Of a stretch of 64,000 bases of DNA, positions 1 to 64,000 are shown piece after piece. Source of the stretch: Saccharomycopsis phalli. Taxonomy: Eukaryota; Ascomycota; Saccharomycetes; Ascoideales; Saccharomycopsidaceae. The notes beneath the pieces were generated by a model. The model made no database searches and was not told the origin of the DNA. It saw nothing but the letters and a program-made list of their open reading frames with translations. Each line of letters starts with the position of its first letter. The stretch's first letter is position 1. The DNA lies in assembly GCA_020342235.1 (NCBI GenBank), contig CP073212.1, positions 1,550,001-1,614,000 on the forward strand, given 5' to 3'. A program made the translations under genes and the position numbers.

Positions 1-1316
1 GAAAGCTAGTTTAAGTTTCGGTTCTAGTTGATTGTCATCCTTCAGTGAATCCTTAGTGGTAGGTTCGATTCCTTGTTCACGCACCATGTCAGAGTTTATT
101 TAAGTAAGGGTAATTAATGACTATGAAGCACTAATATAAACTCTATATATTTTGTTGTTCCTTTTAAGATTGAATGATTGAATCTAAACCAAAGGTCCTT
201 ATAACGATAGATGTCCTAGGTAGTTTACTACCTAGCCTTATATAGTCGTTCCAGTGATCATCCTACGCTGTTACACAGAGTAATCACCCTTGTATCATTA
301 TAGTATGTCCATTGTCCCTGATACACAAGTGAGCACTGCCCATGCAATGCAGTCTTGTAATATCGGAACATCAGGTGATCACGATAGAACCGGGCGATGT
401 AATGGACTGAGAGTTTGATTTTTTTTAAAGAAATAAGGACGGGTGATGGATTTCAATGTCCAAATTAAGTTGTGTGCTTCTTGTCGCTTCAGAAGTCTCC
501 CTGAAGTCATGATCTTGGTTAGCCAACTTCTTAGAAAAATCTAACATCGAATAACATCAAGACACATTTCGATCCAAACTGTGATTAGAAGATTTACCGT
601 TGTAATATCCATATAGTGGCACTCCTCTTGGAAGGGAAGGCAATGATTATAGTAACAGATTGAAAAATAAAGTCAGAATTCCTCAAGCGATTTATGCCGT
701 ACAATACCGTAGAGTACTGCTACCAAACGCACGTTTAGATGGCACAACTTGCTATGTTTTGTCCTTTGGAATACGACACAAGATAGGTTTGTAAAACGGA
801 AATTGGCCTTGATATAAAATTATTCAGCAAAATGATTTTTGTAAATGAAAATTGCTCCGCAATTCAAACTCTTGGCTAATAAATCTTCTATTGGGGGCAC
901 GAGCGGTCTTTGGTCAGCCTTCGGGCTCTACAATGATAATTGGCTACCTACGATATAACAACGTTTTAATACGACTGTTTCAGTTTATAATATGATTTTA
1001 CTTTAGCGTATGGTCTCAATCACTCCGACTAATGGCTTGACTTACGCCAAAATGAGGCGCTCTGCAGAAAACGGTCGTGCCATGAAAGTGTTACAGGTGG
1101 AAGAAATTGAAACAATTTGGCACAACACTTCCAAAGGAATAATTATAACTGCTTTCTCAATGGATTATTCCTAAAAAATTATTGGGATCTGTTTTCTTCT
1201 TTTGGTGTTTCTTTTGATGCCTATGATGATTCTTCTTTCATTCCCTGTGCCCTACATCACTAGGCTATTGATGCCTCAGCATGCATGATAGTTTCGTTAG
1301 AGCCACAGAAAACAGG
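1..1316. other. Intergenic region left of the subtilase
   Basis: No supported coding region; all frames are broken into short pieces. It is AT-rich, with a perfect 20-bp palindrome at 216-235. The sequence near 62-72 resembles a Pol III B box but has no matching acceptor stem. The right end is the promoter of the subtilase gene. Confidence 0.5.
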
Positions 1317-1324
1317 TATATAAG
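1317..1324 (+). promoter_or_regulatory. TATA box of the subtilase gene
   Basis: TATATAAG lies 34 bp before the ATG at 1358, the spacing also seen for other secreted-enzyme genes in this window. Confidence 0.55.
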
Positions 1325-1357
1325 ACCAGTCTTTCTCATGAGTTATCATCACCAACA

Positions 1358-2800
1358 ATGAAACTTGCCTTCTTTTTCATCTTTTTCATCCTTGGTATCC
1401 ATGGCAGGAACGTGGACTTCGCTAAGTCGGGACGAGTCTTGCTGCAAAAACCAGCTCCGCTGAAACTCTTTAAAGCACCGGCTGATACCGCAGTGGATTA
1501 TTCTTATATTATCAAGTTTAAGTCGCCAATTCCTAGTTCGAAAATTGATGAGATTATTATGAATTTGAACCAGGACCAACAGAATGAATATGAGGCATTG
1601 GACGCCGCCAAACAGTCAAAGGAGAAGACATACTTTCTCAAAAACACTCCATCTGGATATGGAGGGGTGATCACAACGGGATTATTCAATGAGACAAAAA
1701 CCGAAATGATCAGTGGCAACTTCCTTGAGTCAGTGGTTGACAAGTTCAGCATCAACGATTTTGTCGAGTACGTATTCCAGAACCGCAATGTGTTTTACGA
1801 GCTGGAGTTGGTTACAGTGGATAAACCTGCATGGCACTTGGATCGTATTTACAACCCAAGTAACTGGCCTGAACCAACATATCCCACCAAATATAAGTAT
1901 CTCTCCCAGGCTGGTGATGGTGTGGCTATCTACTTATTGGATTTGGCCAGCAGTTTGAATCTAGACGAGTATGCTGACTATTTCAACAAAAAGCCGAAAA
2001 CTCGATTTGTACGGTCCAGTGACGTGGACACTTTATTTCAGCAAGATATCAGCGAGCATTCCATCAAAATCTCTGAGATAGCTGCAGGAAAACAATTTGG
2101 TGTTGCACCAAATGCCCAGATTTTCTACGTGCCTACTGTGTTTCCAGATGACAGAAGCGCGGGTAGAATTAAAGAAGCATTGGATTTCGTCATTAATGAC
2201 TATCGAACGGATAGTATTCGATCTTGTCCAAAGGGCTTGGTGGTCAGTGTCACTTTGGCCTCCAACAACCATTTACCAAACGGACCACACCCTGTGCTGG
2301 ACTATATAAATGTCCTCAACAGAAATTACCCTAATATCCACTTTGTGGTTTCTGCAGGAAACAGTGGAAAGAATGCGTGTTCCTTTGATATGGCCAGCAG
2401 CTTGTCGGCCTTGACGGTGGGCTACGTAGACCAGGTTGCAAAAGAGTCCCGATACACTGGCTGGGGACCTTGTGTCAATATCATGGCTCCAGGAGAGTAT
2501 ATTAAGGTAGGCCAAGAATATGTGTCAGGCTCTTCATATGCTACACCAATCGTCGCTGGGGTTATCGCGTACCTTATTTCGACGAATCCATATACCGACA
2601 GCAGGTTTATGTATGGTGACCTCACATTTTCACAGATGAAGAAGGTGGTCTTAGACTTTGCCTCGAAAAAGGTCCAGACTATCCATGCGGGGAGTCCCGA
2701 GATGATTATCACCAATGGTGCTAGATTCTACAAAGGTGTCAATCTGATGAACGACCGTTGGTTCTATACCATGTGGGGACAGTTTTATCCAACCAACTGA
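1358..2800 (+). CDS. Secreted subtilisin-like serine protease (S8, proteinase K-like), divergent
   Basis: 480 aa. A hydrophobic signal peptide (about residues 1-16) is followed by an I9-like inhibitor propeptide (YSYIIKFKS near 48-56) and an S8 catalytic domain from about residue 160. The expected catalytic residues are present: Asp195 (IYLLDLASS), His234 (SEHSIKISEIAAG), oxyanion Asn335 (SAGNSGKN) and Ser393 (GSSYATPIVAG). The motifs around Asp and His are unusual: D-L-A replaces D-T/S-G and H-S-I-K replaces H-G-T-H. Family knowledge predicts an extracellular or vacuolar endoprotease made as a zymogen. The odd motifs leave altered specificity or lost activity possible. The start is supported by the signal peptide and the TATA box 34 bp upstream. 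Confidence 0.85.
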   Translation: MKLAFFFIFFILGIHGRNVDFAKSGRVLLQKPAPLKLFKAPADTAVDYSYIIKFKSPIPSSKIDEIIMNLNQDQQNEYEALDAAKQSKEKTYFLKNTPSGYGGVITTGLFNETKTEMISGNFLESVVDKFSINDFVEYVFQNRNVFYELELVTVDKPAWHLDRIYNPSNWPEPTYPTKYKYLSQAGDGVAIYLLDLASSLNLDEYADYFNKKPKTRFVRSSDVDTLFQQDISEHSIKISEIAAGKQFGVAPNAQIFYVPTVFPDDRSAGRIKEALDFVINDYRTDSIRSCPKGLVVSVTLASNNHLPNGPHPVLDYINVLNRNYPNIHFVVSAGNSGKNACSFDMASSLSALTVGYVDQVAKESRYTGWGPCVNIMAPGEYIKVGQEYVSGSSYATPIVAGVIAYLISTNPYTDSRFMYGDLTFSQMKKVVLDFASKKVQTIHAGSPEMIITNGARFYKGVNLMNDRWFYTMWGQFYPTN

Positions 2801-3226
2801 TTGGTGACAATTAGGGTAGGTAGGTAGGATGAATATACTCTAGTATAAGATTTTTTGTGACTTTGTAGAATATCAAGGTTCTAACGGGAAATGTGGGCGA
2901 GACTGTAGTTTATTTTATTGTATCAAACCAAGATTCAGTGCGACTTTTTATGAACTTATTGATGATTAAATTATTGATGATTAAATTTTAATGATTAAAT
3001 TTATTAATGATTAAATTTTAATGATTAAATTTATTAATGATAACTTATCGATGATTAACAACTTCCGTCAAAAACTACGTTGGTTAAAAGCAAAGATTTT
3101 GGAAAACAAAACTATGACAAAAAATCCAGATCAAATGATTCAACAAATCATGACCACAAAGACTCAAACGGTGACCATCCTTGTCCAATTCCACGCCATC
3201 TTCACCAGTGACTTGCCATGCATCAA
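2801..3226. other. Convergent intergenic region
   Basis: Lies between the 3' ends of the subtilase (+) and the OSH1-like gene (-). It holds an AT-rich minisatellite (2955-3055). The 69-aa open frame at 3021 has no family features and is not called. Confidence 0.5.
2955..3055. repeat. AT-rich minisatellite (ATTAATGATTAAATTT-type units)
   Basis: About six imperfect copies of a 13-17 bp unit built on TGATTAAATT follow one another. Confidence 0.75.
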
Positions 3227-6200
3227 TTAAAAAATATCACCAGTATCTGCCAAATCGTGCTCAGCACGTCTCTTCCAGTACTCGCCCTTGTATCTCCAGT
3301 ATGAGTCCTTGGTCACAGGATGTGTTTCCTTGGTAAAAAACTTTGGCACATATGCTTCTCCCGAGGTCTCTCGAGCTTTTCGCGCATCTCTCTGCTTCTC
3401 TTCGACCCGATTCTTCTCGTCAGACGCATCATCATATCGTCCGTCTTCCATTGCCCGTTGGTCTGGCCGCAAACGCGTGTCGGTAGGCGCAAGCCAGGCC
3501 TTCAAACGCGGCTGCAATGCGTTCAACGAGATGGAAAACAACGTCAAGTTGAAAGGTCGTGGTGGACGTGGGTTCGCTTGCCAGAGTAAAAACACGCCTT
3601 TGCCAGAGGTCTGGTCAAACGTGTCGAGACTCTCGTCCAGAGACACCTTCTTGCAGTAGATTTGCGAGTTCCAGTGGCCCTTGATCATGTACCGAGGCTT
3701 ATTGTCCCGATTGTACACCATGCCCTTGACTTCGTAGGCCAGACTAGCACGCCAGCCACGGGCCTTGAAGTTGAACACAATATGATCACCAGTGGTCCGG
3801 TTTGTGATGTTCATTTCACCATAGTTGTCGACCACAGGGTTGCCCACAATGATACCAACCACCGACGACGTGACCCGGTTCCATGTGTAAAGCTCCTCAG
3901 TGTGAGAAGTGCCAGAAGCATCGATTACCGGGTGGTCAGGCCGCATTTGGAGGAACCAGTTGCCCAATGGCTTGATGTCAAACGACCGTCCATTGAACTT
4001 TGACTTCACTGCAGATTCACCGTAGTAATCCCACTTTGGCGACTCGGCTAATGCAGCACTGATTGGCGGGTGGTGGCTCACCTGTTCCACAAAGAACCGG
4101 TAGTTTTTGTCCGGACGCGCATACTCAAAAGTCTCACCCAACAACGGATTGAACGGCTTGGCTACCCGGTTGATCGTCGATGCGTACTCGGAAGCTCCAA
4201 ACGCAGCCACATAGCACAATCGGAGCGCGGAATCTTCCTCGGAAGCTGCCTTGTCCAACAACTCAGAGTACTCCATACCTTCTGCCACACGCTGTAACAA
4301 CGACGTGCATTCGTTGAACGACACCGGTAACGAGATCTTGGTCATGTCTTTGCCGACCATGGACTTCAAGATCCCCCACAACGAGATTGATGGCCGGTCG
4401 TCCTCATCTTTGCTGAGTTTTTCTCTGACGGGATCCTCATAGCCGTTGTATGATTTCTCGGCAAGAAGCTGGTCATATTTGGACTGCTGGACCGAGTTGA
4501 GCTGCATAGGGGACGGCTCAGAAGCTCCATTGGATGGGGTTTCTTTGGATTGTTCTGTTTGCCCATTGTTTTCCTGGTTGGCCTCTTTGTTCAATCCTTT
4601 GTCCTTGTCTCCTGCTTCTGCGCCCTCCACTGTCTCAAGAAGCTCCTCATCAAACTCATCAACGTCAAAGAACTCATCCTCATCCTCATCAGAGTCGTCC
4701 TCCTCCACAAACTCCTGCAATTCCTTGTCATTTTTATTCGCTGGTGTAGGCAAAACCCCGCCAGACTCATTTTCTGCGTCGTGAACTGCCCCGCTCACAA
4801 TCCGACTCAACTCAAGATCCCCATCGTACGAGACGTCATCTGACTTGTTGTGGAGAAGCTTGTCTCTAAGGATCTTGCGCAACTTCTTGCGCTCCTTCTC
4901 ATAATGCTCGACCTTCTTGGCGTTCTTGATATTCTCCTCCTCCAACTCCTTGATCGACGACTCCCACATACCATTAACCTGTATCTCATTGTTGAGCTTC
5001 TTAAGAATCAAGAAATTGTTCTTGTAGATCGTAGTGATCAATGCCCCGTAGTCCCCAAGAACAGAATCCACAGCAGTACCAACAGGCTCCATGCTTCCCA
5101 AACTGCCCACCAATTCCTTCAAGGTCTTGAGCTCTTCTCTCAATGTTTGCTGCTGGAGAGTGATGTCACTACCGTACGGCCCAATAAACTTCATGTCGCC
5201 TGAATCAAGGTGCAACTCAGAGTCGATCGAGATTGTGTCCACCTGGTTTTGATACTGGAAGATCTCCAAGTTGTCCGACCCAGACCCGTTGTCTTCGAGA
5301 TCATCGTCAAGCTCAAACGTCGATTCCGAAGCGTCTACTGCAGGTGACAACATCTTATCCTCCTTAATGTCCTTCAACAACTGCATAGTCTTGCCATTGG
5401 TGACACTCACCTCGGAGTTGCTGCGCACATGCGAACTCGAGCCTGAGCCTGTCCGCTGGAGGTTTGCGTCCAAATGGAGGGCAGAAAGATGTCCTTCTGG
5501 CCCCTTTGTGTACTCAAAGGGGCTCTTGGAAGGGCGTACAAGCGTGACCTGAGACGAGTTCCGGGAGTCTGACTCGGACGCAGTGGCCTTTTCGCGGTCC
5601 TTGGCGAACTTGATTGCGTTCAGAATCGCCCAGACCCACCGGTTGGTTTCCACCGAGTGGTTTCCACGTAGATGCCACTTGATGTTGGCGTTCTTGATGC
5701 CTAGGATCTCAAATTTGAGCTTCTCGCTCGAGTCAAGGTGGAGCCGGCAGTTTTTCAAGTTGATTGAGCCTCGGCAGTTGGAATTGATGTCGTCCTGGTT
5801 TTTGTAGTAACTCAAGATCCCTTGCGAGTCAAGGATGAACCACCGCAATTTGTACCCACTGGCAAAGTTGGTCCACTTCTTCAAGTACCCCTTGAAGGTC
5901 GGAGCCAGTTCCATTGTCCCATTGAGGTTGATCATCGTCGACTGTGTGTTTGATACCGGGTCGATCACCGACTGCTCCTTGGACGCATGCCGAAGAATCT
6001 TCTTCAACTGGTCAGCCTGACCAGTCGCCTTGATCTTCAGAAGAATGTCAATCGGCAACTTTCCTCTCTTGTCGCGCTTGAACGGATCGCCGCCATGCCC
6101 CAAAATCCACTGGACCATTTCAATGTCACGCTTCTTGATAAACTCATGGAGCACCGTATCGCCCGAATCTGGGTCAATACCGTTGATGTCCAACAACTCA

Positions 6201-6766
6201 AAGTTCCGGGGGTTGGAGTAGATCCGGTTCAATGCCTTGAAATCCCGGTTGGTGAACGACTTTCTTAACTCGTTGGAAATCTCCTCCACGTACTTGACCC
6301 GCTGCATTTGCACAAGGTTGAAAAGCTGCGGGTTGTTTTTGATCACGTCCAAAGGCGCCTTGTTCTCGTTGTTGAGCACAGTGTCGTTGATGAGCGGCTG
6401 CTCCAAGAGAAGTTGGATGAATTCCTCACGCTGCAATTCGCAAGCAATATGAAGCGGCGTGTTTCCGTCGTCATCCTGGTGGTTCAAATACAGGCCAAAC
6501 TCACCTAGAAGCTGCTCAAACAACCGGAATCCAGACACCTTGATGCTGAAGTGAAGCACAAGAGCTTGTAAGCGGCTGATCCCCGGATTTTCCGCAGCAC
6601 GGTACTGCTGGTATAAATGGTGCACTTTGGCGATATCGTTGCTCTTGAGCGCATCCAAAAGCTTTAGCTTGAATAGAGGAGGGTTCGATGTGCCATCTCG
6701 CACCGGAAGCTCCTTACTAATGGTCAGAAAAATCCCACTTTAGTTACGCACTTACGGTTGGCTCAT
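3227..6766 (-). CDS. OSH1: Oxysterol-binding protein with ankyrin repeats and PH domain (OSH1/SWH1-OSH2 type), one intron
   Basis: Predicted 1166 aa, spliced from exon 1 (6756-6766, encoding M-S-Q-P) and exon 2 (3227-6716). The long frame has no ATG at its own 5' end; splicing across 6717-6755 supplies ATG and keeps frame. Domains: ankyrin repeats (about 15-230), PH domain (about 277-376), a serine-rich linker with coiled coil, a FFAT motif for VAP binding (EFFDVDE in an acidic stretch), and a C-terminal ORD domain with the OSBP signature EQVSHHPP. By homology it carries sterol or phosphoinositide lipids between the ER (via FFAT-VAP) and Golgi, vacuole or plasma membrane (via PH). The name is by architecture; OSH1 and OSH2 cannot be told apart here. 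A CACGTG box lies 75 bp before the ATG. The GATA gene ends 82 bp upstream on the same strand. Confidence 0.93.
6717..6755 (-). other. Spliceosomal intron, 39 nt, in the OSH1-like gene
   Basis: On the minus strand it begins GTAAGT and ends TTCTGACCATTAG, so a CTGAC branch point sits about 5 nt before the AG. Removing it joins an 11-nt ATG exon in frame to the long open frame. An alternative AG 4 nt downstream breaks the frame. Confidence 0.8.
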
Positions 6767-6848
6767 TGTTTAAACACTCAAACTTGGCCTCACCCATATC
6801 TAGCCATCCAGGCCGGGTGACTCAACGCAGGGTGCGGCATCACGTGTA

Positions 6849-7943
6849 TTATTTATTATGTAGCGGTGACGACGGACATGACGAGTTACCCTGTTGTGGA
6901 GACGGCTCGTTGTAGAAGTAATCAATATCAAGGTCTGGCGACGACAGATCGGACCCGCCTAGTGTCGTGAGCATCTTCATGAGCCACTGCGAATTCGGCG
7001 ACTTGGTCGGTGACAGATCAACCGTCAGGTACTTGTCGTACACCGGCGAGGACAGGAGCTCTGGCGCGCGCCGCTGTTTCTTGTGCCCCGACCGGTTTTG
7101 AGCGAGGCTCTTGGCTATGTTGGTACGCGTCGGTTTCATGGTTCCGTAGTGCTTGTAGTAGTCGTGACACGTCTTGCACATGAGCCCTTCTTCGGACGAC
7201 TCTCGGAGCCACGACCACTGGTTCGACGTCGTGGTGTGGCAATTGAGGCACGTGGGGTTCTGTGGCTGGTCATTATAGTCCTCTGGCTCAAAGAGCTGTT
7301 CCTTGAGGCGCGTTCGTTTCAGTGGTTTGTTGTTGAGTTGGATTGGAAGCGAGAGGGTCCGAATCGCCTTTGGCGCCTTCTTGGGGTTTGTCTTCCGTTT
7401 AAATCCCGTTTTGGAGTCCGGCTCCTTGTCGTTTGTTTCGTTTTTCGTCTCCTTGAGATCCGTGGCTGTGAGGTTGCGGAAGTAGTTGATAAACCGAAGC
7501 CGGATCTCTAGACAGTAATTGTCACTCCCCACATCACTATCCTGGTTATCATGTAGCCCCATGAGAAATTCCTTGTTTTCAATCACCTTGCCCATGATCG
7601 TTTCGTTGCCAAGTCGCTTGATTGACCCATGACCCATCAACGGCGCGCCTTTTTCCAACGCGTCTTCGTGGTATACAGAGTAGTCCTGGGCAAAATAAAG
7701 CGGCTTGTTGGTCTGGCTGTTTTTCTTCTTGATTACCTTGTCAAAATCAAATAATTCGGGGCTTGACTCGAGCACCAACTTCACACACTGGTGTAGGTTC
7801 ACCAACCCCACCACAAGCTCTGAGTCCTCCAACACGACTTTCTTGAGCTCAAAGTCGAACTCTGTGAGTTTTGACACAGGGCTCTTGAATAGATACAAGT
7901 TGGTATCGTCTCTGTTGAGCGAGTATAGTATTTTGAGAATCAT
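6849..7943 (-). CDS. GATA-type zinc-finger protein (MTA-like finger), start uncertain
   Basis: The frame is open up to about 8075 but holds no ATG before 7943, which would give 364 aa. The upstream frame still looks protein-like (FTEIVWHLHDLL), so a non-ATG start or an unseen 5' exon is possible. The only clear domain is one C-x2-C-x20-C-x2-C finger (CLNCHTTTSNQW ... CKTCHDYYKHYG), followed by MKPTRT. This resembles the finger of metazoan MTA proteins (CKAC...QWYSW...CASC...KKYG) more than the classical WR-containing DNA-binding GATA finger. A basic linker precedes it, and the C-terminus is Ser/Pro-rich. A nuclear chromatin or transcription role is inferred. I cannot name the orthologue. Confidence 0.7.
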   Translation of the reverse strand: MILKILYSLNRDDTNLYLFKSPVSKLTEFDFELKKVVLEDSELVVGLVNLHQCVKLVLESSPELFDFDKVIKKKNSQTNKPLYFAQDYSVYHEDALEKGAPLMGHGSIKRLGNETIMGKVIENKEFLMGLHDNQDSDVGSDNYCLEIRLRFINYFRNLTATDLKETKNETNDKEPDSKTGFKRKTNPKKAPKAIRTLSLPIQLNNKPLKRTRLKEQLFEPEDYNDQPQNPTCLNCHTTTSNQWSWLRESSEEGLMCKTCHDYYKHYGTMKPTRTNIAKSLAQNRSGHKKQRRAPELLSSPVYDKYLTVDLSPTKSPNSQWLMKMLTTLGGSDLSSPDLDIDYFYNEPSPQQGNSSCPSSPLHNK

Positions 7944-8030
7944 TGGAGTGGACAAATTGAAATTAGATTTTCGTGTCGCGTCATGCAAGAGATCGTGCAG
8001 GTGCCACACAATTTCCGTAAATGAGATCAA

Positions 8031-9452
8031 TAGAAATGGGTGTGATGGGAATAATAGAAATGCTAGGAATAATGTACGTTAACGGGAGTTAATAAATGTG
8101 ATGGGAATGATAGATTGGATAGGAATTGATAGAGATGAAGAGGAATAGTGGGAGTAAATGGCAATTAATAGAAGTGAATAGGAAGAGTGGATGTGAATAG
8201 GAATAATAGAGGTTATGGAAATTAATTAAAGTATGCCATTGTCATTGTCAGCAGTACTTGAAATTGTTACAAAATTGCTCAATGTTTAATTAAAAATGTG
8301 TTCTATTCCATCATGTGAATAATCAGAAACGGCAGTGATGTTATCTTTCTGCATCTTCTTAGTTGATGGATATCTCTCATTATGTAGTTGAAATATCCGC
8401 TTCGTTTTGTTCACATTTCCATAGGAGTTTTACTTCTCCTCTGTATTACACGTAGTATTAGAGATGCGCGATGCGTATACTTTACCTAGAGCAAGTACCC
8501 TCCTGTATTCCTCTTAACGACGGTTTACAGCCTGGAAAAAGATGGACAACAGGTTATTAATAGTATATATTACTGGTCTATAGCAATACCAGGCTCTATT
8601 ATACTGATATTTCTTCGTCCAAAAGCTAAGGACAGTGCCGCTAAATGGATGTCAAAAGAAAACCCATGATACTTAAGATTTGACCTTAAGGTTTAAGGAA
8701 GCATTCTAGATCTTTGGGTCGTTTTGTGCTTTAGTAGTGCTTGATGCTGTTTTTTTTTCCCACCAAGTTGGCTTATCTAGTTTAAAATTGGACGAACTAT
8801 GGCGTAAAGATTTGTCTTTGGTGACATGAAGCAACTCCATTCTACACATAATCTTATACTGGATTGGTAGAGCAATCTGATTTTTACTATTATTTGCCAT
8901 TCAGCAATGAGGGCCTTGTTTTTCTGTTTGTAAGGGCCCTGATTTTTTGCTTGAGCTGACGAATGCCCAATAATGGTCTTCAATCCGCACAGACTGGGCT
9001 TGGATCCTTGTTACAGTTATAGAATTTATCTTAAAGCGGCATGATTGAATGGTCTTTGGTATGCTGTGCCAACGTGAAGGTATGTAAGCCACACTACTCT
9101 TCACTCCTAGCACAATCTGATGGCGCTATTTGAGTGTGGGTGATGAACCATTAAACCCACTTTCCAAGGAAACAGGTTGGGAATTTGGATTGGAAGCATG
9201 CTGCTTCAACGTTGAGGATTTCTGCCAGAATCGGCTTCAACATGTCTAGTGCGAAGAGACGTATCTTCAAGTTAGATTTATTAACTTGTGGTGGACGATT
9301 TATAGCCATTGAATAACAACGGACTAAAATTCCTGAAAGAAATAATCGGAAGATAAGAACATAATAAAAACCAATGGAAATTGCCCAATACACGCCATTG
9401 ACCATCCATACATGCCACACATTAAATTTATAAATTCATCTAAATACCGCAA
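8031..9452. other. Intergenic region between GATA gene and glucoamylase
   Basis: 8030-8220 is a purine-rich degenerate repeat with many GGAAT/GAATAG-like words. The rest has only short overlapping minus-strand frames (8706-9420) without recognisable domains, possibly decayed coding or LINE sequence. No gene is called. Confidence 0.45.
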
Positions 9453-10994
9453 TTATTTTGTCAAATGCTTTTCCACCAACCCACGCTCCCGAATCGCTGC
9501 AATAACACTGGTATAACTCCAAGTAAGACTCTTTGCACCTTCAGAGTAACCGTTGATCCTATTAAACTGCTCGCTCAAATGGCCATCGTTTGTCACGTGG
9601 CTGAGAATCGTCTTCAAGAATGTGTCACCAAACGCAAATATTCCATGCACCGCCTTATCAAACGATGACGAGCAGTATTCCAACACTATAAACTGCTTGT
9701 ATTGGTAGCTAGGGTCTACTGTAGCTAAATCTATAATGACGTCGTTGAAGAATGCATAGTTTTCGCGGAAAATCACAAAATGGTGCTGGTTGTGCAACAA
9801 ACGGTACAATTTTCGGTAGAAAAATAGCGCAGCGTAGCCGTTGGAAAGAAACCACGGATTGGCAAATGAAACTCCAACACCATCGTACTTGTCGTTTGGA
9901 TATCGTCCCAAGCTGATGCCCACTTTTCCTTGCTCCTGGTTGAGTGGGTACGTCGAGTTTTGGTTCTGAATAAAAGCATACAACGAATTAAGTACGTACG
10001 AGTCGTCGACATCAAATGGGATTCCAGCAACTTCGTTATCGATATCGTTTGACTGTGCGTGGGTGATCAACGAGCCAATCACCGTAGCGATGTCCAACCC
10101 ATATTTGAACCCAACGGCGGGGTTCTCACTTACTCTATTCAAGTCATGGTCAATGAATCCAGACTCGACTTCTATAAAATGCAAAATCCTCGTTGACGTG
10201 CGAAGAAGCTGCTTTGCGAAATGAAAGTCGCCAAACTGTTGCGCCTGGAACACTCCCTTTTTAAGAGCCTTCAACTGCACGAGTGACGTGAAAAAATGGT
10301 GGCCCTTATGCTCCTCCCATAGATCAAATCCCGGCTCGTGCCAATACTTGAGGATATATGTCAAGTCTGGTTTGATAATGCCAAAGTAAATGTCGGCGGT
10401 GGTATTAAAGAACACTGCGGGGTCGTTTCCCAAGAGAACATTACCATGGTTGTATTTGTTGACCAAATTTATATAGTTCATCAACGTCGTTGCTCGGAGA
10501 GCTGGCCCGTCGTTTTGTGGCCGGCCCCAGTTGCTGGTGAAGGCGGTATTGTCGATCTCAAACTTTGGCTCGCCCAAACCCCTCAAGTCCGGCGAAAATT
10601 TACCAGAGGGGTTATCTGTGCGCTGCAATACGTAGTTGTTGCTGATATAGTACTCGACCTGGCGGGCAATTGTGGTGTTTGTGTACCCGATATCGTTCAA
10701 GAGTGTCACGAGCGAATTCACCGTGAGCGCCGAGTCTCGGGTCCACGTGTAATAATAGTTTGGCTGGTTGGTGGACGGCGACGCGATGACAACTCCAGGA
10801 CTTAGCTTTGGGTCGGTGCTTGTGCCTCCAATGTTTTCCAAGATATAATCCACCGAGATTTGTGGCTGTATCACGAGCCAAGCGTGGAAATCGTTGCGGT
10901 TGATCCCGGGGGCCTCAAACGGCCTGGAAAGCACATTCTGGCTTGGAATCCAGAAGGCATTTGCTAGAGCGAGTAGAAACACAAGCAAAATCAT
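9453..10994 (-). CDS. Secreted glucoamylase (GH15), no starch-binding domain
   Basis: 513 aa with a signal peptide (MILLVFLLALANAFW). It is a complete GH15 catalytic (alpha/alpha)6-barrel domain: YTWTRDSAL near 82-90 (substrate-binding region), WGRPQNDGPALRA near 156-168, general acid Glu227 in DLWEE, and general base Glu475 in LSEQF, followed by LTWSY. It should release glucose from non-reducing ends of starch and related glucans outside the cell or in the vacuole. Length matches yeast glucoamylases made of the catalytic domain alone; no CBM20/CBM21 is seen. Several N-x-S/T sites fit a secreted glycoprotein. The ATG at 10994 is fixed by the signal peptide and the TATA box about 27 bp upstream. 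Confidence 0.94.
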   Translation of the reverse strand: MILLVFLLALANAFWIPSQNVLSRPFEAPGINRNDFHAWLVIQPQISVDYILENIGGTSTDPKLSPGVVIASPSTNQPNYYYTWTRDSALTVNSLVTLLNDIGYTNTTIARQVEYYISNNYVLQRTDNPSGKFSPDLRGLGEPKFEIDNTAFTSNWGRPQNDGPALRATTLMNYINLVNKYNHGNVLLGNDPAVFFNTTADIYFGIIKPDLTYILKYWHEPGFDLWEEHKGHHFFTSLVQLKALKKGVFQAQQFGDFHFAKQLLRTSTRILHFIEVESGFIDHDLNRVSENPAVGFKYGLDIATVIGSLITHAQSNDIDNEVAGIPFDVDDSYVLNSLYAFIQNQNSTYPLNQEQGKVGISLGRYPNDKYDGVGVSFANPWFLSNGYAALFFYRKLYRLLHNQHHFVIFRENYAFFNDVIIDLATVDPSYQYKQFIVLEYCSSSFDKAVHGIFAFGDTFLKTILSHVTNDGHLSEQFNRINGYSEGAKSLTWSYTSVIAAIRERGLVEKHLTK

Positions 10995-11020
10995 TTGCTT
11001 GCTTTTGGGCTACCGCAAAG

Positions 11021-11028
11021 TATATATA
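11021..11028 (-). promoter_or_regulatory. TATA box of the glucoamylase gene
   Basis: TATATATA lies 27 bp before the glucoamylase ATG. Confidence 0.55.
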
Positions 11029-12111
11029 GTAGAAAATCACATGTGCACAATTTCTTCGTGCCTGCGTGACTTGGAAATCCGGGGTATTGCCGAGGAGCTG
11101 ACTGCTTGCGTCAGCTGGTGTCTCGTTGGTCATGGGATGGAATTGGCAAGGGAAGAATAAATTCGATCACTTATTTTCTTGTGTGATCTTTAGTTTACTT
11201 CGAGTGTATAGCAATGGGTTTTTTATTGTGGTGCGGGGGCTTTTAATTGGTGACTAAAGTTCAATGTACCACTGTAGAATTGCCTAATGTGGCAAGTCTT
11301 AAATCAACATATTCCACTAGGTTGCTAGACAAAATATGAAGGCGTGTTTATTTGAGTATAGCTTGTGAGCATTTGCTATGGCTTGTGATGATGGTATTGA
11401 CTATAGTCTAAGAATGTACTGCGACCATACAGAATAGGAATTATTGATGTGAGGTATAGTATAAGATATGAGGTATAGTATAAGATATGGTAGAGCTGGT
11501 ATTATTATAAGTTATGGTACTATTACAAGTCATGATATTATTACCAGTCATGGTATTATTACCTTGATACTACATCCCATTCCACGTGAATTTCTACCTT
11601 TATTTACAACCCAGCAACTTGTAAGCCACCTCATCCTAGATAAGCCCTCCTGCAAAAGAAATTCATAGTCACCTGAAATGAGCGACACTGCTTAAAATTG
11701 CATAGAAATTTACCATCAAAAGCAACTACCTAGATCAAAAACCAGGTAAATGGCTCACATGAAAAATCTCCATGGCTCTTTCTCATTGTGGTTTAGCACA
11801 CTGCAAATCAAACGCATGTTAATAAAGTCTGGGACAGCTTTAGAAATGAGACGCATACATCATAACAACGTACCCATGGAAGCATTTAATCCTAGAAAAC
11901 CGCAAACAAGCTGATAAAGGGTGTTCTTTAGCCACATTTCAGTGCACTCGAGTGGCACCAGTCACTAGTCACACGCTACACAGTACAGCTGAACTAACCG
12001 ACAGTCATTCTTTTAAATCGGCCATCTTTCTATTAATATTTCGTAAATTGACCAATTGAAATAAAACCAATTGGCAAATTTCAAAATCTCTGGCTCTCTT
12101 CTTTACCAGAA
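11029..12111. other. Intergenic region, start of the protease/transposon block
   Basis: Holds small direct repeats near 11451-11490 (GAGGTATAGTATAAGATATG-like, twice) and ATTATTA-rich sequence to 11570. From about 11935 it matches the 3' flank found downstream of the other protease genes (compare 24390-24540 and 27700-27800). No gene seen. Confidence 0.5.
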
Positions 12112-12196
12112 GTTTTTTACACGGTGAAATATCAATCTCACCCTCCGGGGGAGCCTAGTATAGCTATAGAAGTAAATAAACATTATTATTATTATT
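12112..12196 (+). mobile_element. LINE family C 3'-end fragment with (ATT)n tail
   Basis: An 85-bp, severely 5'-truncated copy ending in AAATAAACATTATTATT. It is flanked by a 14-bp direct repeat CTTCTTTACCAGAA (12098-12111 and 12197-12210). Its insertion point lies in the conserved 3' flank of the protease gene. The duplication and tail are the hallmarks of target-primed reverse transcription. Confidence 0.85.
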
Positions 12197-12247
12197 CTTC
12201 TTTACCAGAAAGATGAGTAATATGCCACTTTGATTATTGTTAGTTTG

Positions 12248-13905
12248 TCAAACATCTTTGCCAGTACCAAAAATCGTACTATCACCTGGAATAACAACTT
12301 TTTCTCTTGTAGATTCTGTCACTGGAACTGCCACTGCTAATCCAATTTGGGGAGTTTCATTGTCAAAATAGACATATGAAGCTTTCATAAATGGCACACC
12401 TAACAATATATCGTTTGATTGAAGAAAGGAAAGCATAAACAAACACTGCCCTTTGTATTTAGGAAACAGCTCTATTTTCAAGAGATCAGGCAGAACATCG
12501 ACAGAATACGTACCAAAGTCAAATTTCATATTCCCAATGCCACTTCCATCACAGGCACTAAAGGTGAGCTTGTTTACAACTTCCACCATAAAATCCTTTT
12601 TATACTCTTCAGGGAAAAAAATTGAATTGGCACCAGTATCAATGGGAACCCTAACTGGGGCAAGAAATTTTTTATTAATCTGTTTACCGCTTATGGAAGT
12701 CAAGGGTAATTGCAAGTACCCCTCAGGATTCTTGATAGCAGGCAACATCGTCAAGGGTCCTTTAAATCGGTTTGTGTCTACTCCCCCAAAGACAATCTGT
12801 CCACTATATTCACCATAGTCATGGTTCATATGGATTCCGTACGATTGCCGCTTTATATAACCTGAATTCTGTAATATTTGTACTATATCTGGATGGCTCA
12901 GCAGAGGGCGTCCCGGACCCAAGCCTATAATACCATAAGTACAACCAGAAGTAGGGGCAGGAGGTTTGGCCGAATGGAAAACACCTCATGCCTTATGGAG
13001 GGCGCATCATGAGGTAGTTACCGGGTTCGAGCCCCACCAAACCGCCCCAATACTCAAGAAAGTCTCCAGAAAGAGCACACTACGCCTCAGAAGGGCAATA
13101 CAAGGAAGTCTCGCAAACGAGCAATGAACGACCCCGACGAGTCGTGCGCCCATCGTCACGAGATTCAGCGGCCGGATAGCGCCGGCATTTAGCCGAAGGA
13201 TGGCCAGGCTTCTCGCATAACCAATAGCCAGTCACGTTAAACCACTAACAACACTGCTCCCATTGAAGTTTTTCAGCCCATATAACCGTTTAGGGTTATA
13301 AAGGGTTTTCTTCAATAGAATGCTGCCTCAGGATGTTCCTGAGTGAAAATATATCTGTCGAATCACCGTGTTTCCGGAGACAATATATAGCTAAATACAG
13401 AACTAAATATACTTATCTTACTTATCTTACAACCAGAAGTTAAGGCCGAGCCAAATATAGCAGGTAATAATATAGCCGATCCAAGAACCATAGTATCCTT
13501 ATAATATGATCCCTCGGTTTTGTCACCGTCGTAGTATGTTATAGAAAACCTTCGGCCAGGTACAATTTCTCCTGAAGAGGACTTCTCCGGATCGTACATG
13601 TATATAGGGGATATAAGATCATTCAAACTACCTCCGATGTGGTTGGTTCTCGGTGTGGGGAACCATGTCTCCTTTGACCCGGTGTCGTAAAGTGCTTCTA
13701 GAACCTGATTACCAACTTTAATAGTTGTTCGTGGAGTATTACTTCTATTATCAAAATAATCAATTACATAGCCGACTTTTTCGCCCATTATTTGCCCCGC
13801 TCGACTTCTGGTTTTTGGTGCTCGTTTTCCAAGTGGTGTATCAGCTGAATTCGATGACGCTGAAAAGACATGGCTGAAGGTAATGAAAAATAATATTAGT
13901 TGCAT
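12248..13905 (-). pseudogene. Secreted aspartyl protease gene split by a SINE-like insertion
   Basis: The 5' half (ATG at 13905) encodes a signal peptide, a propeptide with a KR site (PLGKRAP), the first catalytic motif (LYDTGSKETWFP) and the flap region (ITYYDGDKTEGSYY). The 3' half (12248 to about 12939) encodes GIIGLGP, the second catalytic motif (PIDTGANSIFFPEEY) and a normal C-terminus ending FGTGKDV. Between them sits the element at 12953-13427 with one extra 13-bp duplication. Outside the insertion both halves stay collinear and in frame with the intact paralogues, and both catalytic aspartates survive. The disruption therefore looks recent. Without that insertion it would be an ordinary fifth member of the array. 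Confidence 0.88.
12953..13427 (+). mobile_element. SINE-like element: tRNA-like head plus LINE A-related 3' end
   Basis: 475 bp flanked by a perfect 13-bp duplication TACAACCAGAAGT (12940-12952 and 13428-13440). The head carries a Pol III A box TGGCCGAATGG (12967-12977), as in Leu/Ser tRNAs, and a B box GGTTCGAGCCC (13024-13034). Its ends pair (GGTTTGG 12963-12969 with CCAAACC 13037-13043; GGGGC 12954-12958 with GCCCC 13044-13048). A unique body runs to about 13159. From 13160 to about 13410 the sequence is related to the 3' end of LINE family A (GAGATTCAGCGG ... CTGCCTCAGGATGTTCCTGAGTG ... AATATATAGCTAAATACA). It ends in a short repeat (ACTTATCTT twice). Only one copy is in the window, so family status is inferred from structure. 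Confidence 0.78.
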
Positions 13906-14000
13906 GAGTTATTGTGATGAAGTGGACCAGTATTTATGTGATTTATTGTGGGATCCAAAAAGTTTTTAGGGTACTTTCATGCCTCATACGCCCTGGAATG

Positions 14001-14014
14001 GTGCCGTGAAATGC
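14001..14014 (-). promoter_or_regulatory. Conserved upstream element of the split protease gene
   Basis: GTGCCGTGAAATGC on the plus strand (GCATTTCACGGCAC in gene orientation), 96-109 bp before the ATG at 13905. The same 14-mer occurs at 88-106 bp before the ATG of all four intact paralogues. Confidence 0.6.
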
Positions 14015-14046
14015 CTAACGCTGCAATTTTTGAATGATATTGCAAC

Positions 14047-14299
14047 TGTAATATAGTAGTGACTAAGATACGTATTGATAAGATAGTTAGTATATATTCG
14101 CTTGACCTATTTAGGAAGCGAGATTAGCTATATAAGTGGCGACGGAGTCAGGAAAGGAGAGACGTAAGCGTACGGCACTGCTGCCTTAGAATTGCCTCAG
14201 CTGGTCAAAGGAATGTGTTTAGGGTAATTATCTAATACTAATCGTGGGAGTTCGAGTCTTGTATCAGAAAGAATTAAGGTAGGTACGGACTTTATTACA
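14047..14299 (+). mobile_element. Solo LTR, family 1
   Basis: 253 bp with inverted termini TGTAATA ... TATTACA, an internal TATATAAG promoter-like box and a related copy at 18701-18945. Flanking 5-mers agree only partly, so it looks old. No internal retrotransposon genes are attached. Confidence 0.75.
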
Positions 14300-14329
14300 A
14301 CTACCCTTGTTATGTAAAATGGTATGAAA

Positions 14330-15012
14330 TCTGACTACCGACTCATTACACGACGATACGCCGAAGCCCAATTCAAGTGACTACTGATAAGTCAACATTA
14401 CTACTTTCAGAGGCACTAGTTGGGCCCAAACGAGCACTAAGCAAAATCAGCCAACTCCTTAGCGGCCAAAGCCTAGCCTCACATAAAACTAAGACTTTAT
14501 TCAATGCCGAAGCGAGCCCATCATGCAGCATATGTGAGGATGCTGCACCATCTATTTTTCACGACTTCACATGCCCGATACTCTTGGACTCTCGAGCCCA
14601 AGCATAGATTCCGGAAGGAATTACCAATGCTACTCAAGCCCGTGTCTTATTCTCAGATAAGGCGAAGCTTAAAAATCTTATAGGATTCTACTCGTCGGTG
14701 CTGGACCGGTAGTTTTTTTTTTTCCTTTTTTGTTACAGCACGTTAGGAGGACTACCGAATTAGTACCCTGGGGAGGGGGTGGTGAAAGCCACCTCTAAAG
14801 ATCTAGGCGAAAAACTCATTGCCCCTCCAATGCTCATTACCTTACATATTTACAAGCTCTGATCGAAAGTTTTTTATCTCTGTTGCAGAGTTTTCTTTCG
14901 ACGACTACATAGCAGCACCGTCCTTAGTCGTAGACGGTGAAGTATAAATCTCCTCTAGGAGCCTAGTATAGCTATAACCTTAAATAAATATTATTATTAT
15001 TATTATTATTAT
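14330..15012 (+). mobile_element. LINE family B, 5'-truncated 3' end
   Basis: Encodes the last part of ORF2 (LPTHYTTIRRSPIQ, LLLSEALVGPKRAL) with the C-x2-C-x8-H-x3-C knuckle typical of LINE C-termini (CSICEDAAPSIFHDFTC). A stop codon interrupts the frame after SRAQA, and the C-terminal tail resumes beyond it (GFYSSVLDR). The 3' UTR ends AGCCTAGTATAGCTATA and (ATT)n. From about 14626 it is a near-perfect inverted repeat of 15081-15462. Confidence 0.85.
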
Positions 15013-15080
15013 AGCCAAGGCTTTACTCTCAATTGCGTGCATATAATATCAGGGTCTCTAACCAGCAGTACCACTTTACA

Positions 15081-15468
15081 TAATAATAATATATTTATTT
15101 AAGGCTATAGCTATACTAGGCTCCTAGAGGAGATTTATACTTCACCGTCTACGACTAAGGACGGTGCTGCTATGTAGTCGTCGAAAGAAAACTCTGCAAC
15201 AGAGATAAAAAACTTTCGATCAGAGCTTGTAAATATGTAAGGTAATGAGCATTGGAGGGGCAATGAGTTTTTCGCCTAGATCTTTAGAGGTGGCTTTCAC
15301 CACCCCCTCCCCAGGGTACTAATTCGGTAGTCCTCCTAACGTGCTGTAACAAAAAAGGAAAAAAAAAAACTACCGGTCCAGCACCGACGAGTAGAATCCT
15401 ATAAGATTTTTAAGCTTCGCCTTATCTGAGAATAAGACACGGGCTTGAGTAGCGTTGGTACCTTCAGG
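15081..15468 (-). mobile_element. LINE family B, inverted copy
   Basis: Minus-strand copy with its (TAA)n tail at the left. It is almost identical to 14626-15012 in inverted orientation across a spacer of about 70 bp, including variants that the B copies at 27294 and 63463 lack. Its truncated 5' end abuts the TAA tail of the next LINE at 15469. Confidence 0.85.
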
Positions 15469-16205
15469 AATAATAATAATAATAATATTTATTTCTGTAT
15501 TTAGCTATATATTGTCTCCAGCGATACGGTTATTCGACAGATATATTTTCACTCAGGAACATCCTGAGGCAGCATTGCTGTTGAAGAAAACCCTTTGTGA
15601 ACCCTCACTTGGTTCCATGGGATTAAAAATGACGTAGTTAATAGTATCGCCTGAATTAGACATAGTATTATGTGAACTATAAACTACTTAATTATTTGTT
15701 TTGTTCCTTTAGGATTTGGATAACCGGATTGGACTTTGCTAGATATAATGTCTAGCTGAACTGTTCAGTTGAATTGTGTGTTCTCTAAGAAGGGAACCCC
15801 TCCTTATATAGACTTTCTCCATCTCTTATCAGAATATTATCTTCCAATAATATCAATTCCAATATAACTGGAATTGGAGTATTCAGTCTTATCAACACCG
15901 GGAGTCGGTAATGTTCTTACCGACACCGACGTCGCACAGGTGAAATTATTCTGCAGTGGTTGTTAACCACGACAAAAAACTTCAATGGGAGCAGTCATAT
16001 TGTTGGTACTTAAAGCTTGTATTGGTTGTGTAAGAAGCCTGGTCACTCTTGTTGTCGAATGTGACCGCTGAATCTCATTATGTGTTGGAGGAATCATATT
16101 CCAACACGTTCCGGTAGAACTCAAGGAGTTTGTGGATTGATTTTTGGTCGGCAAACACTTTTCCAAGCGTATTGCGTATGCCATGAGTGGAATCTAGTAT
16201 GTCAT
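15469..16205 (-). mobile_element. LINE family A copy interrupted by a solo LTR
   Basis: Tail (TAA)n at the left, then the family A 3' UTR and the end of ORF2 up to about 16205, where it abuts the TAA tail of another family A copy. Split by the family 2 solo LTR at 15630-15974; the A sequence GGGATTAAAAACTTCAATGG continues on both sides. Confidence 0.82.
15630..15974 (+). mobile_element. Solo LTR, family 2, inside a LINE A copy
   Basis: 345 bp with TG...CA ends, flanked by AAAAA on both sides (5-bp duplication of the host LINE sequence). It contains a TTATATAGA promoter-like box. Related copies lie at 22354-22695 and 56476 onward, with an end fragment at 27259-27293. It is younger than the LINE A copy it splits. 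Confidence 0.8.
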
Positions 16206-16978
16206 CAATGCGTGATAGTAATAATAATAATAATATTTATTTTTGTATTTAGCTATATATTGTCTCCGGCAATACGGTTATTCGACAGATATATTTTCAC
16301 TCAGGAACATCCTGAGGCAGCATTGCTGTTGAAGAAAACCCTTTGTCAACCCTCATGCGGTTGCCTGGGATTAAAAACTTCAATGGAGGCAGTTATATTG
16401 TTGGTGCTTGGTGCTTGTATGGATTGTGTAAGAAGCCTGGTCACTCTTGTTGTCGAATGTGACCGCTGAATCTCATCATGTGTTGGAGGAATCATGTTCC
16501 AACACGTTCTGGTAGAACTCAAGGAGTTTGTGGACTGATTTTTGGTCGGCAAACACTTTGCCAAGCGTATTGCGTATGCCATGAGTGGAATCTAGTATGT
16601 CATCAATGCGCGATAGAATTCGAGCTTCTAGGAGCTCTGGACATCGTAGGTCATGTATGATGGAGGGGGAGTGAATCCCGCATCTTTTGCACTTTGGGTC
16701 GTCATTGCCAAATAGTTTGAGCAACAAGCCGTCTGTGAGGCTCTTTCCGCTGAGTAGTTGTGATGCCATACTGAGGATTGCCTTGGGGCCTGCAAGCGCT
16801 TCCGTGAGGATGAGCTTGGTTTTGTCTCGGTGCACTTTGATCGGGCTGGTGCTAATTTTGCGTGCGTTCCTATAGTGGTTTGGGAGTGATTCACTGGTTG
16901 AGGTGACCATTTCCTGCCACTCTTTGATTGCCGTGTCTGAGGCCATTTTCTTGAGCATCTGGATGCGGGATAAGTGCT
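16206..16978 (-). mobile_element. LINE family A, ORF2 C-terminal part and 3' UTR
   Basis: The open frame 16476-16958 (160 aa) covers the end of ORF2: MASDTAIKEWQEMV, LTEALAGPKAIL and the knuckle CKRCGIHSPSIIHDLRC, ending LEFYQNVLEHDSSNT. The 3' UTR runs left to a TAA tail at 16206-16223. The reverse transcriptase part is missing (5' truncation). Confidence 0.88.
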
Positions 16979-16984
16979 TAAATA

Positions 16985-17070
16985 AATGGCTTCAGAGCAA
17001 GCCACCAAAGAATGGCAGGAAGCGGCCACATTGTGCAATGATGACCTCCCAAGACTATACAGTACAAATA
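16985..17070 (+). mobile_element. Short LINE ORF2 fragment, opposite orientation
   Basis: Reads MASEQATKEWQEAATLCNDDLPRLYS, clearly related to the MASDAATKEWQEMV segment of LINE A but diverged. It lies head-to-head with the minus-strand copy at 16206-16978. Confidence 0.6.
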
Positions 17071-17229
17071 AACTGACATAAAACGGTCATTCTTTTAAAT
17101 TTTTAATCTCTATATTAATATTTTGTGAATTGACCTGTTGAAATAAAACCAGTTCACAAACTTCAAAATCTCAGACTCTCTTCTTCACCAGAATGATGAG
17201 TTCTTCCCACTTTGATTATTATTAGTTTG

Positions 17230-18435
17230 TCAAACATCTTTGCCAGTACCAAAAATAGCACTAAAACCTTGAGTAACAACTTTTGTTCTTATTGGTTTTG
17301 TCACTGTAACTGCCTTTGCTAATCCAATCCGAGGTTTCTCATTGTCAAAATAGACATAATAAGTTTTCATAAATGGCACGCCTAAAACTATCTCATATGC
17401 TGACACAAAGGAAAGCATAAACAAACACTTTCCATTGTGTTTAGGATGTGACTCTACTTTCATAATATCAGGCAGAACAGTGACAGAATACGTACCAAAG
17501 TCAAATTTCATATTCCCAATGCCACTTCCATCACATGCACTAAAGGTGAGCTCGTTTACGATTTCTATATCAAAAGCACTTTTATACACATCAGGAAAAT
17601 AAATGCAATCGCCTCCACTATCAATGAGAACCTTAACCGGGGCAAAAATTTTTTTATTGAACCGATCACCGCTTATGGAATTCAAGGGCATTTCCAAGTA
17701 TCCAGCAGGATTCTTGGTAGCAGGCAACATCATCAAGTGTCCTTTAAATCGGTTTGTGTCTACTCCCCCAAAGACAATTTGTCCACTATTTTCACCATCG
17801 TCATGGTTCATATGGATTCCGTATGATTGCAGCTTTATATAACCTGAATTCTGTAATATTTGTACTATATCTGGCTGCGTTATGTCAGAGGCTCGTGGAC
17901 CTAAGCCGATGATGCCACGCCAATTACGGGTTTTTGAGGCTGATCCAAATATAGCAGGAGATAATACAGCAGATCCAAGAATCATTTGGTCTGTATAATA
18001 CGTTCCTGAGGCTCCAGATCCGTCATGATATGATTCCTTAAATCCCGGGTCAGACACAATTTTTTCTTTAGAAGTGGACTTTTCTGGATCGTAAATGTAT
18101 CTTGCATATAAAGAACTCTTCCGCAGACTTTCTTGCTGAGTGACCTTTTCAGAAGACAGCTTTGGGTCTTTGTAGGCACCTGGTTGGGGGAACCATGTCA
18201 AACTTGATCCAGTGTCGTAAACTGCTTTCACAACTTGATTACCAATTTTAATAGTTGTTCGCGGGTTATTATTTCTGTTGTCAAAATAATCAATCACATA
18301 ACCGACTTTTTGACCCACTATTTGCCCCGCTCGACTTCTGGTTGGTGGAGCTCGTTTTCCAAGTGAACTGTCCGGTGAATTCAATGACGCCGAGAAGACA
18401 TAGCCGAAGGTAATGAAATATAATATGAACTGCAT
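17230..18435 (-). CDS. Secreted aspartyl protease (family A1), array copy 2
   Basis: 401 aa from the ATG at 18435. Signal peptide (MQFILYFITFGYVFSA), short propeptide ending at a Kex2-type site (SSLGKRAP), then a pepsin-like fold. First catalytic motif VYDTGSSLTWFP, flap SYHDGSGASGTYYTDQM, IIGLGP, GQIVFGGVD, second catalytic motif VLIDSGGDCIYFPD, and a C-terminal YYVYFDNEKPRIGLAKA. Family knowledge predicts an extracellular acid endopeptidase matured by a Kex2-like protease. There is no GPI signal, so it is probably released. It ends FGTGKDV like the split copy; copies 3-5 end FGTG. Confidence 0.92.
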   Translation of the reverse strand: MQFILYFITFGYVFSASLNSPDSSLGKRAPPTRSRAGQIVGQKVGYVIDYFDNRNNNPRTTIKIGNQVVKAVYDTGSSLTWFPQPGAYKDPKLSSEKVTQQESLRKSSLYARYIYDPEKSTSKEKIVSDPGFKESYHDGSGASGTYYTDQMILGSAVLSPAIFGSASKTRNWRGIIGLGPRASDITQPDIVQILQNSGYIKLQSYGIHMNHDDGENSGQIVFGGVDTNRFKGHLMMLPATKNPAGYLEMPLNSISGDRFNKKIFAPVKVLIDSGGDCIYFPDVYKSAFDIEIVNELTFSACDGSGIGNMKFDFGTYSVTVLPDIMKVESHPKHNGKCLFMLSFVSAYEIVLGVPFMKTYYVYFDNEKPRIGLAKAVTVTKPIRTKVVTQGFSAIFGTGKDV

Positions 18436-18523
18436 CAATTAATGATGAAGCAGGCCAATTATTTTATTATTTATATTGACTTGAAAGACGTTGGATATTT
18501 TTAAGCCTTATACGCCTTGCATA

Positions 18524-18537
18524 GTGCCGTGAAATGC
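18524..18537 (-). promoter_or_regulatory. Conserved upstream element, protease copy 2
   Basis: GTGCCGTGAAATGC (plus strand), 89-102 bp before the ATG at 18435, between a TTTTTAAGCC block and the distal promoter. Confidence 0.6.
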
Positions 18538-18700
18538 ATGTTGCAGCAAATGGTGAAAATAACTGCAGTCCAATAAATAATCATGATTCTCATAAATAGC
18601 TACTATGCCTAATACATGACCATTGAAACTAGGGCTATGTTTGATTGAACGCATGTAATATCCTAATATGGCACTACTATGTTACGAAGTACACTATAGG

Positions 18701-18945
18701 TGTAATAAAGTCCGTACCCACGTTAATTCTCACCGATACAAGACTCCACCTCCTATGATTATAATTAGAGATTTACCCAAAACAAATTCCCTAGACCATT
18801 TAACACACCATTAAGACATCCGTGCCTTACGTCTTGGTCTCTCCTTTCCCGGCTACTCGCCATTATATAAAACCTACCCTGTTCCCAAATAGGTCAAGCA
18901 AATATATTCTATCTTATCAACACCTATCTTAGTTGCTATATTACA
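18701..18945 (-). mobile_element. Solo LTR, family 1
   Basis: 245 bp, inverted relative to 14047-14299 and clearly related along its length. Termini TGTAATA ... TATTACA; flanking 5-mers ATAGG and ATTGG agree at four of five positions. Confidence 0.78.
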
Positions 18946-18959
18946 ATTGGCAACATAAA

Positions 18960-21551
18960 CATAATAATAATATTGTAGATTAATTCCAACTAGTCAGGGA
19001 AGGTGATTCCCTACCAAAGCTCCCCCTAATTGGGCCAACGGTGAGTTGGTCAGAACCCTGAGGCTTTTTTGAACCTGAAGTACTGGATAGTGTTGAATAT
19101 TTCCTCCTTCATTATCGGTTCGATGTCGTTCCAACGAGTGTAGTACGGTCAAAATGAAACCAACGTGAGGCTCTCGCCCACAGTAATTTGCGGGTAAAAG
19201 GCTTTGCCAAAGGCTTCATGTTGTTCCTTGTACAGTTTCATCATTGTGTGACGCTTCGCTAGACATGCGTACTTGTAAGAGGCCTAAATAGTGGCGTGAT
19301 CTAGCTTCAGTAGTAAATCGTTCCAACACTTGGATTTAGCTGTGCTAATAGTTTCATGGAAGGCCTGCTGAGCATTGATCTGTTCAGCATCCTTAACTTG
19401 TTGAATGAACTATCTCTTTGAACAACTCTTCACTAGTTTCATTGGGGTATTCTGGCCAATTAGATCCCTTAGAGTCCGAGTCAACTTGGCGGATGTCACG
19501 TTAAACTCATACTCTGTGTGTAATCTGCTTGTAAATCGGCTCTTGTCTAGTGTTGCACGTACCTTTTGACCAGTCCATTTTAGAGTAGTTATGTACCGTT
19601 TTTTGCTTTATATTGTTGGACATGTCTGGAGAACGGATTGATACACGATACCGAAGTGGTCGGATCCAAATTTCCAGAGCTTTAGCATCGGTGTTACCTG
19701 TCTCTCCGACTTGTCACTGATTAACATAACAATGAAAGAACGCCGATTCCTGTGCGTGGGCTTGTCTATAATACTGACGCATTGAAGTTTTACCATTTCC
19801 ATCATGTCATTTATCCTCATTGTGACTTTCCCTGCTTCTAAATCTACTATGCTGTGCGATGTGAACGCAAAATGTGCGGTATTGATGTTACACATTATGA
19901 TTCCATGGAAAGTTTCCTGTTTTTCTATCACATATTTTCTCGCTAGTTTCGACAACCGGGACTTGAGGTTTGCCTTGGAGTCGTGCAGTCTTCTGGACTA
20001 ACAATATTACTGCCGAGATTTTGTAATGGTCAAGGGCCATATCGAGATGCGACGTTCTTTTCTGAATGTTGATTGATATTATTGTAATCTTCATTATAAA
20101 ATAGTATAGCTAGAGTCACTGTGAGAAGCCAACTGAGTTCGGTTTGACCGTAATGTGTGTCGCGTTGTCGATCTTTTATCAATAACTAAATAAATCTCTA
20201 TTATGTACTAGGTTCTTTTGGACAATAAGTCAACTGGATGTTTACTTGTGGCGTTTTGGGTCTCTTATGCGCTGGGCTGTGCATTAGAAGCAGGAGGTAT
20301 TAAAACTGATGGGATTCAGTGGAGTCACGGCTTTCATGTGGATATCTTGGGGGCTCTCTAATGGGGGTCAAGATGAGTCCGCTTCTTATTGTTGCGGCTT
20401 GTCTTGTATTTTCCGAGTCTGTAGATTATTCCCATGATGCAATAGAGTTGTTGTGATGCGAATTTCGCGGTTGCCTCATCTGGGAAGAATAGTCGAGCTG
20501 AGTAGTACTTCTCGTCTTCTAGAGGAATTTCAGACCAGTCTGGTAGGTCTTCTGGTCGCATGAGTGGCTGTGGCGCCAAGCACAAGACTTCTCCTTCCCA
20601 TTTTTCGCGTTTGACGACTCTGGTAATTTCTTGGGCTACTCTGTTTGGAGGGAAGAATGTTGGAACTCCTCGGATGACTCGAGAGACCAGAGGCCTGGTG
20701 CTGAGGGGCCCTGGTGATCTTAGAGCTTTTTGAAGTTTTAACTTGTTTTCTTCGGATAGGGGCTCATTGAGGTGGACCCTAAAGTGGTGAGCCTGGGTGA
20801 GGGAGATCATCTTAATCTTTCGATCGGATTGATCCACGATGATCTTGGAATCGATTTCAAATTGCACGCGTTTTGCACCATCCCACGCTCTGCTTTGAGG
20901 GTTGACGTAATAGATCAATTTTCCTGCAATTTCTAGGTCTTTGCTAGTTGGTGTTGGTGCACGAGTTTTGGTTCGTGTGGTGGTTTTTGGTGAAGTGGTT
21001 TGGCCACGTTTTGGTGAGGTGGTTTGTGGCTTTAAGAAGTCATGGTCGGTTTGGATATACTTAATAGCTTCCTCTAGTCCAGCTTCTTGGAGGAGAGTCG
21101 TTGTTTCAGTATTGAAACAGGCAGAGATGCGCTCGATTGCAATGGTGAACATTCTGTGGGCTTCATTAACGTCTTGAGCCCCGTCCTTGATTGAGTATTG
21201 TGAGTTGCCAGTTTGGGAGGGGTGGGCGGTTTCGCAAGGTTGGATAAGCGTTTGTTGGAAGTTTTGGCGATTCCAAGTTTGTGAAGGTGGCGAGTTTTCA
21301 CGTACTGGTGTGGAATATCCGCTTTTTTCGTCTTGTGAGAGGACAGTTTCGTCCCCATCGGCGAGAACATAAACTTTTGGGACATGGAGGTTGGGTTGTC
21401 TTAGTGGTGTCCCGGTGACGTTTGAATTAATTTCATTGGGCCTAATGGGTTCTCCTTGAGAATCTATTCGGTTTTCTGTTGTTTGGGGCCCTGATTGGTT
21501 ATCCAGAGGTTCATACTCATTTCGTGTTTCTCCAAATTGGAAAGAATTCAT
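18960..21551 (-). mobile_element. 5' portion of a LINE: ORF1, endonuclease and start of RT
   Basis: Read on the minus strand: ORF1 (21551-20358), a gap of about 260 bp, then a decayed endonuclease region. It starts near 20094 (ITIISINIQKRTSHLDMAL) and has a terminal SDHFGI motif near 19650. Next come fragments like the linker to RT domain 1 (KKASG ... LELIYN) near 19080-18970, where the element stops. The ORF2 part lies in several frames and is dead; ORF1 is open. It meets a plus-strand LINE C 3' end at 21552, suggesting a 5'-inverted insertion. It is the only LINE 5' region in the window. Confidence 0.72.
20358..21551 (-). CDS. LINE ORF1 protein (RNA-binding, Gag-like), intact frame
   Basis: 397 aa. 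The N-terminal half is low-complexity and Gln/Thr/Ser/Pro-rich. The middle is basic, with TSPKRGQTTSPKTTTRTK-like runs. The C-terminal region holds GVPTFFPPNRVAQEITRVVKR and SARLFFPDEATAKFASQQL, which look like an RNA-binding fold of LINE ORF1 type. No CCHC knuckles are seen. The assignment rests on position: the next thing on the same strand is an endonuclease-like ORF2 start. If the element is related to families A-C, this would be the RNA-chaperone protein of the particle. An unrelated host protein is the less likely alternative. Confidence 0.65.
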   Translation of the reverse strand: MNSFQFGETRNEYEPLDNQSGPQTTENRIDSQGEPIRPNEINSNVTGTPLRQPNLHVPKVYVLADGDETVLSQDEKSGYSTPVRENSPPSQTWNRQNFQQTLIQPCETAHPSQTGNSQYSIKDGAQDVNEAHRMFTIAIERISACFNTETTTLLQEAGLEEAIKYIQTDHDFLKPQTTSPKRGQTTSPKTTTRTKTRAPTPTSKDLEIAGKLIYYVNPQSRAWDGAKRVQFEIDSKIIVDQSDRKIKMISLTQAHHFRVHLNEPLSEENKLKLQKALRSPGPLSTRPLVSRVIRGVPTFFPPNRVAQEITRVVKREKWEGEVLCLAPQPLMRPEDLPDWSEIPLEDEKYYSARLFFPDEATAKFASQQLYCIMGIIYRLGKYKTSRNNKKRTHLDPH

Positions 21552-22272
21552 TGTATAGATGGCAGGCCCTGCATGGACGAAGAAAATGGGTCCTTAAACA
21601 CGAAGATGACCAAGGAATGGCAAAAGTCAGTGGTCATGGTAATATTGCTCTCCCAGCCCACTATAGAACTCTACGTCGAACGGATTCACCGGTGGTTACA
21701 ACTACCAAAAATAAACTTTTACTCTCTGAGGCCTTAGCTGGCCCAAAGAAAATTTTAAGACTAATCAGTCAACTTCTAAGTGGAGAAAGCTTAATATTAA
21801 GCACCATCAAGAAACAGTTTAACCCTGAAAGCGATCCCAAGTGCTCTAGGTGTGACAATCCCTCCCAAAAAATCTTCCATGATCTATCATGCCCATGTTT
21901 AGAGGTATTCCAAAATCGGGAAATAATAAGCAAAGGCCTCATAACCAAAACACACATTCGCCGTCTCTTCACAGACCTAAAATTAGTTCATTTCCTTATA
22001 GGATTCTACACATTAGTGTTGGATGGGTAGTTTTTTTTTACAGCGTCGCAAGGGCGGTAATGAAAGTAGTCTCTCCGGGGGCAAGACTCTATAGTTCCTT
22101 CTGAGTCATCTCTCTTCAGTAGTTCCTTAAAGATTAAGTCGAAAGTTTTTATCCTCATTCAAAGAGTTTCTCTCGACTCCAAAATTAGCGGCGCCGTCCT
22201 TAGTTTTTTAGACGGTGAAATATCAATCTCACCCTCCGGGGGAGCCTAGTATGCTATAGAAGCAAATAAACA
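21552..22272 (+). mobile_element. LINE family C, ORF2 C-terminus and 3' UTR
   Basis: Encodes TKEWQKSV-like, HYRTLRRTDSPV, LLLSEALAGPKKIL and the knuckle CSRCDNPSQKIFHDLSC, ending GFYTLVLDG at 22030. The upstream part is in a different frame. The 3' UTR carries GGAGCCTAGTATGCTATAGAAG and ends AAATAAACAT. The right flank is the 3' flank of the next protease gene. Confidence 0.82.
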
Positions 22273-22353
22273 TATTGATACTTTGTAGATTGACCAATTG
22301 AAATAAAACCAGTTCACAAATTTCAAAATATCAGGCTCTCTTCTTTACCAGCA

Positions 22354-22695
22354 TGTCGTGGTTGACTAGCCACTGCAGAATAGGTCCAGTATTCTAAGAG
22401 GAGTTCGGAGTAGCTTACCAGACTCAACCACAGAATACAGTAGCATATCCACTGATCAATAGTAACCACCATCTGATTAAAGGACTACAACATTTTAGGA
22501 GAACCGGCATTCTCTATAAGAAGGCCGACATTTCGCTGCAAATATAACGATCACAAGACCAATTCAGCTGGATATCTTTATCTAGCAAAATCCAATCCGG
22601 TTATCTAAATCCTAAAGGAACAAAACAAACAATTAAGTAGTTTATAGTTTGCTGTAATTATATGACTATTCAGGGTACACCTATAAACTACGATA
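22354..22695 (-). mobile_element. Solo LTR, family 2, in the 3' flank of protease copy 3
   Basis: About 342 bp, inverted relative to 15630-15974. It sits within the conserved TTCTTTACCAGAAAGATGAG flank seen uninterrupted at 27800, with near-matching 5-bp flanks (CAGCA/CAGAA). Confidence 0.75.
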
Positions 22696-22746
22696 CAGAA
22701 AGACGAGTAATATGCTACTTTGATTATTATTAGTTTGTCCAATATC

Positions 22747-23943
22747 TTAGCCAGTACCAAAAATAGTACTATCACCTGGAAGAACAATTTTTTCTCTTGT
22801 AGATTCTGTCATTGGAACTGCCTCTGCTAATCCAATTTGACGTTTCTCATTGTCAAAATAGACATATGAAGCTTTCATAAACGGTACGCCTAGATTTATA
22901 TAAAAATTTTTCAGAAAGGCAATTGCAAATAAACACTGCCCTTTGTTTTTATAATGTGGTTCCATTTTTAAGAGATCAGCCAGAACATTAACAGAATGTG
23001 CGCCAAACTTAAATTTCAAATTCCCAATGCCTGACCCATCGCAGGCGCTATAGGCAAGCCCGTTTTCTATATTCACCCTGAAAAGATTTTGATAGTCATC
23101 AGGTAAAACAATCATATTGGTGCCACTATCGATTTGAACATTAACCGGGTCATCATCAAACTTTTCATTAATCCGATCACCGCTTATTCCATACAACGGC
23201 AATTCCAAGTACCCATCAGGATTCTTGGTAGCAGACAACATCGTCAAGGCTCCTTTAAATCGGTTTGTGTCTACTCCCCCAAAGACAATTTGTCCACTAA
23301 ATTCGCCATAGATACGGTTCATATGAATTCCGTACGATCTCCGTGCAATATATTTTGATTTCTTTAATTGTTGTACTATGTCAGGCTGCGTGTGGTCGGA
23401 GGCATGTGGACCCAAGCCAATAAGGCCATACATATCATTGGTTTGTTTAGCCGAGCCAAATATAGCAGGGGATAATACAGCCGATCCAAGAACCATTGTA
23501 TCTTGATAATAGTCTCCTGAGGCTGTAGAATCGTCATGGTATGATTCATCAAATCCTGGGTCAGTCACAATTATTGCTAAAGGCGAGAAATGGGGATTGA
23601 AACTGTACTCCTTGTATACATCACTATTCCACGGACTTTCTTGCTGAGTGATTTTTCCATAAAACAGCTCTGGGTCTTTGTAGGCGCCTGGTTTGGGGAA
23701 CCATGTCAAACTTGATCCGGTGTCGTAAACTGCTTTTACAACTTGATTACCAATTTTAATAGTTGTTTGCGGAAGATTATTTCTGTTGTCAAAATAATCA
23801 ATCACATAATTGTCTTCTTTGTCAACTATTTGCACCACTCGACTTTTGGCTCGTGGTGGTCGTTTTCCTATTTGTGTATCAACTGAATTCAATGACGCTG
23901 AGAAGACATGGTTGAAGGTAATGAAATATAATAAAAACTGCAT
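22747..23943 (-). CDS. Secreted aspartyl protease (family A1), array copy 3
   Basis: 398 aa from the ATG at 23943. Signal peptide, propeptide with TQIGKRPPRAKSR, first catalytic motif VYDTGSSLTWFPKPG, flap SYHDDSTASGDYYQDTM, second catalytic motif VQIDSGTNMIVLPDDY, and C-terminal SYVYFDNEKRQIGLAEAV. Its N-terminal block (KRPPRAKSRVVQIVDKEDN) is shared with copy 4 rather than with copies 2 and 5. The tandem minus-strand neighbours and shared promoter motif indicate one co-regulated family of extracellular acid proteases. Variation around the flap and the second loop suggests differing substrate preference. Confidence 0.92.
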   Translation of the reverse strand: MQFLLYFITFNHVFSASLNSVDTQIGKRPPRAKSRVVQIVDKEDNYVIDYFDNRNNLPQTTIKIGNQVVKAVYDTGSSLTWFPKPGAYKDPELFYGKITQQESPWNSDVYKEYSFNPHFSPLAIIVTDPGFDESYHDDSTASGDYYQDTMVLGSAVLSPAIFGSAKQTNDMYGLIGLGPHASDHTQPDIVQQLKKSKYIARRSYGIHMNRIYGEFSGQIVFGGVDTNRFKGALTMLSATKNPDGYLELPLYGISGDRINEKFDDDPVNVQIDSGTNMIVLPDDYQNLFRVNIENGLAYSACDGSGIGNLKFKFGAHSVNVLADLLKMEPHYKNKGQCLFAIAFLKNFYINLGVPFMKASYVYFDNEKRQIGLAEAVPMTESTREKIVLPGDSTIFGTG

Positions 23944-24031
23944 CACTTAATGATGATATAGGACTATAATTGAACTATTTATATTGATTTGAAAGACGTT
24001 GGATATTTTTAAGCCTCATTCACCTTACGTA

Positions 24032-24045
24032 GTGCCGTGAAATGC
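24032..24045 (-). promoter_or_regulatory. Conserved upstream element, protease copy 3
   Basis: GTGCCGTGAAATGC (plus strand), 89-102 bp before the ATG at 23943. Confidence 0.6.
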
Positions 24046-24057
24046 AGGCTGCCGTAA

Positions 24058-24300
24058 ATTTGAATCCTGAGACAGCATTACTGTTGAAGAAACCCCATTG
24101 GAAGGCCTTATGCGGCTGGTTGGGATTAAAAACTTTGACTAGTGCAGTTCTATTGTTGATACGTTGTGGTTGCCCTTGTTATCAAGGTTGGCCACTGAAT
24201 CTCATCATGCTTTGATGAGATTCAGCGGTCACATTCGACAACAAGAGTGACCAGGCTTCTTACACAATACATACAAGCACCAAGCACCAACCACTAGAGC
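24058..24300. mobile_element. Opposed LINE A fragments upstream of protease copy 3
   Basis: A minus-oriented 3'-UTR fragment (24058-24215, no tail) is followed by a plus-oriented fragment starting GATGAGATTCAGCGG. The minus fragment recurs at the same place upstream of copy 4 (25918-26065), so it was duplicated together with the protease unit. Confidence 0.7.
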
Positions 24301-24601
24301 CACGCACGAATCATCAGAGCCATGCCACTCAAAGTGCAGCATTTCATTATCATACTCCCAGAAGATACTAAGAAACTTGGAAAAAACAGTGCACTCAAGT
24401 GGCATCAGTCACAAGTCTCACGCTACAGTACAGCTAAAATGACCTACAACCGGCGTTTAAAATTTTAATCTGTATATTGATACTTTGTAGATGGACCAAC
24501 TGGAATAAAACCAGCTCACAAATTTCAAAATCCTAGACTCTCTTCTTTACCAGAAAAATGAGTAATATGCCTCTTTGATTATTATTAGTTTGTCCAATAA
24601 C

Positions 24602-25795
24602 TTAGCCAGTACCAAAAATAGTACTATCACCTGGAAGAACAATTTTTTCTCTTGTAGATTCTGTCATTGGAACTGCCTCTGCTAATCCAATTTGACGTTT
24701 CTCATTGTCAAAATAGACATATGAAGCTTTCAAAAATGGCACACCTAGATTTATATATGGTGGATCCACAAAGCCAATTGCAAACAAACACCGCCCGTCC
24801 TGATTAGGTCCCGAGCCTACTTTCAAGAGATTAGGCAGAACATTGACAGAATATACACCAAAGTCAAATTTCAAATTCCCAATGCCCGACCCATCACAAG
24901 CGCTATAGGAGTGTCCGTTCACAGTTGTTATGTCAAAACTACTCTTATACTCTTTAGGTAAATAAATAGAACTGGCTCCAGTATCAATGGAAACTTTAAC
25001 TGGGTCATCAAACTTTTTATTAATCCGATCACCAACAACGCCAAACAAGGGCAATTGCAAGTACCCATCAGGATTCTTGGTAGCAGGCAACATCGTCAAG
25101 GCTCCTTTAAATCGGTCTGTGTCTACTCCACCAAAGACAATTTGTCCGCTAAATTCACCATAGATATGGTTCATATGAATTCCGTACGATCTCCGTGTAA
25201 TATATTTTGATTTCTTTAATTGTCGTACTATGTCTGGCTGCGTGTGATCGGAGGCTTGTGGACCCAAGCCGATAAGGCCATACGCACTATTGGTTGCATC
25301 GGCCGAGCCAAATATAGCAGGAGATAATGCAGCCGATCCAAGAACCATTGTATCTTGATAATAGTCTCCTGATGCTGCAGCATTGTCATAATATGATTCC
25401 TTAAATCCCGTAACCTCCATAATCCTTGCTAAAGGGGAAAAATAGGGGTCAAAATTGTATTCCTTGTATGCATAAGCACTCTGCAGATTTGCTTGCTGAG
25501 TGGCTTTTCCATTTGACAGTTGTGAGTTTCTTAAAGCTCCTGTTTGGGGGAAGTACGTCAAACTTGATCCGGTGTCGTAAACTGCTTTTACAACTTGATT
25601 ACCAACTGTAATAGTTGCTCGCGGGAGATTACTTCTGTTGTCAAAATAATCAATCACATAATTGTCTTCTTTGTCAACTATTTGCACCACTCGACTTTTG
25701 GCTCGTGGTGGTCGTTTTCCTATTTGTGTGTCAGCTGAATTCAATGACACCGAGAAGACATAGCTGAAGGTAGTAAAAAATAATAGTAGCTCCAT
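24602..25795 (-). CDS. Secreted aspartyl protease (family A1), array copy 4
   Basis: 397 aa, ATG at 25795. Signal peptide MELLLFFTTFSYVFS, propeptide TQIGKRPPRAKSR, first catalytic motif VYDTGSSLTYFPQTG, flap SYYDNAAASGDYYQDTM, second catalytic motif SIDTGASSIYLPKEY. From about residue 55 to near the C-terminus it is almost identical to copy 5. Its first 50 residues instead match copy 3 and its last 25 are those of copy 3. This mosaic points to gene conversion or unequal exchange within the array. Role as for copy 2: extracellular acid protease. Confidence 0.92.
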   Translation of the reverse strand: MELLLFFTTFSYVFSVSLNSADTQIGKRPPRAKSRVVQIVDKEDNYVIDYFDNRSNLPRATITVGNQVVKAVYDTGSSLTYFPQTGALRNSQLSNGKATQQANLQSAYAYKEYNFDPYFSPLARIMEVTGFKESYYDNAAASGDYYQDTMVLGSAALSPAIFGSADATNSAYGLIGLGPQASDHTQPDIVRQLKKSKYITRRSYGIHMNHIYGEFSGQIVFGGVDTDRFKGALTMLPATKNPDGYLQLPLFGVVGDRINKKFDDPVKVSIDTGASSIYLPKEYKSSFDITTVNGHSYSACDGSGIGNLKFDFGVYSVNVLPNLLKVGSGPNQDGRCLFAIGFVDPPYINLGVPFLKASYVYFDNEKRQIGLAEAVPMTESTREKIVLPGDSTIFGTG

Positions 25796-25887
25796 GAATC
25801 AGTAATAAAATAGGCCAATTATTTTATTATTTGTATTGTCTTGAATGAAGCTTGTTTGATATTTTTAAGGCACATTCGCCCGAGGTA

Positions 25888-25901
25888 GTGCCGTGAAATG
25901 C
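25888..25901 (-). promoter_or_regulatory. Conserved upstream element, protease copy 4
   Basis: GTGCCGTGAAATGC (plus strand), 93-106 bp before the ATG at 25795. Confidence 0.6.
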
Positions 25902-25917
25902 AGGCTGCCGTAAATTT

Positions 25918-26065
25918 GAATCCTGAGGCAGCATTGCTGTTGAAGAAAACCTTTTGTCAACCCTCACTTGGTTGCTTGGGATTAAAAACTTTGACTAGTG
26001 CAGTTCTATTGTTGATACGTTGTGGTTGCCCTTGTTATCAAGGTTGGCCACTTAATCTCATCATG
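25918..26065 (-). mobile_element. LINE A 3'-UTR fragment co-duplicated with the protease
   Basis: Nearly the same as 24058-24215, including the private words TTGACTAGTGCAGTTC and TGATACGTTGTGG, at the same distance from the protease promoter. Confidence 0.7.
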
Positions 26066-26237
26066 CTTTGATGAAATACTAGATTCCACTCATGGCATAC
26101 GCAATACGCTTGGAAAAGTGTTTGCCAACCAAAAATCAGTCCATAAACTCATTGAGTTTTACCAGAACGTGTTGGAATATGATTCCTCCAACACATGATG
26201 AGATTCAGCGGTCGCATTCGACAACAAGGGTTTTCTT

Positions 26238-27097
26238 AATAATAATAATAATATTTATTTTTGTATTTAGCTATATATTGTCTCCGGCAATACGGTTATT
26301 TGACAGATATATTTTCACTCAGGAACATCCTGAGGCAGCATTGCTGTTGAAGAAAACCCTTTGTCAACCCTCATGCGGTTGCCTGGGATTAAAAACTTCA
26401 ATGGAGGCAGTTATATTGTTGGTGCTTGGTGCTTGTATGGATTGTGTAAGAAGCCTGGTCACTCTTGTTGTCGAATGTGACCGCTGAATGACGTAATCTA
26501 GCAGATCCTTATGGCATCCATATCTTCTATTATAGATAATTCATCTTCTTGTTACTATACTAGCTATTTCCTGTCCTATTTATATTCTTTCTGAGATGCC
26601 TTCAGTTATCTTTATCTCATGACATCATTATTAGTATGACCTCATATTATTATCAGTTCACTATTAGTATGACCTGATAACTTTATTAGATTGCTAATAC
26701 TATGACCTCATACTCTTAATATACTATAAACAGTATGATATCATGGTACTGAAGGATTGCTATTTCTCAATACCAGCTTATTTATCATGCATGATGTATA
26801 TCACCATGCATTAACTCCTTCAACACTTTCAGCACTTTCAGCAATCTCTAGGATTTTCGACATCTTCAACATTTAATCTCTCAGATCTTCGACATCTTCA
26901 ACACTGAATCTCATCATGTGTTGGAGGAATCATGTTCCAACACGTTCTGGTAGAACTCAAGGAGTTTGTGGACTGATTTTTGGTCGGCAAACACTTTGCC
27001 AAGCGTATTGCGTATGCCATGAGTGGAATCTAGTATGTCATCAATGCGCGATAGAATTCGAGCTTCTAGGAGCTCTGGACATCGTAGGTCATGTATG
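26238..27097 (-). mobile_element. LINE family A (-) nested in another LINE A
   Basis: TAA tail at the left, 3' UTR, and ORF2 end up to the CATGTATG truncation at 27097. A perfect 12-bp duplication AAGGGTTTTCTT flanks it (26226-26237 and 27098-27109). It is itself split by the solo LTR at 26489-26903. Confidence 0.85.
26489..26903 (-). mobile_element. Solo LTR, family 3, inside the nested LINE A
   Basis: 415 bp with TG...CA termini and a perfect 5-bp duplication CTGAA (26484-26488 and 26904-26908). It contains TATAAATAGG in element orientation. Related copies at 56036 and 61755 also have perfect 5-bp duplications, so the family looks young. Confidence 0.87.
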
Positions 27098-27203
27098 AAG
27101 GGTTTTCTTTAACAGCAATGCTGCCTCAGGATGTTCCTGAGTGAAAATATATCTGTCGAATAACCGTATTGCCGGATACAATATATAGCTAAATACAAAA
27201 ATA

Positions 27204-27259
<56 letters not shown>
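27204..27259. repeat. (TTA)n microsatellite, LINE A tail
   Basis: About 18 uninterrupted TTA units, the longest LINE tail in the window, at the end of the plus-strand LINE A. Confidence 0.9.
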
Positions 27260-27261
<2 letters not shown>

Positions 27262-27293
27262 TGTGAACTCTTCTGCAGTGGTTGTTAACCACG
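27259..27293 (+). mobile_element. Terminal fragment of a family 2 LTR
   Basis: Ends TTCTGCAGTGGTTGTTAACC followed by ACGACA, like the 3' end of 15630-15974, wedged between a LINE A tail and LINE B sequence (GCTACTCAAG). Confidence 0.65.
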
Positions 27294-27665
27294 ACAGCTA
27301 CTCAAGCTTGCGTCTCTTTCTCAGATAAGGCGAAGCTTAAAAATCTTATAGGATTCTACTTGTCTGTGCTGGACCGGTGGTTTTTCCCTTTTTTTTTTTG
27401 GTTACAGCACATTAGGAAGGGCTACCGAGTTAGTACCTTAGGGAGGGGGTAGCTAAAGCCACCTCTAAAGATCTAAGCGGAAAACTCATTGTCCCTCCAA
27501 TGCTCATTACCTCACATATTTACAATCTCTGGTTGAAAGTTTTTTATCTCTGTTTCAGAGTTTTCTTTCGACGACTATATAGCAGCACCGTCCTTAGTCG
27601 TAGACGGCGAAGTATAAATCTCCTCTAGGAGCCTAGTATAGCTATAGCCTTAAATAAATATTAAT
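27294..27665 (+). mobile_element. LINE family B 3' end
   Basis: From GCTACTCAAGCTTGCG through the family B 3' UTR to AGCCTAGTATAGCTATAGCC and TTAAATAAATATTAATT. More diverged from the 14626/15081 pair than those two are from each other. Confidence 0.82.
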
Positions 27666-27855
27666 TAAAAAAGAAAAATCAGTATAGCTAAAATGACCTA
27701 CAGCCGACGTTTAAAATTTTAATCTGTATATTGATACTTTGTAGATTGACCAACTGGAATAAAACCAGCTCACAAATTTCAAAATCCCAGACTCTCTTCT
27801 TTACCAGAAAGATGAGCAATATACCTCTTTGATTATTATTAGTTTGTCAAACATC

Positions 27856-29049
27856 TTAGCCAGTACCAAAAATAGTACTAGTACTTGGAATAACAATTTT
27901 TTGTGCTGTAGTGTCTGTCGCTGGAACTGCCTCTGCTAATCCAATTTGACGTTTCTCATTGTCAAAATAGACATATGAAGCTTTCAAAAATGGCACACCT
28001 AGATTTATATATGGTGGATCCACAAAGCCAATTGCAAACAAACACCGCCCGTCGTGTGTAGGTCCCGAGCCCACTTTCAAGAGATTAGGCAGAACATTGA
28101 CAGAATATACACCAAAGTCAAATTTCAAATTCCCAATGCCCGACCCATCACAAGCGCTATAGGTGTAGCCGTTCACAGTTGTTATGTCAAAACTACTCTT
28201 ATACTCTTTAGGTAAATAAATAGAACTGGCTCCAGTATCAATGGAAACTTTAACTGGGTCATCAAACTTTTTATTAATCCAATTACCAACAACGCCAAAC
28301 AAGGGCAATTGCAAGTACCCATCAGGACTCCTGGTAGCAGGCAACATCGTCAAGGCTCCTTTAAATCGGTTTGTGTCTACTCCACCAAAGACAATTTGTC
28401 CACTAAATTCACCATAGATATGGTTCATATGAATTCCGTACGATCTCCGTGTAATATATTTTGATTTCTTTAATTGTCGTACTATGTCTGGCTGCGTGTG
28501 ATCGGAGGCTTGTGGACCCAAGCCGATAAGGCCATACGCACTATTGGTTGTATCGGCCGAGCCAAATATAGCAGGAGATAATGCAGCCGATCCAAGAACC
28601 ATTGTATCTTGATAATAGTCTCCTGATGCTGCAGCATTGTCATAATATGATTCCTTAAATCTCGGAACCTCCATAATCCTTGCTAAAGGGGAAAAATAGG
28701 GGTCAAAATTGTATTCCTTGTATGCATAAGCACTCTGCAGATTTGCTTGCTGAGTGGCTTTTCCATTTGACAGTTGTGAGTTTCTTAAAGCTCCTGTTTG
28801 GGGGAAGTACGTCAAACTTGATCCGGTGTCGTAAACTGCTTTTACAACTTGATTACCAACTTTAATAGTTGCTCGCGGGAGATTACTTCTGTTGTCAAAA
28901 TAATCAATCACATAACCGTATTGTTGACCCACTATTTGCCCCGCTCGACTACTGACTTGCGGAGCTCGTTTTCCAAGTGAACTATCCGGCGAATTCAATG
29001 ACGCCGAGAAAACATGGCTGAAGGCAATGAAATATAATAAAAACTTCAT
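27856..29049 (-). CDS. Secreted aspartyl protease (family A1), array copy 5
   Basis: 397 aa, ATG at 29049. Signal peptide MKFLLYFIAFSHVFSA, propeptide SSLGKRAPQVSSRAGQ (copy 2-like), first catalytic motif VYDTGSSLTYFPQTG, flap SYYDNAAASGDYYQDTM, second catalytic motif SIDTGASSIYLPKEY, C-terminus AEAVPATDTTAQKIVIP. The body is nearly identical to copy 4, while both ends differ, so it is a mosaic. It is the most upstream member of the array. Expected product: secreted acid endopeptidase matured at KR. Confidence 0.92.
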   Translation of the reverse strand: MKFLLYFIAFSHVFSASLNSPDSSLGKRAPQVSSRAGQIVGQQYGYVIDYFDNRSNLPRATIKVGNQVVKAVYDTGSSLTYFPQTGALRNSQLSNGKATQQANLQSAYAYKEYNFDPYFSPLARIMEVPRFKESYYDNAAASGDYYQDTMVLGSAALSPAIFGSADTTNSAYGLIGLGPQASDHTQPDIVRQLKKSKYITRRSYGIHMNHIYGEFSGQIVFGGVDTNRFKGALTMLPATRSPDGYLQLPLFGVVGNWINKKFDDPVKVSIDTGASSIYLPKEYKSSFDITTVNGYTYSACDGSGIGNLKFDFGVYSVNVLPNLLKVGSGPTHDGRCLFAIGFVDPPYINLGVPFLKASYVYFDNEKRQIGLAEAVPATDTTAQKIVIPSTSTIFGTG

Positions 29050-29137
29050 AATTTAATGATAATATAGGACTATAATTGAACTATTTATATTGATTTGAAA
29101 GACGTTAAATGTTTTTAACACTCATTCGCCTTGTGTA

Positions 29138-29151
29138 GTGCCGTGAAATGC
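29138..29151 (-). promoter_or_regulatory. Conserved upstream element, protease copy 5
   Basis: GTGCCGTGAAATGC (plus strand), 89-102 bp before the ATG at 29049. Confidence 0.6.
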
Positions 29152-29200
29152 AGGATGCCGTAAGTTTTGAATACTGCGTGGCAATCCCATAAATATACAT

Positions 29201-30369
29201 GTATGTATTATTTTATTAAAGGCTATGGCTATGATTCGGCTCCATAGAGATTGATACTTCACCGCCTAAGACTATGGACAGCGCCGCTATGTATGTTGCT
29301 CAGAGAAAACCCTTCAAATGGGTAGAAAGCGCCCTCTTATCCAGGACATGTTACAGGCAACAGCCCCCACAATCCCGATATCAGAACGTTTGATGCAGTC
29401 GCTCGATTACTTGAACAACGCGCTGATTATGCACTAGATGAACAATGACTCGAAGACGACCCGCCACCGATACAAAATCCAAAGCGGGCCCGCATCCAGA
29501 TGCTCAAGACAATGGCCTCAGACGCGGCAACCAAAGAGTGGCAAGAAATGGTCACCTCAACCAGTGAATCACTCCCAAACCACTATAGGAATGCGCGCAA
29601 GACCAGCACCAGTCTGTTCAAAGTGCACCGAGACAAAACCAAGCTCCTCCTCACGGAAGCGCTTGCGGGCCCCAAGGCAATCCTCAGTTTGGCATCACAA
29701 CTACTCAGCGGAAAGAGCCTCACAGACGGATCGTTGCTCAAATTATTTGGCAATGATGACCCAAAGTGTAAACGATGTGGAATTCACTCCCCCTCCATCA
29801 TACATGACCTACGATGTCCAGAGCTCCTAGAAGCTCGAATTCTATCGCGCATTGATGACATACTAGATTCCACTCATGGCATACGCAATACGCTTGGAAG
29901 AGTGTTTGCCGACCAAAAATCAGTCCACAAACTCCTTGAGTTCTACCAGAACGTGTTGGAACATGATTCCTCCAACACATGATGAGATTCAGCGGTCACA
30001 TTCGACAACAAGAGTGACCAGGCTTCTTACACAATCCATACAAGCACCAAGCACCAACAATATAACTGCCTCCATTGAAGTTTTTAATCCCAGGCAACCG
30101 CATGAGGGTTGACAAAGGGTTTTCTTCAACAGCAATGCTGCCTCAGGATGTTCCTGAGTGAAAATATATCTGTCGAATAACCGTATTGCCGGAGACAATA
30201 TATAGCTAAACACAAAAATAAATATTATTATTATAAATGGGTAGAAAAGCTCCAAGCGGAATTTTTAGTAGTAGTGGTGGTAATTTGTGCATGGGGCAGG
30301 CTGTGAGCTTTCGCCTCAGGTACTAGCACGGTAACCTGCTGTAGGGTTGTGACTAACCTTGAATTGAAC
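29201..30369 (-). mobile_element. Older LINE (C-like), split by a younger LINE A
   Basis: Outer copy, minus strand, about 240 bp of 3' UTR without the inner element. Flanked by a perfect 15-bp duplication CCCATAAATATACAT (29186-29200 and 30370-30384). GAGAAAACCCTTCAAATGGG runs into the insertion site and resumes after it. Confidence 0.82.
29329..30234 (+). mobile_element. LINE family A, 906-bp copy with open ORF2 C-terminus
   Basis: Contains the ORF2 end as an open 160-aa frame (29500-29982: MASDAATKEWQEMV, LLLTEALAGPKAIL, CKRCGIHSPSIIHDLRC, LEFYQNVLEHDSSNT), the full family A 3' UTR and an ATTATTATTAT tail. A perfect 13-bp duplication AAATGGGTAGAAA (29316-29328 and 30235-30247) flanks it. 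This is the best-preserved A copy. Confidence 0.9.
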
Positions 30370-30384
30370 CCCATAAATATACAT

Positions 30385-31518
30385 TGCCTTAGATTACTTC
30401 TCTGGCTAATGCACAACTGTTGCAACTAATGCCTGATATGGCACTACCATATTACGGAGTACACTATAAACGGCACCGGACACAACCCAATTCAAGCAAT
30501 GTGGATCGATATCCAGGCTATTCAAATTGAGTGTTTCGGTCTCATGCAGTTTCTAAGCCGATAAATTTTTCAACAGTAACGCCGCCCCATGATGTTCCTG
30601 AATGAAAATACATGTCGAATTACCATACTTCTGGAGACATTATACCGCTAAACACAAAAATACAATAGTGTATATAAATCACATTGGCTAAAAGTATCTG
30701 ATTATAAATGTGGGGCGAATTTCCCACCAGGTATGAACACTATTGAACAGAGCCTCGAGGAGCCGAATCTTCTTGAGAATTGATAGATTACTAGGCGACG
30801 CTAGTGGAATATATACTTGAAATTGAGTTTAGCTACTCCAAATCTAACCATAAACTTGTGAATTTTCACCAGAACGGTGTTGGAGCACAACTCCTTTAAC
30901 ACATTTTGAGATTCAGCAAGCTTGCCTAACCAAATGAGACCAAGCTTGCCTAATCAAAGAAGACCAAGTTTGCATAATCAAAGAAGACCAAGTTTGCATA
31001 ATCAAAGAAGACCAAGTTTGCATAATCAAAGAGGACCAAACTTTTATTTACACGTTATAAATCAAAAGCACAAATCCCATAACATTTTCTAGTCTCAGAC
31101 GGCTACAAATAAGCTGATAAAGGGTTTACCAGTATTGCCGTCTTGGGATTTTTGTAATTCGAGACATTTGTCGAATCACCCTTGAAAAAATTTTTCTTTG
31201 GCTACTTAATTAACCTCGCCGTTATTAGTGGTAGGCATTGATATATCAGTCTGCTTTATTGGAGGATGTAGCCTTTGGTAAGTAATACTATGTTGGAGGT
31301 AGTGCAGTCACCTGCTATTTGCATGCTTAGTTACCCTGGGCAAGATTGCTCTGTAAATAGAAGCTGTTCATCTGTACAAGACACATTCGAAAACACTACG
31401 GAATTCTAGTCTGCAAATTCGAACCTACAAATTCTGGAACTTTACGAATTCTAATCACGCACCATTTTCGATTTGCGTTTGCACAATATAATTATACCAA
31501 GTGGGACATATTCATCCA
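30385..31518. other. Intergenic region with decayed LINE A relics
   Basis: 30430-30470 matches 18661-18700 (GATATGGCACTACCATATTACGG-type word). 30555-30665 is a decayed LINE A tail (+). 30840-30915 resembles the ORF2 end of LINE A (GTGTTGGAGCACAACTCC). 31100-31190 resembles its 3' UTR. A 24-bp minisatellite sits between. The right end is the USE1 promoter. No gene. Confidence 0.55.
30918..31037. repeat. 24-bp minisatellite, five units
   Basis: Unit AAGTTTGCATAATCAAAGAA + GACC, five head-to-tail copies; the leftmost two are the most diverged. There are no spacers, so it is not a CRISPR. Confidence 0.9.
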
Positions 31519-32226
31519 ATGAGTGCGACCTGCCTTATTACCAATTTAGAGCAAGAGTACCAGTCATTTGAGCCCCTGAAGGAGGCGAGCGTCTTGGACT
31601 TGGTGGTCAGCAACTCTTTGGACTATGATTCAGACTATATTCGGCAAGAAATTCTCCAAAATAGCCATGAGTGCCAGTCGAAGTTACATGCGATGAGCCA
31701 GAAGATCACCGAGCGGCAATTTTCGGCGCTCTACCGACTCAAGGCGGTGAAGCAGCCAGAAAAGAAGCCAGAAAAAGTCAGTACTGTGCCACAGAAGGAA
31801 GAAGCCAAGGTTGTGGCCAGTGGTGCTAAGCCTAAGCAGGATGACAATTTGGCAGAGTTGCGTAACCGGCTTCTTTCACGTCGTTCGGATGCATTGCAGC
31901 TGTCGAAAATTACATTGGAGGCGCAGAACGAAGATCACCAGGCCAAGCAAGATGGTCTTTTGGGAGACATGCTTGGGCTAGTTGGCCAATTGAAAGAAAA
32001 CGTGGGCCGGTTCAACGAGGCATTGGAGCAGGACACACGTATTTTGTCAGACACCACAAAGGGATTGGAGAAGGTGGGCAGTGCTGCTAGTCAGATTGGC
32101 CGCCGGTTGAAGGTGTATAATGAGCGTGGGAAGTTGGGGTTTTGGTTTTATGTGTATGTCAGCGGTGTGTTGGTGATTGTTCCGCTCTTGATGTTGCTTA
32201 TAATACGGCTAGTGCCGAGATTTTAG
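31519..32226 (+). CDS. USE1: SNARE protein USE1 (ER-Golgi retrograde transport)
   Basis: 235 aa from the first ATG (31519); the frame before it has no ATG. Tail-anchored: a C-terminal hydrophobic segment (about 210-232, WFYVYVSGVLVIVPLLMLLII) follows a SNARE-like coiled coil (LLGDMLGLVGQLKENVGRFN ... LSDTTKGLEKVGS, about 150-200). The N-terminal part is helical, with a lysine-rich linker. This matches Use1/Slt1, the Q-SNARE that acts with Ufe1, Sec20 and Sec22 in fusion of Golgi-derived COPI vesicles with the ER. Sequence similarity outside the SNARE region is low, as usual for this family. Confidence 0.82.
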   Translation: MSATCLITNLEQEYQSFEPLKEASVLDLVVSNSLDYDSDYIRQEILQNSHECQSKLHAMSQKITERQFSALYRLKAVKQPEKKPEKVSTVPQKEEAKVVASGAKPKQDDNLAELRNRLLSRRSDALQLSKITLEAQNEDHQAKQDGLLGDMLGLVGQLKENVGRFNEALEQDTRILSDTTKGLEKVGSAASQIGRRLKVYNERGKLGFWFYVYVSGVLVIVPLLMLLIIRLVPRF

Positions 32227-32796
32227 AAGATAAGAGTGACGAAATGGTGACAATTGCATGAATTTTCATTTTGGCGGTGTTGGTACTTTTTTGAGACACT
32301 GACTGCGACATGTGGTTTAAATGACAGCAAGCTATTGGGTGGGCCGAATTATAGTTTATTGTGGTACTCGGTGCTTCTAGCCAGTTTTCACAAATGGGCA
32401 TTCATCTTCAGCTTTTAGTCATTGAATTTCCTCTGCACTATTTAGTGCTGAATCATTGGCATTGAATGGCCGAATGCAAACTTGAGCGGACCATAGCTGC
32501 TTTAGTAGCACATGGTAGTTTATAAAGTACAATTAGACTGGATATTGTCGTAATTTACAACACGTTCGCCTCATTATGAGCATTGCTGCACCATGTATAC
32601 ATCTGAAATCCAACCCGGGTGTATTGCAAAATTGCAAGGCAGAGTAAATGAAATATTCAATATTATTATTCAATACTAGATCTAGTACCCAATCATTAGC
32701 ACTCAAAAGTATCAATGCTGACCTGCCATGCCTAATCCATGTTATACCATGTCCGGGCAACCCCGCATAAAGCGAAATGTTTGTCGTCCACTTGAC
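32227..32796. other. Intergenic region USE1-NOT5
   Basis: 570 bp with no supported gene or repeat. The frame continuing upstream of the NOT5 start to 32728 is open by chance; the conserved N-terminus begins at 32797. Confidence 0.5.
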
Positions 32797-34407
32797 ATGG
32801 CACAAAGGAAGCTACAGCAGGAAATTGAACGGGTGTTCAAACGGGTAAACGAAGGCCTCGGGGCATTTGATTACCTTTATGAGAAGGTGATTGGCTGCGA
32901 GAACCAGCTGCAGAAGGAGAAACTTGAGGCTGATCTCAAGAAGGAAATCAAGAAGCTCCAACGGCAACGCGAGCAGATCAAGAACTGGATCTCGGGGAAC
33001 GACGTGAAGGACAAAAAGCCGCTCATGGAGTACCGCCGGAAGATCGAGAAGCAGATGGAGCGGTTCAAGTTGGTGGAGCGCGACATGAAGACCAAGGCGT
33101 TTAGTCGGGAGGGATTGAGCATGGAAAAGCGCATGGATCCGCGGGAGAAGGAGAAGATGGAGACCAGTGATTTCATCAGCGACAACATTGACAAGATCAC
33201 GCAGCAGAATGAGGCCCATGAGGCGAAAATTGCGCAGATCCAGCTGCTGGTGAAAAAGAACAAGAAGATCCCGATGCTGAAGCAGACACAGATCAACCAG
33301 GCCAAGGAGACCTTGGAGAAGAACCACTGGCATCTTGGGAAGCTCGAGATGATTCTCCGGTACCTTGAGAATGGGCAGATTGAGGCGGACCAGGTGAATG
33401 AAATCAGAGAAAGCATTGCGTACTACGTGGACAGCAACCAGGACGCGGATTTTTACGACGACGACACGATATATGACGACCTTGGCCTCGATGAAGTGGA
33501 GCCGACGTTTGGCAATGTCGGGGAATTTGCGCCGAACCCAGACTCCGAGGACGAGCTTCTGGAGGTGTCCGAGGACCACTTTGATGCCGCCGAGGCGATC
33601 AAGGACCTCTCGTTGTCGCCTGCGACGCCGAAAAAGGAAGTTTCCAGCCTGGTGTTGAACAACTTAAAGCCGGCACCGGTGCCGAAGAGCAGCGAGGTGA
33701 AGTACGCAGCATTGGCCCAGCAAGTGAAACCAAAGAAGCGCGAGGACCCTGGGCCAGATTACGAGTTTCTTCCAGGGCTCCAGGACCTTTTACCGGGGTT
33801 CCAGGCGACACAGGCACGTGTTCAGGCAATGGAGGACGGCCAATGGGGCAGTTTCAGCGTGGCCAACGAAAGTATCCACCGAGCCATTGGCGACTCGCTT
33901 GTGAATTGTCCCGATTCGGTTGACTCCGAGCGTCCGCTTCGGTATTGGCCAAGCAAGCCGCATCCAACTCCAATCGAGTACCCTGACTTTGAGGCTGCGT
34001 TGGACAATGTGGAGGAAAAGCAAAAGCCAGAGTACCACCCGAACTTCTGTCTCATCAACAGCTACAACAACAAGGAGTTTTTCAAGAAGTTGGCGGTCGA
34101 AACTTTGTTCTTCATCTTCTACTATGGGGACGACACGGGAACCTCAGTGCCGCCACAGAGAGATGCAAGCAAGGGCAAGGAGACCGAGCTCAGCAGCTAC
34201 AACAACGGCACGTATATTCAGTACTTGGCCTTGAAGGAGTTGTATGCGCGCCACTGGAAGTTCAACCGACAGCTCCATGTGTGGCTCCAGCCCGTGGAGG
34301 AGGGCGACAAGAAGACGTTCCGGTTCTTTGACTTTGAGGTTGACTGGACAATCAAGCTCAAGCTGCTTGACTTGGATTTTAACAGTGCCGAGTTCGAGCG
34401 GTGGTAG
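32797..34407 (+). CDS. NOT5: CCR4-NOT complex subunit NOT3/NOT5
   Basis: 536 aa. The N-terminal Not3/5 coiled-coil domain starts exactly as in the family (MAQRKLQQEIERVFKRVNEG) and runs to about residue 230 (QREQIKNWISGNDVKDKKPL). An acidic, low-complexity linker follows. The C-terminal NOT2/3/5 box is about 405-536 (HPNFCLINSYNNKEFFKKL; HVWLQPVEEGDKKTFRFFDFEVDW). It belongs to the cytoplasmic and nuclear CCR4-NOT deadenylase that controls mRNA decay, translation quality and transcription. I start at 32797 by homology, although an in-frame ATG occurs 69 bp upstream (32728). Yeasts may have NOT3 and NOT5; which one this is cannot be settled here. Confidence 0.93.
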   Translation: MAQRKLQQEIERVFKRVNEGLGAFDYLYEKVIGCENQLQKEKLEADLKKEIKKLQRQREQIKNWISGNDVKDKKPLMEYRRKIEKQMERFKLVERDMKTKAFSREGLSMEKRMDPREKEKMETSDFISDNIDKITQQNEAHEAKIAQIQLLVKKNKKIPMLKQTQINQAKETLEKNHWHLGKLEMILRYLENGQIEADQVNEIRESIAYYVDSNQDADFYDDDTIYDDLGLDEVEPTFGNVGEFAPNPDSEDELLEVSEDHFDAAEAIKDLSLSPATPKKEVSSLVLNNLKPAPVPKSSEVKYAALAQQVKPKKREDPGPDYEFLPGLQDLLPGFQATQARVQAMEDGQWGSFSVANESIHRAIGDSLVNCPDSVDSERPLRYWPSKPHPTPIEYPDFEAALDNVEEKQKPEYHPNFCLINSYNNKEFFKKLAVETLFFIFYYGDDTGTSVPPQRDASKGKETELSSYNNGTYIQYLALKELYARHWKFNRQLHVWLQPVEEGDKKTFRFFDFEVDWTIKLKLLDLDFNSAEFERW

Positions 34408-34465
34408 TATCACATGATGGGTTAATATACAGTATGCAACAGTGTAGTGTGGTGTAGTAGATTGT

Positions 34466-34546
34466 ATAATAATATGCTTATTTACTTCTATAGCTATACC
34501 AGGCTTCCCCGGAGGGTGAGATTGATATTTCACCGTCTAAAAAACC
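34466..34546 (-). mobile_element. LINE family C 3'-end fragment
   Basis: 81 bp, TAATAATA tail at the left and CCTCCGGGGAAGCCTGGTATAG-type 3' UTR in element orientation. Flanked by the 12-bp duplication GTAGTAGATTGT (34454-34465 and 34547-34558). It landed 59 bp after the NOT5 stop codon. Confidence 0.85.
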
Positions 34547-34610
34547 GTAGTAGATTGTGTTGGGGGATGCTCGCATTGACAGTTGGATGATTTGGTTAGA
34601 CGTATTTACG

Positions 34611-34675
34611 ATGAAAGATGTGAAATTAAAATGAAAGATGTGAAATTAAAATGAAAGATGCAAAATTAAAATGAA
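34611..34675. repeat. 20-bp minisatellite, about three units
   Basis: Unit ATGAAAGATGTGAAATTAAA repeated three times with small changes. Confidence 0.85.
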
Positions 34676-35224
34676 AAAGGTCGGCCAGATGCCTTTTGGC
34701 AAGACTCAAGGCTCTAGAATCAATTCTACAAACTATATTAGGATGAATCTGGAAGTTTATCTACTTGGCCGAGGATGGTAATTTATCCAACATGCCTATA
34801 GTCCATGGATGAATATTAAGATTGTGTTAAAATTAGATGCAGAATGACAGACCTCCACTTTTAGTAGTACATTATAGATATTCGTTTCTTTTCGATAATG
34901 AGACCAATGTTCTATATTGTTTGGCAGAAGAACTTTGGGCGATTCACGGTATCTAGACACACTACATGGGCATGTGACTGACGCAATGTATGATAATGCG
35001 CAATTATGTATGGGAGTGAATGGCGACGTGACTTACGCATGATCGCAATTGCTATAATAGTACCCGGCTGTATACATTGAAATTGTACTGGTATTCATAC
35101 TTTGAGCTTGGAACCTATTATATGAGCAACTTTTCTCTCCGAATTGAATCGAAAAGTCGAATACTAATGTTACCTAGTCATCTGGTTATTCAGTTCCGAG
35201 GGCAGCAATTAATTTAGAAGCTTA

Positions 35225-35325
35225 TGGTCAAACTTACATGGTCAAACTTATCATGTGCATATCAACTTATCATGACCAAGTCAACTTATCATGAGCAAAT
35301 CAACTTATCATGACCAAGTCAACTA
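35225..35325. repeat. 19-bp minisatellite
   Basis: Units of TCAACTTATCATGACCAAG; about four copies, the left ones diverged. Confidence 0.85.
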
Positions 35326-35690
35326 GTAGAAATGAACCGTGACCATTTTCAGATTATTGGGTAGAACGGTTCGCTGGAAACCGGTGCGGATATAGCGAAC
35401 ATCCATAATAAGATTCACTATACTGTCTGCTCATGATTCTGAATCAACTTCAATTTCAATCACTGCCAACTTGATATTTTGCCAAGAGTCTCTAGTTGAT
35501 TATTTTGCCAAAGTCTTCCCATTTCCCACTCATTCTAAACTGTACCCAGTGTTTATAACGGGAAATACCAAAATCACCCAGCAGTAATACAACATGGTTT
35601 CACTGGCAGTGACCAGAAGATTGACAAATGTATTGTATACATTCGCAGGAACATGACATCATACAAGAGGTGACAACTCCTGTTGAGTGG

Positions 35691-35770
35691 CTATGAGTTC
35701 GTCTAGTGAATATGAATTCGTCTAGTGAATATGAATTCGTCTAGTGAATATGAATTCGTCTAGTGAATAT
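35691..35770. repeat. 19-bp minisatellite, four units
   Basis: Unit TATGAATTCGTCTAGTGAA, four nearly perfect copies. Confidence 0.9.
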
Positions 35771-36136
35771 GACCAATGAACCTCTGTTATAGAGGACTGA
35801 AATTAGACGACGATGTAAACGATGATAGAGACCCATTGCAGATGGCAATTGCGAAAAGCAGTCGACAACACAGACGATTGAAATGGAACTGGAATCCACT
35901 GCTAAACAGACTACTTCATGACTCATTCAATCAGTCTGCCACTTAGCCAGCTGATTATAGACAGACACGCCTTACACCTAGGTAATACTCCCAGCTGATT
36001 ACATCAAATATAGACTTCCCAAACGTCAATAAATAAAAATACACAACACAGGCGACTCGAGTTGAGCAACAACATAAGGTCCCAAACTTTGTTGGCCGCC
36101 TGTCTCAGATTTCAGCAGCATACCACAACAGCATGC

Positions 36137-37762
36137 CTACTCCTCCTCAGAACTCTCGCTATCGTCATCATCGTCATCACTGCTCTCGCTATTTTGCATC
36201 TGCGTGCCCTTGTCGTATTCCTGCAACCGCTGCTTCAAGATATCGATTTTCTTGTCGCGGTCGGTTGCCTTTTTGTTCAGTGACTTGCGCTTCCCGTTTC
36301 CAAATCCCTTTTTCTTGCCCATTAGCGGGTTTTTAGGGACAACGTAGTTGTACAACTTGAGTAACGTGCCGTCGTCCAACATGTCCATGTCCAACTCGAT
36401 TTCCTCCTGGTCGTTCACCAAGTCCGGCACAGACTCGCGGATGATCTTCATCACATGCTGGAGCTTCTTCTCGCTCAGATTTGTAATCTGCTCGCTGAGC
36501 TCCTTCTTCATGTCGAATGTTATCTCAATCTGCTCGCCGTCCTCTCCGGACCACAGCATCTTGCGCCGCTTCACTCCGTTACCCTTCTTCTTGCCCTTGC
36601 GCTTCTTCTGCTTGCGCTTCTTCATCTTCTCGTACTCGTCCTTCTTCATCTTCTCCAAATCCTTCTTCATCCGCTCAATCTGCTGCTCCAAAAACTGGAT
36701 CGCCTGGTTGTTCATAATCAGCTGCTCAATCTCAGCCTCGTCCTCCTCGTCCAACTCCCCATCCAAATCAGAATCCTCGCCTGGCGGCGGTGTCGCCGGA
36801 TGTACCGGCCGATCAAGGTACCGCTTGTCAAACACTGCCTCGAGCTTGTGCCCCATGACGTTCACCGGCAGCAGCGCAGGATTGAACACGTAGCAGTTGT
36901 GGAAAACCAACTTCACGTCGTCGTGGAACTCCTCAAGCGAGTCATACTGGTTGTTCTGAAGCTTGTTCTGGATCGTCGACAAGTCCATCGGCTGCTTCAC
37001 AAAGTCAAAGTACGTCGGACAGTCCAATGCCACCGGATCCACAGGCTCGAGGAACGGGTAGTTGTATGACTCGTGCTTCTTGGACATGAGCTCTTTCAAC
37101 ACCTGCCCCGCAAATCGGAGATCCGCTAGCAACTTCTTGTTCCGCGGACGCGTGTCATACGGCATGTCCTTCGGTTTGGGCGGATGGATCTCGCGCTTCG
37201 GCCGCCCGCTCGACCCCGTGAGATCGCGGCGGATTTTCGGCACGCCATTGGCAGCGGCAATCTTGCTCTTCAGCCCACGGTCTGCCGCGGCATCGCGCGG
37301 CGGCACGTGGAGAAGCAGTTTCTCGAAACTCGCCTGGATGTTCTGCCCCATTCGCGTGATGGGCGACTTGTCGCCATTGAACTTCATGCAGTTGCCCACC
37401 ATGAGATTGAAGTCCGCCTGCACCTCGTCGGGCGACCGGTAGCCGTTTAGGGACAACTTATTTTCAATCGTCAGAATGTCCATTGGCTCGGTGACAACGT
37501 TGTAGTAGAGCGGGATCTGGAGCGCCTCGATATCCACTGGGGTGAGAAACGGCGCCGAGTCCTTGAGCCGCTTGATCGACTTGAGCGCCTTGAGAAGATA
37601 CTGTTTCTGGTGGTTGGGCAACGCGTCCTCGATATTTTCGTGGATCACGACCTCGGGCTTTGGCGCTGGCGTCACTTTGGCGGGTTCCGGTTCTGGTGGA
37701 GGCGCGACGTCGACTTCCTTTTTGCCCAAGTCCGTCAGGGTGTGGGTATCTGGTACTGCCAT
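36137..37762 (-). CDS. BDF1: BET-family double bromodomain protein (BDF1)
   Basis: 541 aa. Bromodomain 1 (about 52-160; PLYYNVVTEPMDILTIENKL, NCMKFNGDKSPI), bromodomain 2 (about 215-320; PTYFDFVKQPMDLSTIQNKL, NCYVFNP), a lysine-rich segment, an NET/ET domain (about 415-480; ITNLSEKKLQHVMKIIRESV) and an acidic serine tail. Both acetyl-lysine-binding Asn residues (in NCMKFN and NCYVFN) are present. BET proteins of this type bind acetylated histone H4, associate with TFIID and recruit chromatin factors in the nucleus. Yeast BDF1/BDF2 cannot be separated without a tree. It is divergently transcribed from the carrier gene across 314 bp. Confidence 0.93.
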   Translation of the reverse strand: MAVPDTHTLTDLGKKEVDVAPPPEPEPAKVTPAPKPEVVIHENIEDALPNHQKQYLLKALKSIKRLKDSAPFLTPVDIEALQIPLYYNVVTEPMDILTIENKLSLNGYRSPDEVQADFNLMVGNCMKFNGDKSPITRMGQNIQASFEKLLLHVPPRDAAADRGLKSKIAAANGVPKIRRDLTGSSGRPKREIHPPKPKDMPYDTRPRNKKLLADLRFAGQVLKELMSKKHESYNYPFLEPVDPVALDCPTYFDFVKQPMDLSTIQNKLQNNQYDSLEEFHDDVKLVFHNCYVFNPALLPVNVMGHKLEAVFDKRYLDRPVHPATPPPGEDSDLDGELDEEDEAEIEQLIMNNQAIQFLEQQIERMKKDLEKMKKDEYEKMKKRKQKKRKGKKKGNGVKRRKMLWSGEDGEQIEITFDMKKELSEQITNLSEKKLQHVMKIIRESVPDLVNDQEEIELDMDMLDDGTLLKLYNYVVPKNPLMGKKKGFGNGKRKSLNKKATDRDKKIDILKQRLQEYDKGTQMQNSESSDDDDDDSESSEEE

Positions 37763-38076
37763 TTTTGGAATGCGTGTTCTCTGTGTCGTGGATATTCTGG
37801 CGCTTGTATCGAGTCTCTTTATTCTTTTTAAATTTTTCCTTGAATTAATTCCTGTACTTGCTTCTATATTTTTCCTGGTTAAATATTCCTGGTAATTTCT
37901 GCTGCTTTATCTTGCTGTCCGTGGCGCGTCAACGGGAAAAATAAAAGTGCGAAAAATTGAAAATTCTCATGGAGCAGGGTGGAAAACAAACAAATAAATA
38001 ACTCCCGCCCACCTCGCATTACCCGGACCACGGCACGCCACCCGAGCGAAATGCGGCAGAACCAGCCACATCCGGC
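37763..38076. other. Divergent promoter region BDF1 / mitochondrial carrier
   Basis: 314 bp shared upstream region, T-rich on the BDF1 side. No strong TATA box or recognisable factor site. Confidence 0.4.
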
Positions 38077-38961
38077 ATGTCCGACAACATCGCTCTGTCG
38101 ATTGGTGCGGCAATCGCAACCGCTTCGTTGTTGTACCCGCTAGACTACTACAAAACCCTTGCTCAGTTGACCCATGGCCGCGCCCTCGTCACCGCTCCTA
38201 ACCAGCCCAAGTTCTTCTTTGCTGGGTTGCTGGCGTCGTCCTTGTGCGTTTTTCCAAAGACCCTTGTGCGGTTTGGCGCCTTCAATTTCGCAAACAGCTG
38301 GCTCGGCGACTCCAAGGCGAACCCCGGCGTGATCTTCTCGTCGCTCTTTGCCGGAATGCTCGAATCGCTCGTGATTGTGCCCTTTGAAAACGTCAAGGTG
38401 CAAATGATTGAAGGCAGTCGAGCGCAGGAGAAAAACCCATTTGCATTGCCACAAAGACTGCTCAAGATTTCCCCCTCGTCCAACAACAAAATCTTTGCCG
38501 CTGCTAAACCGGTTGCGAAAAAACCCCCGGCCCCGGTCACCAACATTTGGCAAGCAGCCACCAGCATATACCATTCCGACGGGGCGTATGGGTTTTTCAA
38601 GGGCACAAACGTCACAATTGTGCGTCAGTGGTCGACCTCGGTGGCGTTTTTCTGGTCGTACAACACGGTGCGCCAGGCGCTTCTGTCGGACCAGTCGTCG
38701 TTTTCGGCATTGGCGTCTACGGGAGTCGCCGCATTGGCAGTTGTCGCCGTCAACCAGCCGCTAGACGTGATCAAGAGCCGGTTCCAAAGCGCGAGCTACC
38801 GCCGGTTTGGGTACAAAAACCTGCTCCAGGCCGCGTATCGGATTGCCTCCACCGAGGGCGGCATCCGGAAACTCTATGCCGGGTCGCTCCCCCGGCTCAT
38901 TCGAGTCGGGTTGCATGGCTCGTTGATGCTGGTGTTTTACCACTACTTCCTGGCGATGTGA
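38077..38961 (+). CDS. Mitochondrial carrier, tricarboxylate (CTP1/MRX20-like) type
   Basis: 294 aa. Three repeats with the carrier signature P-x-[DE]-x-x-K: PLDYYK (about 22-27), PFENVK (about 101-106) and PLDVIK (about 230-235). The second motif PFE and the surroundings resemble citrate/tricarboxylate carriers. The matrix loop after the second motif is long and lysine/proline-rich (about 108-152, AAAKPVAKKPPAP). Such proteins exchange metabolites across the inner mitochondrial membrane. Substrate cannot be fixed from sequence alone. The stop lies 96 bp before ADE5,7, very tight spacing. Confidence 0.85.
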   Translation: MSDNIALSIGAAIATASLLYPLDYYKTLAQLTHGRALVTAPNQPKFFFAGLLASSLCVFPKTLVRFGAFNFANSWLGDSKANPGVIFSSLFAGMLESLVIVPFENVKVQMIEGSRAQEKNPFALPQRLLKISPSSNNKIFAAAKPVAKKPPAPVTNIWQAATSIYHSDGAYGFFKGTNVTIVRQWSTSVAFFWSYNTVRQALLSDQSSFSALASTGVAALAVVAVNQPLDVIKSRFQSASYRRFGYKNLLQAAYRIASTEGGIRKLYAGSLPRLIRVGLHGSLMLVFYHYFLAM

Positions 38962-39016
38962 CGCCGCTGCATGCGTGCTGGTGTATATACATGTGTACCA
39001 TCAAATTTTTTTTGTA

Positions 39017-39022
39017 GAGTCA
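39017..39022 (-). promoter_or_regulatory. TGACTC box upstream of ADE5,7
   Basis: GAGTCA/TGACTC 36-41 bp before the ATG. In Saccharomyces this is the Bas1 and Gcn4 core in purine-gene promoters; use in this yeast is inferred. Confidence 0.35.
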
Positions 39023-39057
39023 TTTGGGCCCGAGATTTTCGCCTTTGCTAATTACAA

Positions 39058-41463
39058 ATGTCACTCAACGTCTTGATAGTCGGAGCTGGTGGGAGAGAGC
39101 ACGCCATCCTTAACCAATTGCGGCTCTCGCCGACGGTCGCAAAAATCTACATCACTTCCGGTAGCGTCGGTTCCCATGGGCTCACAGGCCCGGTCAAGGT
39201 CGAACAGATTGCAATCGGCGCCGCGAAACTGGATTTTGCCCAGCTTCTTGACTTTGCCATCGCCCACGAGGTCGGATTGGTGATTCCAGGTCCAGAGCAG
39301 CCGCTCGTCGACGGGATTTCCGACTATTTCGAGCTCCACAACGGGTCTGGCCGGAAAATCGCAGTGTTTGGTCCTAGTGCCAAGGCTGCGTACATGGAAG
39401 GCTCCAAGACTTTTAGCAAGGACTTTATGAAAAAGCATGGAATTCCGACCGCGGAGTACCGAAACTTCTCGCTGTACGAGCCAGCCCGAGAGTACGTCTC
39501 GTCGGTCAAGCACCGGGTGGTGTTGAAGGCGTCCGGAATTGCTGCTGGTAAAGGGGTGTTGATCCCGGAATCCACTGAAGAGGGCTTGCAAGCGCTCGAG
39601 CAGATTATGGTCGAGCGCAAGTTTGGCTCCGCCGGAGACGAAATCGTGGTCGAAGAATTCTTGGAGGGTGACGAGATTCTGATTTTGACCATTAGTGACG
39701 GATACTCCTTTGTCAACTTCCCGCCATCGCAGGACCACAAAAAGGCCGGAAATAACGATATCGGTTTGAACACCGGGGGTATGGGCTCGTACGCCCCAGC
39801 CCCGGTCGCTGCTGACCGGAAACTCGCAGCCCAGATCAACGACATTGTCAAGCAGTCGATTGACGGGATGCGCCGTGACGGATTCCCGTTTGTCGGGGTG
39901 TTGTTCACCGGGTTTATTCTCACCAGCTCGGGACCAAAGGTGTTGGAGTACAACGTCCGGTTCGGTGACCCAGAGACCCAGTCGGTGCTCCCATTGATTG
40001 ATACCCGCACCACTGACTTGGCCCAGGTGTTTTTGGCCGCCGCCGAACACCGGCTTGATTCGGTTCCGTTTGATATCGACGCCTCGAAGCACGCTACTAC
40101 CGTGGTGCTCGCCGCCGGGGGTTACCCTGAGACGTATCGGAAGGGCGACCGGATCTCGATCGACTTTGGTAAATTGGCAGACAATGTGTCGGTGGTGCAT
40201 TCCGGTACGGCTCTTGACAGTGCGGGCGAGGTTGTCACCAACGGCGGACGGGTTCTCGGTGTCACTGCCGTGGCTTCGAACTTGAAGCAGTCGGTTGAAG
40301 ATGCCTACGCGGCAATCCAGCACATTGATTTCCAGGACAAGTATTTCCGGACAGACATTGCCCACCGGGCATTCCGGAAGACCCAGCCGGTGGCCGGAAT
40401 TACCTATGCCGACGCCGGGGTGTCGGTCGACAACGGAAACCTCCTTGTCGACCAGATCAAGGCCTTGGTGCGCTCGACTGCCCGGACCGGAACTGACGCG
40501 GAGATTGGCGGGTTCGGCGGGCTTTTCGACTTGGCCGGCGCCGGATACGACTCGCGCGACTCGGTGCTTGTGGCTGCTACCGACGGGGTTGGAACTAAGC
40601 TCCGGATTGCTCAGGAAAGCGGAATCCACGACACCGTGGGAATCGATCTTGTGGCAATGAACGTCAACGATCTCGTCGTCCAGGGAGCCGAGCCGTTGTT
40701 CTTCCTTGACTATTTTGCCACGGGAAAATTGGACATCAAAGTCGCACATGCATTTGTCAGCGGAGTCGCTAGAGGATGCAAGATCGCCAACTGCGCCTTG
40801 GTTGGCGGAGAAACGTCGGAGATGCCAGGAATGTACGAGGGCAACCATTACGACACAAACGGGACTTCGGTCGGTGCCGTTGTCAAGACGAAAATGCTTC
40901 CAAAGTTGCAGGAGATGCAGGAGGGCGATGTGGTGCTCGGTTTGGCTTCTGACGGATTGCACTCCAACGGATTTTCATTGGTGCGGAAAATCATTGAAGT
41001 CAGCGGGCTCGATTTGGCCGAAGACGCGCCTTGGGAATCCGGAAAAGTCTCTGTTGCTCAGTCGTGTTTGGTTCCTACTCGGATTTACGTGCAACCTATT
41101 CTCAAGGCATTGAAGCAGACGACTGGAATTTTGGGTTTGGCACACATCACTGGCGGAGGTCTTGTAGAGAACTTGCCACGGTGCTTGCCAAAGGGATTGG
41201 GTGCCAGTATTGAGTTTGGTAGCTGGCCAATTCCACCAGTGTTTAAGTGGTTTGGGAAAAACGGTAACGTGCCGGTGCACGACTTCTTCAAGACGTTTAA
41301 CGCGGGAATCGGAATGGCCGTTGTCGTAAAAGCGTCAGAGGCGGATTCTGTCGCCAAGATCTTTGAAGCTGAGGGTGAAACTGTTTTCCGGATTGGCTAC
41401 TTGGTGAAACTGGCAGGGTCTGAGTGTGTTATTGATGGCGTAACTGTAGAGGGTTTTTACTAA
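39058..41463 (+). CDS. ADE5,7: Bifunctional GAR synthetase / AIR synthetase (ADE5,7)
   Basis: 801 aa with two fused enzymes of de novo purine synthesis. Residues 1 to about 430 are phosphoribosylamine-glycine ligase (PurD, ATP-grasp): VLIVGAGGREHAI at the start, KASGIAAGKGV, YNVRFGDPETQ. About 440-801 is phosphoribosylformylglycinamidine cyclo-ligase (PurM): TYADAGVSVDNG, ATDGVGTKLRIA, GGETSEMPGMY, HITGGGLVENLPR. Together they perform steps 2 and 5 of IMP synthesis in the cytosol. Length and fusion order match fungal ADE5,7. Uninterrupted frame, high GC third positions. Confidence 0.98.
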   Translation: MSLNVLIVGAGGREHAILNQLRLSPTVAKIYITSGSVGSHGLTGPVKVEQIAIGAAKLDFAQLLDFAIAHEVGLVIPGPEQPLVDGISDYFELHNGSGRKIAVFGPSAKAAYMEGSKTFSKDFMKKHGIPTAEYRNFSLYEPAREYVSSVKHRVVLKASGIAAGKGVLIPESTEEGLQALEQIMVERKFGSAGDEIVVEEFLEGDEILILTISDGYSFVNFPPSQDHKKAGNNDIGLNTGGMGSYAPAPVAADRKLAAQINDIVKQSIDGMRRDGFPFVGVLFTGFILTSSGPKVLEYNVRFGDPETQSVLPLIDTRTTDLAQVFLAAAEHRLDSVPFDIDASKHATTVVLAAGGYPETYRKGDRISIDFGKLADNVSVVHSGTALDSAGEVVTNGGRVLGVTAVASNLKQSVEDAYAAIQHIDFQDKYFRTDIAHRAFRKTQPVAGITYADAGVSVDNGNLLVDQIKALVRSTARTGTDAEIGGFGGLFDLAGAGYDSRDSVLVAATDGVGTKLRIAQESGIHDTVGIDLVAMNVNDLVVQGAEPLFFLDYFATGKLDIKVAHAFVSGVARGCKIANCALVGGETSEMPGMYEGNHYDTNGTSVGAVVKTKMLPKLQEMQEGDVVLGLASDGLHSNGFSLVRKIIEVSGLDLAEDAPWESGKVSVAQSCLVPTRIYVQPILKALKQTTGILGLAHITGGGLVENLPRCLPKGLGASIEFGSWPIPPVFKWFGKNGNVPVHDFFKTFNAGIGMAVVVKASEADSVAKIFEAEGETVFRIGYLVKLAGSECVIDGVTVEGFY

Positions 41464-42509
41464 TGCCAATATGATCATTCAACTGTAAATGCGGCCAGGA
41501 TTATAATTAGGAAATGACATGACTGAGTTTTTTTGACAAGTATCGTGTATTTGGAGTTGTACCGACCAGTTTGCAAGAGACTGGTATAAATGCAGTATTC
41601 CTTCTCATGCGAAGCTGTATAATTCATGCTATTACCGGACTATCTCAGACTTGCTTAAATGACTGGGTAATTCTTTGGACAGTGTGCCAAGGGCTGTATG
41701 GAATTGATATTTCAGCAAAGTGTATATGCGGTAAAATGCAACTTGGGAATAGTTCGTTTTTTAGAGTGGTGATGGTGATTTCCGATGGTTCAAGGTGGAT
41801 AAAGGCATGTGACTATGTATTGAACTGTTCATAACGGCACTGCTGTCAATTGGTGAAGCATATAGGGTCCTAAGGTGGTCTTTTGAATAGAGTGTGCTAC
41901 TGAAATACCCATCTTCCGAGGAAATTGATGAGTTTTAATCTTGCTTTTCTTTGATGGACCTGTTTGACTTGTAATCAGGCTCAAGACATGGCCCAAGTGA
42001 AGTTCGAGGTATAATTGACCAACCCTAATAGCTGGGAATATAGATAGGTGGCACGATGGGTGGATGTTAGCAGAGAAGGCATTATTTTGACTAGAGAAAT
42101 AAAGTCATATATTTTCTGGGAATATAGTGACATCCCCCGTTTATAATTTGATACATTTCAGTCTTTGTGTTACGACTTGAAACGTCTCCCTTCACATTAC
42201 AACTTTCAAAATATGGGCTTAGTGCAGGTGATACAGGTTGAAAAGTTGGACAATACTCTAGTCAACCAGTAATCACTAAAGAGAGGTCCTCTAATCCAGA
42301 TTGACAGTAATTTACCATTGTCAAATTCAATTCAAACACTAATTCACGATTACATAACATGCTGAGCGCAAGGTAGAGCTTTGATAGAATTAAATCACCT
42401 AAGATTTGCAATAGACAATCAAAACCATAGTCACCAATATACTCTGTCACAATAGTCTGCTACACATTAAACCCACACCATAATACTTTACTACATAAAC
42501 CAATACACT
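41464..42509. other. Intergenic region ADE5,7 - alcohol dehydrogenase
   Basis: 1.05 kb between convergent genes. Short frames only (for example 87 codons at 41571) with no family features; no clear repeats. Confidence 0.5.
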
Positions 42510-43538
42510 TTACAATTTACTCTCATTCTCAGACGGATTGAGCACGGCACGGCCATTGATTTTTCCGTGTCTAAGATCATCCAACACCTCGGGCAACTTG
42601 CTAAACGGCAACTTTACAATCACCGGAGTGACAATGCCTTTGGAGACCAATTCTAGAGCCTCTTCCAATTCCTTGGCAGTGCCATACAAATTCCCAAGAA
42701 GCCGGAGCTCCTTGTCACAGAACTGTGCCAAATTGATACTCAATCTGCCGTGGCCTAGCCCTATGGCAGCAATTGTCCCGCGCGGCTTTGTATACTTTAC
42801 CCCCATGGTATAAGTGTCCTTGAACCCACACAAGTCGATTGTCACGTCAAAGGAGCTCTGCTGATGGCCCAGGGCCCGGAACTCCGCGTTGGTGTAGAAC
42901 TCGTCAGCTCCATTGGAAAGCGCAGCGTCACGAAGCAGCAGCCTGGCATCCACCACCACCAAATATGGATTGTACGCCCGGACAATTTGAATGGCGTTCA
43001 TCCCAAGCCCACCTGCTCCAATGAGAAGCACCCGGTGCGCTGGGCCGATGCTACAGCGTTTTATGGCATGATACGGGGTGATTACTGCATCAGCCAGAAC
43101 TGCTGCCAACTCGTACGACACATTGTCGGGGATTCTGACAAGTGACGCCAAGTTGGATACTACAAGATACTTCTGCCACCCACCATCTTGACCCAATCCG
43201 TACGCCATGGCGTTGTTTCCACAGCAAAGGTTACCATGCCCCGCCTCACAGGTCTGGCACCGGCCGCACCGGTTGGTAATATGCACGGCGTACCGCCCCC
43301 CAACCGGGTATGAGCCGCCCACAGCCCCACCCACAGCCACGATTTCACCTGCGATCTCGTGACCGCCCACGAAGTGGTCACGTGGTATAGCGAGGGCGCC
43401 CAGAAGAAGGTGGATGTCAGAGGCGCAAATTCCTGCGGCGAAGACCTGGAGAAGTACCTGATTGTCGTTTGGTTTAGGTACAGGGATGGTCTTTGGCACG
43501 ACCTTGTGGTTTTTCAAGTCCAAGTAGTATGCGTTCAT
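42510..43538 (-). CDS. Zinc-dependent medium-chain alcohol dehydrogenase
   Basis: 342 aa. Catalytic zinc ligands Cys38 (AAGICASDIH) and the His-Glu pair near 60-61 (GGHEIAGE). Structural zinc lobe CGRCQTCEAGHGNLC (about 91-105). Rossmann motif GAGGLGMNA (about 174-182) with an acidic residue at the end of the next strand (VVVDAR), favouring NAD over NADP. It has the features of class-P zinc alcohol/polyol dehydrogenases (yeast ADH-like). Substrate is not predictable; no mitochondrial presequence is seen, so cytosolic. Confidence 0.88.
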   Translation of the reverse strand: MNAYYLDLKNHKVVPKTIPVPKPNDNQVLLQVFAAGICASDIHLLLGALAIPRDHFVGGHEIAGEIVAVGGAVGGSYPVGGRYAVHITNRCGRCQTCEAGHGNLCCGNNAMAYGLGQDGGWQKYLVVSNLASLVRIPDNVSYELAAVLADAVITPYHAIKRCSIGPAHRVLLIGAGGLGMNAIQIVRAYNPYLVVVDARLLLRDAALSNGADEFYTNAEFRALGHQQSSFDVTIDLCGFKDTYTMGVKYTKPRGTIAAIGLGHGRLSINLAQFCDKELRLLGNLYGTAKELEEALELVSKGIVTPVIVKLPFSKLPEVLDDLRHGKINGRAVLNPSENESKL

Positions 43539-43808
43539 TTGAAAAGGAGTTAGCGAGACTGACTATGAAGTAATCAAAAAGCAATGGAAGCAATTGCAAG
43601 AGAAGAGCAATGAAATGAGTGAATGGATCAGTGCGTGATAAATGTCATGTCAGCTCGTGTGGGGTATCCGTTTAGGGACTCGGCTATTTGGCCGGGTAGC
43701 TCTGCGCTAGATTTACGTGCACGTGATGTGACGGGTTATCATGTGGGAGTCATTGTTGATTTCAAAAGCTAAGAGTGACTAGATGGTACTTTTTTGTGCG
43801 TGCCTAGA

Positions 43809-46009
43809 ATGAGTGTCGATCCATCTTCGCTTCAACAGGAGGTCGTCCTCCCAAGATTATCTGACAAGGAAGCCGACACGCTCAAGCGCTTGATCTATGT
43901 GAGTTGGCCTGTCTCTTGGCGGCATTACTAACCTCAGAACTACTTTATAAAGGCATGCTCGGTGTTGTTGAGCACCCGATCTCGTGAACCAGGGTCAGGC
44001 GCCCGTGTCAATAATTGGGTATGTATTCCATCGTCTTCCTCCAACCGTGCTAACCCCAGTTTAATTTATCCACCGATGTCTCCGCGATACCAAGAGATGC
44101 CCTCGCTTTGTGGAAGTTCCACGGTGACGCAGTGCCGCCGTTGGTGATTGAAACCTACCTCGACTTGCGCGACGTCCAGCCCAGACAGAAGCTTTTTGTG
44201 AACGATGGCGACGGCAACGCTTGGCTAGTTACCCGTGGCAACAAAAAGTCCGAGGTGGTGTTGGAGCGCTGGTTGTTTGAGCTTGTGCCGGATGCAAACG
44301 CGCGTGATTTGACCGACACATACAAGGAGTGCATTGTGTTTTTCCGCGACCTCTACTCATTTGCCACCTTGCTCCCAGCGACTGCGCTTTGCAACAGCGA
44401 AACATTAAATGTGCGGGCGCGGATACTCCGTGGCGATGAGCCAATCACATCCAAGGGCCGCATAGGACTCAGCAAGGAGCTCATCAGCACATATAGCAAC
44501 ACCAGCAACGACTCGGAAGATACCCGGCCGCATTTGGGGCACCACAAGTTTGCCACTGTTGCCACCGCAATGGGGGAGTTGCGCGCCACCATGCAGTACC
44601 GCAGGGACACTGATTTTTACCTAAACGGGGAAAAGGGCCACAATCAAGACGCCAGAAATTTTGACAGCCATGAGAAAAATGCAGCCAGGAATTTGGAAAA
44701 AAACATAGAAACAGGCCACGACACAGACTTGCACAAGAACCATGTGAAGATATCGGCCCTGGGCCCGGGAAAGCGTCCAGAAGACCTCGAGAAGAGCCCA
44801 GCAAGTCCCCAGAAAAGCCCAGACAGCTTGGAAAAAAGTCCCGGTAGCTTGGAGAAAACTCCAGACAAGAGCCTTGAAAAATCCCGCCATGTGTACCAGG
44901 AGTTTAGCAACGCGATTCCCATCTCGTCAAACCTGAACGTGTCGTTGGCCGCGCTTCTTCGCAGCATGAAACGCGACAACGGATCGGTGCCAAAATCATA
45001 CACCTCATCGGTGACGTCACCAAACCCCATTGCCATTTCCCCGGCCAGTAACCCGGAATCAAACCCCGGATCGGCAGGTAGATACTCGTCGTCGTTCGGC
45101 TCACGACTCGCTATAAAGAGTCTTGTGGCGCCGCATGCCATGTCCCGAAACGGAAGCATTGATGGACGGCGGTTCAGCGACTTGGAGCCACCGAGCCAGC
45201 TTTATGTGGACGAAGATATCAACGACTTCATCCGGCTCTTGGACAATAAGTCGGACTTGAAAGTGGGCCCGAGCAGCGGCGCAGGCAATCTCACAGACTC
45301 ATTATACCGCTTCAAGTCGATGCGCAACAACAACAATCTTCTTGTCGACTCCGTCAGCGAAAGCGCACTTGTGTCGTCACGTGCTCCCATCCGCCGGGGC
45401 AGCAGCCACGGTTCGCCGCTGCCAAACGTCTCGCATCGGTTTTCTCTATCGTCGAATTCCCCACATCATCTTCCCTTGGTGCCGTCGCGGCTTTCAGGCA
45501 CGTATTTCCCCGACGACGTGCTGTTCACGCGTCACAATTCCGGGTCCTACAGCTCCAGCAGCCACAGATACTCCAGCGTGGTCATTGACGAGGCTCCTTA
45601 CAAGTATACGCCTGTGAACTACGACGTGGGTTCGGCCCCACTTCCGATCGCCACCAACCGTTTTGTGCCGCTGAGTCCGGGCCACGGTCTGCCAGGCGCA
45701 TTTTCATACAACAATCACGGCATGGTGTCAGAGTCGACGTCAGTTGCCAACGAGACGAACAATCACCGGCAAATTTCCAACAGATACAAGCCAACACGTG
45801 CCGTGCCCGCAACAGGGTTCAAGATTCTTCCGCTCCAGAGCATGCCGCCAATGGCAATCACCACCACCACAAATGCTTACGCGAAAATGAGCGAGGACGA
45901 GCCTGCCACTGAGCCGAGCACGATGCCAGATGAAATGTATGGTAACATTGATCACAACATTGATGACGATTTGATCTTTCAGGTGCACGACATTGACCGG
46001 TCGCAATGA
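43809..46009 (+). CDS. ATG13: Autophagy protein ATG13, two introns
   Basis: Three exons (43809-43898, 43938-44018, 44060-46009), 706 aa. Splicing restores a complete N-terminal HORMA domain, from the new start MSVDPSSLQQEVVLPRLSDK, through LIYNYFIKACSVLLSTRSRE and NNWFNLSTDV, to PLVIETYLDLRDVQP and VVLERWLFEL (to about residue 240). The rest is a long disordered Ser/Pro-rich region with many S-P sites and a KSP-type repeat run (residues about 275-310). This is expected for the Atg1-, Atg17- and Atg101-binding, TORC1-phosphorylated tail. Atg13 activates Atg1 kinase at the pre-autophagosomal site. Both introns have clear signals. Confidence 0.93.
43899..43937 (+). other. ATG13 intron 1 (39 nt)
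   Basis: GTGAGT donor, TACTAAC branch point followed directly by CTCAG. Phase 0 between Y30 and N31. Confidence 0.92.
44019..44059 (+). other. ATG13 intron 2 (41 nt)
   Basis: GTATGT donor, TGCTAAC branch point followed by CCCAG. Phase 0 between W57 and F58 (NNW|FNL, conserved in ATG13). Confidence 0.92.
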
Positions 46010-47163
46010 TTGGAAGGAAACGCATGGCGGCAGTGATTCAGTGAGCAGTTTGCTCCAGTCATAATTACAGTACAATAGAGAATGTCAGTCCCACCAACTT
46101 GCCGGAAGAGGCAATTTATACAACCAATGCAATATCTTATAATCCAAGTAGGCATGCCAGTGTAAAGCAGTGTTGAACCTGTAAAATTCTCCGCTCATGT
46201 TAAGAAAATATGGTGTATAAACCACTGTAATAAAAGAGGTGTTGAATTACTTGACTTTTTTGAATTACTTAACTTTCTTGACTTTCTTAACTTCCTTTTG
46301 ATCACTATTTTTCAGCCCGTATCTTAATTACTATATTACACCCTCTGTAAATTGCGTAGCCCACATAGTTCATTCCAATCTTGCAAGATTAATAGTTGTA
46401 TTTTTCGTCACCATGACCAGTCAGAAACCCTGTTGAATGCGTCATGCTCATCATATTCTAGTAAAACTCAATGAGTATATGAACTGATTTGTGGTCAGCA
46501 AATACATTACAAGCGTATTTTTTATTCTACTTGAGGGTTCCAATATTTCGCCCATTTGCAAAAGGATCAATGTGTCTAGGAGTTCCAGGAATCGGAGGTC
46601 ATGTATTAGGGCGATATGATCCAACCACTTTTTACTCGTTTACTCTAAAGTGACTTCCATAGCACTTGAATGCAAGTGTGACGTAGCTGTTGAATTCGAG
46701 ACGAGTCCCCTGTATATCGTATTTTTACTTGGCCCTATTGGGTTTTGTCATGTTATAGTGGAACGCTTTAATTCCATATTATATAATCAGGACTGTACAT
46801 GCTCCACATTACGCTATTAATCTGCCACACGTAGTTCCTCGGATTATCCGACTGAGGTATTTTATCTGCTATAATGTCTGAAAAGAATTCAATATATTGA
46901 ACCCGGCTAATTATCAAAGTTGCGAAGCAAAGCTGACCCTCTGCGTTACGTCATAGACTACCAAAACCTCATTGAACTAATCTATAAAAAACTATACAGC
47001 AATATAGTAAAAATTATACAGTAGATTTACAGTTACCATATGAAAAATAGCAGGTTAAATGGAAATAAACTGTGTCTCGTTTCTCTTACTGTGTCTGGTG
47101 CATGCCAGCCCCAGTTACCCGTACTTTCTCATAAACAAATTGTCCAGAGCCATCAGCAACTTC
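46010..47163. other. Intergenic region ATG13-GPI11
   Basis: About 1.1 kb. 46445-46640 is a decayed minus-strand LINE A relic (TCTAGTAAAACTCAATGAG, GGTCATGTATTAGGG). A small CTTAACTTTCTTGACTT repeat is at 46245-46290. The rest is unremarkable AT-rich sequence. Confidence 0.5.
46445..46640 (-). mobile_element. Decayed LINE A relic
   Basis: Alignable by eye to the ORF2 end of LINE A (for example 16480-16680) but with many differences and no tail; an old copy. Confidence 0.6.
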
Positions 47164-47883
47164 ATGTCACTCAAAAAGGCCAGTGGACGTAAGAAATCCG
47201 TTACATGGAAGGATTCCGATGAGGTTGCGAGCATCAGCCAGGCCAATAGCACCAAGGTGTCTGTTTGGCAGCGGTTCTCGCTTGTCAACGTCCCATACCA
47301 TTATGCTGGCATAATATACTACTTGTTGTACGTCGAGTACAATGACTTGGTGAATTTTGACAGGATCAACTCTGTGCTTGCCAAGGCTCTAGTACTCTCA
47401 TTTCTTGGCCAGTTGGTTTGGATCCAGCTTCTTCCGAGCCATGATAAGAAAAACACCCGGCCTAGTGCCCTGCTCATCTTTGCCGCGTCGTTTCTATCTT
47501 TGGTCCTGGGGCTTTTCATACATTGTTTCCTAGTTCTCTTGGGTGCGCCAGTGCTCATATTCCAGCTCCAGACGTTTCTCCTTTCGCTCCATTTGGCAGT
47601 TTTGGTGGTGCTTCCGCTTATCGTCACGTATCAGTTTAGTGCAGAACGCTGGAAAATGATTTTGCTCCACTCTACTGATGCAAAGTACTTGGCAATGAAC
47701 CCTGTGCTTTTGACTGCGTTGTTTGCGGCTCTTGGTTGCTGGCTAGGTGTTATCACCATACCTTTGGACTGGGATAGAGACTGGCAATTGTATCCAATCA
47801 GTTTGGTAGTAGGAAGTTATTTAGGCGGCATTGTGGGCGGTGTGCTTGGATTTGCTAGCCGGTTTGTTGTTGGCAGTATTTAG
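47164..47883 (+). CDS. GPI11: GPI ethanolamine-phosphate transferase subunit GPI11 (PIG-F)
   Basis: 239 aa from the ATG at 47164. Multi-spanning membrane protein (about six helices) with family hallmarks VPYHYAGIIYYLLYV near 45-60 and IPLDWDRDWQLYPISLVVGSYLG near 200-222. It is the small stabilising subunit that works with Gpi13/Gpi7 in adding ethanolamine phosphate to GPI-anchor mannoses in the ER. The frame continues to an earlier ATG at 47059, adding 35 residues that look like a signal peptide. I prefer 47164 because the basic N-terminus (MSLKKASGRKKSVTWKD) resembles other yeast Gpi11 proteins. Confidence 0.85.
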   Translation: MSLKKASGRKKSVTWKDSDEVASISQANSTKVSVWQRFSLVNVPYHYAGIIYYLLYVEYNDLVNFDRINSVLAKALVLSFLGQLVWIQLLPSHDKKNTRPSALLIFAASFLSLVLGLFIHCFLVLLGAPVLIFQLQTFLLSLHLAVLVVLPLIVTYQFSAERWKMILLHSTDAKYLAMNPVLLTALFAALGCWLGVITIPLDWDRDWQLYPISLVVGSYLGGIVGGVLGFASRFVVGSI

Positions 47884-48857
47884 AAATGAACAGTGGTACG
47901 TCAATATCGACATAAATATAAATATATATTCACACCAACATAGTTTGATAAATTGTCGTTGATATGAGTGGTGCCTAGCGAGAATTTATGGTGTTTGAGG
48001 CTACTGTCTAGATGAGATTCACGATGGATTATAGGATTTGGCTGAAATAATGGATTAAACATGGCTTGAGCGGATTCCCTGCGTTACCTGGCACAGGCCA
48101 ATCAAGGTCAGTATTTAATGAATGAGCCATGGTTGTGAATTTTTACTCGAAATGGGATTTATGTGGAGAATTGGTATTGAATGATGGCGTTGTCACGGGC
48201 CAGTAAACTTTGTACGTAAAAATACAAGATGTATTTAATGGGAAGAGGAACTCGCAGTAAATGGGAAAGGAGGATAAATAGGACTTGGGACAGCTGAGAA
48301 AGAACAATTTGGATTCAATTCGATCTCAATACCGCTTACATACGGTAGTTCACTGTACCGTATGGTTACCTAAATATTCAATGTGTTATCATAGAGACAG
48401 TACCAATATTATGATCTAAAAGTATGTACATGTGACGTAGTACCAGTATACTATATCAAGTAGTGACCTGATTCAATTGTAGCAAGGCTCAAGGTATTGT
48501 ATCCGTGGTTTTTTTCAATGATGAGAACTCTGTCTTTGTACAGAGCAATGAAGTAAAAATGTCCCAAAAGGTACAATAGTGCTTACAAAGGCTTCAACAG
48601 GAATAAAAGCCAATTCACAATACTTTGCAATTCAGAAAGTGTATCCAGACATATCTTACTACAGAGTACGGCCTTGAAATTTCACATCTATTCAGTTCTG
48701 CGAGCATGTATACCAACTAAATGCTTTCAAAAACCTGACAAACAACCTAAAACACCCACAATTAAATTCCCAAAATGCACCATGTAATCTTTATACCACT
48801 TTAAATAGATCATTGCTTACATTCTACAACCATACACATGACCAAACCATTCATTAC
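47884..48857. other. Intergenic region GPI11-MCM3
   Basis: About 970 bp between convergent genes; no gene, repeat or transposon recognised. Confidence 0.5.
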
Positions 48858-51302
48858 TCATACTATCCAGACCTTGCCCTCGGCAATCATCAACTGGTTC
48901 TTCTCGCTCATCTTGGCCAACGCCTGCTCAAACTCGCCTCTTGAAAATTGTTCTTCCTCGGGCAACTCCTTGTTCACGCGTTCAAACACTAGCTCAAGGG
49001 AACTGCTCTCGTCCTCAAACAACTCGGACTGCATCAAGTGGGACATAATCTTGGAGAAAGCTGCGAGCCGCGACGCCGAAATCGCCTCGTCCTGCTCGAT
49101 ATTCTCTGGGCTCTTGTCCTCGAGCGGCTGTGACTGGCTAGGTTCCGACATGTCAATTTCCGGCTGCAACTTGTCGGCAATGATCTCCTCTGCGTCCTCA
49201 AAGACATCATTCTCGTCATTCTCGTCATCTTCATCCTCATAGACCCTTGGCTTCTTGGTACGTTTCACCTTGACGACCTCCTTGAACAATGCATACCGCA
49301 AGATTTCTTCGGCGACTTTTGCGTCCTTCACTTGCACACGATGGGACAAGCGGGCCTTGGCATGGGCTGTAGCAAGCCGGATGAGGGTTTCCAATGTTCT
49401 TGTAGTGATTGGCGCAGTTTTGCGCTCGTTGTTGTTGAGCACGTCGTTTCTGAGCGACGCAAAGCAGCCGACAATATACTTGGAACTTTCCTCGGTGAGC
49501 ACCGGCTTCACACGCTGCTTTGCATACTGGATGTACTTCCGGATGAACGGGATCAGGAGGATTTGCACCTTGGCGCTTTTTCCCTTGGTGCTCTCGACAT
49601 AGTCTGCGGCTCCGGCATGCAATAACGCACTGAACTTTTCAAACACCACGGTCTGGTCATCCTCCTTGGCTTCTTCGCCGCCAGTGTTCAACGACAAGTT
49701 CTGGAACTGTCTGATTGGCTCTCCCTCGGCGTAGCCCTTTGGAATGTACCTGTGTAGGTTCAAGACATGTTCGCTGATTGCCCGATCACGCTGGTCCGAG
49801 ACATCGTCGGTGACCACAAACAAGAGATCAAACCGCGAGAGAAGCGAATCTGGAAGCGCAATGTTCTGGTGCGGATCCTTGTGCACATCATACTGGCCAA
49901 ACACCGGGTTGGCTGCGGCAATCACGGAACACCGAGCATTCAACGACGTGTGGATACCAGCCTTGGCGATGGTCACGGTCTGCTGCTCCATGACCTCGTG
50001 GATTGCCACCCGATCGACGTCGGACATCTTGTCGAACTCGTCGATGCACACAATACCACGATCCGCAAGCACCATTGCACCAGCCTCGAGCTTTCGCTCG
50101 CCGGTTTCACGGTCAGTCGACACTGCGGCCGTGAGACCAACGCCCGAGGAACCACGGCCTGTGGTTGCAATTGCGAGCGACGCAGTATTGAGCACAAAAC
50201 GAAGCATCTGCGACTTGGCCGTCGACGGGTCGCCGACCATGAGGATGTTGATGTCACCTCTCAAATGAGTGCCATTGGGCAAGTTCTTCTCGACACCTCC
50301 AAGGAGAAGGAGGAGCACCGCCTTCTTAATGTACGCATGGCCATAAATACTTGGGGCCAAACTCTGTGCCATGATTTCAAACACATCCTTCATCCGCGAA
50401 ACCCGGTTGAAGTTCCGGATGTCCACCTCAGTAATGTTCTCGACACTGGCAATACTGCTCAGCACCGTGTGGAACGGGTACACCGCACAAGCAACAAGCA
50501 CGGTCCGAAACGTGTTGGCACTATTAGACCCCCCGCCCATGCTCCGAAACACTCCCACAATCTGCACACGGTCGCCTGGTTTCACCGAGTCCACAAGATC
50601 GTCGTCGAAAATCACCTCCACCGACCGCGGAAGCTGCCCGGGATCCGACTTTTCAGGCATTTCCTGAATCGACACCGTCTGGTGGTCCTTGTACGTCGAA
50701 AACCCATATTCAGTGACTAACTTGTGCCCATCCGGGTCCTCCGTCGGATATATCGCCGCTGAAGATACGGGGCTGAACGACGTCGTTTGGTCGGAGTATT
50801 CCCGATAAAAGAACTTGTGGTTGTAGTCACAGTAATGGACAGACCGTACAACTTTCGGTCGCACAAGAGACGTCCGCGTCACAATGCCCTCCACAGACAC
50901 AAGCTTAAACAAGAACGTCGCCTTGATCGTCTTGGGACTGAGCTGGTGTGACCCAAATGCCCCTTTAAACCCCAACGAAAACGCATCCCGCTCGTTGAAG
51001 CTAATGTCCGGCATCGTACTCGCATCAAAAACAACATTCACAGTCTCCCGCAACGCCCTCTCAGCTGCAGGAAGATATTCTGCCGGGGTTTCAAGAAGCC
51101 CTGTCCAAAATTCCTTGTTCCAGTTGCGAATTTCGTCGATCGACACCGTAAGACGTCGCAAGCCTTTTTGCAACATCACCCGGATCTCCTCCCGGTAATC
51201 CACCGGGTTCGAATCCGATACAGGCAAGTCAAGAAATTCCTGGAACGCACGGACTCGTTCACCAAATAAGGCGTCGTTGGTTTCAAATATTTCTTCGTCC
51301 AT
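48858..51302 (-). CDS. MCM3: DNA replication licensing factor MCM3
   Basis: 814 aa from the ATG at 51302 (an upstream in-frame extension of nine codons lacks an ATG). N-terminal OB/zinc region, then the AAA+ MCM box: Walker A GDPSTAKS (357-364), Walker B DEFDKM (421-426) and arginine finger SRFD (489-492). MCM3-specific words are LVSVEGIVTRTSLVRPK, LRGDINILMVGDPSTAKSQ and MEQQTVTIAKAGIHTSLNAR. The C-terminus has an acidic linker and a winged-helix-like end. It is one of six subunits of the Mcm2-7 helicase loaded at origins in G1. An MCB-like cluster lies about 50 bp upstream. Confidence 0.97.
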   Translation of the reverse strand: MDEEIFETNDALFGERVRAFQEFLDLPVSDSNPVDYREEIRVMLQKGLRRLTVSIDEIRNWNKEFWTGLLETPAEYLPAAERALRETVNVVFDASTMPDISFNERDAFSLGFKGAFGSHQLSPKTIKATFLFKLVSVEGIVTRTSLVRPKVVRSVHYCDYNHKFFYREYSDQTTSFSPVSSAAIYPTEDPDGHKLVTEYGFSTYKDHQTVSIQEMPEKSDPGQLPRSVEVIFDDDLVDSVKPGDRVQIVGVFRSMGGGSNSANTFRTVLVACAVYPFHTVLSSIASVENITEVDIRNFNRVSRMKDVFEIMAQSLAPSIYGHAYIKKAVLLLLLGGVEKNLPNGTHLRGDINILMVGDPSTAKSQMLRFVLNTASLAIATTGRGSSGVGLTAAVSTDRETGERKLEAGAMVLADRGIVCIDEFDKMSDVDRVAIHEVMEQQTVTIAKAGIHTSLNARCSVIAAANPVFGQYDVHKDPHQNIALPDSLLSRFDLLFVVTDDVSDQRDRAISEHVLNLHRYIPKGYAEGEPIRQFQNLSLNTGGEEAKEDDQTVVFEKFSALLHAGAADYVESTKGKSAKVQILLIPFIRKYIQYAKQRVKPVLTEESSKYIVGCFASLRNDVLNNNERKTAPITTRTLETLIRLATAHAKARLSHRVQVKDAKVAEEILRYALFKEVVKVKRTKKPRVYEDEDDENDENDVFEDAEEIIADKLQPEIDMSEPSQSQPLEDKSPENIEQDEAISASRLAAFSKIMSHLMQSELFEDESSSLELVFERVNKELPEEEQFSRGEFEQALAKMSEKNQLMIAEGKVWIV

Positions 51303-51347
51303 TGTACCAAGTGGTATACAGTTTCCCAAGGAGAAGAAAAAAAAATG

Positions 51348-51357
51348 CGCGTCGCGT
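51348..51357 (-). promoter_or_regulatory. MCB-like site upstream of MCM3
   Basis: ACGCGACGCG in gene orientation, 46-55 bp before the ATG. It matches the ACGCG core bound by MBF (Mbp1-Swi6) at G1/S genes in other yeasts; function here is inferred. Confidence 0.5.
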
Positions 51358-51812
51358 TGCTTATGTAATCATTACATAAACAAAACGCTGCATTTGGATG
51401 TCAAGTACTTTTTGGTGATTCTGTTAATGTTTTGCACAAGACGTCTAAAAGGTTTCAAAATAATTGACAATATAAATCCTTTCTGATAATTTTTCTTAAA
51501 TATATTCAAATGAGCTGGTTATTACCATAGACTAATCGATAAATGTCGCTTTTGTCACACTCATATGCTACAAATAACGCTCAGCGAGAATATCCACAAC
51601 ACCCCATACTTCTAAGTGTCAGTCGCTAATTACCAACGGAGAAATGATGTATATTCTTTTTAAGATAACAAGGGCCTGAATAATTGTCGCAATAGATTAA
51701 TAATTTTGTCAGTTTCAACAATTAAACAGTCATGTCATACAATGTTGAAGGATCCATGTACACATTTTTGGGTACTTAATCCTACCAAGTAACATATTTT
51801 TACTAATTTGCA
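51358..51812. other. Intergenic region MCM3 - LRR protein 1
   Basis: No gene seen. The last 60 bp (CATGTACACATTTTTGGGTA ... TTTGCAATG) are related to the region just upstream of the second LRR gene (57090-57149), so the promoter was duplicated too. Confidence 0.5.
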
Positions 51813-53405
51813 ATGCTGGATTTGGTATCGTTGCCTGATTATATCTTACGTGAAATTTGTGAAAGATTACTGAGAATACATTGTGCAAATGTCATTCAAT
51901 TGTTGGGAGATATTACAAGAGCTAGGCACTGTTTGGACATTCTCAAATCCTTTATGTTTGTCAATATTTCTTTTTTTATATGTCCCTACGACATTGATAG
52001 GTTTACATACCTGTACGTCCTCAGGAGAAAAGATAAAAAGCTCACAAGTAGCTTTTTTATATTATTCACAAACACTATAGCAAGTTTTTTTGATGATGGA
52101 AATGGGAAATTTATAAAGAAACTTAAAGTTGTTGATTTTAAATGTTATAATCTACCAAATTCAAAAGTCATTTGGCCAAAGTTAATGAGAAAGTTTTTGA
52201 AAACTTGTTATATTTTAGAGGATTTAAACTTAATGAAAACACGGTCCTGTAAACTCGGAAGCCTTTATCAATTTTCAAAATTAAAGGAACTTGAAATGCA
52301 ACATTGGGATTGGAGGTCACTAGGCCAGCTGAAGATATGCTCCACTTTAGAATCATTAAAAGTAATTAACGCGGGAGCAGCAGAAGCCGATGGACTTCAA
52401 ATGGATATTCCAATTCTGCTAAGTTTTCCTAGATTGAAAATTTTAACAGTGAAATCAGGCAATACTTTGTCATTAATGGCTATCAGGAAAATAACTTGCC
52501 CAAATTTACAGAAATTTACCTTTCATGATACATCTGATATTGGCCACAAGAATATAATCAAATTCTGTCTACCAAGTGTGCAAGAGGTATATATTAATTT
52601 AAAAAATTTGAGTGACAGTTTGGATATTTTCAGTTTCTTCAATTGCCTGAGTAGTATAGAAAGTTTACACTTTGGTGAATGTTACAAACAGGTTGCAAAT
52701 CTAAAGCTGATACTTCCCCTTATAAGATTAAAGAAACTAACAATTGAACAGTCCCAAGTATTAAATATAGAGAGTCTAAAATACATGAACTCACTCAAGA
52801 CACTAACATTGGTTTGTCCCACCAGTTATAACGTCCCATCGTTAGGTGCTCAAAAGTTGGAGGAAGTACATTTAAGATGTCAGAGTCTCAGGGCCATAAG
52901 TCGATTTCATGGGTATTCAAAGGTCAAAAAGTTAAGTCTCCGGAATATTAGACTCATCTCGATTAATTTGGTAGGATTGGCAGGAGTTGAAATTCTCGAT
53001 CTTCAAGAATCAAGCCTTAGATATGTACCAGATTTTTCCAAGATGAAATCATTAAGAGAACTTATTTATAATAAGAATTATTTATTGGCAAATGCAAGAA
53101 GTGGAGGATTTCATTGTTTGGAGAAGCTTGAATTAAGATGGGTCAAAGGAGAACAGAGACAGAGTTGGATTGAGGAATTGTGCATGAGGTTTCCAAAAAT
53201 TAAGATTGAACTTATACCAACAGATGTAGGAACAGAAAACAAGCTATTCATGTATTATAACCGGGTTCTTAATAACTTCATGATGGATATCAATGGAATC
53301 AGTTCTCTATCGTGGAGTGGAGAATATAGACAATATACTATTGAGAATGAGTCTCGTCATATAAAGGATTATTATTCAATTCTGATTAATCCAAAGGTAC
53401 CATGA
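51813..53405 (+). CDS. F-box-like leucine-rich repeat protein, copy 1
   Basis: 530 aa. The N-terminus LVSLPDYILREICERLL fits the start of an F-box (L-x-x-L-P-x-x-I-L). The rest consists of irregular leucine-rich repeats (LKELEMQHWDW, LESLKVINAG, LKILTVKSGN, VEILDLQESSL). No signal peptide or membrane segment. If the F-box is real it would bind Skp1 and present substrates to an SCF ubiquitin ligase through the LRR face; this is inference. A paralogue lies at 57147. Similarity is patchy: N-terminus (1-145) and the middle (about 250-330) have diverged, while about 146-245 and 340-500 are nearly identical. Confidence 0.75.
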   Translation: MLDLVSLPDYILREICERLLRIHCANVIQLLGDITRARHCLDILKSFMFVNISFFICPYDIDRFTYLYVLRRKDKKLTSSFFILFTNTIASFFDDGNGKFIKKLKVVDFKCYNLPNSKVIWPKLMRKFLKTCYILEDLNLMKTRSCKLGSLYQFSKLKELEMQHWDWRSLGQLKICSTLESLKVINAGAAEADGLQMDIPILLSFPRLKILTVKSGNTLSLMAIRKITCPNLQKFTFHDTSDIGHKNIIKFCLPSVQEVYINLKNLSDSLDIFSFFNCLSSIESLHFGECYKQVANLKLILPLIRLKKLTIEQSQVLNIESLKYMNSLKTLTLVCPTSYNVPSLGAQKLEEVHLRCQSLRAISRFHGYSKVKKLSLRNIRLISINLVGLAGVEILDLQESSLRYVPDFSKMKSLRELIYNKNYLLANARSGGFHCLEKLELRWVKGEQRQSWIEELCMRFPKIKIELIPTDVGTENKLFMYYNRVLNNFMMDINGISSLSWSGEYRQYTIENESRHIKDYYSILINPKVP

Positions 53406-53703
53406 TGGCGTCACATAGTGATAAGTTAGTCAGCTGTTCTGAGTTATGTTGAATATACAATACACTGAGGTTTTGGTATTTGGTACTTTAGCGAATTGTA
53501 AAATCTAACAAGCTTTGGAACCTGTCTTGTCAAAAAACTTGGTTTACTTTAGTTAGTTTTTCGTTACCCTCATCAGTCAGAAACTGATTGTTACACAGAG
53601 TTGAAGCTATGAATTTATTATTTGTTAGCTATGCAAATAGAGAACCGAAGTTCTAGTTAGACAGGTACCTCTGAGTAATGTTATGGTCTTCCAGGCGTAC
53701 ATT

Positions 53704-54366
53704 CTAGTCTTCCAGGGATACCACCTCAACCAGGAAACCAGTGAGATCTTCTGACATCCCGCTATCCAACTGGAGCGGATCAATGACCATTAGCCTCCGT
53801 GGATCACAGATACCGTCCTTTATAGTCCAGCCCTTTAGCAAAGTAGGATCATATCGACAAAGTAGCTTTAATAAAGTATATCTCATAAATGTTTGATACC
53901 GTCTATTATCAGCATAGAAACTTCCATATCTTTCAGCAATTTTTGATATTTGACCTAGCATACGCTCTGCCATACGTGAATCCCTGGAGGCTCTATAAAT
54001 AGAGTTCCGAAATTCAATTAGCTTAGAAGCAGAATTTCTTGTAAATCTTTCCAAGTGATCAATATTGACCAAATTTGGCTCCAAACTGCCATTATCAAAA
54101 GTGATCTGCTCAGCCGTTCCAATGAGATTAGTCCAGTCGTTATCCCATGGACTCTGGAAGAGTAATTTGACAATTAGTTCGGTCAGTAGATGATCCAACT
54201 TTTCAATATATGAATCGTTGAAAATCAAACCTATTTGCTGAACAATCTTTTCAAACAGCTCGTGATCTCGTGGAATGAGAGGTGCTATCCGTTGAAGAAT
54301 TGAGCAACTGATATTATAAATGGTGAAAAATAATTCTTGTGTGAAATAAAATTTTTTAATAGTCAT
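53704..54366 (-). CDS. Small probably secreted protein of unknown family, copy A
   Basis: 220 aa from the ATG at 54366. The frame extends further upstream to 54546, but the TATA box 31 bp before this ATG matches that of copy B. The N-terminus (MTIKKFYFTQELFFTIYNISCS) is weakly signal-like. The core shared with the divergent gene at 54911 comprises KLDHLLTELIVKLLFQSPWD, a TAEQITF block, NIDHLERFTRNSASKLIEFR, QISKIAERY and RYTLLKLLCRYDPTLLKGWT. It is all-helical in appearance. I do not recognise the family, and the function is unknown. Confidence 0.65.
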   Translation of the reverse strand: MTIKKFYFTQELFFTIYNISCSILQRIAPLIPRDHELFEKIVQQIGLIFNDSYIEKLDHLLTELIVKLLFQSPWDNDWTNLIGTAEQITFDNGSLEPNLVNIDHLERFTRNSASKLIEFRNSIYRASRDSRMAERMLGQISKIAERYGSFYADNRRYQTFMRYTLLKLLCRYDPTLLKGWTIKDGICDPRRLMVIDPLQLDSGMSEDLTGFLVEVVSLED

Positions 54367-54396
54367 CAGTTTACCAACTACTATGTTGCACAGTGG

Positions 54397-54404
54397 TTTA
54401 TATA
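54397..54404 (-). promoter_or_regulatory. TATA box, unknown protein copy A
   Basis: TATATAAA within the 16-bp word AAATACTATATAAACC, identical to that of copy B; 31 bp before the ATG at 54366. Confidence 0.6.
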
Positions 54405-54864
54405 GTATTTTCAACTGCCTTTGTTCGGTATATGTGACGCATGTCAATGCATGTGAGAACGAAAACTGGTGATGCCTGCTTATAAAGTGACAAAAAAGTA
54501 AGAGGAGAAACCTAGGAAATCTGTATTTAATTCCATTATGAGCCAAGATCCTGCCATATTAGATAGTAATAATTTTGCTGGGTTTGTTCTTGTTTGGTCT
54601 TGCATGCAAAATTGGAATATCGATGAAGTACAACATTGGGGAAGGCATAAATAAAAGATTCAACAAAATTGGCATGTCGATTTATATGCCAACACCTTTT
54701 ACAAATTACTCCGACAGTTGTAATTTATTAATAGAATACAGCCAAAGCGATATACTTAGAATGCTACATTGTTTGTTCAGAATCACTTTCGAGTTGCAGC
54801 CTGCAAATATCTTGGTATGCATTGCAATTTCATGCAGAAATCAAACAAGGGCAAGATAAAATAC

Positions 54865-54872
54865 TATATAAA
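54865..54872 (+). promoter_or_regulatory. TATA box, unknown protein copy B
   Basis: TATATAAA within AAATACTATATAAACC; 39 bp separate it from the ATG at 54911. Confidence 0.6.
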
Positions 54873-54910
54873 CCGGCAAGTGCACTACAATAATTCACAA
54901 ACTTGTTGAA

Positions 54911-55495
54911 ATGAAAGGTGCAAAAAATACACTGGTATTACTCTTTGCTATATACAGCAATTGTTCCATCATTCTTAAGCAAAGTGAGTCAATCAGCCTG
55001 GACTGTGGACACCGGCTTGAGGAATTTATCAAGCAAGTTAATTTACAATTCTACAGTTATGATGACGACAAGCTAGATTATATACAGACTGAATTAATTA
55101 TAAAATTACTCTGCCACAATCCATGGGACAGTTCTTGGGAAAATACCTACCGAACAGCTAAGGAGATTACCTTTATTAACGAGATATCTCCAAATATTTC
55201 GATAGATGTTAACCACTTAGAAAGGTTCTCACGAGAATCTGCAACTGAATTAATTTCATTCAGGGACTCCATAAGCGGAACCTCCAGGTGCCCAGACGCA
55301 GCCAAGTGTACTCTCCTTCAAATATCAAAAATTGCTCAAAAGTACACGGATTTAACTGAAAATGGCCTCATTTTTCGGTGTCTTTTAAGATACACATTAC
55401 TCAAACTACTTTGTCGATACAACTCTTTTCTGCTAAACAGCTGGACTGTCAATAATGGTATACCTTGTCCGGAACATCTGATGTTTACTGAATGA
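54911..55495 (+). CDS. Small probably secreted protein of unknown family, copy B
   Basis: 194 aa. A signal-peptide-like N-terminus (MKGAKNTLVLLFAIYSNCS) precedes the same core as copy A: KLDYIQTELIIKLLCHNPWD, TAKEITF, DVNHLERFSRESATELISFR, QISKIAQKY, RYTLLKLLCRYNSFLLNSWT. The two proteins are clearly homologous but well diverged, arranged head to head, and lie between the two LRR paralogues. No enzymatic motif is visible. A lineage-specific secreted or vacuolar factor is possible; function unknown. Confidence 0.72.
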   Translation: MKGAKNTLVLLFAIYSNCSIILKQSESISLDCGHRLEEFIKQVNLQFYSYDDDKLDYIQTELIIKLLCHNPWDSSWENTYRTAKEITFINEISPNISIDVNHLERFSRESATELISFRDSISGTSRCPDAAKCTLLQISKIAQKYTDLTENGLIFRCLLRYTLLKLLCRYNSFLLNSWTVNNGIPCPEHLMFTE

Positions 55496-56035
55496 CCACA
55501 ACAGAATAATGATGGTTCAAATAGCTACCATGGTCAGTAAATAATTATCAGAGAACCATCAAAGTAACAAATCATGTGTGTGATTAATACGACTGATCCT
55601 TGCTCTTGATAAATAGCTATAACATAATGTAACTAATCGCATTTTTAGCATTTCTTGTATGACTGTGGTGACATCTATTAGCATCACCATTACGGGGAAC
55701 TATATTAAGTAATTCGCGCTTGACAGCAGTCTTAATTCACCAAAAATCATGGTTTGTGTTCCTGGTTCGTAAGAACAGTGTTCAAAACAATTGACTGACT
55801 GGGTTAACCTGCGTTATCCGGGTAATTGTATTTCTCAGATTGAATATGAGAAGGATCTAAATAGAAATAAAAAGTAATCAAGAAACGACGAAAAATAATT
55901 AAGGTTCTATTTATTAAGTAACAGTTCACCATGGATATAATCGAAAGAAATACCTGATTACTATGATTAATCTGGTCCCGGAATGAATTTACCCCATAAC
56001 AAGGAACCGCAAAATGATCTTCCCTTGCCGATAAG
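55496..56035. other. Intergenic region right of the unknown pair
   Basis: No gene supported. The minus-strand 114-codon frame at 55804-56148 is made largely of the tandem repeats inside the adjacent LTR. Confidence 0.5.
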
Positions 56036-56313
56036 TGTTGAAGATGTCGAAGATCTGAGAGATTAAGGAGACCGTCCTGTTGAAGATCTGAGAGATTAAG
56101 GAGATCGTCCTGTGGAAGATCTGAGAGATTAAGGAGATCATCCATCATACATTAAGGAGATCACCGGTACAGACATCTGAAGTTAAGGATAACTGAATGC
56201 ATCTTAGAGAATAATATAAATAGGACAGAAAATAACTAGAATAGTAACAAGAAGATGAATTATCTATAATAGTAGATATGGTTGCCATAAGGATCTGTGT
56301 TGGGATTTCGACA
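56036..56313 (+). mobile_element. Solo LTR, family 3
   Basis: 278 bp, TGTTGAAG ... TTTCGACA, perfect 5-bp duplication ATAAG (56031-56035 and 56314-56318). It contains a roughly 30-bp unit (GAAGATCTGAGAGATTAAGG) in three tandem copies near its start and a TATAAATAGG box. Confidence 0.87.
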
Positions 56314-56475
56314 ATAAGGACTCAAGATCAGCAGCCAACTGTTAACAATATAAAATCACACTATGTTTGAATTAATTTATTTTCAATTATCCTATACTTT
56401 ACCGAGAAGTCTAAACCAAGTACATCTGCCCGAGACCTTCACAGACATCATCATTACAAAACAGACATTCAAAAT

Positions 56476-56779
56476 TGTCGGAGTTTATAGTTTTAGACTT
56501 ATTAGCCATAGTATTATGATAAACTATAAACTACTTAATTATTTGTTTTGTTCCTTTAGGATATGGATAACCGGATTGGGCTCTGCTAGATATAATGTCT
56601 AGCTTGAATTGTTTAGGTAAGTCGTGTTTTCTATAAGAAGGAAGTCCTCCTTATATAGATGTTTGGAGGTTATCCGAGGGATTAATCCTCCAATAGAATT
56701 GAGAACAATTATAATAGCAATGATGTGATCATGAAGCTAGAATTTACAACCGTGGGTCCTTTATATAGCCGTGGTGACA
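56476..56779 (+). mobile_element. Solo LTR, family 2 (right end approximate)
   Basis: Starts TGTCGGAGTTTATAG and shares CTATAAACTACTTAATTATT and the CTCCTTATATAGA box with 15630-15974. The second half is more diverged, so the right end is uncertain. Old copy. Confidence 0.6.
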
Positions 56780-57146
56780 ATAAGGCCCCAACTACCCTCC
56801 TGAATTTAAAGCTAAATGCTTCTAAAGGTATAGATTTAAATTCTCAAGCCACTAATTAAACTATAAACTGGCCTGAAGTTCATGAACAAGTGGAAACAAA
56901 GAATCGCCCGAAACAACTTTCCTTTGGCCATGTCTCTTTTAAAACTATAATACCAATCATAAAATGCTAATACATGACATTAATTGATATCTCAAGCTGA
57001 AGATATCCCAAAGACTGGACTAGGTGTTTATTGGGCACATAGTTATTAGTATATGTCATTACTCGACTCATTGGAATTTTGAAGGATTCATGTACACATC
57101 TCACAGTATTTAATCTTACGCGTTGACTTATTCTTTCCAATTTGCA
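56780..57146. other. Upstream region of LRR protein 2
   Basis: No gene. The promoter-proximal 60 bp is related to that of LRR protein 1. Confidence 0.45.
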
Positions 57147-58742
57147 ATGCTGGACTTAGTATCGTTGCCCGAGAATATCCTTTACGAAGTCTGTGAAAGA
57201 TTATCAAGAATGGGTTGCTCAACTGCCATTGAAATATCGATTGAGCTCATTAGGGCAAAGCACAGTTTGACAGTTTTTCAATCCTGTATGTTTAACAATG
57301 TTGCTTTTTTTGTACACCCCTATAACTTTTACAGGCTTAAAAAATATAATATAATTAAAAAAAGACAAAAAAAACTTTCTGGTGGTTTCTTTATATTGTT
57401 CTCGGATACAATTGCAAACTTCTTCAATGATAATCTTGGTAAATATGTTAGCAGATTCCAAATTCTAGAAGAAAATCTTTATTTCGCGGGAATCTCAGAA
57501 ATCAATTTGCCGAGGCGTATCAGAAAGTTTTTAAAGAACTGTCATCGTTTGCGGGCTTTGAATTTATTGAATACCCGATTTTGTAAATTTGGAAGCCTTT
57601 ATCAATTTTCAAAATTAAAGGAACTTGAAATGCAACATTGGGATTGGAAGCCACTAGGCCAGCTGAAGATATGTTCCACTTTAGAATCATTAAAAGTAAT
57701 TAATTCAGCAGCAGCACAAGCCGATGAACTACAAATGGATATTCCAATTCTGCTAAGTTTTCCTAGATTGAAAACTTTAACAGTGAAATCAGGCAATGCT
57801 TTGTCATTAATGGCTATCAGGAAAATAACTTGCCCAAATTTACAGAAATTTACCTTTCATGATACATCTGATATTGGCCACAAGAATTTAATAAAATTCT
57901 GTCTACCACGCGTGCAAGAAGTAACTATTTGCTTACAATTTAATCATGACTCCCATGTTTCTAGATTCTTCGATTGCCTGTGTGAGATAAAAATTTTGCG
58001 CTTTAGCGAATGTCGTTCACTGGAGATAGACCTAAAGATAGTACTTTCACTTATAAGATTAAAGAGACTAACAATTGAAAAGTGCCAAATACTAAATCCA
58101 GAGAGTCTAAAATACGTGAAATCACTCAAGACACTAACATTGGATTGCCTTAACAGTAATAATGTCCCATCGTTGGGTGCTCAAAAGTTGGAGGAAGTGT
58201 ATTTAAGATGCCAGAGTCTCAGGGCCATAAGTCGATTTCATGGGTATTCAAAGGTCAAAAAGTTAAGTCTCCGGAATATTAGACTCACCTCGATTAATTT
58301 GGTAGGATTGAAAGGAGTTGAAATTCTCGATCTTCAAGAATCAAGCCTTAGACATGTACCAGATTTTTCCAAGATGAAATCATTAAGAGAGCTTGTTTAT
58401 AATAAGAATTATTTATTGGCAAACGCAGAAAGTGGAGGATTTCATTGTTTGGAGAAGCTCGAATTAAGATGGGTCAAAGGAGAACAGAGACAGAGTTGGA
58501 TTGAGGAATTATGCGTGAGGTTTCCAAAAATTCAGATTGAACTTATACCAACAGATGTAGGAACGGAAAACAAGCTATTCAGGTATTATAACCGGGTTCT
58601 TAATAACTTCATGATGGATATCAATGGAATCAATTCTCTATCATGGAGTGGAGAATACAGACAACATATTGTTACCAACTGTAAAACCGGTCTTGCTGGG
58701 GTCACTCACAATCATTGGATTTCTGCTGGCCGCCGTAATTAA
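57147..58742 (+). CDS. F-box-like leucine-rich repeat protein, copy 2
   Basis: 531 aa from the ATG at 57147, chosen to match copy 1 (MLDLVSLP). F-box-like start LVSLPENILYEVCERL, then LRRs as in copy 1. Two long blocks (LGQLKICSTLESLKVIN ... IKFCLP and VPSLGAQKLEEV ... SLSWSGEYRQ) are almost identical to copy 1 at the DNA level. The N-terminal 145 residues, an internal segment and the last 25 residues differ strongly. The C-terminus (TGLAGVTHNHWISAGRRN) has no counterpart in copy 1. Function as for copy 1, inferred. Confidence 0.75.
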   Translation: MLDLVSLPENILYEVCERLSRMGCSTAIEISIELIRAKHSLTVFQSCMFNNVAFFVHPYNFYRLKKYNIIKKRQKKLSGGFFILFSDTIANFFNDNLGKYVSRFQILEENLYFAGISEINLPRRIRKFLKNCHRLRALNLLNTRFCKFGSLYQFSKLKELEMQHWDWKPLGQLKICSTLESLKVINSAAAQADELQMDIPILLSFPRLKTLTVKSGNALSLMAIRKITCPNLQKFTFHDTSDIGHKNLIKFCLPRVQEVTICLQFNHDSHVSRFFDCLCEIKILRFSECRSLEIDLKIVLSLIRLKRLTIEKCQILNPESLKYVKSLKTLTLDCLNSNNVPSLGAQKLEEVYLRCQSLRAISRFHGYSKVKKLSLRNIRLTSINLVGLKGVEILDLQESSLRHVPDFSKMKSLRELVYNKNYLLANAESGGFHCLEKLELRWVKGEQRQSWIEELCVRFPKIQIELIPTDVGTENKLFRYYNRVLNNFMMDINGINSLSWSGEYRQHIVTNCKTGLAGVTHNHWISAGRRN

Positions 58743-59667
58743 TTATTTAAAATATATATGTAATAGGCGAATGGTTTTGTTTATTTGAATGTGAATAACT
58801 GAAGTTTGTATGCTGTAAATCTATCTTTTGATTGACTGCCCATTTTACTAAACTTTTCATTTTTATGGTGGGCTAGGGGCTAGATTTTTTATTAGTTTCT
58901 TCATGAAACCTGTGACTTTCTGTTTTCGGTACTACCATTTAAGCACTGCAGAAACAACGTGATGATCGCCGTTTAAGGTGGGGTCCGTGTTCCGTTAATC
59001 AGGGGAAGAAACGTTTGCTGGCATGCAAGCTCTATCTGGAAAACAATCTAAGTGGCTTTGTATTTCATGCGAAGCTTTCAATTGCGAGCGAGAGTGATGA
59101 GTAACTGTAATAAGAGCAGTAGAACATGCGTTTTTATGGCTGAAGCATGGGTATTAGATTAATGCAATGGTAGAGAAATCTACATACAATAGACTTTTCA
59201 AATCTCAGTATTTAATTTGATAAGTTCTATCCGCGGTTATCCATAAAGATATTATTTGTGCGTAAAATATGTAGCACCCTCGTATAGGTAGATCTTATCC
59301 ACATTAGGAGGCACAATCCATTTTAGGCAGGTACCTTACTGATGTGCAAATCTCTAAACCAATGTGCATTTGGTACCTTACAGTATGGCGAATATACCAT
59401 TAAGATTATAGGCTAGGAGATTTATGGAGAAGGCAGGGGCTTAATTCGTTAACAATATAATCATAATACAGGCCAGTAAATCATATCAGGCTAAATCAGT
59501 TCTGAGTACCGAGTTCCAAAAAAGGTGATCTAGGCGTATGCACTACATTCTACACTGAAAATGTAATGTGATTATGCCAAGCAGATTTACAGATAATGCC
59601 AAGTAGATTCACAGATCGTACCAGAATGTTGCAAAACAAGTACTTGGCAAAACTTGCAGATACAGAG
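58743..59667. other. Intergenic region LRR 2 - DUF1996 gene
   Basis: About 920 bp without a supported gene or repeat. The right end is the DUF1996 promoter. Confidence 0.5.
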
Positions 59668-59676
59668 TATAAATAG
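59668..59676 (+). promoter_or_regulatory. TATA box of the DUF1996 gene
   Basis: TATAAATAG, 33 bp before the ATG at 59710. Confidence 0.6.
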
Positions 59677-59709
59677 GGGTCCAAATCCCTTTTTATTTCA
59701 TCATCAACA

Positions 59710-60897
59710 ATGCATACTAGCTCAGCTTTATGTTTTGCGATTCTTGCCTCCCTTGGCTCTGCCTTTTGGAGAATGCCAGTTCAAGCTCCAATTGTCTACG
59801 GCCGTCTTGACTCTATTGTCAACCCAGGAGGAATTGGTTCTCACAACCACATGGTTGCAGGTGGTACGGGATTTAACGTCGGTGAGACTTATGAGGACAC
59901 CCAAAACGCCAAGGACACTACTGCTGTTGTCACTGTTGACAAGTCCAACTACTGGGTTCCAACTTTGCATTTCTGGGACTCCTCCAAGGATGAGGACCAA
60001 TTTGTCTCAGTCAAACCAGTTGGTGGTCTCTTGGCATACTATTTGCAACGGTACAATTCTCCTACTGACACCAAGTTGACTGCTTTCCCACCGGGATTCA
60101 GAATGCTTGCTGGTAGCCCAATGCGCAGAAGCTTTGACGAAAACTCTCTTGAAGACAAGGCCATCAACTACGTGTGCTTGGGTCCAGACTATGAGTACAA
60201 CGTCGCTAACTTCTCTTTCCCTGGTTTGACTTGTGACAATGGTTTCCGTCAACAAATGGTCTTTCCATCGTGCTGGGACGGTAAGAACCTCTACATCCCG
60301 GGAAATGGTCACATGGCTTACCCAGATGGTGTCGACAGCGGGGTATGCCCATCGACTCATCCAGTAAGAATGGTCACTTTATTCTATGAAGTCACCTGGG
60401 ACATCGCCGCGTTTAAGGACCAATGGGAAAGTGCCAGTGCTGCTAACGCCAAGTATGCTGCTGAACATGGTGTCTCTTATCCAAACGGAATAGCTCACCC
60501 ACTTGTCTGGTCCGTCGGTGACCCAAGCGGTTACGGTTCTCACGGTGACTTCTTCAACGGATGGGATATCGATGTTCTTCAAGAGGCCATTGACACCTGT
60601 ACCAACCAATCTGGTCACATTGAGGATTGTCCTGCTTTTGCTAACCACATGCAAGGATACGATGTCGCTGGCACTTTCACAATTCCAGACCCTCTCAATG
60701 AACCAAACTTTGGTTCTTTCTCCACTTTGCCAGGCAACAATCCAATCCAGTTTGGTCCAGCATCTGCCACTATGGGACCAATTCCAACTGCTAGTTGGAA
60801 TATTCCTCCAAAGGCTGCTCCAACTGGTATCATTCCATATGATGGATCTTCTTCGCCTTCTGTCTCCAACTCCACCGTTCAGGCAATGCGTATCTAA
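59710..60897 (+). CDS. Secreted DUF1996-domain protein
   Basis: 395 aa. Signal peptide MHTSSALCFAILASLGSAFW, then the typical fungal DUF1996 start (RMPVQAPIVYGRLDSIVNPG, SHNHMVAGG). Further hallmarks: YWVPTLHFW, FPPGFRMLAG, CWDGKNLYIPGNGHMAYP, CPSTHPVRMVTLFYEV and GYGSHGDFFNGWD. The domain fills the protein to about residue 320, followed by a Ser/Pro/Ala-rich tail. The biochemical role of the family is not established. Conserved His/Asp/Trp residues suggest a carbohydrate-related or metal-binding extracellular function, which is inference. Codon use looks optimised (many GCT/GTC/GGT), so it may be highly expressed. Confidence 0.9.
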   Translation: MHTSSALCFAILASLGSAFWRMPVQAPIVYGRLDSIVNPGGIGSHNHMVAGGTGFNVGETYEDTQNAKDTTAVVTVDKSNYWVPTLHFWDSSKDEDQFVSVKPVGGLLAYYLQRYNSPTDTKLTAFPPGFRMLAGSPMRRSFDENSLEDKAINYVCLGPDYEYNVANFSFPGLTCDNGFRQQMVFPSCWDGKNLYIPGNGHMAYPDGVDSGVCPSTHPVRMVTLFYEVTWDIAAFKDQWESASAANAKYAAEHGVSYPNGIAHPLVWSVGDPSGYGSHGDFFNGWDIDVLQEAIDTCTNQSGHIEDCPAFANHMQGYDVAGTFTIPDPLNEPNFGSFSTLPGNNPIQFGPASATMGPIPTASWNIPPKAAPTGIIPYDGSSSPSVSNSTVQAMRI

Positions 60898-61754
60898 GTG
60901 GTTGAAGTGTCTTGAAGATCTAGAGTGCTCAACAGTGAGTGAAATTCGGTATAGTTTATAGAGACTATTATAGTTCAATTAATGATGGCCTAAATAGTTA
61001 TATGCCAAGATTTCTCTATTGTAAGGATAATGAAATAATTTCAGCAGATACACGACGTTGAAGATAACTGAATTGTGCAAGAAGAATAAAATAGAGATTT
61101 TTGGACGCATGCCCGCTGTGTGAATTGAGGTGCACAGTGAAGAGGAGAGCCGCTAGATTAAAGAAAAGTTAAGTTATGAGGAATCACAAAGAAGTGCTTC
61201 TTACGAGAAAAGCCACAGGTTGAAGGATATATTCTCCTGTAACCCTTATTTGTTAACCCATATTTTGAATCTAGCTCATCGCGTCACATTATAGGTAGAA
61301 AAATCAAATCAAATCATTATGGAGGCAATAAATTCCTTTTATAAGATATTCCAGGTGGGTAGTTCTTCCACATCTAGGTGCAAGCACACAACATACGACA
61401 ATGTTGCAAAACCAAGGACTCTCATACGGCAAGCACATTTCACCAATGCACATTAGCAAATGATTTAATTTTGGCCAATTAATGAGGTACTATCACGGAC
61501 ATCGTTGAGGGTGACGCCGTATTAGAATACTGTTGTAGATAATAAACAGTGGAAAACAGATAACCATTATGCAGGTTCACCCCAAGAAGAGACTGAATAC
61601 TAGGCTTTCAGACTAGATTTATTGAGGAGAAGCATAATAAATAACATGCATTGATGAAATGTGCTTATTCTATTAGAAGTTTTTGATGTCGTGACCATAA
61701 TTGATGTTATAGTTACACCGCAATGAAAGAGTAATATTACCCTACCCAGAACAT
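60898..61754. other. Intergenic region right of the DUF1996 gene
   Basis: No gene. 61645-61750 (TGATGAAATGTGCTTATTCT ... TATTACCCTACC) is related to 63330-63435, a short dispersed repeat of unknown type next to transposons in both places. Confidence 0.5.
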
Positions 61755-61946
61755 TGTTGAAGAAGCTAACTGATCTAATAGTATTATGAAGCTGTACGGA
61801 TAGTGATATCAGAAGCCGAAGGTAACTGAAGGCATCTCAGAAAAGAATATAAATAGGATAGGAAATAATTAATATAGTAACAAGAATAAGAATATCTACA
61901 ACAGTACGATACGGAAGCCATTCGAGAGAAACGCCAGATTACGACA
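61755..61946 (+). mobile_element. Solo LTR, family 3, short form
   Basis: 192 bp, TGTTGAAG ... TACGACA, perfect 5-bp duplication AACAT (61750-61754 and 61947-61951). Shares the AACTGAAGGCATCTCAG and TATAAATAGG region with 26489-26903 and lacks the middle part. Confidence 0.85.
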
Positions 61947-61981
61947 AACATTATACGAAAGGGATTCACAACCTCCTAAAT

Positions 61982-62187
61982 AATAATAATAATATATTAA
62001 TTTACTTCTATAGCTATACTAGGCTCCCCTGGAGGATGAGATTGATTTTTCAGCATCAAAAAAACTAAGGACGGCGCCGCTAATTTTGGAGTTGAGAGAA
62101 AACCCTTTGAATGGGGATAAAAACTTTCGACTTGATCTTTAAGGAACTGTTGAAGAGAGATGACTCAAAAGAAGCTATGGACTTAGG
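61982..62187 (-). mobile_element. LINE family C 3' end
   Basis: (TAA)n tail at the left, then the family C 3' UTR, truncated in the GAGTCATCTCTCTTCA region. Abuts a plus-strand LINE A at about 62188. Confidence 0.82.
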
Positions 62188-63305
62188 ATTCATTGATGTC
62201 ATTACAATTGTCAAAACGGGAACCTGTTGATGAATACCATTTGAGGATAAGGTTTAACCAAACACTATTAGAGTTAACATTCCATAATAAGGTTCAACTG
62301 ACAGTGAAGACAAGTATCCGGAATAGGAACAAACTGGTAAACAGAAGGAGGGCGGAAGGAGAAAACAAACGAGGTCAAGTTATTAGGCATTACCCTTGAT
62401 TCAAGGCTCAGCTTCAGCAGCCATCTAAAACAAACATTGTCCAAGATGCGCGGTACTGCTGAACAAATAAGGTACTTAAGCCGAATGACAAGAGGAACCA
62501 CGATAATATTGTTTAAAACGTGCGTAGTTCCAATTATATCGTATGGACTCGAGGTGTTCTATAACAGCATGACAAAAACTCAATGGGGTCAGGTCAGTGC
62601 GATATTCAACTCAATCCTACGACTGGAGCTAGGTCTCCTAAGACCCACGTCCACCCCGATTAACTACATCGAAAGCGGTATTCCACCACCAACGATCCTA
62701 CACAAGTCCTTGGTAATAATGAAATCCATGAGATGGATCATAAATACATCACGCCAAAACCCGGTCCACTCAAGTTTGTTCCAAACTACCACGATCAATG
62801 GAAGCACGAGAATCACAATTCCCAAGCGCCCTCTTATCCAGGACATGTTACAGGCAACAGCCCCCACAATCCCGATATCAGAACGTTTGATGCAGTCGCC
62901 TGATTACTTGAACAACGCGCTGATTATGCACTGAGGATCAGCGACTCGAAAACGACCCACCACCGATACAAGATCCAAGGCGGGCCCGCATCCAGTGGCT
63001 CAAGAAAATGGCCTCAGACGCGGCCACCAAAGAGCGACAGGAAATGGTAACCTCAATCAGTGACTCACTTCCAAACCACTATAGGAACGCACGTAAAATT
63101 AGCACCAGACCGATCAAAGTGCACCGAGACAGATCCAAGCTCCTCCTCACGGAAGCGCTCGCAGGCCCCACGGAAATCCTCAGTTTGGCATTACAACTAC
63201 TCAGTGGAAAGAGCCTCACAGACGGATCGTTGCTCAAACTATTTGAGCAACGATGACCCAACGTGCAAAAGATGCGGGATTCACTCCCCCTCCATCGTAC
63301 ATGAA
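62188..63305 (+). mobile_element. LINE family A, longest ORF2 stretch in the window
   Basis: Encodes the end of the reverse transcriptase/thumb region (VKLLGITLDSRLSFSSHL, YLSRMTRGTTIILFKTCVVP, IISYGLEVFYNSM) as one frame through 62934. Then come the family A C-terminal segment in another frame and the start of the knuckle region. The 3' end is missing: it stops at CCATCGTACATGAAG. The motif order is that of RT-thumb regions in I/L1-like LINEs. Confidence 0.85.
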
Positions 63306-63462
63306 GTACTTGACGTACATTAGTGACGTACATTGGTGAAATGTACTTATCCTATCAGAGTTCTTGGTCTCGTAACCATGATTGATAATGTGGTTGCAAC
63401 CGGATGAAGCAGTATTACCCTACCTATAATGCCTTATAAGAGGGATTTACTGCGCCAAAGTT
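63306..63462. repeat. Short dispersed repeat
   Basis: 63330-63435 is related to 61645-61750 (GGTGAAATGTACTTATCCTATC ... GTATTACCCTACC). No coding capacity. Confidence 0.5.
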
Positions 63463-63873
63463 ATAATAATAATAATATTTATTTAAGGCTATAGCTATAC
63501 TAGGCTCCCAGGGGAGATTTATACTTCGTCGTCTATGACTAAGGACGGTGCTGCTATATAGTCGTCGAAAGAAAACTCTGCAACAGAGATAAAAAACTTT
63601 CGACCAGAGCTTGTAAATATGTAAGGTAATGAGCATTGGAGGGGCAATGAGTTTTTCGCCTAGATCTTTGGAGGTAACTTTAGCCACCCCCTCCCCAAGG
63701 TACTAATTCGGTAGCCCTCCTAACGTGCTGTAACAAAAAGAGAAAGCTACCGGTCCAGCACCGACGAGTAGAATTCTATAAGATTTTTAAGCTTCGCCTT
63801 ATCTGAGAAGAGGATGCGAGCTTGAGTAGCGTTGGTAATTCCTTCAGGAATCTGTGCTTGGGCACGAGAGTCC
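63463..63873 (-). mobile_element. LINE family B copy
   Basis: TAATAATAATATT tail at the left, family B 3' UTR, 5' truncation at CACGAGAGTCC (63873), which directly abuts the TAA tail of a LINE A. Confidence 0.85.
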
Positions 63874-64000
63874 AATAATAATAATAATAATATTTATTTT
63901 TGTATTTAGCTATATATTGTCTCCGGCAATACGGTGATTCGACAGATATATTTTCACTCAGGAACATCCTGAGGCAGCATTGCTGTTGAAGAAAACCCTT
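63874..64000 (-). mobile_element. LINE family A, running off the window
   Basis: (TAA)n tail followed by the family A 3' UTR (TTTGTATTTAGCTATATATT ... GAAGAAAACCCTT) up to the last base. Confidence 0.85.

Follow-up and report, generated by a model that had tools for sequence, protein, structure and literature searches.

Few parasites of animal and plant genomes are as common as SINEs, but the way SINEs hijack the LINE machinery is difficult to approach by genetics. The sharing of tails by SINE-LINE pairs has been reviewed, and the excerpted review names as fungal pairs Mg-SINE/MgL from Magnaporthe and SINE2-1_BG/Tad1-24_BG from Blumeria (PMC3747384). For zebrafish LINEs of the stringent type, the LINE protein was shown to bind a 3′ stem-loop, according to the excerpt of that study (PMC4176376). 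Among the closest described elements is AfuSINE2-1a of Aspergillus fumigatus, which in the available part of the report has a tRNA-related head and a 3′ part like the 3′ UTR of the resident LINE I-1_AF (Tad1/I group); target duplications of 4 to 14 bp are reported there for AfuSINE2 elements (PMC5063351). Chimeric retrogenes are a further fungal product of LINE activity: the excerpted Magnaporthe study counts 33 bipartite chimeras involving WEIRD, Mg-SINE, and MGL and one tripartite chimera with 14-bp repeats (PMC2104539). Among budding yeasts, the LINE Ylli of Yarrowia lipolytica is described as L1-type, with poly(A) and with target duplications not identified; the non-LTR section of the Yarrowia genome paper, as excerpted, describes no SINE and goes no further than a speculation that LINEs may spread Pol III genes (PMC5014426). 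A search of the literature on SINEs and LINEs in yeasts and fungi, in a collection that covers the smaller part of the subscription papers, gave no SINE described from Saccharomycotina among the matches listed.

Here we describe an insertion in a 64-kb stretch of DNA from the budding yeast Saccharomycopsis phalli (the whole of this stretch is termed the window herein). We read it, with a probability of roughly 0.7, as a tRNA-headed SINE of a budding yeast that is mobilized in trans by LINE A, a non-LTR retrotransposon resident in the same window. An earlier note made from the sequence had marked the insert at 12953-13427, and its presence is confirmed. The features of the insertion site are the following.

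12248 to 13905, minus strand: host gene, aspartyl-protease-like, split by the element
12940 to 12952, plus strand: target-site duplication, left copy TACAACCAGAAGT, a perfect 13-bp repeat
12953 to 13427, plus strand: inserted element, 475 bp, antisense to the host gene
13428 to 13440, plus strand: target-site duplication, right copy TACAACCAGAAGT

The perfect 13-bp duplication that had been claimed to surround the whole element is present on both sides, and it abuts the element exactly at the head end and at the tail end. In the whole 64-kb window, TACAACCAGAAGT occurs twice on the plus strand and not at all on the minus strand, and the chance of a 13-mer repeat lying within 2 bases of both ends of an independently recognized element is, by simple arithmetic, about 25 in 67 million. 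Reading is open in the host gene from its ATG at 13905 to the insert and again beyond the insert as far as the stop at 12248; with 475 + 13 bases subtracted, both halves share one phase. Four protease paralogues (24602-25795, 27856-29049, 22747-23946, and 17230-18438) are uninterrupted and collinear across the insertion site, so that the collinear gene halves of the earlier note stand as well. Pfam family PF00026 was found in the two paralogues scanned, 17230-18438 and 27856-29049; the assignment covers these two. The region is crowded with LINE A pieces and paralogous proteases, a setting in which a local duplication or a misassembly could have made both the flanking repeat and the insert; since the repeat sits exactly at the head and tail ends and the gene halves are open and in phase, we consider this origin extremely improbable.

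The surroundings of the split gene hold at least five aspartyl-protease paralogues on one strand (12248-29049, the split gene included), with many LINE A fragments in their spacers. The protease encoded at 27856-29049 has five PDB matches at an E value of up to 1e-15, every one of them carrying the name SAP, candidapepsin, or aspartic proteinase. For the glucoamylase at 9453-10994, the closest PDB entry is 1ayx, Glucoamylase GLU1 (424 bits, with nine other matches at 178 to 202 bits), which we take to be a Saccharomycopsis glucoamylase, and the nearest PDB chains of the MCM3 in the window are presumably those of S. cerevisiae. These nearest solved structures make a Saccharomycotina host likely, though by indirect evidence. 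Two ORFs, 51813-53405 and 57123-58742, are paralogous (82% identical DNA) and appear F-box/leucine-rich by eye; Pfam gave no match for ORF 51813-53405.

The 5′ portion of the element consists of a tRNA-like head followed by a body.

12953 to 13048, plus strand: tRNA-like head with complementary ends; relaxed ARAGORN structure at 12963-13046
12967 to 12977, plus strand: A box TGGCCGAATGG, beginning at the 15th base of the element
13024 to 13034, plus strand: B box GGTTCGAGCCC, a match to the consensus pattern
13049 to 13156, plus strand: body of about 108 bp, unmatched elsewhere in the window

The A and B boxes are 46 bp apart, as had been noted, and a scan of both strands of the 64-kb window with the degenerate consensus patterns brought up no other pair. 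In 20 first-order Markov sequences as long as the window, scanned on one strand each, the mean was 0.0 such pairs, or 0.05 if one mismatch in the B box was permitted. An A box about 15 bp into the element lies where it should if Pol III starts at the first base, and a spacing of 46 bp suits a tRNA with a long variable arm. The head is tRNA-like at most: besides the two boxes, ARAGORN at a 50% threshold (-ps50) finds a degenerate 84-nt tRNA-like structure at 12963-13046, but neither ARAGORN with default settings nor Rfam at an E value of up to 1 found a tRNA in the head. The claimed 12-bp pairing of the head ends can be read from the sequence as GGGGC/GCCCC plus GGTTTGG/CCAAACC (5 + 7 bp, with a 4-nt bulge), whereas the lowest-energy fold pairs this region somewhat differently. 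The head thus appears to have retained a promoter without a clean tRNA fold, as propagated SINEs do.

BLASTN against the 64-kb window returned no second copy of the head (best E value, 2.2) and no other copy of the body (best E value, 0.74), in line with the description of the body as unique; the copy-number evidence is that of the 64-kb window, with one head and one body. Head and tail patterns had no matches in viral contigs, a collection not expected to hold yeasts, and a 34-mer of the tail had none in prokaryote genome contigs, where yeasts are not expected either. An 18-mer of the head had 9 matches in bacterial metagenome-assembled genomes; simple arithmetic on 257 billion bases, both strands counted, predicts about 7.5.

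A single copy in the 64-kb window is also what a one-off chimeric retrogene would leave, and this is the main rival to the SINE reading. While copying a LINE A RNA, the reverse transcriptase would have left the LINE 3′ UTR for one or two further RNAs, among them a Pol III transcript containing A and B boxes; insertion of the fused cDNA would then have produced the 13-bp duplication, and there would be no propagating family. Such chimeras are documented in the excerpted Magnaporthe paper (PMC2104539). Several features of the element fit this origin less well: the head is degenerate as a tRNA and yet has kept both promoter boxes, and a third, unmatched body lies between head and tail. Moreover, the LINE sequence at the join is without the Magnaporthe GCC*A/T switch motif, although another LINE need not share that motif. 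On balance we judge a chimeric origin unlikely, at something like one chance in five; the tail, considered below, bears on it in both directions.

The LINE A sequences of the window that carry the comparison are listed here.

16219 to 16969, minus strand: LINE A copy c16215, with the ORF C terminus and the full 3′ UTR
29316 to 29328, plus strand: target-site duplication of the following LINE A copy, left, AAATGGGTAGAAA (13 bp)
29329 to 30234, plus strand: LINE A copy, 5′-truncated, with the ORF C terminus (29500-29982), the 3′ UTR, and a (TTA)n-type tail
30235 to 30247, plus strand: target-site duplication of that copy, right, AAATGGGTAGAAA (13 bp), perfect
62341 to 63304, plus strand: LINE A coding remnant reaching further 5′, containing LGITLDSRLSFSSHL, frameshifted

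LINE A copies have their 3′ end in common, have variable 5′ ends, and carry (TTA)n-type tails; seven copies reach the 3′ end. A duplication at both sides was found for one of the seven 3′ ends tested, that of the copy at 29329-30234, and the homology of this copy to the longer remnant (62824-63304) begins at 29327, the duplication junction. This copy bears a 13-bp duplication, which shows that LINE A can insert with one, like the SINE. Of the other six 3′ ends, two fell among LINE-to-LINE matches, one lay off the window edge, and three gave nothing convincing. Long matches at c16215 and c26235 were rejected as duplications, being LINE-to-LINE similarity; c27094 gave only ATT-repeat matches among the matches listed, c30560 gave one 10-mer, and c63876 extends beyond the window edge. 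A local search for duplications at c16215, c27094, c15470, and c30560 found none.

We take LGITLDSRLSFSSHL to be reverse transcriptase thumb-like and, together with a C-terminal Cys/His motif, to be a feature of Jockey/I/Tad1-type LINEs. Searches for domains and structures lent this no support. With stops read as X and an E value of up to 1, Pfam had no match in the six frames of 14000-17230, 18438-22747, and 53405-57123 or in the three plus-strand frames of 61000-63320 and 29000-30240, and at an E value of up to 10 three ORFs gave two weak, unrelated matches. The reverse transcriptase-like remnant had no PDB match at an E value of up to 10, and the AlphaFold model of the 197-aa remnant, made without an alignment, was unusable (pLDDT, 35). 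Two LINE protein fragments gave 8 peptide-pattern stretches each in viral contigs, none of which was confirmed by tblastn.

Other repeats lie among these copies. An (ATT)18.7 array at 27204-27259, at the end of a LINE A copy, is an unusually long 3′ tail. A near-palindrome at 14608-15471 (93% over 872 columns) abuts a LINE A 3′ end, and pieces related to it adjoin LINE A tails at 63463-63875 and 27297-27663, so that LINE A and the near-palindromic second repeat seem to be associated. In the repeat-rich part, 20358-21551 contains an ORF of 397 aa that had no Pfam match and is possibly a LINE ORF1.

The 3′ portion of the element is related to LINE A along its length.

13157 to 13416, plus strand: tail, a homologue of the LINE A 3′ UTR that starts just past the stop codon and includes the 3′ end
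13410 to 13427, plus strand: 3′ terminal tandem repeat, two TACTTATCT units

The tail spans the whole LINE A 3′ UTR: its start (about 13157-13160) corresponds to a point 1 to 3 nt after the LINE A stop codon, and the match extends to the end of the LINE. The terminal (TACTTATCT)2 repeat of the element differs from the (TTA)n of LINE A. There are 10 other places in the window that match the tail at an E value below 1e-5, seven of which reach the LINE 3′ end and three of which are internal pieces; the best matches are 81.5% over 222 columns (E value, 2e-53) and 93% over 117. Against copy c16215, 191 of 241 ungapped columns are identical (79%), and the LINE A-related 3′ end of about 250 bp announced in the earlier note is thereby upheld for the entire 3′ UTR. 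Identity to c16215 is uneven along the tail: the 5′ part has 88 identical columns of 132, whereas the 3′ part has 103 of 109 (Fisher P value, 5e-8), and the last ∼110 columns of the tail match LINE A at 94%. Strong conservation of the 3′ part is as expected if the enzyme reads the terminal part of the tail. The same gradient exists between the LINE copies c16215 and c15470 themselves (107/110 in the 3′ part and 36/45 in the 5′ part; P value, 8e-4), and the uneven divergence is therefore also a property of the LINE family.

In the 3′ part, LINE copies differ from each other at 1 to 6 of 110 columns, the old copy c30560 standing apart with 19 to 23. In the 5′ part, copies c16215, c29980, and c26235 are identical, and others differ from c16215 at 9/45 (c15470), 26/108 (c25918), 29/108 (c24060), and 11/106 (c15973) columns. 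The 5′ part of the SINE tail is 33% different from c16215 and 30 to 42% different from every comparable LINE copy in the window, which makes it the most diverged branch seen in this part, with some LINE pairs similar (c15470 versus c24060, 18/45). Single-base variants are common to the tail and individual LINE copies (GAATCACCG with c63876 and ACAGAA with c15470). For the chimeric retrogene, the divergence of the 5′ part means that none of the LINE copies in the window supplied the tail. The divergence nevertheless counts only mildly against such an origin, since LINE subfamilies also diverge there: the 3′ UTR subfamilies of the window differ by 20 to 27% in the 5′ part (c15470, c25918, and c24060 versus c16215), so that an unseen subfamily could have donated the tail, and a donor from a LINE subfamily outside the window is quite possible. 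This divergence among LINE subfamilies raised our odds for the chimera and lowered those for the SINE, which remains the preferred reading.

Two features within the tail concern its recognition and its transcription.

13263 to 13316, plus strand: predicted compound hairpin, outer TTGAAG/CTTCAA and inner AACC/GGTT, also predicted for c16215
13269 to 13273, plus strand: TTTTT run, a possible internal Pol III terminator

In their lowest-energy folds, the SINE tail and c16215 share the compound hairpin and a 7-bp CUCAGGA/UCCUGAG hairpin. The 5′-cut copy c15470 retains the inner part of the compound hairpin and the second hairpin; c25918 and c24060 stop before the second hairpin is closed and adopt other folds. 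The compound hairpin is thus predicted in full in two of the five folded sequences and the 7-bp hairpin in all three rows that reach that far. Read by hand, one inner pair varies between T-A (SINE), C-G (c16215 and c25918), and G-C (c15470), while c24060 does not keep it; these changes are suggestive and fall short of statistical proof, and RNAalifold on 11 tail rows, many of them truncated, gave a weak result (8 pairs, none of them with both partners changed).

Pol III of budding yeasts can stop at T runs of about T5 length, and at the TTTTT of 13269-13273 and a second run, TTTT at 13306, it may stop before the tail is read. The T5 run is awkward for the SINE reading for this reason and would call for read-through or another polymerase. 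It would be at home in a non-autonomous element that derives from another LINE subfamily, relies on Pol II for its transcription, and has A and B boxes that are fortuitous or vestigial; head and body could then represent the 5′ UTR of a LINE subfamily not seen here, and the failure of default tools to call the head a tRNA would be in keeping. Against this derivation, which we regard as quite improbable, stand the A/B pair, which has no second in the window and would not be expected to arise by chance, and the position of that pair relative to the element start, which is suitable for Pol III initiation.

Under the preferred reading, a SINE mobilized by LINE A, the A and B boxes would direct Pol III to start at or near the first base (12953), and the transcript would end in a relative of the LINE 3′ UTR with the compound hairpin, the second hairpin, and the short-repeat end. 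The LINE A reverse transcriptase would recognize this RNA end ("stringent" recognition), the LINE A endonuclease would nick the target, and the RNA would be copied by target-primed reverse transcription, leaving the 13-bp duplication. The link between SINE and LINE is strengthened by the perfect 13-bp duplication of the LINE A copy at 29329-30234 and by a tail that is predicted to fold like the best-preserved LINE 3′ UTR. The proposal that a SINE layout is served by LINE A as its mobilizer keeps its layout, its LINE tail, its LINE-type insertion, and a duplication of the same length on a LINE A copy, whereas the use of the LINE A enzyme, like Pol III transcription, multiplicity, and recent activity, is inferred. 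That this is a bona fide, recently active stringent-type SINE-LINE pair in Saccharomycotina whose LINE resembles Tad1/I and not L1 has in our view an even chance. If the reading is right, a natural SINE with its partner LINE in a budding yeast would be a compact system for tail recognition, Pol III dependence, and target duplication, budding yeast would become a possible genetic system for SINE mobilization, and the range of fungal SINEs would be extended from filamentous species to yeasts.

The layout is already known from filamentous fungi, and what is likely to be new here is the budding yeast, an unusual host group. To the extent that the excerpted papers describe the known systems, the element resembles AfuSINE2-1a in its tRNA-related head, its LINE-like 3′ part, and the short tandem repeats at its 3′ end; it differs in having two boxes that match the consensus and a budding yeast as host, whereas AfuSINE2-1a belongs to a filamentous ascomycete, ends in ACT repeats, and has boxes described as degenerate (PMC5063351). 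With Mg-SINE/MgL and SINE2-1_BG/Tad1-24_BG it has in common, by description, a tRNA head and a tail shared with a LINE (PMC3747384). Like the Magnaporthe chimeras as excerpted, it joins a non-LINE 5′ part to a LINE 3′ end, and the tripartite chimera has 14-bp direct repeats; those chimeras, however, consist of known transcripts joined by template switching to LINE 3′ pieces of 230 to 5461 nt, whereas the tail here is the 3′ UTR alone and is diverged from the LINE copies of the window (PMC2104539). LINE A, for its part, is like Ylli a LINE of Saccharomycotina with 5′-truncated copies and, unlike Ylli as characterized in the excerpt, ends in (TTA)n and has one copy with a 13-bp duplication (PMC5014426).
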